A stretch of 64,000 bases of DNA from the NCBI RefSeq assembly GCF_001465545.3, contig NZ_CP013480.3, positions 4,774,001-4,838,000 on the forward strand, written 5' to 3'. The translations under genes were made by a program, and so were the position numbers. Under the pieces are notes generated by a model that was not told the DNA's origin, searched no databases, and saw nothing but the letters and a program-made list of their open reading frames with translations. Shown here in pieces: positions 1 through 64,000 of the stretch (position 1 is the stretch's first letter; each line of letters starts with the position of its first letter). This stretch comes from Pandoraea norimbergensis. Lineage in GTDB: Bacteria > Pseudomonadota > Gammaproteobacteria > Burkholderiales > Burkholderiaceae.

Positions 1-1
1 C

Positions 2-1114
2 ACGGGTGCGAAACTCGGCCGGACGGAACAGGATCTTTCGCCGCGCTGGGTCATTGGTTTGACGCTGGTTTGCGTGGCCGTCTGGGTGGTGACGTTCGGC
101 GTGTTCCTTGCGGACGCACCGTTGTCGGTGGGCGGCATTGCGACGCTGGTGGCTTGCAGCGTGGTGTTCGCCGTCGTCTTCGGCTTTTTGGTTGCTGCGG
201 CTTGCGGTTACATGGCGGGGCTGGTCGGGTCTTCGGCGAGTCCGATTTCCGGCATCGGTATCGTCGCGGTGGTGCTGGTCTCGTTGTTGATTCTCAGCGT
301 GAGTCAGGCGAGCGGCCTGCTTGATACGACGGCCGGCGGCAAGCTGGCGATTGCGCTGGCGCTATTCACGACGGCGGCTGTTATCGCGATTGCCACGATT
401 TCGAACGACAACTTGCAAGATCTGAAGACGGGTTGGCTCGTGGGTGCGACGCCGTGGCGTCAGCAGGTGGCACTGCTGGTGGGGTGTGTGGTTGGCGCGG
501 CGGTGATTCCGCCGGTGTTGAATCTGCTCTACAACGCGTATGGCTTTACGGATGCGTTGCCGCGCGCCGGGATGGATCCGTCGCAGGCCTTGTCGGCGCC
601 GCAGGCCATTCTGATGACGGCGATCGCCAAGGGCATCTTCACGCATCAACTCGACTGGTCGATGCTGGGCATTGGTGCGGTGGTGGGGCTAGTGATGATT
701 GCCATCGACGCGATGTTGGCAAAGCGCGGTGGCGTTGCGCGGTTGCCGGTGATTGCCGTGGGGATTGGTATTTACCTGCCGCCGACGATTGGTTCGGCAT
801 TGGTGATCGGTTCGGTATTGGGTTGGATTTCGCACCGGGTAATGAAGGCGCGTGCGAAAGCGCATGGCAAAGATTTCGGACCATACGCGGACGCCGCTGA
901 ACGACGTGGTGTATTGCTGGCATCCGGCCTGATTGTCGGCGAAAGCCTTGTGGGTGTAGCGATGGCAATGGTGGTTGGATTTACTGGCTCGGATGCACCG
1001 TTGGCGATCGTAGGCAGCGGGTTTGCCAGGACAGCCGATTGGATCGCATTCGCAGCATTTGCCGCCGTGTGCGTAGTGCTGGTTCGCCGCGTATTGGCTG
1101 CCGTACCGCGATAA
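2..1114 (+). CDS. OPT-family oligopeptide/metal-chelate transporter, C-terminal part (5' end outside window)
   Basis: The reading frame is open to the left edge of the window, so only the C-terminal ~370 residues are present; the TTG at 59 is merely an internal codon. The protein is very hydrophobic, with about eight predicted membrane segments separated by short loops. The stretch around residues 120-140 (SNDNLQDLKTGWLVGATPWRQQ) and the later GIYLPPTIGSALVIGSVLGW motif are typical of OPT-family transporters, which move oligopeptides or metal-chelating peptides across the inner membrane. The gene stands alone: it is followed by a gene-free region. The family is clear; the substrate cannot be told. 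Confidence 0.8.
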   Translation, partial: TGAKLGRTEQDLSPRWVIGLTLVCVAVWVVTFGVFLADAPLSVGGIATLVACSVVFAVVFGFLVAAACGYMAGLVGSSASPISGIGIVAVVLVSLLILSVSQASGLLDTTAGGKLAIALALFTTAAVIAIATISNDNLQDLKTGWLVGATPWRQQVALLVGCVVGAAVIPPVLNLLYNAYGFTDALPRAGMDPSQALSAPQAILMTAIAKGIFTHQLDWSMLGIGAVVGLVMIAIDAMLAKRGGVARLPVIAVGIGIYLPPTIGSALVIGSVLGWISHRVMKARAKAHGKDFGPYADAAERRGVLLASGLIVGESLVGVAMAMVVGFTGSDAPLAIVGSGFARTADWIAFAAFAAVCVVLVRRVLAAVPR

Positions 1115-1220
1115 AAAACGGTGGTTTGCGGTAGTTACTCACTGCGCTGTTTGTCGGCACCAGGTCGGGTGTCGAACGCTTCGATACCCGACCAACTCCA
1201 GTTAAGACGCAACGTCACCG

Positions 1221-1287
1221 GTAGTGCGTAGTGCGTAGTGCGTAGTGCGTAGTGCGTAGTGCGTAGTGCGTAGTGCGTAGTGCGTAG
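1221..1287. repeat. Tandem repeat of GTAGTGC, nine full copies plus a partial one
   Basis: Nine perfect head-to-tail copies of the heptamer GTAGTGC run from 1221 to 1283, followed by GTAG. There are no mismatches between copies, which suggests recent slippage or gene conversion. The array lies in non-coding DNA. A minus-strand frame crossing it would encode a monotonous YALRTTH heptad and is not considered a gene. Confidence 0.95.
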
Positions 1288-1785
1288 ATATTGTAGTTCT
1301 TGGATTCTGAACGTCTCTAACATTCTGAACATCAAGCTAGGCCACAAAAGTCCAATCTCGACTTCACTGTAGATGGCCTCGCGCCTCTCCCTCGCGTAAC
1401 AGCCCAACAACTCCCAACCTCTCCTCGATCTCGCTCTAATCACGCGAAATCAGGAATGAGCGCGCCCACACGTAAATCAACACAACGTCCGTTCATAGCG
1501 ATATCAAATAGCGATGTCGATACAGGTGTACTCGATGAACCTGAGTACAAGGCTCGGTTCGATCACCGTATGGACCGATACTCACGTTTTACGCGTCTTG
1601 TTTAAGGCTGAGCAGGAAGGGATGGGCAAGCCAGCGAGCCTGTATCAACCGTGTGGCCATGTTCGCCTCACGACGAAGATCCAACGGAAGATATCTGACC
1701 ACTCAGCGCATCGATTGCACTTCCAGTATCGAAAGGAAACGCGGATCGACCGGCGGTTTTCAATCCTCAATAGACCCGGCTTATC

Positions 1786-1900
1786 AATCATCTATTGATC
1801 CATGCCGGCGTTCAGTGAGGGTGGCCCGTGGGTCAACCATCGATCGATCCCAGCGTTCAGTGAGGTGACCTATGAATCAACCATCGATCGATCCCAGGGT
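1786..1900. repeat. Imperfect ~44-bp direct repeats containing ATCGATCGATCCCAG and CGTTCAGTGAGG
   Basis: CGTTCAGTGAGG occurs at 1809-1820 and 1854-1865, and TCAACCATCGATCGATCCCA starts at 1833 and again at 1877, giving a period of about 44-45 bp. A more diverged copy precedes them near 1786-1808, and a remnant (GCGTTCAGCAAGG) follows near 1940. These are degenerate tandem repeats in non-coding DNA of unknown role. Confidence 0.75.
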
Positions 1901-2150
1901 TCTGGGACGTGGCCTGTAGATCAGCTATTGATGTCGCTTTGCGTTCAGCAAGGTTAGCTGTCGACGCTCCGTTACCGGTTCCCACGCAGATGGCCGATGC
2001 GCACCGACGTGCTGTGGTTGGCGCCAAGAACTCGATGGACGTCACGGCACGTACCAGCTGCTCGATCTGAGCTCGACACCGTGTTTTACGGCAGGATTTG
2101 ACTGTCACCGCGCGATGCTGCGACGTTCCCGAATTCTGTCGACACAAAGC

Positions 2151-2183
2151 AAAAACCCCTTGCTACGCGTTGTAGCAAGGGGT
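2151..2183 (-). terminator. Rho-independent terminator of the rRNA operon
   Basis: On the minus strand a perfect 12-bp stem (arms 2172-2183 and 2155-2166, loop of 5) is followed by a T tract at 2155-2151. It lies ~12 bp downstream of the 5S gene, exactly where the rrn transcript should end. Confidence 0.95.
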
Positions 2184-2194
2184 CTTTAGGGGAG

Positions 2195-2308
2195 CCTGAC
2201 GATTACCTACTTTCACACGGGTATCCGCACTATCATCGGCGTGGAGTCGTTTCACGGTCCTGTTCGGGATGGGAAGGGGTGGTTCCAACTCGCTATGGTC
2301 ATCAGGCA
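2195..2308 (-). rRNA. rrf: 5S ribosomal RNA
   Basis: The minus strand reads TGCCTGATGACCATAGCGAG at its 5' end and closes with the complementary CGTCAGGC, the usual terminal helix of 5S rRNA. The conserved CCGAACAGGACCGTGAAACG region is present. It is the last gene of the operon, ~140 bp after 23S and just before the terminator. End positions are good to a few bases. Confidence 0.95.
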
Positions 2309-2449
2309 TAACTTGTATGTTCTGCTGCACTGCGTGCAACAAAACCAATTCAGAAGAAGCGTAGTACTACATGTAGTTGGGTTGTGAGCGTATCAGCCTC
2401 GTTATGGGCACACGCAACTCACACCAGCACAAAACACACTGGTTATAGG

Positions 2450-5325
<2,876 letters not shown>

Positions 5326-5484
5326 CTATAACGAGAATGTCTCGTTACAGGTTGAGTTTTAGCGTTGTGCCGTATTCCAAGTCATCTTTCGATCACTTAA
5401 ATACTAGTTGATACAATCACAACCCGTACAATTTCCACGCGCCATCTCTAACGCGTTTCCGTTGTACTACTACTTCTTCTAAAT

Positions 5485-5496
5485 TGTTAAAGAACA
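5485..5496 (-). promoter_or_regulatory. boxA antitermination site in the 16S-23S spacer
   Basis: The minus strand reads TGTTCTTTAACA, a near-consensus boxA recognised by the NusB/NusE antitermination complex. It sits in the spacer between tRNA-Ala and 23S, the usual second boxA position in rRNA operons. Confidence 0.8.
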
Positions 5497-5599
5497 AATA
5501 ACTGCATGACATTGCTGTCATTCAAAAACATTCACATTCGTTGGGATTTACCGCAGACGTAAAAGCTTTTGACTGACATCGATGTGTGATCTAAGGAAT

Positions 5600-5675
5600 T
5601 GGTGGAGGCAGACGGGATCGAACCGACGACCCCCTGCTTGCAAAGCAGGTGCTCTCCCAGCTGAGCTATGCCCCC
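5600..5675 (-). tRNA. tRNA-Ala (anticodon TGC)
   Basis: The 76-nt minus-strand sequence starts GGGGGCATAGCTCAGCTGGG, carries the anticodon TGC in the CTTTGCAAG loop region and ends with an encoded CCA. It forms a full cloverleaf and lies in the 16S-23S spacer beside tRNA-Ile, the common spacer pair. Confidence 0.97.
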
Positions 5676-5787
5676 AAAATCAGTCTGATGCGGCGTTACA
5701 AAAACCTTTGCATACCAATGTATGCGGCAGCTTTTTGTGCCTTGCCTCAGCCTAATTTCTTTCTACCAGGCGTCGGTGGAAAGAGAT

Positions 5788-5864
5788 TGGTGGGTCTGGA
5801 AGGACTTGAACCTTCGACCCCCGCCTTATCAAGACGGTGCTCTAACCACCTGAGCTACAGACCC
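5788..5864 (-). tRNA. tRNA-Ile (anticodon GAT)
   Basis: The 77-nt minus-strand sequence starts GGGTCTGTAGCTCAGGTGGT, has the anticodon GAT in CTTGATAAG and ends with an encoded CCA. It is the first tRNA of the rRNA spacer, ahead of tRNA-Ala. Confidence 0.97.
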
Positions 5865-5925
5865 GACTTAGATCTACGCAGTCAACAACCGATAAGCGTG
5901 AACACTCAACTTCCAGTGCATGCTC

Positions 5926-7458
<1,533 letters not shown>

Positions 7459-7639
7459 TTTAAACCTGTTACTGTTTTCGGTTTTTCGTGATAAATCACT
7501 TGAACCGGTCGCTCTCAAAGTATGCTGACAAGTTAATTACTTAACTTACCTATTACTATGTGAGCCTCAATAAATTTAAAGCTTATCTGCCGAAGCAGAC
7601 GCACTTTTCATCGAGTGCCCACACTTATCGGTTGTTCAA

Positions 7640-7651
7640 TTTTTAAAGATC
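7640..7651 (-). promoter_or_regulatory. boxA-like antitermination site in the rrn leader
   Basis: The minus strand reads GATCTTTAAAAA between the rrn promoters and 16S, a looser match to boxA than the spacer copy but at the expected leader position. Confidence 0.55.
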
Positions 7652-7736
7652 AATCGCTTCGAACTTCGCTTCGTCGCATCATTACCGCGCCGTCGCTTCG
7701 TTTTCTGCGTCGCTGCATCAGCAGCAGAGAAGTGAG

Positions 7737-7765
7737 ATTATGTCGCAGCTTCTCGTCGTCGTCAA
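7737..7765 (-). promoter_or_regulatory. rRNA operon promoter P2
   Basis: On the minus strand TTGACG (7765-7760) is separated by 17 bp from CATAAT (7742-7737). An A tract lies directly upstream (around 7770-7776) and could act as an UP element. This is the promoter nearer to 16S. Confidence 0.7.
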
Positions 7766-7901
7766 CAGTTTTTTTCGCTTCTTTTCGCTCGCCGCCGTAG
7801 CGACTCACAAGCTCTAAAACCACTAACCACCGGGCTTTCCAGCCCGTCGCTTCCTTCTGCTTCGCTGCTTTCGCTGCGTCGCTGTCGTTGCGAGAGACGA
7901 G

Positions 7902-7959
7902 ATATTAGTCAGGTTCGGCGACGCTGGCAAGGGGTTTGTGAAACTATTTTGAAAATAGT
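7902..7959 (-). promoter_or_regulatory. rRNA operon promoter P1 with upstream AT-rich palindrome
   Basis: On the minus strand TTGCCA (7930-7925) is followed at 17 bp by TAATAT (7907-7902). Thirteen base pairs further upstream lies ACTATTTTGAAAATAGT (7943-7959), two 8-bp arms around one central base. Its position fits an UP element or a Fis-type activator site; which of the two is not decidable from sequence. Confidence 0.7.
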
Positions 7960-8067
7960 CCGCTTCTGGCTGATTTCCCGTCCGTCTCGACCGGTCAATT
8001 CCCGGCCTCCCTATATATAGAGGTGTCAGTGCGCCCCGGCGTCCAAGCCTTTGGCACAATAGCGCGC

Positions 8068-9078
8068 ATGAACTCCGATCTTTCGCAGCAGGCCCCCAGC
8101 CACGCCCATCCGTTCGCGGCACTCCTCCCCGATACGGTGATTAGCGCCGTCGAGCATCTCGGTAGTTATAGCGACGGGCGTCTGCTCGCGCTCAATAGTT
8201 ATGAGAACCGCGTCTATCAGGTCGGCATGGAAGACGGGCCGCCTCTCATCGCGAAGTTCTACCGCCCTGCCCGCTGGACCGATGACGCCATTCTCGAGGA
8301 GCACGCTTTCACACAGGAACTGGCAGAACGCGAGATCCCGGTCGTGGCACCGCTCGTCATCGACGGCAAGACACTGCACCACTTCGACGGCTTTCGCTTT
8401 GCCGTATTCCCCCGGCGCGGCGGTCGAGCACCAGAACTTCAGGACCCGGACACGCTCAGCTGGCTTGGCCGCTTTCTGGGCCGCATTCACGCGGTCGGCG
8501 CAACGCAGCCGTTCCAGCATCGCCTGACGCTGGACATCGACACCTACGGTCGCGGCCCGGTCGATTATCTATGGACACACAACTTCATCCCCGCCGATCT
8601 GCGCGACGCATGGCGCGCCATCGTCGATCTCGCGCTGGACGGTGTTGCCCGCGCGTATGAGCGGGCGGGCGATGTGAAACTGCTGAGGGTCCACGGCGAC
8701 TGCCACGGTGGCAACGTATTGTGGACAGATGCCGGCCCCCACTTCGTAGACTTCGACGACACCTGTATGGCACCGGCGATGCAGGATCTGTGGATGCTGC
8801 TCTCCGGCACCCGCAGCGAGATGACGATGCAACTCGACGAAGTCCTGAGCGGGTACGAGGATTTCGCCGAGTTCAACGTGCGCGAGCTGCATCTGACGGA
8901 AGCCCTGCGCACACTGCGCCTGCTCCACTACAGCGCCTGGCTGGCACGTCGCTGGGATGACCCCGCGTTCCCGTTCGCATTTCCGTGGTTCAACACGCAA
9001 CGCTACTGGCAAGACCGTGTACTGGAACTGCGCGAGCAGGTCGCATTGATGGACGAGCCGCCTCTCGTTTGGCGCTAA
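8068..9078 (+). CDS. srkA: Stress-response serine/threonine protein kinase SrkA/RdoA (YihE family)
   Basis: A 336-residue protein close in size to E. coli SrkA (YihE). It has the aminoglycoside-phosphotransferase-like kinase fold: a nucleotide-binding N-lobe, then the catalytic loop HGDCHGGNVLW at about residues 209-219 and the metal-binding VDFDD at about 226-230. The family phosphorylates proteins and protects against stress-induced death in E. coli. I chose the ATG at 8068; an upstream GTG at 8023 is in frame but lies right at a TATATA element (8012-8017) that would serve as its -10 box. The gene is transcribed divergently from the rRNA operon. Confidence 0.88.
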   Translation: MNSDLSQQAPSHAHPFAALLPDTVISAVEHLGSYSDGRLLALNSYENRVYQVGMEDGPPLIAKFYRPARWTDDAILEEHAFTQELAEREIPVVAPLVIDGKTLHHFDGFRFAVFPRRGGRAPELQDPDTLSWLGRFLGRIHAVGATQPFQHRLTLDIDTYGRGPVDYLWTHNFIPADLRDAWRAIVDLALDGVARAYERAGDVKLLRVHGDCHGGNVLWTDAGPHFVDFDDTCMAPAMQDLWMLLSGTRSEMTMQLDEVLSGYEDFAEFNVRELHLTEALRTLRLLHYSAWLARRWDDPAFPFAFPWFNTQRYWQDRVLELREQVALMDEPPLVWR

Positions 9079-9171
9079 ACGCCTCGCCGCACCACAACAC
9101 GGCAAGCCACAACCGTCTCGCCCATCCGCTCAGGCCAGCAATCGCCAGCCGCTAAGCGCTAACCGCTCGGC

Positions 9172-9630
9172 TCACCACCATCGCCACATGGCGAAGGCGA
9201 GCGCGGCGGCGACGCACCACTCCGCTGACGACCCCGTCGTCACATATAGCGGCGAGCGAAATCGTGTGCGCAATGGCCAACAAAGCGGCACACCCGAGGG
9301 CGTCAGCCAATCGGCGAGCAGATGGGACAGATACCCGGCACAAAGCGCCAATGCCCAAGGTGGCACATGGCCCCAGCCGTAAACGCACGCCGCCACGAAC
9401 AACATCAGCGGTAGCAACGAATGCGTCATGCCGCGATGTCCGAACACACTGGAGATCGCAAAGGACACGGGGGCAAGCCGTCGTCCCAACATACTTTTGG
9501 GATGATCGATATCGGGCAGCAGCGCGCCGACGAGCGTCAACGGCCACGCATGAACGCTGGCCGCCCAGCCGGTACGGTGCATCAGCCACGTCGCGCCGAT
9601 ACCGAAAATAAGATGACTTCTGGCTTGCAT
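9172..9630 (-). CDS. YdjM-family membrane-bound metal-dependent hydrolase
   Basis: The protein begins MQARSHLIFGIGATW and carries ALLPDIDHPKS (about residues 38-48) and FGHRGMTHSLL (about 65-75), the histidine/aspartate motifs of the YdjM family (PF04307). The last third has GYLSHLLADWLTPSGVPLCWP, another family hallmark. Several membrane helices lie between the motifs, so it is an inner-membrane protein; the biochemical substrate of the family is not settled. In-frame starts exist upstream (9675), but the ATG at 9630 begins exactly at the conserved N-terminus. It is convergent with srkA. Confidence 0.8.
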   Translation of the reverse strand: MQARSHLIFGIGATWLMHRTGWAASVHAWPLTLVGALLPDIDHPKSMLGRRLAPVSFAISSVFGHRGMTHSLLPLMLFVAACVYGWGHVPPWALALCAGYLSHLLADWLTPSGVPLCWPLRTRFRSPLYVTTGSSAEWCVAAALAFAMWRWW

Positions 9631-10032
9631 GAGGAAGAAGAGAGTGGGAGAGCCATGACACAACATCCTCGACACTCGCCATCAGCAAAAAGACAAGGTA
9701 TCGCGACGCCCTGCTCGCACACGAGATGTGCCACAACGTGAAGGGCGGCGGAGTCTATCACCGACGCGGGCGGCTTCCTACGACGTTTCGACCATTACGC
9801 AAGTTCCGCGAACACATTGCCATGACATCGTCGTGACTCGCACGGCGCCAGCCCACGCGGAGTGCCCCATGTCATTCAATCGCGGTTGACGCTGCCCAGC
9901 GCCGCCACGTACGATCCGCCCGACTGTTTCGTTTTCCGATAAGCCGTCCCCAACACCACGTTTGGCCCACACCACACGTGGCGGCGCAAAAAATCCAACG
10001 TCTGGCCAACGAATTGCCAGCCGGAGTTTTCA
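9631..10032. other. Intergenic region upstream of the porin-like gene
   Basis: About 400 bp with no convincing gene; short minus-strand frames here lack domains and start signals. The only notable element is a promoter-like pair for the gene that follows: TTGACG at 9886-9891 and TACGAT at 9910-9915 with an 18-bp spacer. Confidence 0.4.
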
Positions 10033-10761
10033 ATGAAGAAGCTTCTGATCCTCGCCGCAGCCCTCGCCCCGCTTGGCGCAAACGCGATGAACCCGCTCGT
10101 GACGGATGACACCGGCACCCAAGACACCGGTAACTGGCAGCTGGAACTCAGCAGTGAATGGACGACGCTTGCCAGTGCACGCCAGCAGCAATGGAATTCG
10201 ACGCTGACCTACGGTGTGTTACCGAATCTGGATATCGCGATTCAGGCGCCGTATCAACGCAATCGTCCCGATGGCGCCGGGTGGACCAACGGATTTGCCG
10301 ATCCGCAATTGCAAGCCAAGTGGCGTTTTCTGGAAGGAGACCACTGGAGTCTCGGCCTGAAGCCGTTCGTAACGCTGCCCACGGCAAGTCATGATCGCGG
10401 CCTGGGTAACGGCCGGGCAACCACCGGCGCCAATCTGCTGATGCAATACGATCTCGACCGCTGGACGTTTCTCGCCAACGCGGGCTACACCTGGAACGAC
10501 AACCGGGACGGGAATCGGAAAAACCTGTGGAATGCCTCGGCAGCAGTGCTGTTCAGTGTGACCGACAAGTTCCGAGTGGCATTGGACGTCGGCTATCAAA
10601 CGAACACCGACCCGACGTCGACTACGCGCCCCGCCTACGCACTGGTCGGCGCGATCTACAGCCCGACGAAAGATCTCGATCTCGATGTGGGGTACAAACG
10701 CGGCTTGAATCCGGCATCGTTGGACCACTCCGTGCAGGCAGGGGTCACGATTCGCTGGTGA
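10033..10761 (+). CDS. Outer-membrane beta-barrel protein of the MetA/phenol-degradation transporter type (PF13557-like)
   Basis: A 242-residue protein with a clear signal peptide (MKKLLILAAALAPLGANA, cleavage near residue 18). The rest is made of alternating amphipathic strands such as WQLELSSEWTTL and DLDLDVGYKRGL and ends with the aromatic residue W after TIR, as in outer-membrane beta-barrels. The arrangement fits the family often named transporter or MetA-pathway of phenol degradation. A ribosome binding site GGAG lies ahead of the ATG. No operon partner is present, so the transported compound is unknown. Confidence 0.7.
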   Translation: MKKLLILAAALAPLGANAMNPLVTDDTGTQDTGNWQLELSSEWTTLASARQQQWNSTLTYGVLPNLDIAIQAPYQRNRPDGAGWTNGFADPQLQAKWRFLEGDHWSLGLKPFVTLPTASHDRGLGNGRATTGANLLMQYDLDRWTFLANAGYTWNDNRDGNRKNLWNASAAVLFSVTDKFRVALDVGYQTNTDPTSTTRPAYALVGAIYSPTKDLDLDVGYKRGLNPASLDHSVQAGVTIRW

Positions 10762-10911
10762 TTGGACGCCTCACGCTCAGCCACGGTCAGCGCCCTGACC
10801 CGTGCCTTTACGCCTCCTGTATACCGACTGAACAAGATGCGTGAGAGGCGGGAGAAATGCACGTGTCGCGCATGATATTGCGGGTGTCCTTAAAATAAAT
10901 GTCATAAACGT

Positions 10912-10941
10912 TTGACACGATGCGCATTATTCCCGTATTAT
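10912..10941 (+). promoter_or_regulatory. Promoter of the initiator tRNA gene
   Basis: TTGACA at 10912-10917, 18-bp spacer, TATTAT at 10936-10941. The tRNA starts 13 bp downstream. Confidence 0.75.
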
Positions 10942-10954
10942 TCTATCTCTCAGA

Positions 10955-11031
10955 CGCGGGGTGGAGCAGTCTGGCAGCTCGTCGGGCTCATAACCCGAAG
11001 GTCACAGGTTCAAATCCTGTCCCCGCAACCA
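10955..11031 (+). tRNA. Initiator tRNA-fMet (anticodon CAT)
   Basis: The 77-nt sequence starts CGCGGGGTGGAGCAGTCTGG and has the anticodon CAT within GGGCTCATAACCC, i.e. three G-C pairs closing the anticodon stem. The first base pair of the acceptor is a C-A mismatch. Both are marks of the initiator tRNA rather than the elongator. CCA is encoded. Confidence 0.95.
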
Positions 11032-11040
11032 AATACGAAA

Positions 11041-11074
11041 AGCCCGTTGATCGCAAGATCAACGGGCTTTTGTT
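11041..11074 (+). terminator. Rho-independent terminator after tRNA-fMet
   Basis: Perfect 12-bp stem AGCCCGTTGATC / GATCAACGGGCT with a GCAA tetraloop, followed by TTTGTT. It lies 9 bp after the tRNA. Confidence 0.93.
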
Positions 11075-11112
11075 ATTCCACGATCGAAATGCGTTAGCGG
11101 GAACGCTAAACC

Positions 11113-11508
11113 TCATTCGTCAGCCTTACGCTGACCGATCACCTGCCCCACAACGAATCGATGTCCGTCGGGCGTCGCGATGGTGAATTCCCTCATCCCA
11201 TAGGGGCGATCTGTGGGGGGCATCAGAAGAATCGCCTCTTTCAGCGCGAACTCTTTGTACAGCGCATCGACGTCGTCGACTTCCATATAGCCGAAGTAGC
11301 TATGATCGCCAATCTGCGACGGCGGCTGGGCATTCGGGCAGCCGCCCAGCATAATGCGAACCGCACCTCGGGAAACGAGCCGCCAATCGGAAGCCTCTGC
11401 CCACTCCACCTGAAACCCAAGAACTTCGCTGAAGTATGCCGCGCTGCGTTCAATGCTCGGCACGGCAAGAACGAACGCGAACGGACGTAACACATTGGTA
11501 TCGGACAT
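11113..11508 (-). CDS. VOC-superfamily (glyoxalase/bleomycin-resistance-like) protein
   Basis: A 131-residue protein of the size of a single VOC module. It shows the two beta-alpha-beta-beta-beta halves: PFAFVLAVPSIERSAAYFSEVLGFQVEW at the N-terminus and YFGYMEVDDVDALYKEF in the middle, ending REFTIATPDGHRFVVGQ, the usual last strand. The family includes metal-dependent lyases, dioxygenases and drug-binding proteins; the function cannot be told here. The ATG at 11508 was chosen because AGGAGG lies 9 bp upstream (11518-11523). It stands beside an acetyltransferase on the same strand, 103 bp apart. Confidence 0.8.
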   Translation of the reverse strand: MSDTNVLRPFAFVLAVPSIERSAAYFSEVLGFQVEWAEASDWRLVSRGAVRIMLGGCPNAQPPSQIGDHSYFGYMEVDDVDALYKEFALKEAILLMPPTDRPYGMREFTIATPDGHRFVVGQVIGQRKADE

Positions 11509-11611
11509 AAACACGCACCTCCTTCCAGACACCCCGCACTGACAATCTTCACGAATCGGCAGGTATGGCTCGTCGCCCGCAAATCCGCAACGCTACGGTC
11601 GAATCAGCGAT

Positions 11612-12151
11612 TTACTCGTCTGTCGCCAACCGCGAATAGATGACAAAGTCGCCCGGCGTGCCACGAACCATTCGATAGGCACGCAACACCCCCTCCGTCT
11701 GATAGCCGCACGCGTTAAGCACGGCGGCCGATCTCACATTGGTTTCGAGAACCACGGCCTGAATACGAACCCAATTATTCACCTCGAATCCCCACTGTGT
11801 CACCGCGGAACAAATTGCACGCGCAATACCGCGTCCCCAATGAGACGGTGCAAGGTCATAGGCGATTTCTGCTGTCCTGTTTCGCTCGGAAATCGTGTGA
11901 AATCCGATCGTGCCGATCAGCTCATTCGAGGCATTGTCGACGACCGCCATACGACGAATGGATTCGCGGGAAGTCGATTCCAACGAATCAAACATCGGCA
12001 TCAGGTCTTGGGAGGATTGCAGATTCCAACTGGTGTGTTCGACAACGCTGGGTAGCTGCAAATAGGAATACCAGGCGCCCAGATCGGCACGCTCAAGTTG
12101 CCGGAGAGAAATGCCGGCGACATTCAACGGTGGAGGATGATCGATTCGCAT
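11612..12151 (-). CDS. GNAT-family N-acetyltransferase (RimJ/RimL-like)
   Basis: A 179-residue protein with the RimJ/RimL type GNAT fold. The start ISLRQLERADLGAWYSYL and the central LIGTIGFHTISERNRTAEIAYDLAPSHWGRGIARAI contain the acetyl-CoA binding motif (HWGRGIA, about residues 103-109). NVRSAAVLNACGYQTEGVLR near the C-terminus is the conserved motif B region. It transfers an acetyl group to an unknown amine substrate, either a protein N-terminus or a small molecule. It probably shares a transcript with the VOC gene downstream. Confidence 0.82.
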   Translation of the reverse strand: MRIDHPPPLNVAGISLRQLERADLGAWYSYLQLPSVVEHTSWNLQSSQDLMPMFDSLESTSRESIRRMAVVDNASNELIGTIGFHTISERNRTAEIAYDLAPSHWGRGIARAICSAVTQWGFEVNNWVRIQAVVLETNVRSAAVLNACGYQTEGVLRAYRMVRGTPGDFVIYSRLATDE

Positions 12152-12245
12152 GATCGGATGATCTGAGAAGAAAACCGTCGTCCGATACTACTGCGATTCT
12201 CCGCGTTGATCCTGCGTCACGCGATCGATAGCGAATAGCGATTCG

Positions 12246-12584
12246 TCATGCACGTTCGACATCTGCCTCACGATAGCCTTGGCGAACGAGTTGAGTGCGT
12301 ATCCACGTGCCCCCATGACGTGCCGCGTAGACATTCTTCGCCGCGAACAGGATCAATCCGGCCACCACCAACGCTGGTTGTCCGGCATAGACGAAGATGG
12401 CCGCCGCTGCATCGGCCGCGGCCATGCGTCCACCTTGCACCATCAGCCCTTCGGTATATGCCCACAAGGTCCCGAATAGCAGCGCACCGTTATTGAAACC
12501 ACATTTAACCTGTCGCGCCGGCAGCGTGGGATGGATCATTAACGATGAACGCATAGTGTCTGATGGATTGGGATGAACGTACAT
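12246..12584 (-). CDS. Small membrane protein of unknown function
   Basis: Up to 112 residues, with a hydrophobic centre of two probable membrane helices (GALLFGTLWAYTEGLMVQ and AIFVYAGQPALVVAGLILFAA) and a basic C-terminal tail. The order of a GFNNGALLFGTLWA stretch followed by a second helix and a charged tail is reminiscent of DUF2628-type membrane proteins, but the match is weak. The start is uncertain: the ATG at 12584, 12554 and 12539 are all possible and none has a strong ribosome binding site. Codon usage agrees with a real gene. Confidence 0.5.
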   Translation of the reverse strand: MYVHPNPSDTMRSSLMIHPTLPARQVKCGFNNGALLFGTLWAYTEGLMVQGGRMAAADAAAAIFVYAGQPALVVAGLILFAAKNVYAARHGGTWIRTQLVRQGYREADVERA

Positions 12585-12675
12585 GGCATAACGTCCCGGG
12601 CGCCAGCATCTTTAGCCAACGCTGGCGTTATACTCTCGCGCTCTAAATGCTTCCGTCTGCCCCAAGGATTCCGCT

Positions 12676-13017
12676 ATGAGCGCATTGCCTCCCTGTCCGA
12701 AATGCAATTCCGAGTTCACGTATGAAGACGGGGGCCTCTGCATCTGCCCGGAATGTGCACACGAATGGTCTGCGCAAGCGGCCACGACGGCCGAGCCGAC
12801 CGAAAAGGCTTATCGCGATTCGACCGGCACCGTTCTGCAAAACGGCGACACCGTGACGGTCATCAAAGACCTGAAGCTGAAAGGCTCCGGCGGCGTGATC
12901 AAGATGGGAACCAAGGTAAAGAACATCCGGCTGGTGGACAGCGATCACGACATCGATTGCAAGATCGACGGCTTTGGCGCCATGAGCCTGAAGACGGAAT
13001 TCGTCAAAAAGGTTTAA
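12676..13017 (+). CDS. yjdM: YjdM/PhnA-family zinc-ribbon protein
   Basis: A 113-residue protein with an N-terminal zinc ribbon, [25 protein letters not shown] (cysteines at about 7, 10, 23 and 26), then the PhnA/YjdM domain with [23 protein letters not shown] and the [21 protein letters not shown] end. Length and order match E. coli YjdM, once called PhnA. Despite the old name it is not the phosphonoacetate hydrolase, and the cellular role is unclear. A good ribosome binding site (AAGGA) precedes the ATG. A GC-rich hairpin follows the gene (13033-13064), without a T tract. Confidence 0.9.
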
Positions 13018-13070
13018 CGAACCACGCCAACGGTGCGCTTGCCGATCAACCGGCAACCGCACCGCGTGCC

Positions 13071-13505
13071 TCATAGCGTCTTCACGTGTGTCGCCGTTGC
13101 GTCGTCAACAGCAGTAAAGCCCAGCCGAACATAGAAGACTGCGGCAGATTCCGTATCCGTCGTCAGCCGCACCTGATGAAACTGAGGCGAAGCCTTTTTC
13201 AGCAACGCGGCAACAAGGGCCTCGCCGATACCGCGACGTCGAAACGCGTTCGCGACGTAAAGACGGCGCAGGCGCGCCGTTGTCCCGCCGGGCAGATAAG
13301 GATCGATGTTCAATCCACCGATCCCCGCCAGCACGCCGTTGTCCGCAGCCACGAGCAGACACTCTCCCGGCTTGTCGAACCGATTGCTCCCGTTACGCCA
13401 GTCATCCATCAAGCGCCCGATAAATCGGTAGCCTTGCGCCGATGCCTCCCGTTCCAGTTCAGCTAACTGCGGCGGAAGAGATGTCACTTGATGGATTGAG
13501 AACAT
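13071..13505 (-). CDS. GNAT-family N-acetyltransferase
   Basis: A ~144-residue acetyltransferase. RLRRLYVANAFRRRGIGEALVAALL (about residues 80-104) is the acetyl-CoA motif A (R-R-G-I-G), and TTDTESAAVFYVRLGFTAVDD near the end is motif B. The N-terminal half has ECLLVAADNGVLAGIGGLNIDPYLPG, the substrate-side strand. The start at 13505 (MFSIHQ) is preferred to 13523, which has no ribosome binding site either. The substrate is unknown. It is convergent with yjdM. Confidence 0.8.
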   Translation of the reverse strand: MFSIHQVTSLPPQLAELEREASAQGYRFIGRLMDDWRNGSNRFDKPGECLLVAADNGVLAGIGGLNIDPYLPGGTTARLRRLYVANAFRRRGIGEALVAALLKKASPQFHQVRLTTDTESAAVFYVRLGFTAVDDATATHVKTL

Positions 13506-13580
13506 AGTTGAATGGGGTCGCAATCAGATCAGTACGGAACATTGGCGCGTCAATGCCCCGATTATCGCCAGTTCCCCAGA

Positions 13581-14843
13581 TCAGCGGGAAGGCTGCCTCA
13601 GCACCGGCTTGAGATTCTCATCCAGCGCCCAATGCGTGGCGCGAGGCTCGATCCGTACGCCACCCACCCATCGCGTGGTCTCCGCATAGTCCGGCCAGTA
13701 GGCGCCGCCGTGCAGCACCTGCTCGCCTAACGGCGTCAACCGAACGACGCGCTTTTCGCGCGCCAGTTGCGCGTCGGCATCGAATTCTGCGATGAGAGGA
13801 TGCCGTCCCTCAGTCAGGCCACGCATCATCGCGTAGAACATCGTGTCCCCCAGAAACGGCAGCGGGTCGCGTCGCAAGGTCAGCTCAGAAAACACCTGCG
13901 CAAGCGTGATGCCCTCGCCCTCGCGAATGATTTCCAGCGCAAGTCGCTCGGTCAGTCCCAGACCATCGTGCAGGGACGGCAACTCCTGCAACTGGCGTTT
14001 AAGCGCGGGCACGAGTAGTGGAAGCGGTAGCGCGGAATTCGCCTCCCGACAGAGTTCCGCCCAAGCCTGCGGCGTCGAAGCCCGGTAAGCCTCCCACGCG
14101 GTGCGCGCCAACGAAAACGCGTCGTCATGCAGCACCCGGCGGCGCGGCCAGAGCCACGCCAGCACTTGCGGCGCCAATTGGCCCATGCCGACGAATCGGT
14201 CCACGCCCGGGACACTGTCGATCTCGATCAATTCCAACCGCTCGGGCCGCCGCGTCATGTTCGCGAGCACCGCAATCAGAGCCAACTGGTCGTAAGCATC
14301 GGCCTCGCACCACAGCACAGCACGTTTGGCCTGAGAGATTCGGGACAACGCGCCGTACTCGCTCTGCGCTCGCCGCCTCGCAGCTTGCAACGGAATATCG
14401 AAACACTGACTGATGAACTCACAGCGCGTCTCAATCAGCGCCGCCAGCGGCACATCCGGCACCGGCCCCATGCAGTACGGGTCGGCAAACATGTGGAATT
14501 CGCCTTGAAACCCGGCCACGCGCAGACTGTGCGCGATGTCGTTTCCGCAACGCCAATGCTGCGTGCCGGCTTCATCGTCAGCAGCAAATTGAGGATGCCG
14601 CGCGGCGAACTCAATGGCATCGGCATGAGCCTTGAGTTTCGGCCAACTGGCGAAACCCAGCTCACGCGCAATCAGCCATTGCGCATCGGCGAGCACTGGC
14701 GATGCGCCACGATGCAGCAGCGCGTTTTGCCCGACAGACGGGCCTTGTTCCTGCAATTGTTTGAGGCGTTGCTTGGCACGCTTGCGCAACTGCGCAAGGT
14801 CGATGTAACCGTTTTGCGCCGTCGCGCGAAGGTCTTGAGGCAT
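13581..14843 (-). CDS. DUF1835 domain-containing protein
   Basis: A 420-residue protein. The DUF1835 domain starts near residue 100 with the marker HWRCGNDIAHSLRVAGFQGE followed by MFADPYCMGPVPD, and the later part (about residues 320-415) resembles the associated DUF3658-type tail. The first ~90 residues form an added charged, helical segment rich in K, Q and R (RKRAKQRLKQLQEQ), which resembles ankyrin-protein N-termini seen beside such domains. The function is unknown. GGAGATCGT ahead of the ATG gives a sound start. Confidence 0.75.
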   Translation of the reverse strand: MPQDLRATAQNGYIDLAQLRKRAKQRLKQLQEQGPSVGQNALLHRGASPVLADAQWLIARELGFASWPKLKAHADAIEFAARHPQFAADDEAGTQHWRCGNDIAHSLRVAGFQGEFHMFADPYCMGPVPDVPLAALIETRCEFISQCFDIPLQAARRRAQSEYGALSRISQAKRAVLWCEADAYDQLALIAVLANMTRRPERLELIEIDSVPGVDRFVGMGQLAPQVLAWLWPRRRVLHDDAFSLARTAWEAYRASTPQAWAELCREANSALPLPLLVPALKRQLQELPSLHDGLGLTERLALEIIREGEGITLAQVFSELTLRRDPLPFLGDTMFYAMMRGLTEGRHPLIAEFDADAQLAREKRVVRLTPLGEQVLHGGAYWPDYAETTRWVGGVRIEPRATHWALDENLKPVLRQPSR

Positions 14844-15087
14844 ACGATCTCCAAAGATAGCCGTATCCGCTCATTGGCCGGGAGTCGCATGAAAAATGCG
14901 GTGAAACGCTTTACCTGGGCAGAACCCTTTCCGCGGAATGGAGGCGCGGTTGCACGCCGTGGCCGATTCTACATCAACCGGATGCCGAACGAAGTGCAGC
15001 GCCACTGCTGTGCTTTCCTCAACGCAGGATGCCTATAATCGCGAAAATGAGTGACCACCGCGTCCGAACGCAATAAAGGAATTCACC

Positions 15088-16680
15088 TTGATCTACGAAG
15101 TCATCATTGCCGGCGCGGGCCCCGTCGGTTTATTTCTTGCCTGCGAGCTACGCCTCGCCGGCCTGTCGGTCTTGGTGCTGGAGCAAGCCGAAACACCGGA
15201 ATCGCCTTTAAAACGGCTGCCCTTCGGATTGCGCGGCCTGTCGATGCCCACGCTCGATGCTTTCTATCGTCGCGGCTTGCTCGATGACATCACCGCACCA
15301 CAACGTGCGAAGGCCAACACCGGCACGAATGCAAACGCAAGTGTCCCGCACTGGATGCAACAAGCCCGCCGCCCCGGCGGGCATTTCGCGGGCATCCAGT
15401 TCTTTCAGGATGATATCGACACCTCGAAGTGGCCATACTTCCAGCCCAACCCGGCCGGCACCATCTTCGCGGTCGACATGGAACACATCGAAACGGTGCT
15501 GGCGACGCGCGCCATTGCATCGGGCGCGCAAATCCGGCGGGGTTGCGGCGTCGACGGCTTCGACACCACCGATGACGGCGTCACCGTTCACGCGAACGGC
15601 GAAATCTTCCGCGCGCAATGGCTGATCGGCTGCGACGGCGCACGCAGTGCCGTGCGCAAAGCTGCTGGCATCGAATTCGTCGGCACCGATCCCGAGTTCA
15701 CCGGCTACTCGGTGCAGGTCGAGTTGGCCGATCCGGACAAACTCACGCCCGGCCGCCACTACACGCCCACGGGCATGTACACCTACCAGCCGCCCGGCAC
15801 CGTCGCGATGGCCGACTTCGACGGCGGCGCGTTCCACCGCACACAGCCCATCACGCGCGAACACGTACAGACGGTATTACGCCGCGTCTCCAACACCGAC
15901 GTCACCGTGAACGCCCTCTCGCTGGCGACCACCTGGACCGATCGCGCCCATCAAGCCACCACCTATCGCAAGGGACGCGTGCTGCTCGCAGGCGACGCAG
16001 CGCACATTCATTCGCCCATGGGCGGCCAAGGGCTGAATCTGGGACTGGGCGACGCGATGAACCTCGCGTGGAAGCTCGCGGCGACCGTCCGGGGCGACGC
16101 GCCACCCGACCTGCTCGACACCTACACGACCGAACGTCATCCGGTCGGCGCGCAGGTGCTCGACTGGTCGCGCGCGCAAATCGGCATCATGCGGCCGGCC
16201 CCAAGCTCCCGCGCGCTCGAAGCCATCCTCCGCGACGTCCTCGACACCCGCGATGGCGCGACCTACTTTGCCGAACGCGTATGGGGAGCATGCCTGCGCT
16301 ATGACCTCGGCAGCGAGCATCCGTTAGTCGGTCGCAGCGCGCCGGATTTCGAATTCGTCGATGGCAAGAAGCTCGGTGCGTTGCTCACGAACGGCAAGGG
16401 CTTGCTGCTGGACTTCGATGCCGATACGTCATTGAAGACCCTCGCGAACCGCTGGCGCGACCGCTTCGCGTACGTCGGCTGCGACGCCAAGCATCGCTTC
16501 GGTTTGCGTGCCGTTCTGTTGCGCCCCGACGGCTTCGTCGCCTGGGCCAGCGACACTAGCAATTCCAACGATCCCAACGACCCCAACGACCCCAACGCCC
16601 CCCGCAGCGCCACGCCGCCCGACCTTGACGCCCTCGCGCAAGCCGCGTCGCGTTGGTTCGGCGCGCCCAACGACGCATGA
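15088..16680 (+). CDS. FAD-dependent aromatic monooxygenase (class A, PheA/TfdB/Rox type)
   Basis: A 530-residue flavoprotein hydroxylase. It has the dinucleotide motif GAGPVG (about residues 9-14), the DG motif GCDGARSAVRKAAG (about 180-193) and the GD motif RVLLAGDAAHIHSPMGGQGL (about 295-314). The C-terminal ~130 residues form the thioredoxin-like domain of phenol-hydroxylase and rifampicin-monooxygenase types. The start is TTG with AAAGGA 7 bp upstream. Near the C-terminus a 9-bp repeat encodes (NDP)n. Its stop overlaps the start of the ABC exporter (ATGA), so the two are translationally coupled. The substrate is unknown; such enzymes hydroxylate aromatic compounds or antibiotics using NAD(P)H and O2. 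Confidence 0.85.
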   Translation: MIYEVIIAGAGPVGLFLACELRLAGLSVLVLEQAETPESPLKRLPFGLRGLSMPTLDAFYRRGLLDDITAPQRAKANTGTNANASVPHWMQQARRPGGHFAGIQFFQDDIDTSKWPYFQPNPAGTIFAVDMEHIETVLATRAIASGAQIRRGCGVDGFDTTDDGVTVHANGEIFRAQWLIGCDGARSAVRKAAGIEFVGTDPEFTGYSVQVELADPDKLTPGRHYTPTGMYTYQPPGTVAMADFDGGAFHRTQPITREHVQTVLRRVSNTDVTVNALSLATTWTDRAHQATTYRKGRVLLAGDAAHIHSPMGGQGLNLGLGDAMNLAWKLAATVRGDAPPDLLDTYTTERHPVGAQVLDWSRAQIGIMRPAPSSRALEAILRDVLDTRDGATYFAERVWGACLRYDLGSEHPLVGRSAPDFEFVDGKKLGALLTNGKGLLLDFDADTSLKTLANRWRDRFAYVGCDAKHRFGLRAVLLRPDGFVAWASDTSNSNDPNDPNDPNAPRSATPPDLDALAQAASRWFGAPNDA

Positions 16681-18419
16681 CGGCGCCCGAGTCCACCGCA
16701 GCGCCGGCCGCCATCGGCCTCGGCAGCGCGGCACGCGATCTTTATCGTGCGCTCTGGCACCATGCCGCCGGCGTGCGCCCGCAAATGCTCGGCGCTGCCG
16801 GCCTGCTGTCGGCTGCCCAGTTACTGCGGCTGACCATGCCATGGCTCGCGGCGCAGGCCATCAACGCGCTCCAGCAGGACAACATGCCGCTGGCCGGCCG
16901 ATGGATTATTTACCTCGTCGGCATCTACCTGCTGTCGTGGCTGCTGCATGGCCCCGGCCGCATTCTGGAACGCAACGTCGGCGTACGCGTGCGGGTACGG
17001 CTGGCCGACGAGCTTTACGCGCGCATCGCCGCCGCACCGCTGGTCTGGCGCGACGGCAGACATTCGGGCGAGCTACAGCACCGCGTGGTGCAGGCGAGCC
17101 GCGCGCTGTCCGACTTCGCCCAGAACCAGTTCGGTTATCTGCAAAGCGCCTTCAACTTCGTCGGACCGTTGGTCGCACTCGCCCTGCTGTCGCGCGTTAG
17201 CGGCGCGATCGCAATCACCGGCTACGTGATCATCGCCGTCATCATCCTGCGTTTCGACCGGGTACTGATGCAGCTTGCACGCGCCGAGAACGATGCAGAA
17301 CGCCGCTACGCCGCTGCGCTGCTCGATTTCGTCGGCAACGCGGGCACCGTCATCGGGCTGCGGCTGCAAGCCGCCTCGCGCAAAGTGCTTGGCCGCCGCA
17401 TGGACGCCGTGATGGTGCCGCTACGCCGCACGGTACTCGTCAACGAGGGCAAGTGGTTTGCCGTTGACCTGCTCGGCATGGGGCTTACTTGGATTCTGGT
17501 GGTGGAGTACGTGCTGCAAACGCGGCAGCCGGGGCAGGCGATCCTGCTGGGAACTGTCTTCATGATTTATCAATATGCCCAGCAGGCCGCGACGGTCGTC
17601 GGTGCCATGGCGTCGAACTTCCAGAGCTTCGCACGCATGCATACCGATTACGGCAGTGCCGAGCCGATCTGGGACGCCCCAAGCGATCCTGACGCCACCG
17701 TGCCCGCCGTCGACCCCGACGCCGCGTGGCAGACACTGTCGCTGCACGATGCCACTTGGCACTACGCCAACAACGCACGCGGTGGTCTGCATCACGTCGA
17801 CCTCGTGCTGCAACGTGGCGCGCGCGTGGCACTCATCGGCCCGAGCGGCGGCGGCAAGAGCACGTTGCTGCGCATGCTCGCCGGTCTCTACCCGCCGCAG
17901 CAAGGCGAACTGCGACGCGATGGCCAAGCGGTGGCATGGTCCGAACTGCGCGCGTTGGCGACCCTGATCCCGCAGGAAGCCGATGTCTTCGAAGCGAGCG
18001 TCAGTGAAAACCTGACGTTTGGCGAACCCGCCGACGACGCCCTCGTGCAGTCGGCGGTGCATACCGGCGCGTTCGACGACGTGTTGCAGCGACTGCCCGA
18101 CGGCCTGAACAGCGCCCTCAGTGAGCGCGGCGGCAACCTGTCAGGCGGCCAGCGTCAGCGTCTGGCGTTGGCACGGGGTGCATTGGCGGCGCAGGGGAGT
18201 TCGTTGCTGTTGCTCGACGAGCCGACCAGCGCCCTCGATCCGCAAGCCGAGGCCCGTGTGTTCGATCGCATGGACGCCGCCTTCCCGTCGGCCTGCATAG
18301 TCGCCTCGGTGCACCGGCCGAGCTTGCTCAGCCGGTTCGACACCATCGTCGTCATGGAAGCCGGGCGCGTGGTCGATGCAGGCCCGCGCGACGAGGTCCT
18401 CGCGCGGCGCAGCCACTGA
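16677..18419 (+). CDS. ABC-type exporter, fused permease and ATPase
   Basis: A 580-residue half-transporter: a six-helix type-1 exporter membrane domain (about residues 30-310) then the ATPase with Walker A GPSGGGKST (about 387-395), signature LSGGQRQRLALARG (about 487) and Walker B LLLLDEPTSALD (about 512). Homodimers of this type export drugs, lipids or peptides from the inner membrane. The ATG at 16677 overlaps the stop codon of the monooxygenase gene as ATGA. The pairing suggests that the enzyme's substrate or product is exported. An earlier in-frame start at 16653 lies inside the upstream gene and is less likely. Confidence 0.87.
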   Translation: MTAPESTAAPAAIGLGSAARDLYRALWHHAAGVRPQMLGAAGLLSAAQLLRLTMPWLAAQAINALQQDNMPLAGRWIIYLVGIYLLSWLLHGPGRILERNVGVRVRVRLADELYARIAAAPLVWRDGRHSGELQHRVVQASRALSDFAQNQFGYLQSAFNFVGPLVALALLSRVSGAIAITGYVIIAVIILRFDRVLMQLARAENDAERRYAAALLDFVGNAGTVIGLRLQAASRKVLGRRMDAVMVPLRRTVLVNEGKWFAVDLLGMGLTWILVVEYVLQTRQPGQAILLGTVFMIYQYAQQAATVVGAMASNFQSFARMHTDYGSAEPIWDAPSDPDATVPAVDPDAAWQTLSLHDATWHYANNARGGLHHVDLVLQRGARVALIGPSGGGKSTLLRMLAGLYPPQQGELRRDGQAVAWSELRALATLIPQEADVFEASVSENLTFGEPADDALVQSAVHTGAFDDVLQRLPDGLNSALSERGGNLSGGQRQRLALARGALAAQGSSLLLLDEPTSALDPQAEARVFDRMDAAFPSACIVASVHRPSLLSRFDTIVVMEAGRVVDAGPRDEVLARRSH

Positions 18420-18429
18420 CCGTTCAAGA

Positions 18430-19227
18430 TCAGACAGCCGTTCGCCCTCGCAAGATCGCCTCGGCAAATTCGACGAAACCGGCGCCACCGGGTCCCTGCG
18501 TGATCCACGCAGGCGGCACGGGCAGTTGCGGCAGATAGTCGACGACCGTGCTCACCCCCGCCGTATGTTTGAAATACGCGAACATTGGTGCGTCATTGGT
18601 GGAATCGCCCGAATAAGCGACCACATCGCGAGCGGTCTCGGCATCTACGCCAAAGGCCTCGGCCAGTATCCGCTTCGACATCGATAACTTGTCGTAGCCG
18701 CCGAGCCAGCCCAGCACCCAGAGATTGTTGATCGTGGCGTCGGCCCCAGCGTCGATAAGTGCACGGACAATCTGCTGGTCCTGTTCCGCTGCGCTTCGGC
18801 GATACGCCAGACTGGTGAGCCGGAAAGCCTGATCGTCGGCACGTTGCGCATGAGGAATGCTCACCTCGATCCGCTCTGCAATCGACTGAAGTCGGCGCTG
18901 AACCTCGCCAACGCCTTCCGGCGCGTGCCAATACGTCCGCGTCACGCTGTGCCCGTCATTCCCCCGGGTGAGGAACAGGCCGCCGTTCTCGGCGATCACC
19001 CCGTCAACCGGCCACATGCGCGCCATCTGGTCGCACCATCCCGCCGGCGCGGCGGTCACCGGAATCACGCGAATACCGCTATCCTGCAAACGCTCGAGCG
19101 CCGAATAGGTGGCGGCGGCCAAGCGCCCCCGGTAAGTCAACGTTTCGTCCATATCGGTTAAAACGAACTGGACGGCGGAGAACTGCTGAAGGGGCGCGAG
19201 CGACAAGGTCTGCATGATCGGTTTCAT
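18430..19227 (-). CDS. HAD-superfamily phosphatase (Cof type)
   Basis: A ~265-residue HAD hydrolase with motif I VLTDMDETLT (about residues 22-31, nucleophile D and acid D), motif II VIPVTAAPAGW (T near 57), and motif IV YSGDSTNDAPMF (about 209-220). The C2-type cap sits between motifs II and III, as in Cof-like sugar phosphatases and trehalose-phosphate phosphatase relatives. The substrate is unknown. The ATG at 19227 directly follows a TTG that is also in frame. The 3' end lies 10 bp from the convergent ABC exporter gene. Confidence 0.82.
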   Translation of the reverse strand: MKPIMQTLSLAPLQQFSAVQFVLTDMDETLTYRGRLAAATYSALERLQDSGIRVIPVTAAPAGWCDQMARMWPVDGVIAENGGLFLTRGNDGHSVTRTYWHAPEGVGEVQRRLQSIAERIEVSIPHAQRADDQAFRLTSLAYRRSAAEQDQQIVRALIDAGADATINNLWVLGWLGGYDKLSMSKRILAEAFGVDAETARDVVAYSGDSTNDAPMFAYFKHTAGVSTVVDYLPQLPVPPAWITQGPGGAGFVEFAEAILRGRTAV

Positions 19228-19331
19228 CAACGAATGGCAATGATGTTCGCGCCATTATGACGGTCGATGCCGGACACTTTCTTCCCGCTGCGGGAATGGT
19301 TATCAGCAAGACGACTAAAGGACGCCTGACC

Positions 19332-19727
19332 ATGGACGATGACAAGACCAGCGCTGACACGGCCGCCATCACTGCCATTACCGCGCTCGAAGCCGAACTG
19401 CGCGCCGCGATGCTCGCCGGCGACGTCGCCGCGCTGGAGCGCCTGCTGGACGACGATCTGGTGTTCACCACGCCCGACGGGCGCGTGCTCACCAAACAGG
19501 AAGACCTGACGGTGCATCGCGACGGGCAGTTGCATCTGAAACAGTTGGACTTTTTCGATACGCAGATCCGCCGCATCGACACGCTGTATCTGACGACGAC
19601 CAAAGCGACGCTTGCCGGCCAGTACGGGACGATGACGTTCGATGGCACGTTCGCCTACACGCGACTCTGGCGGCCGCACGGGGCGACATGGCGGGTCATT
19701 GCCGGGCAGGCGGCCAAGATCGGCTAA
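19332..19727 (+). CDS. NTF2-like (SnoaL/DUF4440) protein
   Basis: A 131-residue protein with the cone-shaped NTF2 fold pattern: the helix AITALEAELRAAMLAGDVAALERLLDDDLVFTTPDGRVLTKQEDL, then strands ending RLWRPHGATWRVIAGQAAKIG, typical of DUF4440 members. Such proteins act as small enzymes or ligand-binding modules. The ATG at 19332 has AAAGGA 8 bp upstream; the frame opens earlier at 19257, but that part has no signal. The AraC gene begins 56 bp downstream, so the two may be co-transcribed. Confidence 0.8.
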   Translation: MDDDKTSADTAAITAITALEAELRAAMLAGDVAALERLLDDDLVFTTPDGRVLTKQEDLTVHRDGQLHLKQLDFFDTQIRRIDTLYLTTTKATLAGQYGTMTFDGTFAYTRLWRPHGATWRVIAGQAAKIG

Positions 19728-19783
19728 TCTGCGGTTCTGGATCACATTCACGATCATCGGAACACCCGCACGCCCCCACGCCT

Positions 19784-20611
19784 ATGCCGCAAACAACCAA
19801 ACCTGCCACCGCCGACTGGGTCAAACGCGCCACCCCGGTCGATGGCGTCGAACGCATTGAAGCGTGGTTTCACGGCAATGCGTACGCGATGCATCGCCAC
19901 GACACCTATGCCATCGGCCGCACGCTGGCGGGCGTGCAAAGCTTCAATTACCGGCGAGACCGGCGCGACAGCCTGCCGGGCCACACGATGGTGCTGCATC
20001 CCGACGAAGCCCACGACGGGCAGGCGGGGACGGAAGAAGGCTTCCGCTATCGCATGATTTATGTGCAGCCGTCGCTGTTCCAAGCCGTGCTTGGCGGGCA
20101 CGCGCTGCCGTTCGTTGAGGGGGGATTGTCGACCGATCCGCGACTGGCCGCTGCCGCCGAAACCTTGCTTCAGCAGGTCGGCGACACGCTTGAGCCGTTG
20201 GAACAAAGCGACGCACTCACCGAACTCGCCCACGCGCTGGCGACCGTGGCGGGCGATCCCCGGCGCAACCCCACGGGGGACTTTTTTGCTGCGCGCCGTG
20301 CGCTGGACTTTCTGCACGCGAACTGCACCCAAGGCGTTTCGCTGGACATGCTCGAAGCCGCGACCGGCCGAGATCGCTGGAGCCTGTCGCGCGATTTCCG
20401 CCAGTTCTACGGCACCAGCCCGTACCGCTACCTGACGATGCGCCGGCTCGACGTCGTCCGGCGCCTGCTGATGGCCGGCCAACCACTGGTCAATGCGGCC
20501 GCCGACGCGGGCTTTGCCGACCAGAGCCATATGTCGCGGCACTTCCTCAAGACGTTCGGCCTGACGCCGGGCCGCTGGCTTCAGGCCGCCCGCAGCGCCG
20601 CCGGAGGATAA
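19784..20611 (+). CDS. AraC-family transcriptional regulator
   Basis: About 275 residues. The N-terminal AraC cupin sensor domain shows AYAMHRHDTYAIGRTLAGVQSF, and the C-terminal double helix-turn-helix runs from FFAARRALDFLHANCTQGVSLDMLEAATGRDRWSLSRDFRQFYGTSPYRYL to VNAAADAGFADQSHMSRHFLKTFGLTPGRW, the strongest family signature. It most likely controls neighbouring genes (NTF2-like protein, cupin) but nothing in sequence proves the target. The ATG at 19784 was preferred to 19688 because the latter lies inside the preceding gene. Confidence 0.88.
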   Translation: MPQTTKPATADWVKRATPVDGVERIEAWFHGNAYAMHRHDTYAIGRTLAGVQSFNYRRDRRDSLPGHTMVLHPDEAHDGQAGTEEGFRYRMIYVQPSLFQAVLGGHALPFVEGGLSTDPRLAAAAETLLQQVGDTLEPLEQSDALTELAHALATVAGDPRRNPTGDFFAARRALDFLHANCTQGVSLDMLEAATGRDRWSLSRDFRQFYGTSPYRYLTMRRLDVVRRLLMAGQPLVNAAADAGFADQSHMSRHFLKTFGLTPGRWLQAARSAAGG

Positions 20612-20707
20612 GCGGGCAAGCGCGAGGCCCCGCCCCGCACAAACGTTCAATACGGTCGCGGGCCGAGCGCGTAGGCTCGACGCATCCCCTCACGACCGGA
20701 GCCAACG

Positions 20708-21136
20708 ATGCCCTCCTCCCACTACAACGCCGCCGGTGCCCCGGCGCATCGCGGACAGTCCCAAGCTATCGACCCGATAGCCAAAATCTCCCAGATCGAC
20801 GGCCATTGGCAGCCTCGCGTCGTCGCCGAAATGAACGACTACCAGTTCAAGGTCGTCAAGGTGATTGGCGAATTCGTCTGGCACGCGCATGGCGACACCG
20901 ACGAGACCTTCATCGTTCTGGAGGGCGAATTGAACATCGACGTGCGCGGCGGCCCCGAGGGTGAGCGCACCATCGTCGTGCCCGCAGGCCAGATGGTCGT
21001 GGTGCCGAAAGGCACTGAGCACAAGCCTTTCGCGCCGAAGGAAGCCAAGCTGCTGCTGATCGAACCGCGTGGGGTACGAAACACCGGTGACGGCGACGGC
21101 GGCGAACGCACGGTGGCTAACGATCAGTGGATTTGA
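20708..21136 (+). CDS. Cupin-domain protein
   Basis: A 142-residue single-domain cupin. VIGEFVWHAHGDTDETFIVLEGELNIDVRG (about residues 51-80) carries the metal-binding H-x-H and E of cupin motif 1, and VVPAGQMVVVPKGTEHKPFAPKEAKLLLIEP contains the histidine of motif 2. It probably binds one metal ion and could be a small isomerase, dioxygenase or sensor. A Shine-Dalgarno-like GGAG stretch precedes the ATG. It follows the AraC gene by 96 bp on the same strand. Confidence 0.85.
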   Translation: MPSSHYNAAGAPAHRGQSQAIDPIAKISQIDGHWQPRVVAEMNDYQFKVVKVIGEFVWHAHGDTDETFIVLEGELNIDVRGGPEGERTIVVPAGQMVVVPKGTEHKPFAPKEAKLLLIEPRGVRNTGDGDGGERTVANDQWI

Positions 21137-21664
21137 TGGCAGCGCCGGACAGCTGCCCGGGATTTTGTTCAGATTTCACAACAGATGTTTTCCAATCTGC
21201 GTATTTATCCGTCGCGCGTGGTCTCTTAAACTTGCAGTCATGTTGCGAGTCGGGAGGAGGCGCCCGCACCCGCAAAGCTTCCGGCGTACTCTCGAGTGCG
21301 CCGGTTTCAGTTGAACACCCCCTGCCGTCTCCATGAAGTGCGCCGCGAGTGCGGTGCGCTCGCGCCACACACGACGGTCATGACAAAAAAAATCGCATTA
21401 GCGGCCTTCCTCGCAGTACCCGGATCTTTCGCGATTCTCGCGCTGGTCTGCCTGCACCCGACGCTCCGGCGCGAACTCGCCCGGGCCGCTGGCCTTGAGC
21501 CGGTGTTCGCCAACCTCTCGCGCCAGCTCGTACTGGTGGCGCTGGTTTGCCACCTGCACTTGCATCACCACACGGGGATGCGCGCCTTCTGCACGTCGGG
21601 CGGCGACTGCGACGCCTTCGCACGCTAAGCGCGCTAAGCGTCCGAAGCGCCCACAAACACTAGT
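21137..21664. other. 528-bp intergenic region between cupin gene and nasS
   Basis: No well-supported gene. A possible 82-residue frame (21380-21628, plus strand) starts MTKKIALAAFLAVPGSFAILALVC, a plausible membrane anchor or signal sequence, and continues HLHLHHHTGMRAF. It lacks a ribosome binding site and any known domain. I see no clear promoter or terminator. Confidence 0.4.
21380..21628 (+). CDS. Possible small membrane protein, unsupported by homology
   Basis: An 82-residue frame with one N-terminal hydrophobic helix and a His/Cys-containing tail (HLHLHHHTGM, CTSGGDC). There is no Shine-Dalgarno sequence ahead of the ATG and I recognise no family. Listed only because the hydrophobic start looks protein-like; it may equally be chance. 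Confidence 0.2.
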   Translation: MTKKIALAAFLAVPGSFAILALVCLHPTLRRELARAAGLEPVFANLSRQLVLVALVCHLHLHHHTGMRAFCTSGGDCDAFAR

Positions 21665-22879
21665 TCAGGCCGGCTTCACCCGAATCGGAAAGCCCTCGAC
21701 ATAGTCACGAAGATCCGCGCCCGGTCCCCAAGCGGCTTCGTCCCAGACGCGGCCATCGCATAGCACTTCGCGCACGGGGGCATCCACAACGGGCACGCCT
21801 TCAGCTCGCGCAGCCGCCTCGTAAAGCCCGATCTGATTGACCTGCGCCGCGATGTGCGCCGCCTCGGCCAGCGCGTCGTCGCCAATCATTGCCCAGCGGC
21901 GATATTGCGAAATGAACCACATCCCGTCCGACAGGCGCGGATAAGTCACCGCGCCATCGTCGAAGAAGCTCACCGGCAACAACGCGTGCCGGCCCTGCAA
22001 TTTGCCGAAGTCGCCGAGCAGCCGAGCGGCGATCAGGTCGCGCGGCGCGCCGACCCACGCCGGTTCGGCCAGCCACCCGGCGGCCTCTTCCCGGTGCCCC
22101 GGCATATCGAGCCACCGGCATGCACTGAGTAGCGTTCGCACAAGGGCCAGCGCCGTATTCGGGTAGCGGGTCACGAAATCTCGTCGGCAAGCGAGCACCT
22201 TCTCCGGATGATTCGGCCAGATGTCGCTCGACACCGCGACCGTACGCCCCAGTTCGCGCGCCTGTGCCACGGCGTGCCACGGCTCACCGCAACAGAAACC
22301 GTCCAGCCCGCCCTCCTCCATCGCCGCCACCATATGGGCGGGCGGAATCACGATGCGCGCGATCTCCGAGAGCGGATCGATACCCTGCGCCGCAAACCAG
22401 TAATTGAGAAACATCGCGTGCGTGCCGGTCGGAAACGTCTGCGCAAACACCGGCGTGCGCCCGAGCGTGCCCAATGCCTCGCGCAAGCTCCCGGTCTGCG
22501 TCATCGCCTCCGCCAGCGACGGCGTCACCGTCACGGCCTGACCATTACGATTGAGCACCATGAGCACGGCCATGTCCTCGCGCGGGCCACCGATACCCAA
22601 TTGCACGCCGTACACCAAGCCATACAGCGAATGCGCGGCATCCAGCTCGCCCGTGAGCAGCTTGTCGCGCACGGCAGCCCACGACGACTCGCGGCTCAAT
22701 TCCAGCGTCAGCCCATGCTCGTGCCCCAGCTCCAGCCGCTTGGCGACCACCAGCGGCGCAGCGTCCGACAGCGCCACGAATCCCACGCGCAAGTGACGCT
22801 TCTCTGGCGCGCCCCCCGATGCTGCACTCAGCGTGTCAGCGCGCCCTGCGCCGAAATCCTTCCATGTTGACGTCGACAT
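21665..22879 (-). CDS. nasS: NasS, nitrate/nitrite-sensing periplasmic-binding-fold protein
   Basis: A 404-residue protein of the NrtA/CmpA nitrate-binding family: LRVGFVALSDAAPLVVAKRLELGHEHGLTLEL at the start of the binding fold, then LDAAHSLYGLVYGVQLGIGG and MVAAMEEGGLDGFCCGEPWHAVA. It lacks a signal peptide, as expected for the cytoplasmic sensor NasS rather than the periplasmic transporter subunit. In known NasST systems NasS holds NasT inactive until it binds nitrate or nitrite. It lies 9 bp downstream of nasT, and is the last gene of the nitrate operon. Confidence 0.87.
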   Translation of the reverse strand: MSTSTWKDFGAGRADTLSAASGGAPEKRHLRVGFVALSDAAPLVVAKRLELGHEHGLTLELSRESSWAAVRDKLLTGELDAAHSLYGLVYGVQLGIGGPREDMAVLMVLNRNGQAVTVTPSLAEAMTQTGSLREALGTLGRTPVFAQTFPTGTHAMFLNYWFAAQGIDPLSEIARIVIPPAHMVAAMEEGGLDGFCCGEPWHAVAQARELGRTVAVSSDIWPNHPEKVLACRRDFVTRYPNTALALVRTLLSACRWLDMPGHREEAAGWLAEPAWVGAPRDLIAARLLGDFGKLQGRHALLPVSFFDDGAVTYPRLSDGMWFISQYRRWAMIGDDALAEAAHIAAQVNQIGLYEAAARAEGVPVVDAPVREVLCDGRVWDEAAWGPGADLRDYVEGFPIRVKPA

Positions 22880-22888
22880 GAGCAGTGT

Positions 22889-23599
22889 CTATCCCAGTAA
22901 TTCGGCAATCGAGACGAGCTGGCGCGCCACTTCGACGAGCTTCTCGCCCTGATCCATTGCCCGTTTGCGCAGAAGGGCATAGGCCTCCTGCTCGGAAATC
23001 TTGCGCCGGTCCATCAGCAGACGCTTGGCCCGGTCGATCAGTTTGCGGTCGGCCAGTTCGCTCTCGGCCTTGGTCAGCCGTGCACGCAACTTCTCCTCGT
23101 GCGCAAAGCGGGCCAACGCCACTTCGAGAATCGGTGCCAGCCGGTCAGCGGCGAGCCCTTCCACCGAATACGCCGTCACGCCGGCATCGACGGCGGCGCG
23201 AATCAGCGACTGGTTGCCGTCGGCAGAGAACATCAACACGGTGCGCGGTGCTGCCGCGTTCATGACAGCCAACTGCTCCAGCGTGTCGCGCGAGGGCGAT
23301 TCGGTATCGATGATGATGACGTCCGGGCGCTCGCTCTCGACCACGCGCGGCAACGCCTGCGGCTTGGCCACTTCGGCGAGCATCTCGCAGCCCAGACGCG
23401 CGAGCGCCGCCCTCAAGTCGCCAATCGGCTTGTCGGTATCGGTCACGAGCAGCACGCGCAATACGCCAGCCGCGCCACTCACGCCACCCACGCCGGCAGG
23501 CGCAGCAGCAGATGTGGCGGGAGCGGCTATCGGTGACGTGTCGGCGGGGGAAGCGCGATCCCCGGTATCCGGTCGTTTTGGCAAGATCGTGGGGGCCAA
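22889..23599 (-). CDS. nasT: NasT, ANTAR-domain RNA-binding antiterminator
   Basis: A ~236-residue protein. A response-regulator-like receiver domain starts at LRVLLVTDTDKPIGDLRAAL (about residue 47) with IIIDTES in the phosphoacceptor region, and the C-terminal ANTAR domain is DRAKRLLMDRRKISEQEAYALLRKRAMDQGEKLVEVARQLVSIAELL. ANTAR proteins bind paired RNA hairpins and prevent leader termination. The first ~45 residues are a low-complexity A/P/G/S segment that most NasT proteins lack; the start used is TTG at 23599 without a ribosome binding site, so a GTG further in may be the real one. Its likely target is the leader of this same operon at 30203-30269. Confidence 0.87.
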   Translation of the reverse strand: MAPTILPKRPDTGDRASPADTSPIAAPATSAAAPAGVGGVSGAAGVLRVLLVTDTDKPIGDLRAALARLGCEMLAEVAKPQALPRVVESERPDVIIIDTESPSRDTLEQLAVMNAAAPRTVLMFSADGNQSLIRAAVDAGVTAYSVEGLAADRLAPILEVALARFAHEEKLRARLTKAESELADRKLIDRAKRLLMDRRKISEQEAYALLRKRAMDQGEKLVEVARQLVSIAELLG

Positions 23600-23642
23600 G
23601 GGTTAGGGGGAAATCTAGGTATCGGTAGTATAGGCACGCCAA

Positions 23643-24392
23643 TCAGGCGGCGATGGCGATGGTGTCCACGCTCGATGCGAGTGCCGCCTCACCGACCGCG
23701 CCGCCAACGAGCAAAATGGCTGGACTGGCGAAATCGCCCGCCCGCACGTCCTGTGCCAGACAGCCCAGCGTCGTCAGCAAGCGCCGTTCGTGTGCCGTGC
23801 CCGCCCACTGCACGGCCGCTGCCGGTGTTGCGGCGTCGAGATGCGCGAGCAGCGTCGCACACAGGCCTTCGACCCGCTGCACGCCCATGTAGATCGCCAG
23901 CGTCGTGCCTGTCGCGGCCAGTGCCGTCCAGTTCGGCGCCGTGCCGTCCTGCCGGTGCGCGGTGACGAAGGTCACGCCCGCGCAATGATCGCGGTGCGTG
24001 AGCGACATGCCGAGCCCGGCCGCCGCCGCAAAGGCCGCCGACACGCCGTTGACGATGTCCACCGGCACGCCAGCACGCCGCAACGCGCTCATTTCTTCCC
24101 CGGCCCGGCCGAACATCAGCGCGTCGCCCCCTTTCACGCGCACCACATGCGCGCCGCGCCGGGCCATCCGGCACATCAGCCGTTCGATGAACGCCTGCGG
24201 TGTGGACCGGCAGCCGCCTCGCTTGCCCACGGCAATCACGCGGGCCTGCGGCGCGAGGGTGACGATTTCCGGGTTGGCCAGATCGTCGACCAGCAGCACG
24301 TCGGCCTCGCTCAGCACCCGCGCGGCGCGCAGCGTGAGCAGATCGAGCGCGCCGGGGCCCGCACTGAGCAGGGTAACTTTGCCGAGCTTCAT
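23643..24392 (-). CDS. cobA: Uroporphyrinogen-III C-methyltransferase (siroheme synthesis)
   Basis: A 249-residue SUMT enzyme. VTLLSAGPGALDLLTLRAARVLSEADVLLVDDL is the N-terminal family motif, followed by VRVKGGDALMFGRAGEEMSALRRAGVPVDIVNGVSAAFAAAAGLGMSLTHRD, containing the SAM-binding and active-site loops. It makes precorrin-2 from uroporphyrinogen III using two SAM molecules, the first step to siroheme, which NirB requires. Its place in the nirBD-nasA operon fits this supply role. No separate CysG-type oxidase/chelatase domain is attached, so those steps must be encoded elsewhere. Confidence 0.92.
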   Translation of the reverse strand: MKLGKVTLLSAGPGALDLLTLRAARVLSEADVLLVDDLANPEIVTLAPQARVIAVGKRGGCRSTPQAFIERLMCRMARRGAHVVRVKGGDALMFGRAGEEMSALRRAGVPVDIVNGVSAAFAAAAGLGMSLTHRDHCAGVTFVTAHRQDGTAPNWTALAATGTTLAIYMGVQRVEGLCATLLAHLDAATPAAAVQWAGTAHERRLLTTLGCLAQDVRAGDFASPAILLVGGAVGEAALASSVDTIAIAA

Positions 24393-24473
24393 GATCGTTC
24401 TCCGTCAATTCTTCCACGTCCTGTTGGTGAGGTACTGCGCACGCTGGCGAGCGTTATGTCGAAGTCATGTCAA

Positions 24474-27251
24474 TCACACGGCTCCGGCCGTGGCCGAGGG
24501 TTCCACTGCGAACGACGGCGCCTTCGATGCCACACACATGCGCTGCAACTCCGGCACGCACGATCCACAGACCGTGCCGCAGCCGAGCGTCGCCTTGAGT
24601 TTTGATACGTCTGCGCCAGAGGCAATCGCCGCAGCGATGCTCGACGCATTGATCTGCTTGCACTGACACACCGTACGGTCGCGCGCGGCACTGAGCGTCG
24701 CGGCGCTGTCGGCCACAAACACGGCGTGACGCGCCCGCGTCCACGGCGTGCCCTCGCGCACCCGCGCGAGCAACGATGCCGATCCCGCCACATCCGCTTC
24801 GCTCCCGGCCACGAGCACGCCCTCGATCACGGCGTCTCGCCATGCGACTCGCTTTGTCATGACCCGGCGCGCGTCGCGGTATTCGAGCAACGCTTCGTCT
24901 CGGGGCAGCCCCAGCGCGGTATGCAGCCGTTCAAGCCAGTCGGCATCGGCCTGATCGTCGGCAGCCGAGACCACTACGCGATCGTCGCCTTCGAGCCGCA
25001 CCGTCGCGAAACGACGCTCGGCCAGCAACGGCTGCACCGCCGCGTGCAGTTGCAGCGCATCGCCGCGACGCACCGCCGACACGCGCCACGGCAACGTCAG
25101 CGGATCGACCCGCACGGCCGCATGCTTCAATTCGGGCTGTTTCGAATACTTGTCGACGGCGCCCGTCGTCGTGTCGTTGACACCGCCGCCACCAAGAAAC
25201 TGGCCGCTCCAATGCATCGGCACAAAGACCGTGCCCGACGCTACGTCGTCGCTCACGGCGAGCATCAACACGCGCTCGCCGCGACGGCTGGACAGCCGTA
25301 CGAAGTCGCCCGCGCGCAAGCTGCGCCGTGTGGCGTCGGTCGGATGCATCGTCAGCGTGGGCTCAGGGGCGTGTTCGAACAACTGCCCGACGCGGCCCGT
25401 GCGGCTCATGCCGTGCCACTGGTCACGCAGCCGTCCGGTAATCAGCCGGAACGGATGACGCGCGTTGATCGGCTCGGCCACCGGCTGGTACTCGAACGCG
25501 TGAAAGCGCGCACGGCCATCGCTCGTGGCAAACGCGCCGTCTTCATAACGACGCGCCTGCCCTTGCGAGGCTCCCGCCGGAAACGGCCATTGCTGCGGGC
25601 CCTGTTGCTCGAGCATCGCGTAGTCGATGCCGCCAATATCGAGATCGCGGCCGAGCGTCAGTGCGCGATGCTCGTTGAAGACCGCTTCCGTCGAATCGAA
25701 GACAAATCGCTCCACCGGCACGTCGAGCTTCGGCGCAAGACGACGCGCCACTTCGCTCGCAATCCACCAGTCGGCGCGTGCCGCCCCCGGCGCGTCGACC
25801 GCCGCACGCACGCGCGAGATACGCCGCTCCGAGTTGGTCACCGTGCCCGCCTTTTCGCCCCAACTGGTAGCGGGCAGCAGCACGTCGGCGTAAGGCACGG
25901 TGTCGGTCTGATGGAAGGCTTCCTGCACCACGACGAACTCTGCGGCATTGAGCGCTTCGCGCACCCGTGCGCTGTCGGGCATCGAATGCACGGGGTTCGT
26001 GCAGGCGATCCAGATGGCTTTGATGCGTCCGTCGCGCACGGCGTCGAACATCTCGACGGCTGGCAGACCGGGGCGATCGGAAAGCCCCTGCATGCCCCAC
26101 AACTGTTCGACTTCCGCACGATGGGCCGCATTGCCGATATCGCGATGCGCGGCGAGCATCGTTGCCAGCCCGCCGACTTCGCGACCGCCCATGGCGTTGG
26201 GTTGCCCGGTGAGCGAGAACGGGCCCGCACCCGCACGCCCGATCTGACCCGTTGCCAGATGCAGATGAATCAACGCCAGATTCTTTTCCGTGCCGTGGCT
26301 CGACTGATTGAGGCCCATGCAATACAGCGACAGCGCCGCCGGGCTCTCGCCGAACCAGTCCGCCGCCTGACGCAACGCCGATTCCTCGATGCCACACACA
26401 TCCGCGACGAGTTGCGGCGGATAGGCGCGCAGGATTTGCTTGAGCGCGTCGAACCCCTCGGTGTGCGCATCGATATAGCGGCGGTCGATGCGCCCTTCCC
26501 AGATCAGGTGATGCAGCATGCCGTGGAACAACGCCACGTCGGTGCCGGGCACGATGGACAGATGCAGGTCCGCCATCGCAGCCGTATCGGTGCGGCGCGG
26601 GTCGACCACGATCCAGCGAATCGACGGATCGGCCGCCCGGGCCGCCTCCAGCCGGCGAAACAGCACCGGATGCGCATACGCCATGTTGCTGCCCGCGAAG
26701 ATCACCGTTTTCGCCGCTTCGAGATCCTCGTAGCACGTGGGCGGGCCATCGGCACCGAGCGCCATCTTGTACGCGCTCACGGCGCTCGACATGCACAGCC
26801 GCGAGTTCGTATCGATGTTATTGGTGCGCACCAGCCCTTTCGCGAGCTTGTTGAAGACGTAATAGTCCTCGGTGAGCAGTTGCCCCGACACGTAAAACGC
26901 CACGGCGTCGGGTCCATGCTCGCGGATGATGTCGGCGAAGCGCGACGCGACCGTGCCGAGCGCGTCGTCCCAAGTGGCGGGGATACGTACCGCGTCGCGC
27001 GACGTGCGCAGCTCGGGCATGAGCACACGCCCGGCCAGCGACTGCGCGGTGAGCGGCAGCGTCATGCCTTTGCTGCACAGGCGTCCGTAATTGGCCGGAT
27101 GTGCCGGGTCGCCCTGCACGCCGACAATGCGCTCGCCATCGCTTTCGACCAGCATGCCGCAGCCCACGCCGCAGTAGCAGCAGGTCGTCTTCGTGATCGT
27201 CGTCACGGCAGGCGTCGCGATGGACGTGGAAGCAGGGGTCAGCAGATTCAT
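24474..27251 (-). CDS. nasA: Assimilatory nitrate reductase, molybdopterin catalytic subunit
   Basis: A 925-residue molybdoenzyme. CCYCGVGCGML near residue 24 begins the [4Fe-4S] binding region (further cysteine in RLCSKG), followed by the molybdopterin domains (SNMAYAHPVLFRRLEAA, GLNQSSHGTEKNLALIHLHL, ATGQIGRAGAGPFSLTGQPNAMGGREVGGL) and the MGD-binding C-terminal barrel (ITGRLRDQWHGMSRTGR). A BFD-like [2Fe-2S] domain closes the protein (CQCKQINASS and CGTVCGSC, about residues 862-905), as in NasA/NasC-type cytoplasmic nitrate reductases. It reduces nitrate to nitrite for NirBD. GGAG 6 bp before the ATG at 27251 favours this start over 27272. Confidence 0.93.
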   Translation of the reverse strand: MNLLTPASTSIATPAVTTITKTTCCYCGVGCGMLVESDGERIVGVQGDPAHPANYGRLCSKGMTLPLTAQSLAGRVLMPELRTSRDAVRIPATWDDALGTVASRFADIIREHGPDAVAFYVSGQLLTEDYYVFNKLAKGLVRTNNIDTNSRLCMSSAVSAYKMALGADGPPTCYEDLEAAKTVIFAGSNMAYAHPVLFRRLEAARAADPSIRWIVVDPRRTDTAAMADLHLSIVPGTDVALFHGMLHHLIWEGRIDRRYIDAHTEGFDALKQILRAYPPQLVADVCGIEESALRQAADWFGESPAALSLYCMGLNQSSHGTEKNLALIHLHLATGQIGRAGAGPFSLTGQPNAMGGREVGGLATMLAAHRDIGNAAHRAEVEQLWGMQGLSDRPGLPAVEMFDAVRDGRIKAIWIACTNPVHSMPDSARVREALNAAEFVVVQEAFHQTDTVPYADVLLPATSWGEKAGTVTNSERRISRVRAAVDAPGAARADWWIASEVARRLAPKLDVPVERFVFDSTEAVFNEHRALTLGRDLDIGGIDYAMLEQQGPQQWPFPAGASQGQARRYEDGAFATSDGRARFHAFEYQPVAEPINARHPFRLITGRLRDQWHGMSRTGRVGQLFEHAPEPTLTMHPTDATRRSLRAGDFVRLSSRRGERVLMLAVSDDVASGTVFVPMHWSGQFLGGGGVNDTTTGAVDKYSKQPELKHAAVRVDPLTLPWRVSAVRRGDALQLHAAVQPLLAERRFATVRLEGDDRVVVSAADDQADADWLERLHTALGLPRDEALLEYRDARRVMTKRVAWRDAVIEGVLVAGSEADVAGSASLLARVREGTPWTRARHAVFVADSAATLSAARDRTVCQCKQINASSIAAAIASGADVSKLKATLGCGTVCGSCVPELQRMCVASKAPSFAVEPSATAGAV

Positions 27252-27294
27252 GACGGACTCCGGCGCGGACATGGTGTGGGGTGCCCTGTAATGC

Positions 27295-27675
27295 TCAGAC
27301 GGTGGCCGACACGTCGGCATCCGCTGGCGTGTTGACTGTCGCGTCACTTGTATCGTCGAACGACAACAACACGTCGCTGCCGTCGAGCCGAACGGCGAAG
27401 CGCTCCGCACAGCCCACATCGGGCGCACAGGCCTGCCCCGTCGCGAGATCGATGTTCCACGCGTGCAGCGGGCACGTCACACGCTCGCCATGAACAATGC
27501 CCTGCGAGAGCGCACCGCCCTTGTGCGGGCACTTGTCGCGCAGCGCGAAGACCTTGTCGCTCTCGGTGCGAAACAGCGCAATGTTGCCGTCAGGATGCGG
27601 CAACACACGCGTGCCCAGACGCGGAATCGCATCGATGTCGCACACATGCAGCCAGATAGGTTGAGACATTTCCAT
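27295..27675 (-). CDS. nirD: Nitrite reductase small subunit NirD
   Basis: A 126-residue Rieske-type protein. CPHKGGALSQGIVHGERVTCPLHAW carries the two Cys-x-His pairs of a Rieske [2Fe-2S] centre (about residues 49-73). This is notable because the E. coli NirD fold often lacks the cluster ligands; here all four are present. It begins 10 bp after nirB and is the partner of the large subunit in NADH-dependent reduction of nitrite to ammonium. A second in-frame ATG two codons in (27669) is possible. Confidence 0.93.
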   Translation of the reverse strand: MEMSQPIWLHVCDIDAIPRLGTRVLPHPDGNIALFRTESDKVFALRDKCPHKGGALSQGIVHGERVTCPLHAWNIDLATGQACAPDVGCAERFAVRLDGSDVLLSFDDTSDATVNTPADADVSATV

Positions 27676-27685
27676 GGCGTCGTCC

Positions 27686-30178
27686 TCAGGCGGTGGCAGG
27701 GGCAGCCGCAGATTTCACGGCGACCGGTGTGATGGGAATGACCGGCTTGAGCGGCACATACTCATTCGCCTGCTTGCCGTCGATACGCGCTTGCCACGGG
27801 TCGGGCAGACCATCGAGTGCATAGAGCAACCGCTCAAACAACGCGCGACGATTGGCCGCGTCGTGCACCACGCGTTGCTTCACGTAATCGAGTCCTACCC
27901 GCGCGAGGTAGTGCACCGTGCGATCGAGGTAGTAGGCTTCTTCGCGATACAACTGAAGAAACGCGCCGGTGTATTCCTTGACCTCTTCGGCCGTCTTCAC
28001 CTTGACGAGAAACTCGGCCACTTCCGTCTTGATGCCACCGTTGCCGCCCACATACAGTTCCCAGCCCGAGTCGACGGCGATCACGCCCACGTCCTTGATG
28101 CCCGCCTCGGCACAATTTCGCGGACAGCCCGACACGGCCAGCTTCACCTTGTGCGGCGACCACATGTTCGCGAGCATGGTCTCCAGATCGATGCCCATCT
28201 GCGTGCTGTTCTGCGTGCCGAAGCGGCAAAACTCGCTGCCCACACACGTCTTCACGGTGCGGATCGACTTGCCGTAGGCGTGTCCGGACGGCATGCCCAG
28301 ATCACGCCACACGCTTACGAGGTCTTCCTTCTTCACGCCGAGCAAGTCGATACGCTGCCCGCCCGTGACCTTGACCATCGGAATCTGGTACTTGTCCGCG
28401 ACGTCGGCGATGCGGCGCAGCTCACTTGCGTTCGTCACACCGCCCTTCATCTGCGGCACGACCGAGAACGTGTTGTCCTTCTGGATGTTGGCGTGCACAC
28501 GCTCGTTGACGAAGCGGCTTTGCGGATCGTCCACGGCTTCCTTGGGCCACGTGCTGAGCATGTAGTAGTTGAGCGCCGGACGGCAGGTCGCGCACCCGTT
28601 GGGCGTGCGCCATTCGAGAAAATCGTAGGCCGCGCGATGCGACGTCAGCCGATGCTCGCGCACGGCGCGACGCACGTCGGCATGCGACAGGTCGGTGCAG
28701 CCGCAGATCGCCTTTTCTTTGGGTGCCGCGTCGTAAGTCGAGCCCAGCGTGCTCATCAGAATCTGCTCGCACAGCCCGGCGCATGAGCCGCACGAGCTGG
28801 CCGCCTTGGTGTGCTTCTTCACGTCATCGAGCGTGAAGAGTCCCTTCTCGGTGATGGCCTTCACGATGGTGCCCTTGCACACACCGTTGCAGCCACATAC
28901 CTCATCGGTATCGGCCATGCCCGCGGCGCGGCTTTGCCCTTGCGTGCCGACGTCGCCCACGCTCGATTCACCGAACATGATGCTGTTGCGCAACTCACCC
29001 AGCGCGCGCCCTTCGCGCAGCAGCTTGAAGTACCACGCACCGTCGGCGGTGTCGCCGTACAGGCAGGCGCCGACGAGTTTGTCGTCGCGAATCACGAGCT
29101 TCTTGTAGACGCCACCGGCCGGGTCGGACAACACGATTTCTTCGGTGCCGTCCCCGCCCAGAAAATCGCCTGCCGAAAACAGATCGATGCCGGTGACCTT
29201 GAGCTTGGTCGAGAGCACCGAGCCGCGATAGCTGCCGATGCCCATCAACGCGAGGTGATTCGCGCAGACCTTGGCCTGTTCGAACAGCGGGGCGACGAGG
29301 CCGTAGGCCACGCCGCGATGGCTCACACATTCACCGACCGCGTAGATGCGCGGGTCGTAAGTCTGGAGCGTGTCGGAGACGACAATGCCGCGCGAACAGT
29401 ACAAGCCCGCCGCTTCGGCGAGCGTCGTGTTCGGGCGAATGCCGGCCGCCATCACGACCAGATCTGCCGCGATCTCTTCACCATTGGCAAAGCGCACCGC
29501 GCGCACGGCACCGGTCGCACCGTCGTCACTGTCGCCGAGAATCGCCGCCGTCTGATGCGACAGCCGGAACGTCAGGCCGCGTGCTTCCAGCGACTGCTGC
29601 AACAACTTGCCCGCCGTGGCATCGAGCTGGCGCTCAAGCAACGTCTCGGCCAGATGCACCACCGTGACTTCCATGCCGCGCAGCTTCAGACCGTTGGCCG
29701 CTTCCAGACCGAGCAGGCCGCCGCCGATGACCACCGCGTGACGCTTGACGCGAGCGGTCTCGATCATGGTTTCGGTATCGCGAATGTCGCGATAACTGAT
29801 CACGCCATCGAGATCCTTGCCCGGCACCGGCAGGATGAACGGGCTCGATCCGGTTGCGATCAACAGGCGATCGTAAGGCGCTTCGGTGCCATCGGCACAG
29901 CGCACGACGCGGCGCGGGCGGTCGATTTGCGTGACCTCTTTGCCCAAGTGCAGCGTGATGCCCTTCCCGGCATACCAATCGAGCGGGTTGAGCACGATGT
30001 CGGCGAACGCTTGTTCACCCGCGAGCACCGGCGAGAGCAGGATGCGGTTGTAGTTCGGATGCGGCTCCGCCCCGAACACGGTGATGTCGTATTGATTCGG
30101 CGCGATCTCCAGCAGCTCCTCGAGCGTGCGGATACCGGCCATGCCATTGCCGATGACGACCAGACGAGGTTTGCGCAT
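27686..30178 (-). CDS. nirB: NADH-dependent nitrite reductase large subunit NirB
   Basis: An 830-residue protein. FAD/NAD(P)H domain: RLVVIGNGMAGIRTLEEL at residues 5-22, VIGGGLLGLEAANGL at about 150. Two BFD-type Fe-S segments follow (CGCNGVCKGTIVKAI near 422; CGSCAGLCEQILM near 460). The siroheme/[4Fe-4S] ligands are CVGSEFC near 643 and SGCPRNC near 683. It reduces nitrite to ammonium in the cytoplasm. The start at 30178 is supported by AGGAGC 7 bp upstream; the frame is open to 30301 but that part spans the leader terminator. It is the first gene of nirBD-nasA-cobA-nasTS. Confidence 0.95.
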   Translation of the reverse strand: MRKPRLVVIGNGMAGIRTLEELLEIAPNQYDITVFGAEPHPNYNRILLSPVLAGEQAFADIVLNPLDWYAGKGITLHLGKEVTQIDRPRRVVRCADGTEAPYDRLLIATGSSPFILPVPGKDLDGVISYRDIRDTETMIETARVKRHAVVIGGGLLGLEAANGLKLRGMEVTVVHLAETLLERQLDATAGKLLQQSLEARGLTFRLSHQTAAILGDSDDGATGAVRAVRFANGEEIAADLVVMAAGIRPNTTLAEAAGLYCSRGIVVSDTLQTYDPRIYAVGECVSHRGVAYGLVAPLFEQAKVCANHLALMGIGSYRGSVLSTKLKVTGIDLFSAGDFLGGDGTEEIVLSDPAGGVYKKLVIRDDKLVGACLYGDTADGAWYFKLLREGRALGELRNSIMFGESSVGDVGTQGQSRAAGMADTDEVCGCNGVCKGTIVKAITEKGLFTLDDVKKHTKAASSCGSCAGLCEQILMSTLGSTYDAAPKEKAICGCTDLSHADVRRAVREHRLTSHRAAYDFLEWRTPNGCATCRPALNYYMLSTWPKEAVDDPQSRFVNERVHANIQKDNTFSVVPQMKGGVTNASELRRIADVADKYQIPMVKVTGGQRIDLLGVKKEDLVSVWRDLGMPSGHAYGKSIRTVKTCVGSEFCRFGTQNSTQMGIDLETMLANMWSPHKVKLAVSGCPRNCAEAGIKDVGVIAVDSGWELYVGGNGGIKTEVAEFLVKVKTAEEVKEYTGAFLQLYREEAYYLDRTVHYLARVGLDYVKQRVVHDAANRRALFERLLYALDGLPDPWQARIDGKQANEYVPLKPVIPITPVAVKSAAAPATA

Positions 30179-30202
30179 GTTGACAGCTCCTGTGGCAGCG
30201 CC

Positions 30203-30250
30203 CGAAAAACAAAACGGCGTCCGTCCGTGCCGCAGCACGGAGGGACGCCG
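30203..30250 (-). terminator. Leader terminator (attenuator) of the nitrate operon
   Basis: On the minus strand a 16-bp stem with one mismatch (arms 30250-30235 and 30230-30215, four-base loop) is followed by TTTTGTTTTTC (30214-30204). It ends ~25 bp before the nirB start codon, downstream of a sigma-54 promoter, so it should stop transcription before nirB unless prevented. This is the arrangement known for ANTAR-regulated nas leaders. Confidence 0.85.
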
Positions 30251-30269
30251 TTGTCCGTTGGGTGCAACG
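30243..30269 (-). promoter_or_regulatory. Candidate ANTAR (NasT) RNA target: two adjacent hairpins
   Basis: RNA from the minus strand contains GGAC-AACGGC-GUCC (30256-30243), a hexaloop hairpin with A at loop position 1 and G at position 4, the known ANTAR consensus. Its 3' half is part of the 5' arm of the terminator, so the two structures exclude each other. Directly 5' is CGUUGCACCCAACG (30269-30256), a small hairpin; its loop does not follow the A1/G4 rule, so the first half of the dual motif is less sure. Confidence 0.6.
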
Positions 30270-30338
30270 CAGGCTTGCCCCTGACGTCGCACCGGTATCA
30301 ATGCTCGCGACGCCTTTGCCGCTAGCGCTAGTGCTTAC

Positions 30339-30353
30339 GCAACAAGCATGCCA
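30339..30353 (-). promoter_or_regulatory. Sigma-54 promoter of the nitrate operon
   Basis: The minus strand reads TGGCATGCTTGTTGC, matching TGGCAC-N5-TTGC at every position but one, with GG and GC elements exactly spaced. Transcription would begin near 30327, giving a leader of ~150 nt that holds the hairpins and terminator. Confidence 0.75.
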
Positions 30354-30444
30354 GCGGGCGCACGGTCATCGGCAAAGCGTTGCCGGATAAGGCAGGAGGG
30401 GGGGAATACCACCGGGAGCGAGTCAAGAGGCAGAGGCTGCGTGC

Positions 30445-30461
30445 TGCACCGCAGCAGTGCA
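30445..30461. promoter_or_regulatory. NtrC-type activator site
   Basis: TGCACCGCAGCAGTGCA matches the NtrC consensus TGCACC-N5-GGTGCA with one mismatch. It lies ~100 bp upstream of the sigma-54 promoter, the usual enhancer distance. Confidence 0.65.
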
Positions 30462-30467
30462 CGATCC

Positions 30468-30500
30468 GGTTCGCCCGCACCACGATGACGCGGGCGAACC
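30468..30500 (-). terminator. Hairpin after the MFS gene, possible terminator
   Basis: Perfect 11-bp arms GGTTCGCCCGC and GCGGGCGAACC (30468-30478, 30490-30500) with an 11-base loop, 20 bp after the MFS stop codon. No T tract follows on either strand, so efficient intrinsic termination is doubtful. Confidence 0.45.
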
Positions 30501-30519
30501 ACGATGCGGCACGCCTTGA

Positions 30520-31980
30520 TCAGCGAACCGTCCGGGGCGAATGTCCGCTGACTTGTGCGCCGGCATCGGCCGGAAGGCGCGCGCCATCGATCAAGCCGAG
30601 CAACGCCAGCGCGCCCATCACGACAAACGTCCAGCGGAAGCTTGCCGCGCTGTAGGGCGTGGCACCGGCCACTTCGGTCATCTTGAGCACCAGCGCGCCG
30701 AGCGCGATGCCCAGCCCCGAGGTCATCTGCTGCAACGCTGAGAAGAGGGTCGATGCCCCGCTCATGTCGTCGGGCGGCACGTCGGCAAAGCCCATGGTCG
30801 CCAACGTCGTGAACTGCACCGAACGGCAGATACCGCCGAAGAGCAGTACGAGCGCACTGATCCAGAGCGGCGTCGTTGCCGTGAGCAGCGCACACAACGC
30901 GAAGCCGATCGCCACAAGCACGCCATTACCGAGCAGCACGCCACGAAAACCGAAGCGCCGCATGATCGGTGTCGTGGCGGGCTTGATCCCGAGGTTGCCC
31001 GCGAACAGCGCCAGCATCAGCAACCCCGACGTCACCGCGCTCATGCCGAACGCTAACTGAAACATGAGCGGCAGCAGAAACGGCGCGCTGCCGATGGCAA
31101 TCCGGAATAGCGAACCGCCCCAGACCACCACCGCGAATGTCTGCACCCGTATCGCGCCCAGATTGATGAGCGGATGCGGTGTGCGAAGGAAGTGCCGCAC
31201 CGACCACACCATGGCGACGCCGCCCACGACGAGACAACCGATCGCCATCGGCCAGTCCGCCGGTGTGCGGCTGGCCAGCTCCACGCCGAACATCAGCGCA
31301 CTCGCGCCGACCCCGCTCGCGACGAAGCCCGCAAAGTCGAACGGCTTGCGCTGACCCGGCGACGGCTTGACCAGCCACAACGCCGCAGCGAACGCAGCGA
31401 TGCCCAGCGGCACGTTGATGAGGAAGATCCAGTGCCAGCTCCACGTCGACGAGATGAAGCCGCCCAACGCGGGCCCAAGTACCGGCGCGGCAAGCCCGGG
31501 CCATGTGATGGTGGCGATGGCGCGAACGAGCGCCGGTTTGGGGGTGTTGCGCAACACGACGAGCCGTCCGACGGGCACCATCATCGCGCCTGCCAGCCCT
31601 TGCAGCACACGGCACACGGTGAACATGTCGAGGCTGGTGCTCATCGCGCACAGCACCGAAGCGAGCGTGAACAAGGCAATCGCCGACGGGAATACGCGGC
31701 GCGGCCCGAGCCGGTCAGCCAGCCATCCACTCGCGGGGATAAACGCAGCGAGTGCGACCAGATAGGCCGACAAGCCGATGGAAAGCGCGGAAGGGGCAAC
31801 CCCGAAGTCGTGCGCCATGGCGGGCAGCGACGTGGTGATAATCGTCGCGTCGAGGTTCTCCATGAAGAAAGTCGACGCGACGAGCAACGGCAAGGCCGTT
31901 TGCGACACCGTCCGGGCGGGTTGTGCCGGCGGCTGGGGTGTTGATGGCGATTGCGGGCCTTGCGATAACGGGTCGGACAC
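30520..31980 (-). CDS. MFS drug transporter, DHA2 (EmrB/QacA) family, 14 membrane segments
   Basis: A 486-residue protein with about 14 predicted helices. The N-terminal FFMENLDATIITTSLPAMAHDFG is the DHA2 motif C/D1 region, SGWLADRLGPRRVFPSAIALFTLASVLCA is the loop 2-3 motif A, and PVLGPALGGFISSTWSWHWIFLINVPLGI is the family's long motif. It is a proton-driven exporter of unknown drugs or metabolites and not a NarK-type nitrate carrier, although it precedes the nitrate operon. The start is GTG at 31980. No membrane-fusion protein is adjacent. Confidence 0.87.
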   Translation of the reverse strand: MSDPLSQGPQSPSTPQPPAQPARTVSQTALPLLVASTFFMENLDATIITTSLPAMAHDFGVAPSALSIGLSAYLVALAAFIPASGWLADRLGPRRVFPSAIALFTLASVLCAMSTSLDMFTVCRVLQGLAGAMMVPVGRLVVLRNTPKPALVRAIATITWPGLAAPVLGPALGGFISSTWSWHWIFLINVPLGIAAFAAALWLVKPSPGQRKPFDFAGFVASGVGASALMFGVELASRTPADWPMAIGCLVVGGVAMVWSVRHFLRTPHPLINLGAIRVQTFAVVVWGGSLFRIAIGSAPFLLPLMFQLAFGMSAVTSGLLMLALFAGNLGIKPATTPIMRRFGFRGVLLGNGVLVAIGFALCALLTATTPLWISALVLLFGGICRSVQFTTLATMGFADVPPDDMSGASTLFSALQQMTSGLGIALGALVLKMTEVAGATPYSAASFRWTFVVMGALALLGLIDGARLPADAGAQVSGHSPRTVR

Positions 31981-32043
31981 GACGGCAGCTCTTGGGGGCA
32001 GCGAACGCCAGCGAGTGTATCAGGGCGAATGCCGCCTGAAACG

Positions 32044-33213
32044 TCAATCGTCCTGCATCAATGCGCGGCCGATAATCAGTTGCTGAATCTGCGTCGTGCC
32101 TTCGTAAAGACGCAGCAGGCGCACGTCGCGATAGAAGCGCTCGACCTTGTACTCGTTGATATAGCCCGCGCCGCCATGCACCTGCACGCCGCGATCGGCC
32201 ACGCGCCCGACCATTTCGGTACAGAACAGCTTGGCGCACGACGCCAGCATGCTCACTTCGGCGTCGCGCTTGCCCGCCGGTTTCGCGTCGTATCGATTCG
32301 CACAGTCCTGCACCATCGACCAACCGGCATAAAGCTCGGCCTGACTGTCGGCCAGCATGGCCTGCACCAGTTGAAAGTCGCCGATGCGTTGCCCGAACTG
32401 CTTGCGCTCGCGCGCATACGCTACGGCTTCGTTGAGAATGCGCTGTGCCATGCCGCAGGAGAGCGCCGCCACATGCAGGCGGCCGCGATCGAGCACCTTC
32501 ATGGCAGTTTTGAAACCCTTGCCCGCCTCGCCGCCGATGATATTGGCTGCCGGCACGCGCACGCCGTCGAGCACCACGTCGCAGGTCTTCGTGCCACGCT
32601 GCCCCATCTTCTTGTCGGGCTTGCCGAGCGAGAGCCCCGGGGTGTCGGCGGGCACGATGAACGCCGAGATGCCGCCTGCGCCCTCGCCGCCCGTGCGCGC
32701 CATCAGCGTGAACGCCCCGGCGCGCGGCGCGTTAGTGATGAAACGCTTCACGCCGTCGATGACATAGGTGTCGCCGTCGAGCACGGCACGTGTCTTGAGT
32801 GCGGCGGGATCGGACCCGGCATCGGGCTCCGTCAGCGCGAACGACATGACCAGATCGCCACTCGCCACGCGTGGCAGCAGGTCGCTTTTCTGCGCGTCGG
32901 TGCCGTCCATCAGAATGCCTTGCGAGCCGATGCCGACGTTGGTGCCGAAAACCGAGCGAAACGCCAGCGACGTCTGACCGAACTCATAGGCCACGCGCAC
33001 TTCCTGCGCCATCGACAAGCCGATGCCGCCGTACTCCTCGGGAATCGACAGGCCGAAGAGGCCCATCTCCTTCATGTCCTCGACCAGCGCGGCAGGCACT
33101 TCGTCGTCTTCTTCGACGTCGTTCTCGGCGGGCACAAGCCGCTCGCGAATAAAACGTTGCACGGTCGCGAGCAGCAGCGCGAACGATTCGCTATCCAGTC
33201 CTTTCGATGTCAT
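32044..33213 (-). CDS. Acyl-CoA dehydrogenase
   Basis: A 389-residue flavoprotein of normal family length. MSFALTEPDAGSDPAALKTRA (about residues 122-142) is signature 1, MGQRGTKTCDVVLDGVRVPAANIIGG follows the FAD domain, and QFGQRIGDFQLVQAMLADSQ with the C-terminal LYEGTTQIQQLIIGRALM is signature 2; the E of YEGTT is the catalytic base in most members. It oxidises an acyl-CoA (chain unknown) to the enoyl-CoA, feeding an ETF. No ETF or thiolase genes are adjacent. The gene lies 63 bp upstream of the MFS gene on the same strand. Confidence 0.92.
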   Translation of the reverse strand: MTSKGLDSESFALLLATVQRFIRERLVPAENDVEEDDEVPAALVEDMKEMGLFGLSIPEEYGGIGLSMAQEVRVAYEFGQTSLAFRSVFGTNVGIGSQGILMDGTDAQKSDLLPRVASGDLVMSFALTEPDAGSDPAALKTRAVLDGDTYVIDGVKRFITNAPRAGAFTLMARTGGEGAGGISAFIVPADTPGLSLGKPDKKMGQRGTKTCDVVLDGVRVPAANIIGGEAGKGFKTAMKVLDRGRLHVAALSCGMAQRILNEAVAYARERKQFGQRIGDFQLVQAMLADSQAELYAGWSMVQDCANRYDAKPAGKRDAEVSMLASCAKLFCTEMVGRVADRGVQVHGGAGYINEYKVERFYRDVRLLRLYEGTTQIQQLIIGRALMQDD

Positions 33214-33362
33214 AAGCCGTGTTTCCTGAGTGCCTGTGGCGCCATTTTAGTGTCTGTATCTTACCCGCGGGCGCGGGCGGTGACAGGTCAATAGCAAGCC
33301 CGGGGGATACCGGCAGAAGGCCATTCACACCACGTCTCCCACCGCCGAAATTCCCGTTTCTC

Positions 33363-33407
33363 AAAAATAAAACAGCCCCGCAGCACGAAATCGGCGCGTT
33401 GCGGGGC
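33363..33407 (-). terminator. Minus-strand terminator with no gene upstream of it
   Basis: On the minus strand GGCCCCGCA / TGCGGGGCTG (arms around 33407-33400 and 33382-33375, 17-base loop) is followed by TTTTATTTTTG. It lies 160 bp upstream of the acyl-CoA dehydrogenase start and downstream of the divergent MarR promoter region, so it ends either a short RNA or the leader of the dehydrogenase gene. Confidence 0.65.
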
Positions 33408-33489
33408 CGTTTCGTTACCTCGCGCGCAAGGCTAAAAACCAATACCAGCAAGGACTTACGGGTATTCCTTCGTCTGGAGCAATACCGTA

Positions 33490-33524
33490 TTAACTAGCAT
33501 CCTAATTATTAGTTAACATATAAT
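33490..33524 (+). promoter_or_regulatory. Promoter and candidate operator of the marR-efflux operon
   Basis: TATAAT at 33519-33524 is a perfect -10 box; the -35 region is weak. It is overlapped by the inverted repeat TTAACTA (33490-33496) / TAGTTAA (33510-33516), a likely MarR operator. The expected transcription start (~33531) is only two bases before the ATG. Confidence 0.6.
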
Positions 33525-33532
33525 CTTTCTCC

Positions 33533-34006
33533 ATGACCTCCCTAGAATCGCTCCGCTTCGCTTTCACCAGCCACCTGTTGCTGGCCGGTAAGCAGTGGCG
33601 CCAGTTATCGCAAAGCGCAATCGTCGAGTACGGCATTTCTGCCGCCAGCGCCGGGCCGCTGCTGTTCATCCGCCGTCTTGGCCAGGGTGTGCGTCAGGTC
33701 GAGCTTGCCGAATATGTCGGGCTCGAAGGCGCCTCGCTGGTACGGCTGCTCGATCAGTTGTGCGCCGCCGGGCTCGTGCTGCGCGAAGTCGATGCCAGCG
33801 ACCGGCGCGCCAACGCGCTGCGGCTGACGGAGGCCGGCGAAGCGCTCGCCGAAAAGCTCGAAATCGAACTCAGCCAGTTGCGCGCGAAGGTTTTCGCCAA
33901 CGTGCCCCGCGAGGATTTCGAAGCGGTGTTGCGCGTGTTCGAAATCCTCTCCAGCGCGACGGGTCCCGATGCGACCATTCTCGCGATGGTGCCCCCCAAG
34001 AAGTAA
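33533..34006 (+). CDS. MarR-family transcriptional regulator
   Basis: A 157-residue winged-helix protein. GPLLFIRRLGQGVRQVELAEYVGLEGASLVRLLDQLCAAGLVLREVDASDRRANALRLTEAGEALAEKL (about residues 42-110) spans the helix-turn-helix and the wing with the D-x-R-R motif. Regulators of this type usually repress an adjacent efflux operon and release DNA on binding phenolic ligands. The gene is the first of five, with only 3 bp before the FUSC gene. No Shine-Dalgarno sequence lies ahead of the ATG, and the -10 box is so close that the message may be leaderless. Confidence 0.88.
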   Translation: MTSLESLRFAFTSHLLLAGKQWRQLSQSAIVEYGISAASAGPLLFIRRLGQGVRQVELAEYVGLEGASLVRLLDQLCAAGLVLREVDASDRRANALRLTEAGEALAEKLEIELSQLRAKVFANVPREDFEAVLRVFEILSSATGPDATILAMVPPKK

Positions 34007-34009
34007 ACC

Positions 34010-36010
34010 GTGTTCAATTGGCCATCCTCACGCGACTGGATTTTCTCGATCAAGGCGTTTGTCGCCTCGATGCTGGCGCTCTACATCGCGCTCGCGCTCG
34101 GCCTGCCACGCCCTTACTGGGCGATGGCCACGGTCTACATCGTGTCGCATCCGCTCACGGGCGCCACGCGCTCCAAGGCCCTGTACCGGGTGCTGGGCAC
34201 GCTGCTCGGCGCAGCCGCATCGATCGTCTTCGTTCCCGCGCTGGTCAATACGCCTGAATTGCTGATGGCCGCGGTCGGCCTGTGGACCGGCACGCTGCTC
34301 TATATTTCGTTGCTCCATCGCTCGCCGCGCAGCTATGTGTTTTTGCTCGCGTCGTACACGCTGCCGCTGATTGCTCTGCCTGCGGTGGGGACACCCGACG
34401 GTATCTTCGACATCGCCGTGGCGCGCTCGGAAGAGATCATTCTCGGCATCGTCTGTGCGAGCGTCGTCGGCGCGGTCATCCTGCCCACCAGCGTGGCGAA
34501 GGTATTGCACGATCGCTCGGGCCGCTGGCTGGTCGATGCCGCGCGCTGGACCATGGACATGCTCTCGGCCGACCCCGACGGCAAGGCCTCGCGCCACATG
34601 AGCCGCCACCGGATGGCGGCCGACATTCTGGCGCTCGATCAATTGATCAGCCAGCTTTCGTACGACGCCGACACATCGGCGCGTGTACGCGATGCGCAAG
34701 AACTGCGCGGGCGCATGACGATGATGATGCCGGTGCTCTCGACCGTCGCATCGCTGGTACAGACGCTTCGCCAGCACCCGCAAGGGGCCCCGGAAGCGCT
34801 CGAAGCCAAGATGGCCGACGTGGTCGCATGGCTGCGTCAGGGCGCCCCGTCACCAGCGCCTGCCCATCTGCTCAAGCCGGCGGCATTGCCCGGCGAGGCC
34901 TCCGACTGGTATGCCGCGCTCGTCTCGGCGACCGAAGACCGCCTGCGCTCGCTCGTGCAGTTGTGGCAGGACTGCGTGTCGCTGCAACGCCGCTTCGGCC
35001 AGACCGACGACGCGCCCGAGTGGAAACCGGCGTTTCCGTATTGGGAACTGGGCGGTGCGCGCCACTACGACCACGGCTTGCTGCTGTTCTCGACCATATC
35101 GGCAGCGTTGTGCACGTTCCTGATGGGCATGGCGTGGATATATACGGGCTGGAACGATGGTGCTGCGGGCGTCTCGCTCGGTGCCGTGGCCTGCTGCTTC
35201 TTTGCGGCGATGGACGAGCCAGCCCCTTTCATCCGCTCGTTCTTCTGGGCGACGGCCGTGTGCGTGGTGTTCGCTGCCGTGTACGTGTTCTTCATCCTCA
35301 CGAACGCGCACGACTTCGGTCTGCTGGTGGCGATGTTTGCCGTGCCGTATCTGTTGCTCGGCACGTTCATCCCGCAGCCGCGCTTCACGATGGTGGCGAT
35401 GCTCGTTGCCGTGAATACGGCGAGCTTCGTCGGCATTCAGGGCGGCTACAGCGCCGACTTCTCGGCGTTCTTCAACAGCAACATCGCGGGGCTTGCCGGC
35501 GTGCTGTTCGCGCTGCTCTGGACCTTGCAGACGCGCCCGTTCGGCACACGCGTGGCGATGCGGCGGCTGATTCATTCGAGCTGGCGCGACATTGCGAAGA
35601 ACGCCGTCGGCCGCTCGGTTGCCGAACACGGCCGCCTGCGTGCGCGACTGCTCGACCGGCTCGGTCAACTGGTGCCGCGACTCGCCGCCAGCGAGAGCGA
35701 GACGTCAAGCGACGGCTTTACCGAAGTGCGCGTCGAACTCTCGGCGCTGGCGTTGCAGCGAGAGCTGCCGCATCTGAACTCCTCGCAGCGCGATGCCGTA
35801 CAGGCCGTGCTCACCGACGTGGCGCGCTTTTATCAGTCGCGACTCGACGAACAAGTGAGCCAGCCCGACACCACGCTGCACGACAAACTGCTGGGCGCTG
35901 TGCGCTCGTTGGTGGCCCATAGCGATCAGGCCTCGCGCAGCGCGCGCGCCTCGCTCATGGACATCCACATTGCGCTGTTCCCGGCCACACGACCTGAGAG
36001 TGCCCAATGA
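34010..36010 (+). CDS. FUSC-family inner-membrane protein (AaeB-like aromatic acid efflux)
   Basis: A 666-residue protein with two blocks of membrane helices separated by a large cytoplasmic domain (about residues 165-345). FSIKAFVASMLALYIALALGLPRPYWAMATVYIVSHPLTGATRSKALYRVLGTLLGA at the N-terminus is the FUSC domain signature. It belongs to the AaeB/fusaric-acid-resistance type, which exports aromatic carboxylic acids or fusaric acid with an HlyD-type partner. The start is GTG at 34010. Its last codons overlap the start of the DUF1656 gene by four bases. Confidence 0.88.
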   Translation: MFNWPSSRDWIFSIKAFVASMLALYIALALGLPRPYWAMATVYIVSHPLTGATRSKALYRVLGTLLGAAASIVFVPALVNTPELLMAAVGLWTGTLLYISLLHRSPRSYVFLLASYTLPLIALPAVGTPDGIFDIAVARSEEIILGIVCASVVGAVILPTSVAKVLHDRSGRWLVDAARWTMDMLSADPDGKASRHMSRHRMAADILALDQLISQLSYDADTSARVRDAQELRGRMTMMMPVLSTVASLVQTLRQHPQGAPEALEAKMADVVAWLRQGAPSPAPAHLLKPAALPGEASDWYAALVSATEDRLRSLVQLWQDCVSLQRRFGQTDDAPEWKPAFPYWELGGARHYDHGLLLFSTISAALCTFLMGMAWIYTGWNDGAAGVSLGAVACCFFAAMDEPAPFIRSFFWATAVCVVFAAVYVFFILTNAHDFGLLVAMFAVPYLLLGTFIPQPRFTMVAMLVAVNTASFVGIQGGYSADFSAFFNSNIAGLAGVLFALLWTLQTRPFGTRVAMRRLIHSSWRDIAKNAVGRSVAEHGRLRARLLDRLGQLVPRLAASESETSSDGFTEVRVELSALALQRELPHLNSSQRDAVQAVLTDVARFYQSRLDEQVSQPDTTLHDKLLGAVRSLVAHSDQASRSARASLMDIHIALFPATRPESAQ

Positions 36011-36216
36011 GCGGAGAGATCGACATCTACGGCGTATTCGTGCCGATGCTGCTGGCCCTGATGATCGTGGCCTTCGTGCTGACAGGTGCGCTGCGCTTCG
36101 TGCTCGCGCGCACCGGCTTTTACAAGCTGGTCTGGCACCGTTCGTTATTCAACCTTGCTGTGTACATCATTGCGCTGGGCGGCATTGTCGCTATCGTGCG
36201 CGCCTGCCAATCATGA
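36007..36216 (+). CDS. DUF1656 (AaeX-like) small membrane protein
   Basis: A 69-residue protein with two membrane helices (VFVPMLLALMIVAFVLTGALRFVLA and NLAVYIIALGGIVAIVRAC) and the EIDIYGVFVP start typical of DUF1656. Family members always sit between the FUSC and HlyD genes of aromatic-acid efflux operons; the role is not defined. It overlaps both neighbours by four bases (ATGA). Confidence 0.88.
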   Translation: MSGEIDIYGVFVPMLLALMIVAFVLTGALRFVLARTGFYKLVWHRSLFNLAVYIIALGGIVAIVRACQS

Positions 36217-37229
36217 AACTGAAACTTCGCTCCCTTGGGCCCGTCATCCTGACGCTCGCCGTCTCGGTCGTTGCGGTCTTTGTTCTCCTGCACCTGTGGG
36301 ACTACTACACCGTCGCCCCGTGGACCCGCGACGGCCGCATCCGTGCCGACATCGTGCAGGTGGCGCCCGACGTCTCCGGCCTCATCACCGATGTCGAGGT
36401 CAAGGACAACCAGCCCGTGCATCGCGGCGACCTGCTGTTCGTGATCGACCGCGACCGCTACACACTGGCGCTGCAACAGGCCGAAGCCAACGCCGCCGCG
36501 CTGCGCGCCACGCTGGCCCAGTCGCGTCGCGAAAACGCTCGCAATCATCAACTGACGGAAGTCGTCGCGAAAGAAGTCGTCGAAGCCGGTCAGGCCAAAG
36601 TCGAGTCGGGTGAAGCTGCGGTGGCGCAAGCCAATGCCGCCGTGCAACTCGCCAAGCTCAATCTCGAACGCACTCGCGTGCTGGCACCGGCCGACGGTTA
36701 TCTGAACGATCGCCTGCCGCGCGTGGGCGACTACGTGAGCACGGGCCGTCCGGTGCTCTCGATGGTCGACGCGAATTCGCTGCACGTGGAAGGTTATTTC
36801 GAAGAAACAAAGATGCGCGGCATTCACATCGGCGACAAGGTTGAAGTGCGCCTGATGGGCGAGCGCCACGTGCTGCACGGTCATGTGCAGAGCATCGTCG
36901 CCGGTATCGAAGACCGCGACCGCACCAGCGGCGCGTCGATGCTGCCGAACGTCAACCCGACGTTCAACTGGGTGCGTCTTGCCCAGCGCATTCCGGTGCG
37001 CATTGCGCTCGACGATGTGCCCAAGGACATGCGGCTCGTCGCCGGCCGCACCGCCACCGTGACGGTCGTGGAAGCGCAGGGCCATAAATCGAAAGAGGGA
37101 TCGAAAGAAGGATCGAAAGAAGGCAATCCGTCAAAGTCCGCCGCGGCCGCCGAGGCGACTGACAGCGCTGCGCACACCACCGTTGCCGCCGCGCGCTCGA
37201 CCGGTTCCCTTCAGGGAGCACAGCAGTGA
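36213..37229 (+). CDS. HlyD-family periplasmic adaptor (AaeA-like)
   Basis: A 338-residue membrane-fusion protein. One N-terminal membrane anchor (VILTLAVSVVAVFVLLHLW) is followed by the biotinyl-like domain (APWTRDGRIRADIVQVAPDVSGLITDVEVKDNQPVHRGDLLFVIDRDRY), a short alpha-hairpin and the second lipoyl half (RTRVLAPADGYLNDRLPRVGDYV). It links the FUSC protein to the outer-membrane channel. The C-terminal ~50 residues are an unusual low-complexity tail with the repeat KEGSKEGSKEG (37087-37122), probably of variable length between strains. The start overlaps DUF1656 and the stop overlaps the channel gene (ATGA both times). Confidence 0.9.
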   Translation: MKLKLRSLGPVILTLAVSVVAVFVLLHLWDYYTVAPWTRDGRIRADIVQVAPDVSGLITDVEVKDNQPVHRGDLLFVIDRDRYTLALQQAEANAAALRATLAQSRRENARNHQLTEVVAKEVVEAGQAKVESGEAAVAQANAAVQLAKLNLERTRVLAPADGYLNDRLPRVGDYVSTGRPVLSMVDANSLHVEGYFEETKMRGIHIGDKVEVRLMGERHVLHGHVQSIVAGIEDRDRTSGASMLPNVNPTFNWVRLAQRIPVRIALDDVPKDMRLVAGRTATVTVVEAQGHKSKEGSKEGSKEGNPSKSAAAAEATDSAAHTTVAAARSTGSLQGAQQ

Positions 37230-38761
37230 AAACCAGATTGATCTTGATGAGTGCGGTGGCTGCGGCCACGGCACTCGTCGCGGGCTGCACCACCGTCGGT
37301 CCCGACTACCATCTGCCAGAGAACTCGGTGATGCGCTCGGCGCAAGCCAATGGCCCGATCGCGACGGCCAACCAGCGCGCCGTGTCGATCGGCGAGGTGC
37401 CGGACGACTGGTGGCAACTCTATGACGACCCGAAGCTTGACGCGCTCGTGAAGCAGGCCCTCGCTGCAAACACCAACGTGCGCGTGGCCGTGGCCAACGT
37501 GCAGCGCGCGATTGCGATGTATCACGAGGTCGAATCGGAGAATCTGCCGCAAGGCGGCGTCGAAGCCAACGCAGCGCGCGCGCAGCTTTCGGGCGAGAGT
37601 TTTCTTCAGGAAGAAAAGCTGCCGGTGATCAATCTTGCCGCCGCAGCGCTGTCGATTTCATATCAGATCGACTTCTTCGGCAGACTCGCCCGTGCGGATG
37701 AAGCCGCGCTCGCCGCCGCCGAAGCCAGCCACGCGGCACTCGATGTGGCCCGCGTCAGCGTGGCCGCCGAAACCGTGCGCGCCTACGTGCAAAGCTGCGC
37801 GGCCAATCACGAATTCGACATCGCCAACGATCAACTGAAGTTGCAGGAAAAGAGTGTGGCGATCACGCGCAAGCTCGTCGACGTCGGCCGCGATCAGCCG
37901 ACCGATCTGTTGCGCGCACAGTCGCAGGCCGACACGCTGCGCGCCGCCCTGCCCCACTTCAAGGCACAACACGAAGCCGCCACGTACCGGCTCGCCGTGA
38001 TGCTCGGCAAGGTGCCGGGCTCGCTCGATCCGAAGGTGACCGAGTGCCGTCAGATTCCGCAACTCAAGCAGGCGCTGCCCGTCGGTGACGGTACGGCACT
38101 GCTCAAGCGCCGCCCCGACGTGCGTCAGGCAGAGCGCGAACTGGCCTCGGCCACGGCCAAGATCGGCGTAGCCACGGCAGACTTGTATCCGACCATCCGT
38201 ATCGGGGCGTCGGTCGGCGCCAGCGGCATGCTCGAACACTTCGGGCAGGGCCGTACGGAACAGTGGAGCGTGGGACCGATGATCTCGTGGTCGCTGCCGA
38301 CCAACGGCGTGCGCGCCCACATCAAGGGCATGGAAGCCGGCGCGGATGCGGCGCTCGCGCACTTCGACGGCGTGGTGCTCAAGGCCTTGCAGGAAACGCA
38401 GACGTCCCTGTCGGCCTACACCCACGAACTCGAACGCGACGACGCCCTGCGCGATGCCCGCGACAAGTCGAGTCTCGCGGCGGATCAGAATCGCAGGCTG
38501 TATCAGGCCGGGCGCGCGCCGTACCTCACGAGTCTCGACGCCGATCGCACGCATGCCAGTACGGAAGCCGCACTGGCCGCCTCGCAGACACAAGTCGCCA
38601 TGGATCAGATCAACCTGTTCCTCGCCCTTGGCGGTGGCTGGCAGTCGAGTGCCGCTAACGATGCGACTTCACTGGCAGAATCGCATGCGAAGCACGAGAA
38701 GGGGGAGGAGGGGGAGAACGCGCAGAGCGCCCCCGAGGCACCGGTCGTCAAGACAAACTGA
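37226..38761 (+). CDS. Outer-membrane efflux lipoprotein, NodT/OprM family
   Basis: A 511-residue TolC-like channel. The signal peptide ends in the lipobox LVAGC (C near residue 18), followed by TTVGPDYHLPE, the usual start of NodT-type proteins. Two OEP repeats are visible, each with the long coiled helices (ALAAAEASHAALDVARVSVAAETVRAYV; HASTEAALAASQTQVAMDQINLFLALGGGW). It completes the tripartite pump for aromatic-acid-like compounds. A charged, Glu/Lys-rich tail follows the domain end. The gene is last in the operon, with a strong terminator 34 bp later. Confidence 0.9.
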   Translation: MKTRLILMSAVAAATALVAGCTTVGPDYHLPENSVMRSAQANGPIATANQRAVSIGEVPDDWWQLYDDPKLDALVKQALAANTNVRVAVANVQRAIAMYHEVESENLPQGGVEANAARAQLSGESFLQEEKLPVINLAAAALSISYQIDFFGRLARADEAALAAAEASHAALDVARVSVAAETVRAYVQSCAANHEFDIANDQLKLQEKSVAITRKLVDVGRDQPTDLLRAQSQADTLRAALPHFKAQHEAATYRLAVMLGKVPGSLDPKVTECRQIPQLKQALPVGDGTALLKRRPDVRQAERELASATAKIGVATADLYPTIRIGASVGASGMLEHFGQGRTEQWSVGPMISWSLPTNGVRAHIKGMEAGADAALAHFDGVVLKALQETQTSLSAYTHELERDDALRDARDKSSLAADQNRRLYQAGRAPYLTSLDADRTHASTEAALAASQTQVAMDQINLFLALGGGWQSSAANDATSLAESHAKHEKGEEGENAQSAPEAPVVKTN

Positions 38762-38794
38762 GCCGACCGGGAAAGCCCGACGCAGCCGGACGCA

Positions 38795-38831
38795 AAAAAG
38801 CGGATGTTGTCGCAAGACACATCCGCTTTTT
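38795..38831 (+). terminator. Terminator of the marR-FUSC-HlyD-OMP operon
   Basis: Stem AAAAAGCGGATGT / ACATCCGCTTTTT (38795-38807, 38819-38831) with an 11-base loop, followed by GTTTG. The A and T tracts make it work in both directions. Confidence 0.88.
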
Positions 38832-38885
38832 GTTTGACTGGGTTTGCCTAGGATTGCGTAGGCCGCAAACACCGGGCCCCAGAAA

Positions 38886-38930
38886 CACACAAGCCCCGTC
38901 GGGAACGAATCCTCGGGCGGGGCTGTGGTA
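38886..38930. other. GC-rich hairpin in the gap after the efflux operon
   Basis: CACAAGCCCCG and CGGGGCTGTG form a stem with one bulged A. On the minus strand it lies ~120 bp downstream of the DUF4148 gene and could be its terminator, with only a weak T-rich tail (TTGTGTGTTTC). The rest of 38832-39052 shows nothing. Confidence 0.4.
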
Positions 38931-39052
38931 AGTGACGCGGTACGGCGTCGGGTGGATTCGCGCGGCGCGGGCGGGACGGAAAGGTCAGGCGGGCCGTCGG
39001 CGAATCGGGGGCAACTAACAGCGGGTCAAACTGACAACGTAGGCTTGCGTGC

Positions 39053-39316
39053 TTAGTTGGTCATCGGTTGCGTTGCGACACCTTGCTGTGCGGCTTCAAT
39101 TTCGGCCGTACGTTTTTGCAGTTGAATCGACTGTTCATAGGTGTACGGGAAGTTGAATTCCGTCACCGGCGACAGACCGAGTTCGCGAGCCGCTTGCAGT
39201 TCAGCGCGCACATGCGCACGCGTCACACCACCCGTTTGCGTCTGATCAGCAAATGCCGAACCGGCGGCCATGGCAAAGCCAACGAGCGCGACGGCAGTCA
39301 ACAGGTTCTTTTTCAT
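39053..39316 (-). CDS. DUF4148 secreted small protein
   Basis: An 87-residue protein with a clear signal peptide (MKKNLLTAVALVGFAMAAGSAFA, cut near residue 23). The mature part, GVTRAHVRAELQAARELGLSPVTEFNFPYTYEQSIQLQKR, is the DUF4148 pattern common and often multi-copy in Burkholderiaceae. The role is unknown; it is probably periplasmic. AAGGAG lies 6 bp before the ATG. A TATAAT box on the minus strand (39397-39392) lies ~75 bp upstream and is the likely -10 element. Confidence 0.85.
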   Translation of the reverse strand: MKKNLLTAVALVGFAMAAGSAFADQTQTGGVTRAHVRAELQAARELGLSPVTEFNFPYTYEQSIQLQKRTAEIEAAQQGVATQPMTN

Positions 39317-39626
39317 GGAAAACTCCTTTTATCGTTAATTTGACGCTCAGGGAGCGAAAACCGCATGCGAGCCAGCTTTCGTCCTGAGTAAATTATAGTT
39401 TTCCCCTAGCAATGAGCCAGCCCGATTGCGACAACACACTGTTTCGCAAAAGCTGTTAAATCAGGGCGAATTAACCGATAAATGGCGCCGGAATGGCGAA
39501 CAAGCGACGGCGAGATGGCATCGATCTCTCGAAGATCGAGCCATTTCATCCCGTGGGAATTGGAAAGCGGTGTTTCCGGGGAAATGCGATGGAATTCAGG
39601 GCGATGAATCAACGCCGCCCATGAAT
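39317..39626. other. Intergenic region between DUF4148 and LuxR genes
   Basis: About 310 bp, lower in GC than the flanks. It holds the TATAAT box of the DUF4148 gene (minus strand, 39397-39392). No gene or convincing lux-box palindrome was found in it. Confidence 0.4.
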
Positions 39627-40394
39627 TCAGGGGGCAATTAATCCGCTGCTAATGGCGGCGGCAATTGCCTGATGGCGATTGACGGCACCCAGCTTGCGCT
39701 TGGCGTTATTGATGTGGAACGTCACGGTGTGCTCGGAGATCTTCAGAATCAGGCCGATTTCCCATGCCGTCTTGCCGCGCGCCGCCCACAACAGACTTTC
39801 GATTTCGCGAGGACTCAACTTGCCCGCACTGCGGCTGGCCACCCACTGCATGTCGAGTTGCTGCACCGCCTGATGGAAATACAGCGCGCCCAGATAAATC
39901 TCGCCCATCATGCGCGCTTCGTGTTCGGCGCACTCGTCCGGCGATTGCGAGGTTGCCGCCGTGAAAATCGCACGCTCGCCGGCCGCACCGTACAGCGGCA
40001 CGGTCACACCGCAGCCGAGTCCGTGCTCACGCGCATCCGCGAAAATCGGATGTGGCCGTTTCTGTGTGAGAAACGAGCGCCAGAGAATCGGCAGCGGCGA
40101 CAGGTTTGCGGCGATGAGCACCGGGTCGACTTCCGCGTAGCCGGCCACTTGATAGCGCTCGATCCACGCGCCCGGAAACGTCGTGAAGATGTGCCGGCTC
40201 GGCATGCCCTCGGCGGTAATGCGCTCGTCGCCCGCGTGAAACGCCGCCGCCTCGCGCTCGCGGCGCGGCAGCAACGGTGCGTAGAACAGCGCGTGATAAC
40301 CCAGTACGTGCGTCAGTTGCTGAAATTCTGCGTCAAGCGCCTCGACCGAGCGGGCGCTGAGGAGCCCCTCATATCGGTAAAGATTGTGATGCAT
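39627..40394 (-). CDS. LuxR-family quorum-sensing regulator without adjacent luxI
   Basis: About 255 residues. The N-terminal autoinducer-binding domain shows the conserved residues of AHL receptors: W and Y in FPGAWIERYQVAGYAEVDPV (with the DP pair), W in LSPLPILW and G in GLGCGVTVPLYG. The C-terminal LuxR helix-turn-helix is KLSPREIESLLWAARGKTAWEIGLILKISEHTVTFHINNAKRKL. It should bind an acyl-homoserine lactone and DNA. No luxI synthase is in the window, so it behaves as a solo here. The start is unsure: 40394 begins where LuxR proteins usually begin, and 40454 is also in frame; neither has a strong ribosome binding site. Confidence 0.85.
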   Translation of the reverse strand: MHHNLYRYEGLLSARSVEALDAEFQQLTHVLGYHALFYAPLLPRREREAAAFHAGDERITAEGMPSRHIFTTFPGAWIERYQVAGYAEVDPVLIAANLSPLPILWRSFLTQKRPHPIFADAREHGLGCGVTVPLYGAAGERAIFTAATSQSPDECAEHEARMMGEIYLGALYFHQAVQQLDMQWVASRSAGKLSPREIESLLWAARGKTAWEIGLILKISEHTVTFHINNAKRKLGAVNRHQAIAAAISSGLIAP

Positions 40395-40529
40395 TTCCAA
40401 TTGCACTTTCTTGTTAAATGCCGATGTTGGCGCATTGTAGTCCGAGCTTCGCATTTTGCGGATAGTTTATTTTGAGCAGTAAAACAACACGCCCCATTGA
40501 CGTGGACTGCCAATTATTAACATGCGACA

Positions 40530-41423
40530 TCATGTCGCGCTGCCCAGACCTTCCAGCGCTTGCAACACGCGGCGCAAACCGGGCGCGAGCGGTTTATCCT
40601 GCCGTACGACAATCGCCAGCGTGCGCGAGAGTTCCGGCGTCAACGCGGCAATGCGCAGGCCTCGTCGATGGTGCGCGGCGCTCACGGCCATGCGCGGCAC
40701 GATGCTGTAGCCGAGCCCTGCGGCGACCATTTCCTTGATGGCTTCGATGCTGCCGAGTGCCATTACCGGACGCACGCGCAACCCCGCTTGCAAAAACCAC
40801 TCATCGATCAAAAGCCGCGTGCTGCTGCCGGTTTCGAACGCCACCATCGGCATGGCGGCCAGCGCATGCGGCGTCACTTCCTCGGGCCAGTCTTGTGCGC
40901 CCAACGCGCCGATCGCGACGAACTCGTCGCGCAACACCGGCGTGATATGCAAGCTGCGTCCGGCGGCCGGCAACGTCACCAGTCCCACGTCGAGACGGTT
41001 CTCCGTTACGGCTGCTAAAACATCGTCGGTATTGCCGGTGCTCACACGAATGTCGAGCGCCGGGTGGCGCTTACGCATCGTTCGCAGCATGGGCGGCAGC
41101 AGGTGAATGCACGCCGTGGCACCGGTGCCGATGGCGACCTCTCCTGCGATGCCCTCGGCATGTGTGGACAATGCCTGCAAAGCCTCTTCGACGACCGCGT
41201 CGATACGCCGTGCATGTTCGAGCAATGTGAGTCCGGCCGACGACGGCTTGAGTCGCTTGCCCACGCGCTCGATCAGGCGCACGTTCAAACGGTGCTCCAG
41301 TTGCCGCACCTGAAGGCTGACGGCCGGTTGCGAGAGATCGAGGCGATCGGCAGCGGCGGAGAAACTCCCCGCATCGATGACCTCGGCAAAGGTATGAAGT
41401 TGATCCAGATTCAGGCGGCGCAT
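40530..41423 (-). CDS. LysR-family transcriptional regulator (CysB/Cbl-like layout)
   Basis: About 297 residues: N-terminal winged helix-turn-helix RRLNLDQLHTFAEVIDAGSFSAAADRLDLSQPAVSLQVRQLEHRLNVRLIERVGKRLKPSSAG, then the two-lobe effector-binding domain (GEVAIGTGATACIHLLPPMLRTMRKRHPALDIRVSTG). The ligand is unknown. It is transcribed divergently from an MFS transporter gene 124 bp away, its most probable target. The ATG at 41423 starts at the conserved region; 41459 is an in-frame alternative. Confidence 0.87.
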   Translation of the reverse strand: MRRLNLDQLHTFAEVIDAGSFSAAADRLDLSQPAVSLQVRQLEHRLNVRLIERVGKRLKPSSAGLTLLEHARRIDAVVEEALQALSTHAEGIAGEVAIGTGATACIHLLPPMLRTMRKRHPALDIRVSTGNTDDVLAAVTENRLDVGLVTLPAAGRSLHITPVLRDEFVAIGALGAQDWPEEVTPHALAAMPMVAFETGSSTRLLIDEWFLQAGLRVRPVMALGSIEAIKEMVAAGLGYSIVPRMAVSAAHHRRGLRIAALTPELSRTLAIVVRQDKPLAPGLRRVLQALEGLGSAT

Positions 41424-41547
41424 CTCAAAGTTTCCCTTATGGATCGAATAAGATGCCAAGACTTTACCAAGAGATGGGCTGCGCGCACCATGACAGCCTC
41501 CCCCGGCCCTTCGTTGCTGCCCGTCCCGGCATGCGCCCTACATCATC

Positions 41548-42723
41548 ATGCCCACCGTCGTCACGCTAGGCCTCGCGCAACTTATCAACTGGGGCGTGAG
41601 CTTCTATCTGCCCGGCGCCTTTGCCTGGCGCATCGTGCAGACGACTGGCTGGGCGCAGACGGTCGTATTTGCCGGCCCATCGCTCGCCATGCTGGTCATG
41701 GCCGCTGTCTCGCCGTATTCGGGCCGTTGGCTTGAGCGCTTCGGTGGCCGGCGCGTGATGTGTGCCGGCACGCTCATCTGCTCCACAGGCTGCGCGGTGC
41801 TCGCCACCAGCACGACGCTCGTGCAGTTCTACGGCGCGTGGTGCCTGCTTGGCGTCGGCATGCGATTGTCGCTTTACGATGCCGCTTTCGCGACGCTCGC
41901 CGCGCTTTATGGCGCTGCCGCGCGCCGGCCGATGACACAGATCACGTTGATGGGCGGGCTTGCCACGACCGTGTTCTGGCCGCTGGGCAATTGGCTCGGT
42001 GATGCGTGGGGATGGCGCGCGGGGGTGTGGGTGTATGGCGGGTTCGGTCTGATCGCGTGGGGTTTGTTGTGCAGCCTGCCGCCGACGCCGCCCCGTGCGG
42101 CCACGGCAGGTGAGACGCACAGGGCATCGACAGCCTTGCCGTGGCGCCCCGCCCTGCTCTACGGCAGTGTCATGGCGCTGGTGTCGATCTTGTCGTCGGG
42201 ACTCGCCGCCCATCTGACCGCATTGCTCGGCGCACAAGGGCTGCCCGTCGGTCTCGCCGCGCTATGGGGGCTGGGGCAAGTGTGTGCGCGCATGCTGGAG
42301 TGGCTGCAACCGCGTCAGACTAGCGCGGTGAAGCTGAACGTCATCGTCGGATTCGGCTTGCCGTTGTGCTTCGCGCTGGGACTGGCGGGCATGTCGTCGC
42401 TCGTGGTGGCGGCCGTGTTCATCTTCGCGTACGGCGCACTCAACGGGCTGGCCACCCTGCTGCGCGCCAGCCTGCCGCTGGAACTCTTCGCACCCGGCGC
42501 CTATGCCCGTGCGCTAGGCACGTTGCTGACGCCCGCCTTTGCCTTCTCCGCTATCGCCCCTTGGGGCTATGCACTAGCGCGCGAGCAATGGGGCGATCTC
42601 GCCATTCTCTGGGTATCGCTCGGTATCGGCCTGCTTATCGCGTGCGCGGCAGTAGCGTTGCTGCGTCAGGCGCAGCGAGCGCCTGCTCCACAAACACCCG
42701 CAGAAACTCGATCCACGATTTGA
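41548..42723 (+). CDS. MFS transporter, 12 membrane segments
   Basis: A 391-residue carrier with about twelve helices. VSPYSGRWLERFGGRRVMCAGTLICSTGCAVLA matches MFS loop 2-3 motif A, and a longer cytoplasmic loop (PPTPPRAATAGETHRAS) separates the two halves. The substrate is not identifiable. It lies opposite a LysR gene, which probably controls it. Its last 89 bp overlap, on the other strand, the 3' end of the next LysR gene. Confidence 0.8.
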   Translation: MPTVVTLGLAQLINWGVSFYLPGAFAWRIVQTTGWAQTVVFAGPSLAMLVMAAVSPYSGRWLERFGGRRVMCAGTLICSTGCAVLATSTTLVQFYGAWCLLGVGMRLSLYDAAFATLAALYGAAARRPMTQITLMGGLATTVFWPLGNWLGDAWGWRAGVWVYGGFGLIAWGLLCSLPPTPPRAATAGETHRASTALPWRPALLYGSVMALVSILSSGLAAHLTALLGAQGLPVGLAALWGLGQVCARMLEWLQPRQTSAVKLNVIVGFGLPLCFALGLAGMSSLVVAAVFIFAYGALNGLATLLRASLPLELFAPGAYARALGTLLTPAFAFSAIAPWGYALAREQWGDLAILWVSLGIGLLIACAAVALLRQAQRAPAPQTPAETRSTI

Positions 42724-43576
42724 CCTTCGCGTCGAGATACAGCCGCGAGGCATAGACGGCGTACACGTTGGTGCCCTGCAATTCATAGTCGGGCAGCACA
42801 CGCACCAACGCGCCGCTGCGCAACGCGGGCAACGCCGAGAGCAACGGCACCGGGCCCACGCCGCAGCCGCTGATCAGTGCGGCCGCCAGCGAGTCGGCCG
42901 TATTCACGCGCAGACGCCCTGCGGGCACGGGGATCTTCACGCGCCCGTCGGGGCCTTCGAAATGCCAGTGATCGACGGAATAGTGCGGCGCGATGAGCCG
43001 TACTTGCGTGTGCTGTGCCAGTTCGTCCAGTGAGCCCGGCACACCATTCATCTCAAGATAGAGCGGCGCGGCGCACAGCACCGATGCCATGCGGCAGATA
43101 CGCGTCGAGACGAGGCCGGAATCGGGCAACTGCGCCGTTGCCAGCCGCAGCGACACGTCGATGTTCTGTTCGAGCAGGTCAGGCACCCGCGACGACAGAA
43201 TGAGATCGGCCTGCACGTCGGGGTGTTGCTCAAGAAATCGCGCCAGTGCGGGGATGACGAACACTTGCCCAAAGCTGGCAGGCGCGTGCAGACGCAGCGT
43301 GCCGCTCGGCGCAGCGCTTGCGGCCCCGGCCTCCGCTTCGGAGTCTTCAACCATCGAGAGAATCTCGCGGCAACGCGCGAGATAGCGATGGCCGGCATCG
43401 GTCAGCGCCAGCTTTCGCGTCGTGCGATGAAGCAGGCGAGTGCGCAGATGCGCTTCGAGTTCCGAAACCGCTTTCGAGGCTTGTGGCGTGGTCATGTCGA
43501 GCGCACGCGCCGCACCGGCAAAACTTGCCGCATCGGCCACGCGCACGAAGATCCGCATGTTCTTGAGGGTGTTCAT
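42635..43576 (-). CDS. LysR-family transcriptional regulator (CrgA/AaeR-like)
   Basis: A 313-residue LysR protein. N-terminus: MRIFVRVADAASFAGAARALDMTTPQASKAVSELEAHLRTRLLHRTTRKLALTDAG; effector domain from GTLRLHAPASFGQVFVIPALARFLEQHPDVQADLIL on, ending SRLYLDAKVKSWIEFLRVFVEQ as in the CrgA-type group. The target is unknown; the divergent neighbour is a nitroreductase gene 123 bp away. The 3' end overlaps the MFS gene by 89 bp in a convergent arrangement. Confidence 0.87.
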   Translation of the reverse strand: MNTLKNMRIFVRVADAASFAGAARALDMTTPQASKAVSELEAHLRTRLLHRTTRKLALTDAGHRYLARCREILSMVEDSEAEAGAASAAPSGTLRLHAPASFGQVFVIPALARFLEQHPDVQADLILSSRVPDLLEQNIDVSLRLATAQLPDSGLVSTRICRMASVLCAAPLYLEMNGVPGSLDELAQHTQVRLIAPHYSVDHWHFEGPDGRVKIPVPAGRLRVNTADSLAAALISGCGVGPVPLLSALPALRSGALVRVLPDYELQGTNVYAVYASRLYLDAKVKSWIEFLRVFVEQALAAPDAATLLPRTR

Positions 43577-43699
43577 GGAGCGTCATGATATATGCACGTG
43601 CTCCGATATTGGTTGGGATCGGTGCGCCGGCTTGGTATCCTAGCGCCCCGTTAGTCCAGCTTCATCCTTCGACTCCCCTTTGCCTACGAGACTCTCCGT

Positions 43700-44296
43700 A
43701 TGACCGACACGACGCCCCGCCAAGCCGACCATCCGATCGACCCGCAATTCGTGGCCCGCTGGTCGCCGCGCGCGTTCACCGACGAAACGCTGCCGGAAGC
43801 CACCCTGAACACGTTCTTCGAAGCCGCCCGCTGGGCGCCGTCGGCCTACAACGCGCAACCGTGGCGCTTTGTGTATGCCCGTCGCGGCACGCCGCACTGG
43901 GAACAGTTCGTCGGCTTTCTCAACGAATTCAACCAAAGCTGGGCCAAGCACGCGGCCGCCATCGTCATCGTGATCTCGAAGTCGACGCTGACGCCTCCGG
44001 GCTCGCAGCAGGAAGTGCCGGCACCGACGCACGCGCTCGACACGGGCGCCGCGTGGGGCTACCTCGCCCTGCAAGCCTCGCTCTCGGGCTGGGCAACGCA
44101 CGCCATGGCCGGCATCGAACACGACAAGATCCGCAACGAACTCGACCTGTCGTCGAAGTACACGATCGAAGCCGCCGTCGCCATCGGCCGCCCGGGCGAC
44201 CCCGCCACGCTGCCGGAAGGCCTGCGTTCGCGCGAAGTGCCGAGCCCGCGCGAGCCGCTCGCGAAGATTGCTGCGGAAGGCCGCTTCGCGTTCTAA
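43700..44296 (+). CDS. Nitroreductase-family flavoprotein
   Basis: A 198-residue FMN enzyme. ARWSPRAFTDETLPEATLNTFFEAARWAPSAYNAQPWRFVYARRG (about residues 19-63) carries the FMN-binding S-R-A and P-S-x-x-N-x-Q-P-W motifs; DTGAAWGYLALQASLSGWATHAMAGIEHDKI and the C-terminal AAVAIGRPGD are also typical. It reduces nitro groups, quinones or similar acceptors with NAD(P)H. It is divergent from a LysR gene that may control it and shares a terminator with the efflux operon downstream. Confidence 0.9.
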   Translation: MTDTTPRQADHPIDPQFVARWSPRAFTDETLPEATLNTFFEAARWAPSAYNAQPWRFVYARRGTPHWEQFVGFLNEFNQSWAKHAAAIVIVISKSTLTPPGSQQEVPAPTHALDTGAAWGYLALQASLSGWATHAMAGIEHDKIRNELDLSSKYTIEAAVAIGRPGDPATLPEGLRSREVPSPREPLAKIAAEGRFAF

Positions 44297-44314
44297 AGCG
44301 CATCGCCTGATGTA

Positions 44315-44352
44315 AAAAACCCCGCCGGGTCTTTCGAACCGGCGGGGTTTTT
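44315..44352. terminator. Bidirectional terminator between nitroreductase and RND operon
   Basis: AAAAACCCCGCCGG / CCGGCGGGGTTTTT arms (44315-44328, 44339-44352) with A and T tracts on both sides. It serves the nitroreductase on the plus strand and the RND operon on the minus strand. Confidence 0.92.
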
Positions 44353-44387
44353 CTTTGACAGCGACTTACTGACCGCAAATCAGCCGA

Positions 44388-45872
44388 TCAGGATGCCGAC
44401 GGCTGCGGCTCCCAGCCGCCGCCCAACGCGCGATACAACGCCACGTGATTGACGAGCACGCGCTGCTTCACGTCGATCAACTGCTGTGCCGCCTGAAACT
44501 CGCTTCGCTGCGCATCGAGCAGTTCGAGGTAGCTCGCCACGCCGTTGACATAACGGCGCTTGGCCAGCCGCAGCCGCTCGCGCTCGCCATCCGACACGCG
44601 CTTTTGCGCCTGAAACTGACGTGCCAGTTGTGTCTGTGCCGTCAACGCATCGTCCACTTCGGAAAACGCCGTCTGGATGGTGTGCTCGTACGTGACCACG
44701 GCCATTTCCTTGCGCACTTCTGCAAGGTTCAGGCCTTGAATGTTGCGGCCACCGTCGAAAATCGGCACGGTGATCTGCGGCAGGAACGACCAGACACCTG
44801 AGCCCGCACCAAACAGATCGGCAAAGCGCGTGCTGGCCGTGCCGATCTCCGTCGTGAGCTTGATCGACGGGAAGAACGCTGCGCGTGCCGCACCGATATT
44901 CGCATTGGTCGCGCGCAACTGCGCCTCGGCACGGCGGATGTCCGGACGGCGCATCAACAGCGACGACGGCAGCCCTGCGGCCACGGGCACGACGAACGCG
45001 TCGTCAAGCGTGGCAGCGGCTACCGGCCGTGTGCCGACGTCGCCCGTGAGCACCTGCAACGCGTGCACGACCTGACTGCGTTGGCGCTCACGCTCGGCAA
45101 GGGACGCACGCGCGACTTCGACCTGCGTCGTCTCGGTGTTCAGATCGAGATCGTCAACCAGACCTCGCTCGGCGCGCAGACGGATGACGCGAATACCTTC
45201 CTCGCGTGCCGCCAGCACTTCGCGGGCATAAGAAATCTGCTCGCTAAGCGCAACCAGACCGATGTACGACGTGGCGACCTCGGCGACCAGACTCACCTGC
45301 GCCGCACGTTGGGCTTCTTCGCTGGCGAGATACTCCTGTAACGCCGCGTCGCGCAAGCTGCGCACACGACCGAAGAAGTCGAGTTCAAATGCGCTCACGC
45401 CTACCGTCGCGCGCAAGTCGTTGGCGACGTAATTGCCCGTGGTTCCGCCGTTGCCATCAGACGTGCCCGCATAACGCTGGCGGCCGAATGCGCCGCCTGC
45501 CTGCACGCTTGGCAGCAGGTTCGCGGCTTCGATGCCGTACAGTGCGCGCGCTTCCTGCACACGCAGCGAGGCCAGCCGAAGGTCGCGATTCTGCACCAGT
45601 GCCTTGCGGATCAGTGCTTGCAGGCCCGGGTCGGTGAACACCTCCGCCCAATCGGCATCGGCCGTCGGGGCGGCAGTGAGGGCCGTCATCGAACTGAGCG
45701 ACGCCGATGCCGGCACCGAGCCGTCCGGCGAGGCGTCATAAGTGGTCGGCATCGGTGCCGCCGGGCGCTCGTACGTCGGCGCCAGCGTGCAACCGGCCAG
45801 CAAGGCGAACAGCGCCAGACTAGCGATGCGGCCCACGGTCATCCCGCTAACGCGGGGTCGAAACGTCGTCAT
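44388..45872 (-). CDS. RND-pump outer-membrane channel (OprM/OprN family lipoprotein)
   Basis: A 494-residue outer-membrane factor. The signal peptide ends in the lipobox LLAGC (C near residue 28) followed by TLAPTYERP, the NodT/OprM start. Two OEP repeats are visible, with LDFFGRVRSLRDAALQEYLASEEAQRAAQVSLVAEVATSYIGL and FDGGRNIQGLNLAEVRKEMAVVTYEHTIQTAFSEVDDAL. It forms the exit duct of the pump. Its start overlaps the permease stop by four bases, so the three genes form a tight operon. About 35 bp after its stop lies the shared terminator. Confidence 0.92.
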   Translation of the reverse strand: MTTFRPRVSGMTVGRIASLALFALLAGCTLAPTYERPAAPMPTTYDASPDGSVPASASLSSMTALTAAPTADADWAEVFTDPGLQALIRKALVQNRDLRLASLRVQEARALYGIEAANLLPSVQAGGAFGRQRYAGTSDGNGGTTGNYVANDLRATVGVSAFELDFFGRVRSLRDAALQEYLASEEAQRAAQVSLVAEVATSYIGLVALSEQISYAREVLAAREEGIRVIRLRAERGLVDDLDLNTETTQVEVARASLAERERQRSQVVHALQVLTGDVGTRPVAAATLDDAFVVPVAAGLPSSLLMRRPDIRRAEAQLRATNANIGAARAAFFPSIKLTTEIGTASTRFADLFGAGSGVWSFLPQITVPIFDGGRNIQGLNLAEVRKEMAVVTYEHTIQTAFSEVDDALTAQTQLARQFQAQKRVSDGERERLRLAKRRYVNGVASYLELLDAQRSEFQAAQQLIDVKQRVLVNHVALYRALGGGWEPQPSAS

Positions 45873-48800
45873 ACATTCCCCTCGGCGGCCGGCTTCACGT
45901 CAACCGCAGCGTCCGCCTGATTCGGATTCGGCCGGCGCACGAAGCGCCCGACCCACAGGAAAAACAACGGCACGAGGAAGATCGCCAGCACCGTGGCCGT
46001 TACGATCCCGCCCAGCACCGCCACACCGATCGCGCGCTGCGCACCGGAAGCAGGCCCCGTCGCGATGGCCAGCGGCACCACGCCGAAACCGAAGGCGAGC
46101 GACGTCATCACGATCGGGCGCAGGCGCAGACGCGCAGCTTCCACCGCCGCATCGATCCAGCTCATGCCGTGCTTGACCAGATCGTTTGCCACTTCCACGA
46201 TCAGAATCGCGTTCTTCGCCGACAGACCGATGGTCGCAATCAAACCGACCTTGAAGTAAATGTCGTTCGGCATGCCCAGCAAGCTCACAGCACTCAAGGC
46301 ACCGATCACACCCAGCGGCACCACCATGATGACGGACGCCGGAATGGCCCAGCTTTCATAGAGCGCGGCGAGTGCGAGAAACACCACCAGAATCGACAAC
46401 GCGAACAGCATCGGTGCCTGCGCGCCGGAAATGCGCTCCTCGCGCGACTGACCGCTCCACTCGTAACCGATGCCCTTCGGCATGTCGGCCATCAGTTGCT
46501 CCATGCGCGCCATGGCTTCGCCACTGCTCTTGCCCGGCGCCGATTCCCCTTGCAGCGTGAACGACGGATAGCCGTTGTAGCGCTTGAACTGCGGCGCACC
46601 AAGCTTCCACTTGAGCGACACGAAGGACGACAGCGGCACCATCTCGCCGCTGGCATTGCGCACGCGCAGATTGCCGACGTTCTCCGGCGACACGCGCTGA
46701 CGGCCATCGGCCTGCACGATCACACGGCGGTTCTCCGCGCCGAGCATGAAGTCGCCCACGTAGTCCGAACCGAACATCGTCGCGAGCGTGGTGTTCACCT
46801 CATCCATGCTCACTTTGAGCGCTTCCATCTTGCGACGGTCGAGCGTGACGTCGATCTGGGGCACATCGCCCTGACCGGCAAAGATCACGTTCTTGAGCAC
46901 CGGATCATCGACCGCCCGCTTGAGCAATTGGTCACGCGCGGCGATGAGCGTTTCGTTGCCCACACCGGCACGGTCCTGCAAGCGCAGACTGAAGCCGTTC
47001 GACGAACCCAGCTCCGGCAGCGCCGGGCTGTTCATCGCCAGCACCATGCGGTCCGGCTGACCGCCGAATTTCGCATTCACGCGATCTACGATGGCATTCA
47101 CGCCGTCGTGCTTCGATGTGCGCTCGTGCCAGTCTTTCAGCGTCACGAACAACATGCCGCCGCCCGGCCCGGCGCCGAACTCGTTCCAGCCACCCAGCAC
47201 GAAGACGTGTTTGACCGGCTCATCCTTCATCAGGTAGCTCTCGATACGCGTGAGGGCCGTCATCGCTTCGGGCAGCGTCGCGCCTTGCGGCTCGGAGGCC
47301 ATCACCATGAAGCTGCCGGTGTCTTCCTCCGGGATGAAGGCCGACGGCAAGCGCATGAACGCCAGCGGCACCGCGATCAGCACCACCGCGTAGACCACGA
47401 TGGCGCGCCACGGACGACGCAGCGTATTGCTCACCGTGCGCGTGTAGCGCTCGGTGCCCAACGCAAACGTGCGGTTGAACCAGCCGAAGAAACCCCGTTT
47501 CTCGTGGTGATCGGCCGAGATCGGGCGCAACAACGTGGCGCACAACGCGGGCGTCAACGAGAGGGCGAGGAACGCCGAGAAGGTGATCGACACCGCGAGC
47601 GTTACCGCGAACTGGCGATAGATGTTGCCCACTGCGCCCGAGAAGAACGCCATCGGCACGAACACCGTCACCAGCACGACCGTAATCCCCACGATGGCGC
47701 CGCTAATCTGGCGCATGGCTTTGACCGTCGCCGCATAGGGCGGCAGCCCTTCCTCGACCATGATCCGTTCGGTGTTCTCGACCACGACGATGGCGTCATC
47801 GACCAGAATACCGATGGCCAGCACCATGCCGAACATCGTGAGCGTGTTGATCGAGTAACCCAGCCCCAGCAGCACGCCGCAGGTGCCAAGCAACGCGACC
47901 GGCACGACGAGCGTAGGGATCAGCGTGGCCCGCAGATTCTGCATGAACAGGTACATCACGAGGAACACGAGCACCACGGCTTCGAGCAAGGTCTTGAAGA
48001 CCTTCTGGATCGACACCTTCACGAACGACGCGGTTTCGTACGGGATCTGATACGACACCCCGGCCGGGAACAAGCTCGCCTGCTCGTCCATGACGGCACG
48101 CACGGCCTTCATCACTTCGATGGCATTCGACCCGGCGGCGAGCTTGATGCCCATGGCCGTGGCCGGCAGACCGTCGACGCGCGACGAGTAGTTGTAATCC
48201 GACGCGCCCAGCTCCACGCGCGCGACATCGCCCAGCCGGATCGCCGAACCGTCGGCGCGTACGCGCAACGGAATATTGGCGAACTCTTCCGGCGTCGACA
48301 GCGCGCTGTCGGAGACGATGTTGGCGTTGATGGGGGCTGCCGTGGGCGTTGCCCCGGCACCGAGATCGCCGATGGTCACACGCGCGTTGTAAGCGCGCAC
48401 TCGCGAGACGATGTCGGAGGCCGTGAGATCGAGCGCCACCAGCTTGGACGGATCGGGCCAGATACGAATGGCCTTCTCCGTGCCCCAGAACTGCACCTGC
48501 CCGACACCGGGCACGCGCTTGAGCTGGTTCATGACCTGTGCTGCCGCGATCTCACCGAGATCGAACTCATCGACCGACGGATTGCTCGACGATAGCGTGA
48601 CCACCATCTGCACGTTGTCGGCCGCGCGCTCCACTTTCACGCCGTAGCGACGCACGACTTCGGGCAGACGCGATTCGATGGTCTTCAGCCGGTTCTGCAC
48701 CTCGACGGCGGCCAGATCGAGACTGGTGCCCTGACGAAACGACAGGCTGATCGACGATTCGCCGTTGCCGCTTGAGGCCGACATGTACATCAGTCCCGGC

Positions 48801-49015
48801 GCGCCATTCATCTGGCGCTCGATCACGGCAGTCACCGAGTCTTCGACCACTTTGGCCGACGCGCCCGGATAGCTGCTCCAGATGCTGACGACAGGCGGTG
48901 CGATGTCGGGGTACTGCGCGACCGGCAGCGACCGGATCGACAACAGACCGACCAGCGTAATGATTAACGCGATCACCCAAGCGAATACCGGGCGATCGAT
49001 AAAGAAACGAGCCAT
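45869..49015 (-). CDS. RND multidrug efflux permease (AcrB/MexF, HAE-1 family)
   Basis: A 1048-residue permease. MARFFIDRPVFAWVIALIITLVGLLSIRSLPVAQYPDIAPP is the standard start; GILVDDAIVVVENTERIM lies in helix 4 with the two Asp residues of the proton relay; the second half repeats the pattern with GLSAKNAILIVEVAND near helix 10. Length and layout (2 x 6 helices, two large periplasmic loops) match AcrB/MexB/MexF. It exports hydrophobic drugs by proton motive force. The adaptor stop lies 2 bp upstream. Confidence 0.95.
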   Translation of the reverse strand: MARFFIDRPVFAWVIALIITLVGLLSIRSLPVAQYPDIAPPVVSIWSSYPGASAKVVEDSVTAVIERQMNGAPGLMYMSASSGNGESSISLSFRQGTSLDLAAVEVQNRLKTIESRLPEVVRRYGVKVERAADNVQMVVTLSSSNPSVDEFDLGEIAAAQVMNQLKRVPGVGQVQFWGTEKAIRIWPDPSKLVALDLTASDIVSRVRAYNARVTIGDLGAGATPTAAPINANIVSDSALSTPEEFANIPLRVRADGSAIRLGDVARVELGASDYNYSSRVDGLPATAMGIKLAAGSNAIEVMKAVRAVMDEQASLFPAGVSYQIPYETASFVKVSIQKVFKTLLEAVVLVFLVMYLFMQNLRATLIPTLVVPVALLGTCGVLLGLGYSINTLTMFGMVLAIGILVDDAIVVVENTERIMVEEGLPPYAATVKAMRQISGAIVGITVVLVTVFVPMAFFSGAVGNIYRQFAVTLAVSITFSAFLALSLTPALCATLLRPISADHHEKRGFFGWFNRTFALGTERYTRTVSNTLRRPWRAIVVYAVVLIAVPLAFMRLPSAFIPEEDTGSFMVMASEPQGATLPEAMTALTRIESYLMKDEPVKHVFVLGGWNEFGAGPGGGMLFVTLKDWHERTSKHDGVNAIVDRVNAKFGGQPDRMVLAMNSPALPELGSSNGFSLRLQDRAGVGNETLIAARDQLLKRAVDDPVLKNVIFAGQGDVPQIDVTLDRRKMEALKVSMDEVNTTLATMFGSDYVGDFMLGAENRRVIVQADGRQRVSPENVGNLRVRNASGEMVPLSSFVSLKWKLGAPQFKRYNGYPSFTLQGESAPGKSSGEAMARMEQLMADMPKGIGYEWSGQSREERISGAQAPMLFALSILVVFLALAALYESWAIPASVIMVVPLGVIGALSAVSLLGMPNDIYFKVGLIATIGLSAKNAILIVEVANDLVKHGMSWIDAAVEAARLRLRPIVMTSLAFGFGVVPLAIATGPASGAQRAIGVAVLGGIVTATVLAIFLVPLFFLWVGRFVRRPNPNQADAAVDVKPAAEGNV

Positions 49016-49017
49016 TG

Positions 49018-50289
49018 TTAGAGCGTCTCCGCTTTGGAGGCCGGTCCGGCACGCGCCGGATCGGATTCAAGTTTGGCTTGGGCTTCAGGCGGAGTGGACG
49101 CCGCAGTCGCGGCGCTGGCCGGCTTGGCGGCGGCCTTCGGCTCGCCGTCTGCCTTCACCTTGACCTGCATGCCGTCGGCGAACTGCGCCACGTTGTGCAC
49201 GATCACCTGCTCGCCGCCCTTGAGGCCGTCGGTCACGAGCCAGTCGCGACCCTCGATGGCTTCGGCGCGCACCTTGGTGTCGTGCACCTTGCCTTGCGCA
49301 TCGACCACGCGGACAACCGCACCATTCCCCGTACGAAGCAGCGACTCGCGCGGCACCCGCACGATGTTCGGATTGACCGCCCCTTGCATGCGCACCTGCA
49401 CGAAAGCACCGGGCAGCAGCACGCCGTCCGGGTTCGGCAGCAGTGCGCGCATGGCGATGGTGTCGGTGCCCGGGTCGACCGCGAGATCGGTAAAGAGCAA
49501 CTTGCCCGGCAGGTCGTATTCGCGGCCGTCGGGCAGCGTGACATGCACCTTCGGCGCGGCGGCTTCGTTGCCGTTCTGCAACTTGCCGGCGCGCAGATCG
49601 CGCGTCATGGCGTACACCTCGGCGGCCGGTTGCGAGAAGTTCACGTAGATCGGATCGATCTGCTCGACGCGCGTGAGCAGCGTCGGCGAATCGAGACCGA
49701 CCAGCGCGCCTTCCGTCACCTCGGCACGACGCACGCGGCCCGCGATCGGGGAGACGACGCTCGTATAGCCAAGATTCAACTCGGCGCGACGGACTTCGGC
49801 GCGTGCGGCGAGCACGTCGGCACGCGTGCGGGCTTCCGCGGCACGTGATTCGGCGTCTTCGCGGGCACTGATGGCACGCTCTTCGAGCAGACCGCGATAG
49901 CGCTCGATCTTGTCCTTGGCGGAGTCATGTTCGGCCTGTGCCTTGGCGAGCGCACCGCGTGCGGCATCGAGCGCTGCCGACAGCGGCTGCGGGTCGATGC
50001 GGAACAGCACGTCGCCGCGCGCAACCTTCTGGCCTTCCTGATAACGACGCTCAATGACAACGCCGCCAGCGCGTGCGCGCACGTCGGCACTGCGGTAGGC
50101 CTCAAGGCGTCCCGGCTGCTGGGTCGTGAGTGGCTCGGCGCGGCGCTCGACCGTGCGCACGACGGCTTCCGGCGTGGCGTCGGCTTTGTCTTCTTTGCCG
50201 CGATCCGTGCAGGCAGCGAGCAGGAGCAGGCCCGCGAGCGCGCCCGTTAGCATTCCGAAACGGGTTCGGTATTCGATTTTCGATGACAT
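49018..50289 (-). CDS. RND periplasmic adaptor lipoprotein (AcrA/MexE family)
   Basis: About 423 residues. The signal peptide has the lipobox LLLLAAC (C near residue 27). The AcrA/MexE-type core follows: ADVRARAGGVVIERRYQEGQKVARGDVLFRIDPQPL, the alpha-hairpin, LGYTSVVSPIAGRVRRAEVTEGALV and the barrel VDPGTDTIAMRALLPNPDGVLLPGAFVQVRM. The tail is Ala/Pro/Lys-rich low complexity. The gene starts the operon; the ATG at 50289 is chosen because it begins the signal peptide, although the frame opens at 50406. The divergent LysR gene 305 bp away suggests MexEF-OprN/CeoAB-OpcM style control. Confidence 0.92.
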   Translation of the reverse strand: MSSKIEYRTRFGMLTGALAGLLLLAACTDRGKEDKADATPEAVVRTVERRAEPLTTQQPGRLEAYRSADVRARAGGVVIERRYQEGQKVARGDVLFRIDPQPLSAALDAARGALAKAQAEHDSAKDKIERYRGLLEERAISAREDAESRAAEARTRADVLAARAEVRRAELNLGYTSVVSPIAGRVRRAEVTEGALVGLDSPTLLTRVEQIDPIYVNFSQPAAEVYAMTRDLRAGKLQNGNEAAAPKVHVTLPDGREYDLPGKLLFTDLAVDPGTDTIAMRALLPNPDGVLLPGAFVQVRMQGAVNPNIVRVPRESLLRTGNGAVVRVVDAQGKVHDTKVRAEAIEGRDWLVTDGLKGGEQVIVHNVAQFADGMQVKVKADGEPKAAAKPASAATAASTPPEAQAKLESDPARAGPASKAETL

Positions 50290-50594
50290 GTAGAAACTTG
50301 GATTTACGACATCCGGTCGGGGGGGTGTCGACACGGCGTTGGGAGCGCTGCATCGACCCGGTGGCAGGGCCGGCGATGGGGAACCGGGCACCTGCGTCTC
50401 TTTCATGGGTCGCCGTGGGTGGCAGGTGCGCGTTGCGCGAAGGGGTCTGAACCTGAGACCACCGGACCGGGAGATCCGGTCGTCTGCCGCCTCGCCTGTT
50501 TCGGCGTTTCAATTCGGCGTTTCACTAGGAGAACCGCGATTCTGACCTGAAAACGATGTTAGAAAAAGTTGGAACCTATCTATAGAATGGATGG
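50290..50594. promoter_or_regulatory. Divergent control region between the RND operon and its LysR gene
   Basis: About 305 bp without a gene. It carries two copies of the 12-mer TTCGGCGTTTCA (50500-50511 and 50513-50524, period 13 bp), candidates for regulator binding. TATAGA at 50581-50586 lies 8 bp before the LysR ATG and may be its -10 box, giving a nearly leaderless message. Confidence 0.5.
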
Positions 50595-51467
50595 ATGAAC
50601 TGGACAATTGAACAATTGCGCTATTTTGTGGCGGCAGCCGAAGAGGGTTCGATATCGGCTGCCGCGCGTCGTCTGGGCAAGGCCCAGTCTGCGGTCAGCA
50701 CGGCCATTGCCTTGCTCGAAGCCGATTTGGGATTCGAGCTGTTCGACCGCAGCCGGCGCAACGCCCGGCTGACCGATCAGGGCGACGTCATGTTGCTCGA
50801 AGCCAAAGAGTTGTTGCGTCAGGCCGAGGGGCTCAATCACCGGGCGAATGCGCTGGCGTACGGCGAACAGCCGCAACTCTCGCTCGCCATCGACGAAGCG
50901 TTGCCCTATCAGGCCGTGAGCGAACTGGTTCGCGATCTCGCGCACCAATTCGCCTATCTGGAGCTGACGCTGCTTAACGGCACGTCGACGGAAGTGGCCG
51001 AGTACGTGGAGAAGCAGCGCGCGGATATTGGCTTTCACGTCGACCGTGGCGCGATTTCTTCGGCGCTCGGGCACAAGTATGTGGGCTCCGCCGTGCAGGG
51101 CGTCTTTGTGGCTGGCGACCACCCGCTGGCCTTCCGCGATCACGTGACGCGCGGTGATCTGGCGAAGTACCGGCAGATTCTGTTGCAGATGGGCGACTTC
51201 ACGCCGTTGCAGCTAAGCCCGTCGATCTGGCGCGCGGATAGCTCGTACGTGATCGCCAGCATGGTGGTCGACAAGCTCGGCTGGGCCGTGCTGCCCATCG
51301 ACATCGCCCAGTACGAAGACCTGCACGAACTGCGCTGCGACGACTTGGGATTGCCGCAACTGCCGGTGCGCATGTTGTGGCGATTTGGGAGAGAACCCAA
51401 CGACGTAATGCGCTGGTGCGAGGGACGATTCGGGGAATTGCTGCGCGGCAGCGCGGCTACGTCATAA
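50595..51467 (+). CDS. LysR-family regulator, divergent from the RND pump operon
   Basis: A 290-residue LysR protein. MNWTIEQLRYFVAAAEEGSISAAARRLGKAQSAVSTAIALLEADLGFELFDRSRRNARLTDQG is the DNA-binding head, and the effector domain follows (LSLAIDEALPYQAVSELVRDLAHQFAYLELTLLNGT). Its position opposite the adaptor gene mirrors MexT-mexEF-oprN and related Burkholderia pumps, so it is probably the pump's activator. No Shine-Dalgarno sequence is visible. The gene ends in a bidirectional terminator shared with the phosphatase gene. Confidence 0.87.
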   Translation: MNWTIEQLRYFVAAAEEGSISAAARRLGKAQSAVSTAIALLEADLGFELFDRSRRNARLTDQGDVMLLEAKELLRQAEGLNHRANALAYGEQPQLSLAIDEALPYQAVSELVRDLAHQFAYLELTLLNGTSTEVAEYVEKQRADIGFHVDRGAISSALGHKYVGSAVQGVFVAGDHPLAFRDHVTRGDLAKYRQILLQMGDFTPLQLSPSIWRADSSYVIASMVVDKLGWAVLPIDIAQYEDLHELRCDDLGLPQLPVRMLWRFGREPNDVMRWCEGRFGELLRGSAATS

Positions 51468-51501
51468 AAACAATGGGCGACGCACAAAGCGCCGCCCATT
51501 G
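51466..51501 (-). terminator. Terminator of the phosphatase/TonB-receptor transcript
   Basis: On the minus strand a stem of CAATGGGCG / CGCCCATTG (51501-51493, 51479-51471), extended inward by CGC/GCG after one mismatch, is followed by TTTTTATG. It lies 22 bp after the phosphatase stop; on the plus strand it can also end the LysR message. Confidence 0.88.
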
Positions 51502-51522
51502 TCTTGCGGCTGAATGACTCGC

Positions 51523-52929
51523 CTACTTCGTATCGGCGTAAGCTTCCGGCGCGATGGCCTCCCGATCGATGACACCGGCGGTCAACGATTCGAACTGCGC
51601 CAGCGTCATCCACTCGCTGCCGACGGACTTCGGTTGATAGACAGCGCGCAACGGCGGATGCGCATCGTCAAGCGGCACGAGATGGCGCATCTGATCGAGG
51701 CTCTGCGCCACATACGACACGCGCACGAAGCGCTTGCCGTCTCGCTGACGCACGAATCGCTCGAACATCAGCATGCCACCCGGCACCACATCGTTCTCGC
51801 GATACACACCGAGCTTCCAGTCGAAACCGAGCATCGCGCGCACCTGCGAGATGTTGGTGTCGTGCGCCACGAACAGCGTCAGGCGCGCGGGCGGCGGACC
51901 ACCCTTCACCGGCTTGGCCTTCGCCACACCCGGGCCTGATTCGATCGCCATGGCCACCTGACTCAGCAACTGCGAGGCACCGCGTCGCGCCAGATACGGC
52001 GTGTGGTTGACGAGATCGTACTTGGCGCTGCGCAGGCCCATCAGACGGATCACATCGTCCTCGCCTTTCACATGCCCGAAGGCGATGCGCTCAAGCGGCC
52101 AGCCATCGGCGTATTGCATGCGAATGGTCTCGCTCATGCTCGCGCCGACCGACACCGGCCCGGTCAGTCCGATCTTGCCGCTGTCCTTCACGCCCCACGC
52201 CTTGGCATACAGACCGCACGCATCGACACCCCGCTTTGCCGCGCAGTCCGCCGGTACGCCGACCGCCTCGACCATCACGGCGACGTCCGCCTCATACTTC
52301 TTGCGCGCCAGTTCGGGCGAGCCGCCCATGGCTTGGAGAATAGCTTCGTTCGCCTTCTTGGGGTCCGGCGTGCCGAGGCCGATCTCCGCGCCATGAAATA
52401 GCGTGTCCAACGCGTTGGTGGTGTGCTGCACGGGCACACCGCAACCCGGGAACATACCGTCAAGCATCGCCTTGGCCGTCGCCTGTGTTCGTGCCGACGG
52501 GCTCGTCCAGACGAACGTGTCAGCCGCCCCCGCGCAAGCCGCCTTGCCCAGCAGTCCGGCGCGGGTAAGCGTCTGGCGTTCCCACGCGCCAAGCAACGTC
52601 ACCGCCTTGTAACCATGCGGCGTCAGTTGCCCATCCGCGACTTCGAAAGCGGGCCACGGTTGTGCAGACGCCGCGTCCATCTTGGGCGTGTCGGTCGCGG
52701 CGCGCACGCCATGACGCATCACGATCACGGCGCGCTCCAGACGCATCCCCGACGGCGCCCATGCCTTGGTCGCCGAATCTGCCGCCGAATCTGCGGCGGA
52801 TACCTCCGCAGCCATCGCAGCCGGCGACACCAGCACCGTCGTCAGGCCGCTGGCGATGACTACCGCCATCGCCGCCCACATTGCGCCGCTATTCCGGCAA
52901 TGTCGTTGCATGGATTTCCGTCTCCCCAT
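51523..52929 (-). CDS. Secreted histidine acid phosphatase (AppA phytase / Agp glucose-1-phosphatase type)
   Basis: A 468-residue protein with a signal peptide (helix MWAAMAVVIASGLTTVLVSPAAMA, cut near residue 41). The phosphohistidine motif is MRHGVRAATDTP (R72-H73-G74) and the catalytic acid lies in FVAHDTN (about residue 354), the two hallmarks of branch-2 histidine acid phosphatases, to which phytases and glucose-1-phosphatases belong. It should hydrolyse phosphate monoesters in the periplasm; phytate is plausible, not proven. Its ATG shares one base with the stop codon of the TonB-receptor gene (TGATG), so the two are translationally coupled. The terminator follows at once. Confidence 0.88.
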   Translation of the reverse strand: MGRRKSMQRHCRNSGAMWAAMAVVIASGLTTVLVSPAAMAAEVSAADSAADSATKAWAPSGMRLERAVIVMRHGVRAATDTPKMDAASAQPWPAFEVADGQLTPHGYKAVTLLGAWERQTLTRAGLLGKAACAGAADTFVWTSPSARTQATAKAMLDGMFPGCGVPVQHTTNALDTLFHGAEIGLGTPDPKKANEAILQAMGGSPELARKKYEADVAVMVEAVGVPADCAAKRGVDACGLYAKAWGVKDSGKIGLTGPVSVGASMSETIRMQYADGWPLERIAFGHVKGEDDVIRLMGLRSAKYDLVNHTPYLARRGASQLLSQVAMAIESGPGVAKAKPVKGGPPPARLTLFVAHDTNISQVRAMLGFDWKLGVYRENDVVPGGMLMFERFVRQRDGKRFVRVSYVAQSLDQMRHLVPLDDAHPPLRAVYQPKSVGSEWMTLAQFESLTAGVIDREAIAPEAYADTK

Positions 52930-55151
52930 CAGAAGTCGATACGCGCGTTCAGGCTGAGCGTACGCGGTGCCCCCACCTGGAGGTAGTTTTCCTGGTAGTA
53001 CGACCAGTAGCGGCGATCGGTCAGGTTCGTCACGTTGGCACGCAGGGTCACGAGCTTGCCATACATGCGCGTGCGGTATCCCACACCGGCGTCAAGCAGT
53101 GCCGACGGGTTGATGTAATTCACGTTGCCCGAGTCGATGGCCATACCGCCGAGGTAGCGAACACCGAACTGGAAGTACAGGCCTTGCACGGCCGGCACCC
53201 GCCACGTTGCCTGAAAGGCGGCCTGCCAGTTCGGCGCACCGACGGCGCGCTTGCCGTTCACGCCCGCCGCCGCGTTGACGTATTCCGAATTCAGCCCCAT
53301 CACGCTGGCATCGAGCGTCAGGCTGCGCAGCACGTCGACCGAGCCACCCAGTTCAACGCCCTGATAGCGCACCTTGCCGTCTTGCACGAAGTAGTTCGCG
53401 CTGTTGACGTACTCCGCCCCGCGCTCCACGCGGAACAGTGCCGCCGTGGCGCGCCAGCGCCCCTGATCCGTCTTCACGCCCACTTCGTACTGATGGCTCT
53501 TGATCGGGGCCATCTGCTGGTTGGCGTTTTTCGTCGTGCTGTCGGCGGTGCCGCCCTGCTCCAGCGATTCGACATAGCTGGTGTAGAACGTGAGATCGCT
53601 GCGCGGCGTGTACATCAACGCCACGGTCGGCGTGACCGGCGAGGCGTGGTACGTGGTGGCCGCCGCTGTCGCCGACGCGTGGGCGATTTCGTCGTACGTC
53701 TGGTAACGCACACCGGCGAGCAACGACCACGAGCCGTACGAGATACGGTCGCTCGCGAAGATCGCGCGTTGCGTCAGCTTGTCGTCACCATACGTGCCGC
53801 CGCTGAAATTCACGTTGTTGGCCGAGTAGATCGTCGGCGAGTACAGATTGCCGTTGCCGACCACCACCTTCGGCGTGTTGACCGACTTGTTCGACAGCAA
53901 CACCAGGTTGCTCGCACCGAGGACGATTTCGTGCGTGAGCGGTCCGGTCTTGAACTTGCCTTCGACCGTTGCCTGCACTTCGTCGAACTCGTAGCTGTGG
54001 TATTCGGCGCTGATGCGGTCCGAGTAGTCGCCCTTGTTGCTCGAGATGTAGTACTGGTCCTTCTTGTACTGGCGCACCGAATCCGAGTAGCGATAGGCCA
54101 CCTTGGCGACCCATTCCGGCGCGATCTTGTACTGCACGCCGAGCGTGGCCATCTTGTAGGTCACGTCAGTGTAGGAGCCGTTGCTGTACAGCTTCGAGCG
54201 GCCCGAAATCGGATCGGGCACCGAGTACTTCGGGCTGGTGATGATGTCGACGCCGCCGGACGTGCGGCGCTCTTGCCACATTGTGTCGAGCGTGACGGTC
54301 AGGTCGTTGGTCAGGCGCGCATCGAGGCCCAGACCCACCGACGTGCGATTGATCTTGGCGCTGTCGGCGGCGGCATTGCCTTCCTCATGCACCGCGTTGA
54401 AGCGGAAACCGAAGCGGTCGTCCTTGCCGAAGCGCCCGCCCGTGTCGAGGTGCTCCTTCCACACACCGTCTTCCGACCAGCCCTGGTCATAGCTCAGCGT
54501 GAACTGCTCGGTTGCGCGCTTGGTCACGTAGTTGACGATACCGCCAGGGCTGCCAAAGCCATACATGAAGCCGGTCAGGCCCTTGAGCACTTCGATGCGG
54601 TCGAACATTTCCAGCGGCATTTCCACGCCGCGATTCACGCTCGCGAGACCGTCGATCTTGTAGCCGTTGAGGTCGTCGAGCGGCAGGCCTCGCACGGCGA
54701 GTGTGGCCGGGTGCGTGCTGTAGCTCGTGCTGATCGAGGTAACCGATGCGTCGTACTTGACCGCTTCCGAGAGGATGTTGGCCTGACGGTCTTCGATCTC
54801 CTCACCGGACACCGATTTGATCGAGAACGGCGTTTCAATTTCCGGATGATCGCCGAGTGCACCGGCGCTGGCGCTGCGCTTGAGGCTCGTCGGTGAAGTG
54901 ATCTGTGCGGCGGAGACATTCACTTCCGGCAGCGTGGCTTCACTGCCGGCCGCTGCCAACACGGTAGTGGCGGCGGCGTCTGCTTTTGCCTGCGCTTGCG
55001 CGGCGAGCGGCAGCAAGCCTGCGAGACAGAGTCCAGCCGCGACGAGGCGCGCGTACAGCGTCGAAGTATGAGGAGACACGCGTGGCGCGGCAAATGCGGC
55101 CGCGGGGGCAGTCTTGCGATGCGTCAGGCGTTGCGATAGATCGTGGCGCAT
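52929..55151 (-). CDS. TonB-dependent outer-membrane receptor (siderophore-receptor type)
   Basis: About 740 residues. A long signal peptide (LVAAGLCLAGLLPLAAQAQA) leads to a TonB-box-like segment TLPEVNVSA, the plug domain (PFSIKSVSGEEIEDRQANILSEAVKYDASV ... LAVRGLPLDDLNGYKIDGL ... VLKGLTGFMYGFGSPGGIVNYVTKR) and a 22-strand-type barrel ending in RTLSLNARIDF. The layout is that of TIGR01783 siderophore receptors, with no N-terminal signalling domain. Coupling to a phosphatase gene, and the tonB-exbB-exbD genes just upstream, suggest uptake of a phosphorylated ligand or its metal complex rather than a siderophore. The start at 55151 is preferred to 55247. Confidence 0.9.
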   Translation of the reverse strand: MRHDLSQRLTHRKTAPAAAFAAPRVSPHTSTLYARLVAAGLCLAGLLPLAAQAQAKADAAATTVLAAAGSEATLPEVNVSAAQITSPTSLKRSASAGALGDHPEIETPFSIKSVSGEEIEDRQANILSEAVKYDASVTSISTSYSTHPATLAVRGLPLDDLNGYKIDGLASVNRGVEMPLEMFDRIEVLKGLTGFMYGFGSPGGIVNYVTKRATEQFTLSYDQGWSEDGVWKEHLDTGGRFGKDDRFGFRFNAVHEEGNAAADSAKINRTSVGLGLDARLTNDLTVTLDTMWQERRTSGGVDIITSPKYSVPDPISGRSKLYSNGSYTDVTYKMATLGVQYKIAPEWVAKVAYRYSDSVRQYKKDQYYISSNKGDYSDRISAEYHSYEFDEVQATVEGKFKTGPLTHEIVLGASNLVLLSNKSVNTPKVVVGNGNLYSPTIYSANNVNFSGGTYGDDKLTQRAIFASDRISYGSWSLLAGVRYQTYDEIAHASATAAATTYHASPVTPTVALMYTPRSDLTFYTSYVESLEQGGTADSTTKNANQQMAPIKSHQYEVGVKTDQGRWRATAALFRVERGAEYVNSANYFVQDGKVRYQGVELGGSVDVLRSLTLDASVMGLNSEYVNAAAGVNGKRAVGAPNWQAAFQATWRVPAVQGLYFQFGVRYLGGMAIDSGNVNYINPSALLDAGVGYRTRMYGKLVTLRANVTNLTDRRYWSYYQENYLQVGAPRTLSLNARIDF

Positions 55152-55216
55152 GGTGATCGAAGTGATGGGCGAAGGGTTGTGGTTATCTGGCAACCGGCTA
55201 CGTTGGTGTCGCTGTC

Positions 55217-55254
55217 GGTGCCGGTGCGGGCGCGCAAACGCCCCCACCGGTGCC
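55217..55254 (-). other. Strong hairpin between exbD and the receptor gene
   Basis: Arms 55217-55232 and 55239-55254 pair over 16 positions with few mismatches (CCGGTG/CACCGG and GGGCG/CGCCC blocks) around a six-base loop. No T tract follows on the minus strand, so it is more likely a stability or processing element separating tonB-exbBD from the receptor message than a terminator. Confidence 0.5.
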
Positions 55255-55355
55255 GCAGCAGCGGCCGGTGTGCCTTATCGAAATAGGTGGAACTCGGTGA
55301 ATCTTTGCGAAGCCGCGCACGAGGACGCGAGATCTGGATTCCGGCCGTTGGGCCT

Positions 55356-55772
55356 TCAGCGTTTCGCCGCCTCGCTGACGAAACCGATCTTGGCGAGGCC
55401 GCCGGACTGCGCCGCCGACATCACCTGCATGACGTCCTCGTAAGCCGTCTTGCGGTCGGCGCGCAGGTGCAGCTCGGGTTGCGGCTGCGCACGGGCGGCA
55501 TCGGTAATCAGGACGCGCATGGCGTCGAGATCAACAACACGGTCGTTCCAGTGAATGACGCCCGTGGCGTCGATGGCCACGTCGATCGTTTCCGGTTTGA
55601 CTTCGGCAGGAGCCGACGCCGCACGCGGCAGATCGATCTTCACGGCGTGTTGCAGGGCGGGCATCGTGATGATGAAGATCACGAGCAGCACCAGCATCAC
55701 GTCCACCAGCGGCGTAGTGTTGATCTCGGGGTTGAAGTCGTCTTCGACGTCGTTATGCACGGCACCGGCCAT
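55356..55772 (-). CDS. exbD: ExbD, TonB-system motor component
   Basis: A 138-residue protein with one N-terminal membrane helix, NTTPLVDVMLVLLVIFIITMPAL, holding the conserved Asp of the proton path (D in PLVDVMLVLL, about residue 28), then a periplasmic domain ending DVMQVMSAAQSGGLAKIGFVSE. With ExbB it converts proton motive force to drive TonB. Its ATG directly abuts the exbB stop codon. Confidence 0.93.
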   Translation of the reverse strand: MAGAVHNDVEDDFNPEINTTPLVDVMLVLLVIFIITMPALQHAVKIDLPRAASAPAEVKPETIDVAIDATGVIHWNDRVVDLDAMRVLITDAARAQPQPELHLRADRKTAYEDVMQVMSAAQSGGLAKIGFVSEAAKR

Positions 55773-56555
55773 TTACGCAGCCTCCGGCATGGCTTCGCGG
55801 CGGCGCGATTCCTTGGCCGTCACGAGCGCCTTCACTTCAGCGTCGGCACCCGCGTCGACACGTTCACCGCCTTCCGGCAAACGCTGTCCGACGACGATCA
55901 TGTCGTGCAGTTCGTAGATGAACGCGGACAACGCGGCCACCGACGTCTTGTTGGCGCGCAGCAAGGCGTTGTAAGCCAGCGATGCAGGAATCGCGACGGC
56001 CAGACCGAGCGCGGTCATCACCAGCGTCTCACCGACCGGACCGGCCACTTCGCCGATGCTGGCCTGCCCCGACGCACCGATGGTCATCAGCGCGTGATAA
56101 ATCCCCCACACGGTGCCGAAGAGCCCGATGAACGGCGCGCTGGAGCCGACCGTGGCGAGCACCGGCATGCCGCTTTGCATGCGCACCTGACGGCGCGCAA
56201 TGCGTTCGCGCAGTGCACGAGTGAGCCAGTCGGACAGCACCGGCGGCGTACGACCGGCGGCGGTGGCCTGATGATGTTGCAGCGTGGCGTCCAGACTCGT
56301 GTGCGCCAGTTCAACGAACGGGTTACCGCGCGCGTCGCCGTCGAGCGTGGCGACACCGTCGCGCAGCGAGCCGGCCTTCCAGAATGCGCCGGTGGCCTGA
56401 TCGGCCATGCGGCGCAGACGCCAGTTGGCGAACGCCTTCGTCACGATGACGTACCACGACGCCACCGACATCACGAACAACAGGAGGGCGACGCCCTTGA
56501 TCACGCCGTCGGCTTGCGCCCACAGGGTTTCGAATCCGAATTGAGGAGTTGCCAT
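55773..56555 (-). CDS. exbB: ExbB, TonB-system motor component
   Basis: A 260-residue MotA/TolQ/ExbB-family protein. Three membrane helices: GVALLLFVMSVASWYVIVTKAFA near the N-terminus, and the pair GMPVLATVGSSAPFIGLFGTVWGIYHAL / GPVGETLVMTALGLAVAIPASLAYNALL that lines the proton path. It forms a pentameric ring around ExbD. The gene lies 35 bp after tonB and directly before exbD. Confidence 0.93.
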   Translation of the reverse strand: MATPQFGFETLWAQADGVIKGVALLLFVMSVASWYVIVTKAFANWRLRRMADQATGAFWKAGSLRDGVATLDGDARGNPFVELAHTSLDATLQHHQATAAGRTPPVLSDWLTRALRERIARRQVRMQSGMPVLATVGSSAPFIGLFGTVWGIYHALMTIGASGQASIGEVAGPVGETLVMTALGLAVAIPASLAYNALLRANKTSVAALSAFIYELHDMIVVGQRLPEGGERVDAGADAEVKALVTAKESRRREAMPEAA

Positions 56556-56590
56556 AAAAGCCTCGGTAGAAATAGGCGGGTCAGGTGGGA

Positions 56591-57313
56591 TCAGGTGTCG
56601 AGCGAAAAACGCAGCGGCACGATCACATAGACGGCTTGCGGCTTGCCGTCCTCGGTATAGGGTTTGAACACGGCGTGCTGCACGGCACGAATGCCAGCGG
56701 CATCGAGTGCGGCAGAGCCGGACGACTGGCGCACCGTGATCTCGCGCGGCAATCCGTCGGCCCCCACGAGTACGCGAACCGTCACGACGCCCTCCTCGCC
56801 CATGCGGCGCGACGACTCCGGATAGGTGAGCACAGGGGCGCGCAGGTACTGCACGCCGTGCGTGATGGTGCGCGGCGTCGCGGGAACGACGGGTGACGGC
56901 GTTGCCGCCGGTGCGGCTGCGGCGCTCGGCGCAGCCGTTGCCGGGGCTGCCGGTGCCGGTTCCGTCGCAGGAGCACTCGGCGCGGCTTCGCTTTTCGGCG
57001 ACGGGGCGACCGGGCGCGGCGTTGTCTTCGGCGTGACTTGTGGCTTCGGTTGCGGCTTCTGCGGCTGGGGTTGAGGCTGCTGCGGTTGCGCGACGGCAGG
57101 CGTCGGGGCCTCTTGCACGAGCGTGGCGTAGATGGGCGTGGGCGGCGTAATCACCGCCGGTTCGCTATGCCATTGCAGCGCCAGCATGAGGGCCGCAACG
57201 TGCAATGCGATCACGCCGACCAATCGCAGCGCTTGCGAAGCACGCGGCGCCACCAACCAACTGGGTAGCGCCGGAACTTGCAGCAGCGGCATTGCGCCAT
57301 TCGCTCCAGACAT
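56591..57313 (-). CDS. tonB: TonB energy transducer
   Basis: A 240-residue protein with an N-terminal membrane anchor (LRLVGVIALHVAALMLALQW, about 30-49), a Pro/Gln/Lys-rich periplasmic rod (QPQQPQPQPQKPQPKPQ and following Ala-Pro stretch, about 75-150) and the C-terminal TonB domain (VLTYPESSRRMGEEGVVTVRVLVGADGLPREITVRQSSGSAALDAAGIRAV...F). AAGGAGAG precedes the ATG. It opens the tonB-exbB-exbD-receptor-phosphatase set. Two LacI-type operator candidates lie upstream. Confidence 0.93.
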   Translation of the reverse strand: MSGANGAMPLLQVPALPSWLVAPRASQALRLVGVIALHVAALMLALQWHSEPAVITPPTPIYATLVQEAPTPAVAQPQQPQPQPQKPQPKPQVTPKTTPRPVAPSPKSEAAPSAPATEPAPAAPATAAPSAAAAPAATPSPVVPATPRTITHGVQYLRAPVLTYPESSRRMGEEGVVTVRVLVGADGLPREITVRQSSGSAALDAAGIRAVQHAVFKPYTEDGKPQAVYVIVPLRFSLDT

Positions 57314-57379
57314 CGAACTCTCCTTGTGCGTCTTCGCAGACGCAGGTCATCAACGGCACCGAATCCCATCTCGTGTTTT

Positions 57380-57394
57380 TGCAAATCATTTGCA
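57380..57394. promoter_or_regulatory. Fur-like 7-1-7 palindrome upstream of tonB
   Basis: TGCAAATCATTTGCA is a perfect 7-1-7 inverted repeat agreeing with the Fur core (TGATAATnATTATCA) at 10 of 14 defined positions. It shares four bases or more with the adjacent LacI-type operator candidate, so both regulators could compete there. The Fur call is tentative. Confidence 0.35.
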
Positions 57395-57405
57395 CACGTG
57401 TGCAA
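57390..57405. promoter_or_regulatory. LacI-type operator candidate 1 (proximal, upstream of tonB)
   Basis: TTGCACACGTGTGCAA is a perfect 16-bp palindrome with a central CG, as in operators of LacI-family regulators. It lies 77 bp before the tonB start codon and shares the TTGCA-nn-CG-nn-TGCAA form with two other sites at 57560 and 62534. Confidence 0.6.
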
Positions 57406-57559
57406 AACGACGCAGAAGAAATGCGATTCGGACAACGAGACGAAGTGTAGAAATTCAGTGTGACCTCACCGTGACATGGCTGGCCGTGGTTAGTGAATTT
57501 TTCGTGTCGTCCGGACATCGTTCGCATCGGGTCCGTCGTCGTCTTGCTCACGCGAGAAA

Positions 57560-57575
57560 TTGCAATCGAATGCAA
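57560..57575. promoter_or_regulatory. LacI-type operator candidate 2 (distal, upstream of tonB)
   Basis: TTGCAATCGAATGCAA, near-palindromic with a central CG. It lies 170 bp centre to centre from candidate 1 and between the stop codon of the phosphatase-family gene and tonB. Two sites at this spacing could support DNA looping. Confidence 0.55.
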
Positions 57576-57604
57576 TCGCGGTGAAATCAATGCCGTGAAA
57601 ACGC

Positions 57605-58540
57605 TTACTCTGGAGATACCGAATGTCGCTGCGTCGACGCATTCACCACATCGTCCAGCGTGTTGTAGAGCGCCTGACTGGAAGCGAGAATCGGGTTGCC
57701 GCGCGTGAGCCCATCGGCGGCGAGGAAGTCGCTGACCTGCCCGCCCGCTTCCTGCACGAGCACGATCCCGGCCAGACAATCCCACGCATGAATATGCGGT
57801 TCGTAGTAGCCGATGAGCCGTCCCGCTGCGGTGTACGCCATCATCAGCGCGCCCGAGCCGATGCGCACGAACATGCCGCCACGTGCGAGCCAGCCATCGA
57901 GAAACGCCAGAAAGTCAGCGCGATCGACGCGATGCGACACGCCCACACCCAGTACGCCTTGTGTCGGCGCATTCACGTCGGCAACGTTCAGCGCCGTGCT
58001 GACGCGAGGCACATCGGGCTCGCCGCCATCCGGTGAGCGTGGTGTCGAGGCACTCGCCATCACGGCATTGTCGACAAATGCGCCCAGCCCGGTTGCGCCG
58101 TGAAACAGCTCATCGGCATTCGGATCGTAGATCGCGCCGATGGCCGGCACGCCGTCAACGATGACGGCGATCGACACACACCACGCGTGCATACCGTGGA
58201 GAAAACACGCGGTGCCGTCGATCGGATCGACCACCCATGTGATGCGTGACGGCGCGGGCATGTCGCCTGCGGCTGCGCTTTCTTCGCCGAGGAAGGCGTC
58301 CGTCGGAAACGCTGCTGCAACGCGCTCACGTACCAGTTGTTCGATAGCGCGATCGGCCACGCTCACGACATCCTGCACGCCCTTGTATTCCACCGTGAGC
58401 GCGTCGCGCGTGCGAAACATGGCGAGGGCGCGAAGTCCGGCTTCGCGGGCGATGACTTGGGCGAGTTGGTAGCGCGCATCGAGCGTGTCGTCGTTGTCGA
58501 CGCTTGCCGGCGAGGCCGTTTGACGTTCAGTTCCGGTCAT
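57605..58540 (-). CDS. Inositol-monophosphatase-family phosphatase
   Basis: A 311-residue member of the IMPase/FBPase/HisN-type lithium-sensitive phosphatases. The metal-binding motifs are GEES (residues 85-88), DPIDGT (105-110) and the C-terminal HAWDCLAGIVLVQEAGGQV (about 251-269). No signal peptide, so it acts in the cytoplasm, removing phosphate from a sugar or inositol phosphate, or another small phosphate ester. It overlaps the ABC ATPase gene by four bases, tying it to the importer; the likely reading is that it dephosphorylates what the transporter brings in. A gluconeogenic or HisN-like role is less likely in this setting. Confidence 0.88.
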   Translation of the reverse strand: MTGTERQTASPASVDNDDTLDARYQLAQVIAREAGLRALAMFRTRDALTVEYKGVQDVVSVADRAIEQLVRERVAAAFPTDAFLGEESAAAGDMPAPSRITWVVDPIDGTACFLHGMHAWCVSIAVIVDGVPAIGAIYDPNADELFHGATGLGAFVDNAVMASASTPRSPDGGEPDVPRVSTALNVADVNAPTQGVLGVGVSHRVDRADFLAFLDGWLARGGMFVRIGSGALMMAYTAAGRLIGYYEPHIHAWDCLAGIVLVQEAGGQVSDFLAADGLTRGNPILASSQALYNTLDDVVNASTQRHSVSPE

Positions 58541-59649
58541 TGGGCGGCTCCTACGATAGCGGCGCCGCGCGCATGCAAGCCAACGGCGACGCGCGTGCCG
58601 ACGGGGAACGGGAGTTCGAATTGATGTGACAAGACCACGAGGTCTCCTGCGGAGGTTTGAACGAAGTACTGCGTGGCGCGCCCCAGATAGGTGGCGCGCC
58701 GGATTTCACCGATGGGACCGTGCAGCGCGTCGGCACGGTCTTCGGTATGGGGGACGGCCTGCAACGTCAACGCTTCCGGCCGGATAGCGACGCGAGCGTT
58801 AGTCAACGCCGGTCCGGCATAGGGCAGCCTCAGCAGCAGGCCGTGAAAATCGCATTGCGCGTGACCGTCGCGTTGTTCGGTGACGGGCAGATCGATCAGG
58901 TTGGCGTTGCTGATGAATGTTGCGACGAACGCATCGGCAGGCTGCTCGACGAGCGTGCGCGGCGCATCCTGCTGGGCGATCCGTCCGTCGTGCATGACGA
59001 CGACCTGATCGCTGATGGCGAGCGCTTCTTCCTGATCGTGCGTGACGTAGACGACCGTCAGGCCGAGCTGAGTCTGAAGGTCACGAATATCTTCTCGCAC
59101 TCGCACACGCAGACGCGCATCGAGATTCGACAGCGGCTCGTCGAACAGCATCACCTCGGGTTCCAGCACCAGTGCGCGGGCGACGGCAACACGTTGTTGC
59201 TGCCCACCCGATAGTTCGGCCGGCATGCGTTGCGCCATGGAAGCGAGACCGACACGCGTCAACGACTCGAAGACACGTTCGCGCAGTTCCTGCTGCGGCA
59301 CGCGCGTGACCGTGAGGCCATAGGCTACGTTCTCGAACACTTTCATGTGCGGAAACAGCGCGTACGACTGGAACACCATGCTCACATCGCGATCACGAGC
59401 ACCGAGACGTGTCACGTCGCGGCCACCGAGTGTGATGCGTCCTGCGTCCGGCAGCTCAAGCCCGGCGATCAGGCGCAGCGTGGTCGTCTTGCCGCAGCCG
59501 CTCGGCCCCAGCAGCGTCGTCAGCGCGCCCGGAGCGACCGTGAAAGACAGGTCGGGAATGGCGACGTGCGTGCCCCATCCTTTGCGGACGTTTTCAAAAA
59601 CGAGTGCGCCGCGTGACGTGGATGAGGGTGCGGATTTGTTTGCGTTCAT
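58537..59649 (-). CDS. ABC importer ATPase (AfuC/FbpC/PotA type)
   Basis: A 370-residue ATPase: Walker A LLGPSGCGKTT (about residues 46-56), Q-loop MVFQSYALFPHMKV, signature LSGGQQQRVAVARAL, Walker B EVMLFDEPLSNLD and the H-loop VTHDQEEA, followed by a TOBE domain (VAIRPEALTLQ ... YLGRATQYFVQTSAGDLVVL). It energises the double permease encoded upstream. It overlaps both the permease gene and the phosphatase gene by four bases, showing a tight operon. Confidence 0.92.
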   Translation of the reverse strand: MNANKSAPSSTSRGALVFENVRKGWGTHVAIPDLSFTVAPGALTTLLGPSGCGKTTTLRLIAGLELPDAGRITLGGRDVTRLGARDRDVSMVFQSYALFPHMKVFENVAYGLTVTRVPQQELRERVFESLTRVGLASMAQRMPAELSGGQQQRVAVARALVLEPEVMLFDEPLSNLDARLRVRVREDIRDLQTQLGLTVVYVTHDQEEALAISDQVVVMHDGRIAQQDAPRTLVEQPADAFVATFISNANLIDLPVTEQRDGHAQCDFHGLLLRLPYAGPALTNARVAIRPEALTLQAVPHTEDRADALHGPIGEIRRATYLGRATQYFVQTSAGDLVVLSHQFELPFPVGTRVAVGLHARGAAIVGAAQ

Positions 59650-61466
59650 GCGAGTGATTTCCGGCCAATGCGTGGCATGTTGCCAAGACCTTCTGGCGTC
59701 GATTCAATCGCCAACACCGTCGATCGTGTGCGTTTGGTTTCGCTAACGCGCAGTGCGGTTTCCAACGAGACGACGATGATGAATAACGCGACAACCAGCA
59801 CACCGGCATACGCCAGTGCCGGGCCATAGCTGCCATTCGAGATGAGACCAATCAGGTAGGTCGTTGCGAGATCATGGTCGGCGCTCACGAGGAACACGAC
59901 CGCACTCACAGCGGTTGCCGCGCGCACGAATCCGTAGATCAGCGCCGCCGCACAGGCGGGGCGCAGCAACGGCAGCAGCACGCGGCGCAGCGTCGTCCAG
60001 CTACCGGCGCGCAATGTGGCCGATGCTTCATCCAGACTCGGATCGATCTGCGCCAGCGCGCCTACGGTCGTTCGCAAACCCATCGGCATGTTCCGGAACA
60101 GGAACGACAGCACGAGGATTGCGCCGGTACCGGTGAGCACCAACGGTGCGGCGTTGAACGTCTGCGCGTAGGCCAGCCCGATCACAGTGCCCGGAATCGC
60201 AAACGCGGCAACGAGTGCGCCCTCAAGCCAGCGGCGCCCAGCAAATTGACGGCGTGCGATCAACCAGCCGCCGAACACGGCGGCGACGGCGGTCAGCGGT
60301 GCGGCAATCGCCGACAGGCGCAGGGTTTCCAGTGCGGACGGCCATGCCTGCCCGGTGAGCGTAATCGCGCCGTCTTCCATTGCGACGCCGAATACATCCG
60401 TCAAGTGAGCCAGCGTCCAATGAAAATCGACGCCCCACAGCGTGACGAATCCACCGGCCAGCAACGTGCCATAGACGGCCAGCGTCAGCAGGCACCACGG
60501 GGTGACGAGCGCGGTCAGCGACCACGAGAGACGCGCGTCGAGCGGCGCCGCACGCCCGCCGCCGCCCTTGCCGTTCACAGCGACGTAGCTGCGCTCGCCG
60601 AGCCACCGGCGTTGCAGCGTGAACGCCCCCAGCGCCATCAACAGCAGCCAGACGGCGAGCGCGGCGGCGCGTCCGGGGTCTTGTTCAGCACCGACGACTG
60701 CGAAGTACAAATCGGATGACAGCACACGGAAGTTGCCGCCCAGCACCAACGGGTTACCGAAGTCGGCGAGGCTTTCGATGAAGCACAACAGCAGCGCGTT
60801 GGCGAGGCCGGGACGCATCATTGGCCACGTCACGGTACGGAAGGTCTGCCAATGCGTTGCTCGCAGCGTGGCAGCGGCCTCTTCCAGCACAGCAGGCAAG
60901 CGTTGCACGACACCCAATACCGTGAGGAATGCGACCGGCGTGAAGGCCAGACACTGCGCTAGCCAGAGTCCTAGCGGGCCATACAGCCAGCGGCCGGGCG
61001 TTACACCGAGCCAATCGGCCACGGCCTGCGTGATCGCGCCGTTTCTGCCAAGCAGCAGAATCAGTGCGAGGCCCACCGCGAACGGCGGGGTGATGGCAGG
61101 CAGCATCGCAACGCCGCGCAACAACGCCGCGCCGGTGCGCGAACGCGTCAGTGCGCTACGTGTGGCGAGCAAAGCCAGTGCAGCGCCAAGGATCGTGGAT
61201 GTGACGGCGGAGGCGATGCCGAGCGCAATGCTATGCCAGCCGCTGCCGCACGCCCCGGCGCCGCGCACGCAGCCCAGTCGCCAGACGTCGGGCGCCAGCG
61301 TGGCCCACGCGGCGGGTAGATCGCCCCCAGCGTTGTGCCATGCGGGCACCAGTGAGAAGAAGCTGTTCGCGAGCGGCCACGCCACGAAAATGCCCAGCGC
61401 CAGTACCGTGGCGATGAGCACGCCGCGCGTGAAACCGTCGTGCGGCAGCTTAGCGAGCGTGGGCAT
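59646..61466 (-). CDS. ABC importer permease, two fused membrane domains (AfuB/FbpB type)
   Basis: A ~606-residue permease with about twelve membrane helices and two EAA loops, LEEAAATLRATHWQTFRTVTWPMMRPGL in the first half and LDEASATLRAGSWTTLRRVLLPLLRPAC in the second. Such fused permeases serve Fe(III)-type, thiamine-type and sugar-phosphate (AfuABC) importers. The start at 61466 (MPTLAKL) lies 17 bp inside the end of the binding-protein gene; upstream in-frame starts are less likely. A Cys pair in the loop after helix 1 (LGCVRGAGACGSGW) is unusual for the family. Confidence 0.9.
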   Translation of the reverse strand: MPTLAKLPHDGFTRGVLIATVLALGIFVAWPLANSFFSLVPAWHNAGGDLPAAWATLAPDVWRLGCVRGAGACGSGWHSIALGIASAVTSTILGAALALLATRSALTRSRTGAALLRGVAMLPAITPPFAVGLALILLLGRNGAITQAVADWLGVTPGRWLYGPLGLWLAQCLAFTPVAFLTVLGVVQRLPAVLEEAAATLRATHWQTFRTVTWPMMRPGLANALLLCFIESLADFGNPLVLGGNFRVLSSDLYFAVVGAEQDPGRAAALAVWLLLMALGAFTLQRRWLGERSYVAVNGKGGGGRAAPLDARLSWSLTALVTPWCLLTLAVYGTLLAGGFVTLWGVDFHWTLAHLTDVFGVAMEDGAITLTGQAWPSALETLRLSAIAAPLTAVAAVFGGWLIARRQFAGRRWLEGALVAAFAIPGTVIGLAYAQTFNAAPLVLTGTGAILVLSFLFRNMPMGLRTTVGALAQIDPSLDEASATLRAGSWTTLRRVLLPLLRPACAAALIYGFVRAATAVSAVVFLVSADHDLATTYLIGLISNGSYGPALAYAGVLVVALFIIVVSLETALRVSETKRTRSTVLAIESTPEGLGNMPRIGRKSLA

Positions 61467-62532
61467 AGATTTCGGTGTTCCAGCGCTGCAACAGACGCTT
61501 GCGCGTCGCCGGGTCGCCAAATCGCGCGGCATCGTAGTCGATCAACTTGATGCTGGACGGCTGCGGGGCCAGCTTCGGCACGGCGGCGTCGCGGTTCGAT
61601 GGCATCTGGTAAGCGTGTGCCTGTTCTGCCAGCGATTGAACATCGGCACGCAGCGCGAATTCGTAGAACTGCTTCGCCAGCGCCGGATGCGCTGCCCCGG
61701 CGATCAGGCTCATGCCGCCAATCTCGAAGCCAGTGCCTTCACACGGTGCGACGGTATCAATGTCGAAACCGGCCACACGTTGCTTCACGAGGTCGTGCAG
61801 GAATTCGATGGCGATGCTGGCTTCGCCGCGCGATGCCGCTTCGCCCGGTGCGACGCCCGTTGCCGTGTACTGGCTGACGTTGGTGTTGAGCGCGCGAAGG
61901 TAGCGGAACGCTTCGTCTTCGCCCATCAGTTGTACGAGGGTGGCGAGTGCGACGTAAGCCGTGCCGGAGGCGTTCGGATTGGCGATTTGGATTTCGCCCT
62001 TCCACGCAGGCGAGAGCAGATCGCGCCAGCATTTCGGCGGCTCAAGACGGCGCTTGCGCAGCTCTGCGGCGTTGTAGCCGATGCCGAGCAGCCCCTGATA
62101 AACACCGACGGTGCGGTCGCGGCCGGTCTGTGCGAAACGTTGCGCCCACGGCTGCAACTGTGTCAATGCCGGGGAGCGGTAGGTCTCGGTCAGGCCTTCG
62201 AATGCGGCTTGCAGATGCGAATCGCCGGAGCCTGCCCACCATACGTCGAACTGCGGACGCGCACGTTGCGCGCTCAGCAGCGCGAGCGCTTCGCCAGCGC
62301 TCTTGCGGATCATGGCCACACCGACGCCAGTCTCTTTCTCGAAGCGCTTCTTCATCAGTTGGCACCATTCGAGATCTGCCGAGCAGAGCAGGCTCAGGCG
62401 ATCGGCGGCGTGGGCGGTCGATGGCGGGAGCATCGCGGTGACGGCGACGACACTCAGGACAGCCGCCACCGAGCCGCGCGCGGCACGCAGCAGACGTGAT
62501 GTCAGGCCGCTGCGGTCGCGGTGTTTTCGCAC
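61450..62532 (-). CDS. ABC importer periplasmic substrate-binding protein (AfuA/FbpA family)
   Basis: About 360 residues with a signal peptide (SVAAVLSVVAVTAML, cut after AHA). The fold is that of the Fe(III)/phosphorylated-compound cluster: LSLLCSADLEWCQLMKKRFEKETGV at the start, ANPNASGTAYVALATLVQLMGEDEAFRYLRAL in the hinge. The tandem tyrosines that bind iron in FbpA are absent; the loop reads AIEFLHDLVKQR, and a Glu follows 23 residues after the HD aspartate. As I recall it, the sugar-phosphate binder AfuA uses HD and a later Glu in this way. The start is unsure: GTG at 62532 gives a normal signal peptide, the ATG at 62589 adds 19 residues and would enclose an operator candidate. Confidence 0.85.
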   Translation of the reverse strand: MRKHRDRSGLTSRLLRAARGSVAAVLSVVAVTAMLPPSTAHAADRLSLLCSADLEWCQLMKKRFEKETGVGVAMIRKSAGEALALLSAQRARPQFDVWWAGSGDSHLQAAFEGLTETYRSPALTQLQPWAQRFAQTGRDRTVGVYQGLLGIGYNAAELRKRRLEPPKCWRDLLSPAWKGEIQIANPNASGTAYVALATLVQLMGEDEAFRYLRALNTNVSQYTATGVAPGEAASRGEASIAIEFLHDLVKQRVAGFDIDTVAPCEGTGFEIGGMSLIAGAAHPALAKQFYEFALRADVQSLAEQAHAYQMPSNRDAAVPKLAPQPSSIKLIDYDAARFGDPATRKRLLQRWNTEIYAHAR

Positions 62533-62533
62533 G

Positions 62534-62549
62534 TTGCACTCGTTTGCAA
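62534..62549. promoter_or_regulatory. LacI-type operator candidate 3 (in front of the binding-protein gene)
   Basis: TTGCACTCGTTTGCAA, near-palindromic with a central CG, of the same TTGCA-nn-CG-nn-TGCAA form as the two sites upstream of tonB. It ends two bases before the proposed GTG start and 75 bp after the LacI gene stop. Confidence 0.55.
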
Positions 62550-62624
62550 TGGTGGGCGCAATGGCGGGAGGTTTGGGCTTCGTCAGCATGGGAAGGGTCG
62601 GAGTCGGTCCGTGTTGGGCGCGGG

Positions 62625-63644
62625 TCAGCCGGTGGTGGCTCGGCGCACGAAGGTGACGGGGGCGATGCGGACTTCTGCGGCGCGCGAGAAATCGGTGATG
62701 CGTTGGGTGAGCATGTCGACCACGCTATGGGCTAGCGCGTCGGTGTTCTGGGCGATGGTCGAGAGGCGGTAGCTATCGAGCGCGGCGTGCTGGATGTCGT
62801 CGAAGCCGACGATGCGAATATCTTCCGGGAAGCGGCGGCCGAACGCGCGGCGGGCTTCGTCCATGAAGCCGAGCGCGACCATGTCGGTGGCGCAGAAAAC
62901 ACCATCGGGTGCGCTCGACGCGTCGGCGAGCACTTCACGCGCGGCCAGTTGCCCGGCTTCGTACGACGAGATGGTGGAGTTGCACAGCGTGATCCGGTTC
63001 TTGCGTACGCCCAGACGCGCGAGTGCGTCGACATAGCCTTCGCAACGTTGGCGTCCGCTGAAGTGCGTGGCGTGCGGGCCGATGAAAGCGAAGCGCGTTG
63101 CGCCTGAATCGAACAGTTCGCGTGCGGCGAGTGCGGCGCCAGCGTGGTTATCGCTGTTGATGACGTCCGCGCCTTCCAGCTCGGGGGCACGGTTGATCAT
63201 CGCGACGGGGACTTTGCGCTCGATGTATTCGCGCGCCAAGGAGAGCGGCGGCGCGCCGGAGGTCATGATGACACCGGCGATGCGGTAGCTCAGCAGCCGT
63301 TGCAGGGCGTAGCTGGTCTGGTCCGGATCGTCCGCATTCATGAGAATGGGCAGCAGGCCGCGAGCGGCCAGATGGTGCGCGATCGGGGCAAGCAGTTGGG
63401 CGCGAAAGGGACTCACCAGCGCGGAGGTGACGACGCCGACGAACGTGCTGCGGCCCTGAATCATGTTCCGGGCATTGATGTCGACGTGGTAGTTCAGCGT
63501 CTTCGCGGCTTCGAGCACACGGGCCCGCGTCTTCGGAGAGACGCTGGCGCCGGGCGTGAAAGTGCGCGAAACGGCGGAGCGAGACACCCCAGCCATGCGC
63601 GCCACATCCTCGGCAATCGCCCAGCTCTTTTCTTTGTCGGTCAT
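62625..63644 (-). CDS. LacI-family transcriptional regulator
   Basis: A 339-residue LacI/GalR protein. The head WAIAEDVARMAGVSRSAVSRTFTPGASVSPKTRARVLEAAKTLNYHVDINARNM (about residues 8-61) has the helix-turn-helix and hinge. The PBP1-like effector domain follows (TFVGVVTSALVSPFRAQLL ... AMINRAPELEGADVINSDNHAGAALAARELFDSGATRFAFIGP ... IRIVGFDDIQHA). Its ligand is probably a sugar- or polyol-related compound. It is the first gene of the strand-wide minus cluster, 92 bp upstream of the binding-protein gene, and the best candidate to bind the TTGCA-nn-CG-nn-TGCAA sites. Confidence 0.92.
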   Translation of the reverse strand: MTDKEKSWAIAEDVARMAGVSRSAVSRTFTPGASVSPKTRARVLEAAKTLNYHVDINARNMIQGRSTFVGVVTSALVSPFRAQLLAPIAHHLAARGLLPILMNADDPDQTSYALQRLLSYRIAGVIMTSGAPPLSLAREYIERKVPVAMINRAPELEGADVINSDNHAGAALAARELFDSGATRFAFIGPHATHFSGRQRCEGYVDALARLGVRKNRITLCNSTISSYEAGQLAAREVLADASSAPDGVFCATDMVALGFMDEARRAFGRRFPEDIRIVGFDDIQHAALDSYRLSTIAQNTDALAHSVVDMLTQRITDFSRAAEVRIAPVTFVRRATTG

Positions 63645-63829
63645 CGAAACAATGGGAGCGGGTACGCAAGAGAGGCCAGCGCAGAAGTGGCCGCGCCAGC
63701 ACGATGACCGGGTAGCTTAGAGGGGGGTTGTGTCGGGGATGTGACAGGGGGAGGCGTTGCGGGGTACTGAATGCGGGAGGTGCTGCGGGGTGACTTCGCG
63801 GTATGACGCGGTCAGCTCGCGAGAGTAGC

Positions 63830-63906
63830 TGGCCTGCCCAGAGGGATTCGAACCCCCGACCGTCGGCTTAGAAGGCCGATGCTCTATCCAACTGAGCTAT
63901 GGGCAG
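63830..63906 (-). tRNA. tRNA-Arg (anticodon TCT)
   Basis: The 77-nt minus-strand sequence starts CTGCCCATAGCTCAGTTGGA, carries the anticodon TCT in GCCTTCTAAGC and ends with an encoded CCA. The acceptor CTGCCCA/TGGGCAG pairs fully. It reads AGA codons. It lies 186 bp upstream of the LacI gene on the same strand. Confidence 0.95.
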
Positions 63907-64000
63907 TGCGTGTTGGCGGCGACCGAGTGTCGCTGCCGGAAGGTTCCTGTGACTAGTGCACTTTGCTGCGGATGATTCGCAATTGCAAGAATGCGCTGAA

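Follow-up and report, generated by a model that had tools for sequence, protein, structure and literature searches.

Phytate is a main organic phosphorus store in plants (seeds) and soil, and bacterial phytases are well studied as enzymes. How the products that these enzymes leave behind are brought into the cell is the question raised by the locus described here; the portions of the literature retrieved by a full-text search contained no bacterial import route for phytase leftovers. In the window, i.e., the whole 64,000-nucleotide stretch of Pandoraea norimbergensis DNA that was analysed, we found a gene set that probably encodes a scavenging system, built as two blocks, for inositol phosphates and most likely for phytate.

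Organization of the locus

The ten genes occupy positions 51523-63644 on the minus strand, and all ten frames exist there as open reading frames. They are listed below together with the terminator.

51467..51505, minus strand: terminator hairpin (RNA folding)
51523..52929, minus strand: histidine acid phosphatase (HAP); signal-peptide-like start, phytases as nearest solved relatives
52929..55247, minus strand: TonB-dependent receptor, siderophore-receptor subfamily
55356..55772, minus strand: ExbD/TolR family
55773..56555, minus strand: ExbB/TolQ family
56591..57313, minus strand: TonB
57605..58540, minus strand: inositol-monophosphatase-family enzyme (IMP), taken as cytoplasmic
58537..59649, minus strand: ABC ATPase with TOBE_2, AfuC-like
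59646..61532, minus strand: fused ABC permease, AfuB-like
61450..62589, minus strand: AfuA/P5PA-type periplasmic binding protein (SBP)
62625..63644, minus strand: LacI-family regulator (LacI and Peripla_BP_3 match) with the recognition helix GVSRSAVSRTF, which is kept in relatives

From the HAP end to the LacI end, the Pfam matches were His_Phos_2, TonB-dependent receptor barrel and plug, ExbD, MotA_ExbB, TonB_C, Inositol_P, ABC_tran with TOBE_2, BPD_transp_1 (two stretches), SBP_bac_6, and LacI with Peripla_BP_3. These frames and matches confirm the ten-gene row of the initial annotation, and its single closing terminator was likewise recovered as a strong hairpin with a 17-pair stem and a U-rich 3' arm (-33.9 kcal/mol, z -6.4), equalled by 0 of 200 shuffles. 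This hairpin was detected by folding and had been missed by a simple terminator scan. The importer block is compact (LacI-SBP gap of 35 bp; overlaps of 83 bp for SBP/permease, 4 bp for permease/ATPase and 4 bp for ATPase/IMP), as is the TonB block (TonB-ExbB 35 bp, ExbB-ExbD 0 bp, ExbD-receptor 108 bp, receptor/HAP overlap of 1 bp). A gap of 291 bp, with its own promoter-like element before tonB, separates IMP from tonB; the locus thus forms two tightly packed blocks rather than one unbroken operon, and two transcription units are likely. The sigma-70 promoter scan returned 0 sites against 2.0 expected.

A phytase-like phosphatase beside an AfuABC-like importer

HAP carries the marks of a branch 2 histidine acid phosphatase (His_Phos_2, 90.7 bits; RHGVR at residue 72 and HDTN at 356). 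Its closest structures were the 3-phytase 2wnh (E-value 1.5e-57), presumably Klebsiella PhyK, and 4ars (4.1e-56), followed by AppA (2.4e-43) and glucose-1-phosphatase (8.5e-33). The usual form of the motif is RHGxRxP, and HAP reads RHGVRAA. Compared with the histidine acid phytases (AppA and 2wnh), HAP shares the family, the RHGxR and HDTN motifs and the signal-peptide-like start, but it stays below the AppA-type phytase equivalog (NF007552, 228.7 versus 585 bits) and is encoded within a transport locus. The glucose-1-phosphatase model was also matched (161.9 bits). IMP belongs to the inositol monophosphatase superfamily (Inositol_P, 177.3 bits; WVVDPIDGT and WDCLAG carry the DPIDGT and WD motifs) and falls below the inositol-1-monophosphatase equivalog cut-off (NF008027, 120 versus 332 bits); HAP and IMP remained under every equivalog cut-off.

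As judged from sequence, SBP groups with AfuA (2.2e-75) and P5PA (3.2e-67) and not with the ferric-binding proteins (2.1e-10 at best). In the alignment, the AfuA triad His205/Asp206/Glu229, whose loss abolishes binding according to the part of PMC4546632 consulted, is kept as His265/Asp266/Glu289, and so are AfuA Tyr103 and Gln269. Among the phosphate contacts of AfuA, Thr150 is kept (Thr210) and Ser37 corresponds to Ala98; moreover, Thr11->Asp, Gly36->Ser, Ser37->Ala and Thr60->Ser are common to the LacI-linked Burkholderiaceae orthologues where the alignment covers them (11 loci and L198). As far as the consulted parts of PMC4546632 and PMC8427247 describe the hexose/heptose-phosphate importer AfuABC and P5PAB, this importer resembles them in binding-protein clade, fused permease, ATPase and ring-side contacts, but differs in the altered phosphate end of the pocket and in its linkage to LacI, an IMP-family enzyme, a receptor and a phosphatase.

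A TonB half with its own receptor

The exbB and exbD of the initial annotation hold at the family level (MotA_ExbB and ExbD matches), but the TolQ and TolR models score higher (158.5 versus 113.6 bits and 101 versus 80.1 bits, respectively); we keep the names ExbB and ExbD because tonB adjoins. The receptor exceeds the cut-off of TIGR01783 (TonB-dependent siderophore receptor; 320.1 versus 223.5 bits). Its nearest solved relatives are the siderophore receptors FemA and BauA, which share its family; unlike them, it has a phytase-like enzyme as neighbour and a dedicated TonB, ExbB and ExbD. Among the best 120 of 333 matches, a close group (49-62% identity) comes from Pseudomonas, Herbaspirillum, Duganella, Janthinobacterium and Undibacterium. 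In plasmid records, receptor relatives reached 37-43% identity only.

Predicted control by one LacI regulator

The predicted operator is a LacI-type palindrome, TTGCACNCGNGTGCAA. It stands in the IMP-tonB gap, and a copy with one mismatch lies where the binding-protein gene begins. The candidate control elements are as follows.

57390..57405, plus strand: predicted LacI operator TTGCACACGTGTGCAA, no mismatch (pattern search)
57560..57575, plus strand: second, weaker predicted LacI operator, two mismatches (pattern search)
62534..62549, plus strand: predicted LacI operator, one mismatch, within the called SBP frame at its 5' end
57444..57476, minus strand: promoter-like element upstream of tonB, PhoB-box-like TGTCAC-N5-GGTCAC, 10 bp before TACACT (putative function)
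63714..63746, minus strand: promoter-like element upstream of LacI, PhoB-box-like TGTCAC-N5-CGACAC, 10 bp before TAAGCT (putative function)

The even palindrome with a central CG, used as a criterion for LacI-family operators in the consulted part of PMC4052901, stands before the predicted targets of a protein with a LacI helix-turn-helix, as would be expected of a LacI-family local regulator. The sequence TTGCACNNNNGTGCAA was present in all 17 loci with this LacI and in 1 of the 36 others. Across whole genomes, the operator pattern with one mismatch is nearly as frequent in Pandoraea without the locus (1-4 per genome, eight genomes) as in those with it (3-5, seven genomes). Control of both halves by one LacI regulator is supported, as a prediction, because a predicted operator stands before each of them. 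The earlier claim of a locus under one regulator is supported in this way, with the correction that two transcription units are likely. The LacI-type IolR inositol regulons share the family and the operator type, and in genome G448 the operator found here also lies at inositol genes; by contrast, the regulon here centres on a phosphate-ester importer, and the main text of PMC4052901 nowhere uses the words phytase, phytate or phosphatase.

The PhoB regulon is marked by tandem TGTCA-type repeats with an 11-bp period, 10 bp before the -10 box. Using a pattern fitted after its two sites had been seen, we found the PhoB-box-like element at both promoters, as far as the 17 same-type loci extend over them, and in none of 17 other-type loci. 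The addition of PhoB-type control in Pandoraea is suggestive only. Fur control was also considered and was rejected: the best Fur-like score in the IMP-tonB gap was 12/19, and 300 shuffles of the gap gave a mean best score of 10.6 and a maximum of 14.

Conservation and variants in relatives

The gene order is kept in nine genomes of two genera, namely seven Pandoraea (this one included) and two Paraburkholderia, which answers the call for a conservation check in other Burkholderiaceae. Among the 53 loci found with the phosphatase, eight have this order (L005-L011 and L050; LacI confirmed in L007-L010), with identities of 57-93% for HAP and 44-91% for TonB. In the co-occurrence sample, which comprised 249 genomes from the family, the same 6 of 31 same-genus genomes (one of them G000) have all three of SBP (E <= 1e-60), HAP (at least 70% identity) and the receptor (at least 86%).

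The importer half occurs without the TonB half in G379, G413, G448, B. arboris and two rhizobia. These loci share the LacI subfamily and the operator with the full locus, at one mismatch in the rhizobia, which have LacI-AfuABC-IMP clusters. Of the scenario that the halves are independent and share no regulation, raised earlier as a test, the first part is thus borne out, but the shared LacI subfamily and predicted operator speak against the second. All four of these Burkholderiaceae have a porin nearby, and two have an AppA-like phosphatase too. In G379 (whole genome, E 1e-20) and B. arboris (21 kb around the locus), both with importer and porin, HAP had no match. In G448, operator copies lie upstream of an AppA-like phosphatase, at iolC/iolG and before SBP, while in G373, G438 and G413 a paralogous LacI with the same operator adjoins PI-PLC-X genes.

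More widely, the same or a near-identical operator and the same LacI recognition helix were found in Pseudomonas, enterobacteria, rhizobia and other Burkholderiaceae, where the neighbours are an IMP-family gene, frequently a phytase-like phosphatase, and transporters of other kinds. The Pseudomonas variant combines LacI, IMP and HAP with an MFS carrier and a porin; in L019, the carrier in the importer's slot has PgtP/UhpC/GlpT as its best models, below their cut-offs, and the UhpT/GlpT/PgtP organophosphate antiporters that it resembles are unrelated to the ABC importer here. In the enterobacterial variant, LacI, IMP and HAP are accompanied by a porin, a different binding protein, and a permease and ATPase that are distantly related. 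A copy of the enterobacterial version is also present on a conjugative Klebsiella plasmid. Related phosphatases in Bartonella, Pectobacterium, Lonsdalea, Mangrovibacter, Tatumella and some Pseudomonas loci had no IMP or SBP match in the examined stretch; Chitinasiproducens (G304, HAP 46%) had no other cluster gene nearby, and G314 has an AfuABC-like operon with a different pocket and no LacI or IMP match nearby. Judging from gene content, relatives retain the regulator and inner enzyme and exchange transport parts, the TonB half being one option among several.

Proposed function and competing explanations

In the scheme that we favour, the receptor, with its own TonB-ExbB-ExbD as motor, would take a polyphosphorylated inositol, free or metal-complexed, through the outer membrane, the exported HAP would strip it to a monophosphate, the AfuABC-like importer would carry this monophosphate inward, and the IMP-family enzyme would free the last phosphate in the cytoplasm. 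The organophosphate reading of the initial annotation is well supported, with changes, by the closeness of SBP to AfuA/P5PA, the kept ring contacts, the L019 carrier in the same slot, and the G448 operator copies at iolC/iolG, the AppA-like phosphatase and SBP. Neither iolD nor iolE was over the cut-off in 11 of 11 Pandoraea genomes, and freed inositol would therefore have no canonical catabolic route there; each of the 5 other genomes with the LacI-linked cluster that were tested has both genes. Besides the iol result, several points count against the scheme: the siderophore-type score of the receptor, the equivalog cut-offs that HAP and IMP miss, the RHGVRAA motif of HAP, the importer loci of G379 and B. 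arboris with no HAP match in the stretches covered, the operator pattern in Pandoraea lacking the locus, and the after-the-fact design of the PhoB-like pattern. Because of the iol result and of the PhoB-box-like element at both promoters, phosphorus, not carbon, is probably the likelier gain for Pandoraea. In line with the belief that no described system has the full set, the full-text search, including the parts of PMC9414882, PMC12482443 and PMC12838507 that it returned, turned up no description of one. More tentatively, and with the odds somewhat against it as a whole, the cluster may be a previously undescribed modular phosphate-ester utilisation locus: inositol monophosphate would be imported intact, a LacI sensing it would control, across alpha-, beta- and gammaproteobacteria, transporters that are unrelated or distantly related, and in Pandoraea and some Paraburkholderia a dedicated TonB receptor, taking in phytate or Fe-phytate ahead of its dephosphorylation, would have replaced a porin, with control tied to phosphate starvation. 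The locus suggests a testable route by which phytate phosphate could reach the cytoplasm, and its regulator and operator can serve as probes for additional members. It also suggests that some organophosphate systems may be carrying the wrong labels 'iron ABC transporters' and 'siderophore receptors'.

The imported ester could instead be a sugar phosphate (hexose 6-phosphate or glucose 1-phosphate) taken up for carbon, with HAP and the IMP-family enzyme as broad sugar phosphatases. The glucose-1-phosphatase match of HAP and the iol genes falling short of the cut-off in Pandoraea fit this, as do the kept triad that defines hexose/heptose phosphate binders (in the consulted part of PMC4546632) and the mostly carbohydrate effectors assigned so far to LacI regulators (in that of PMC4052901). 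We nevertheless regard it as unlikely, given the shared changes at the phosphate end of the SBP pocket, phytases as the nearest HAP structures and the G448 iol genes adjoining the same operator; small sugar phosphates, too, should need no TonB receptor.

Still less probable is an iron system, in which the siderophore-type receptor would import a ferric complex, be it a xenosiderophore or Fe-phytate, whose carrier the phosphatase would dephosphorylate. Phytate does serve Pseudomonas as an iron carrier; however, no Fur-box-like score in the IMP-tonB gap rose above background, SBP is distant from ferric-binding proteins, and relatives have porins in the receptor's place. A system for lipid head groups derived from phosphatidylinositol (glycerophosphoinositol or cyclic inositol phosphate) in place of phytate is suggested by the paralogous LacI/operator clusters beside PI-PLC-X genes and an SBP_bac_1-type importer (G373, G438 and G413) and by L196, where ugpBAEC adjoins the LacI-AfuABC-IMP cluster, but it appears very improbable for this locus, which has no phospholipase gene and whose phosphatase is nearest to phytases. 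Finally, the importer block without a TonB block in G379 and rhizobia, together with the 291-bp gap, might be taken to mean that two unrelated operons are neighbours by chance; this is hardly credible, as the order is kept in nine genomes of two genera and the operator stands before both blocks.

Organization and conservation of the locus

The ten minus-strand genes at positions 51523-63644 very probably form an organophosphate scavenging locus. Its parts are ordinary families; a full-text literature search, covering mostly titles and abstract openings, returned no account of this gene set, and its assembly, the swapped variants in relatives and the common operator appear to be undescribed within the literature searched. 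In the 6.17-Mb single-contig genome of P. norimbergensis (G000; window, C1:4774001-4838000), a frame check and profile searches found all ten genes, in the families named by the initial annotation. Its picture of a row closed by one terminator stood for order, strand and hairpin, but the row falls into two compact blocks split by 291 bp: LacI-SBP-permease-ATPase-IMP (SBP, AfuA/P5PA-type binding protein; IMP, inositol-monophosphatase-family enzyme) and TonB-ExbB-ExbD-receptor-phosphatase, the last being a histidine acid phosphatase (HAP).

51467-51505, terminator hairpin found by folding, with a 17-pair stem and a U-rich 3' arm

The ExbB and ExbD genes (55356-56555) scored higher with TolQ/TolR models than with ExbB/ExbD models. 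A tRNA-Arg (tct) gene lies directly upstream of LacI (63830-63906; L139:1830-1906), and since the sequence at this position is unlike that of G000 in several other Pandoraea, the locus could have been mobilised as an island.

Scanning genome contigs for the phosphatase, whose nearest named relatives are from Pandoraea, gave 53 loci. The ten-gene order, whose conservation in other Burkholderiaceae had been put forward as a check, was kept in eight of them (six Pandoraea, one a MAG, and two Paraburkholderia; nine with G000), LacI ends beyond the fetched stretches being confirmed separately. Among 249 genomes of the family sample, the SBP (E <= 1e-60) was present in 10, the HAP (E <= 1e-20) in 26 and a receptor of at least 86% identity in 6; receptor matches of any strength occurred in 111, weaker ones (<= 44%, E <= 1e-120) being common. 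Of the 26 HAP genomes, six carried an operon-type protein (at least 70%) and G304 one of 46%; in the other 19 the sole match was a 29-33% paralogue. The same six genomes, out of 31 in the genus, had SBP, operon-type HAP and close receptor together. HAP matches (E <= 1e-20) were rare in the order (6/300 genomes, G000 counted).

Transporter replacement in related loci

At other loci, LacI and the IMP-family gene were retained, often with a phosphatase, and the transporters were replaced; because the phosphatase was the query, the 53 loci cannot give the frequency of LacI-IMP without it. The Pseudomonas version (5/53; L017, L019, L021, L029, L057) has LacI and IMP, then two further frames and a pair of HAP genes. 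In L019 the frames between IMP and HAP encode an MFS carrier, for which the best models (PgtP, UhpC, GlpT) all stayed under their cut-offs, and a KdgM porin; frames of similar size were found in L017 (the first one split), L021 and L057 (L029 was not gene-called). The enterobacterial version (4/53; L020, L022, L044, L052) reads HAP, permease, ATPase, IMP, LacI, with a permease 28-30% and an ATPase 42-44% identical to those of the window; the gene-called L020 and L022 have a porin-sized frame ahead of HAP and a different binding protein. HAP was matched in 23 plasmid records, of which two were read: a conjugative K. pneumoniae plasmid bears this version, its porin scanning as KdgM, and the cluster was absent from an Azospirillum plasmid.

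L199 (K. pneumoniae pKP121-2), 6216-14970, porin-phosphatase-importer-IMP-LacI cassette flanked by IS1 and IS91 transposase genes

The enterobacterial IMP enzyme is a fusion protein (L022:15550-17109; L199:12528-13967). Its additional part resembles dual-specificity phosphatases (DSPc, below Pfam's cut-off) and in L022 contains CRGGRSR, a C-x5-R pattern.

Burkholderiaceae without the TonB block (G379, G413, G448 and B. arboris L198) carry LacI-SBP-permease-ATPase-IMP with a Porin_4 porin close by (the L198 ATPase frame was not called), and G413 and G448 have an extra AppA-like phosphatase, scoring 474 bits in both genomes against a cut-off of 585. SBP was matched in 153 plasmid records; the two that were read, both rhizobial, have a divergent LacI followed by SBP-permease-ATPase-IMP.

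A predicted operator common to the versions

A predicted LacI-type palindrome, TTGCACNCGNGTGCAA, was spotted first by eye in Burkholderiaceae and afterwards in Pseudomonas and enterobacteria. The window holds three matches at up to two mismatches versus 0.61 expected, a count reached in 2 of 100 shuffles.

57390-57405, predicted operator TTGCACNCGNGTGCAA, 0 mismatches
57560-57575, weaker predicted copy, 2 mismatches
62534-62549, weaker predicted copy, 1 mismatch

The 291-bp gap contains invariant blocks (7 of 9 gaps aligned), among them the copy ahead of tonB. Mismatch-free copies precede IMP in all five Pseudomonas loci and SBP in G379, G413 and G448, where they also lie near the porin or phosphatase. 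A one-mismatch copy precedes SBP in both rhizobia, and TTGCACNTANGTGCAA, with two central bases changed, stands directly ahead of the permease in all four enterobacterial loci. Across the 53 loci, the relaxed TTGCACNNNNGTGCAA was present in 17/17 with this LacI versus 1/36 others, the exception (L016) being a 12-kb Pseudomonas contig end with two HAP genes. The recognition helix GVSRSAVSR[TA]F is retained in the regulators of operator-bearing loci.

With one mismatch allowed, the pattern is not unique to carriers of the locus: it occurs 1-4 times in each of eight Pandoraea genomes lacking it, against 3-5 in the seven that have it (reversed control, 0-2). In G373 and G392, which have no locus, and in G438, which has both, mismatch-free copies lie at a LacI paralogue (52-53% identity) that shares the helix and is accompanied by an ABC importer operon; cross-talk between LacI and its paralogue is thus possible. 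G489 also has a copy, and G373, G392 and G489 each have a second one (placement at the paralogous LacI covers one copy each in G373, G392 and G438). A PI-PLC-X gene adjoins the paralogous LacI in G373 and G438, and a 46% LacI in G413.

L181:3-820, L184:9147-9899 and L180:16392-17303, PI-PLC-X-domain genes next to a paralogous LacI with this operator and to an ABC importer, of SBP_bac_1 type where scanned
L198:6705-7883 (Burkholderia arboris), 392-aa protein downstream of a mismatch-free operator, Tat-like N-terminus by eye

The 392-aa protein, with no Pfam or NCBIfam match, may be a new enzyme belonging to the regulon.

Substrate of the locus

The substrate class is probably inositol phosphates. 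The SBP was closest to AfuA (2.2e-75) and P5PA (3.2e-67), entries recognised via PMC8427247, and reached only 2e-10 with ferric-binding proteins. Aligned to AfuA, it is identical at 13 of the 19 contact positions given in that paper, including the His205/Asp206/Glu229 triad, without which AfuA showed no binding (PMC4546632). Wherever aligned (11 loci, L009 partly, plus L198), the LacI-linked Burkholderiaceae orthologues have four substitutions in common: Thr11->Asp, Gly36->Ser, Ser37->Ala, Thr60->Ser. Both rhizobial SBPs have the first two and one also Ser37->Ala; all four are missing from the SBP of G314, near which neither LacI nor IMP was matched. Since the triad is kept and the pocket changes are shared by LacI-linked SBPs, we read the ligand as a putative ring phosphate other than glucose 6-phosphate.

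The phosphatase was most similar to 3-phytase (2wnh) and 4ars, presumably from Klebsiella and Hafnia, respectively, then to AppA and then to glucose-1-phosphatase, and fell under every equivalog cut-off. Histidine acid phytases leave inositol 2-monophosphate, on which many IMPases have poor activity. In G448, an AppA-like phosphatase, mmsA, iolE, iolD, iolC and iolG lie between porin and LacI; mismatch-free operators precede the phosphatase and SBP, and another stands at the iolC/iolG junction. This gene set and its operator copies tie the regulon to inositol. A LacI regulon survey describes seven IolR groups (PMC4052901), and the words 'phytase', 'phytate' and 'phosphatase' are absent from its main text. 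A 2025 review (PMC12482443) describes phytate as without specific transporters in the context of gut absorption.

As to carbon or phosphorus, iolD and iolE exceeded the cut-off in 5/5 other tested carriers of the LacI-linked cluster and in 0/11 Pandoraea genomes (MAG G542 and 10 from the genus sample); from the latter result, a canonical way of using inositol seems to be missing in Pandoraea. By the Pho-box rule, PhoB sites are tandem TGTCA-type repeats with an 11-bp period, 10 bp ahead of the -10 box. Promoter patterns were fitted to the sites of the locus itself: TGTCAY-N6-G..AY-N10-TA...T was found at both promoters of the window's type wherever covered (17 loci) and in none of 17 scanned loci of other types, and a stricter pattern gave six matches in G000, two at the locus (reversed control, 0). 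Comparable TGTCAC and TGACAC repeats lie upstream of pstS. Because of that fitting, putative PhoB control of both promoters is weakly supported.

The receptor (52929-55247) is the least certain part of the locus. It is a TIGR01783 member with FemA and BauA as closest solved structures, and in the best 120 of 333 matches its close group (P0004-P0106; 49-62% identity) came from Pseudomonas, Herbaspirillum, Duganella, Janthinobacterium and Undibacterium. Its position, the shared predicted operator and the porins in its place elsewhere suggest, with the least certainty, a phosphate ester as cargo. Receptor-mediated phytate uptake is judged less likely than not. G000 has six TonB_C matches, so the local TonB motor is not its only one.

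G000 also has a second HAP, distant from the locus; paralogues of 29-33% identity occur in most genus members sampled.

C1:896613-897845 (L138:9307-10965), second HAP, AppA-like, 420.9 bits to NF007552 (cut-off 585)
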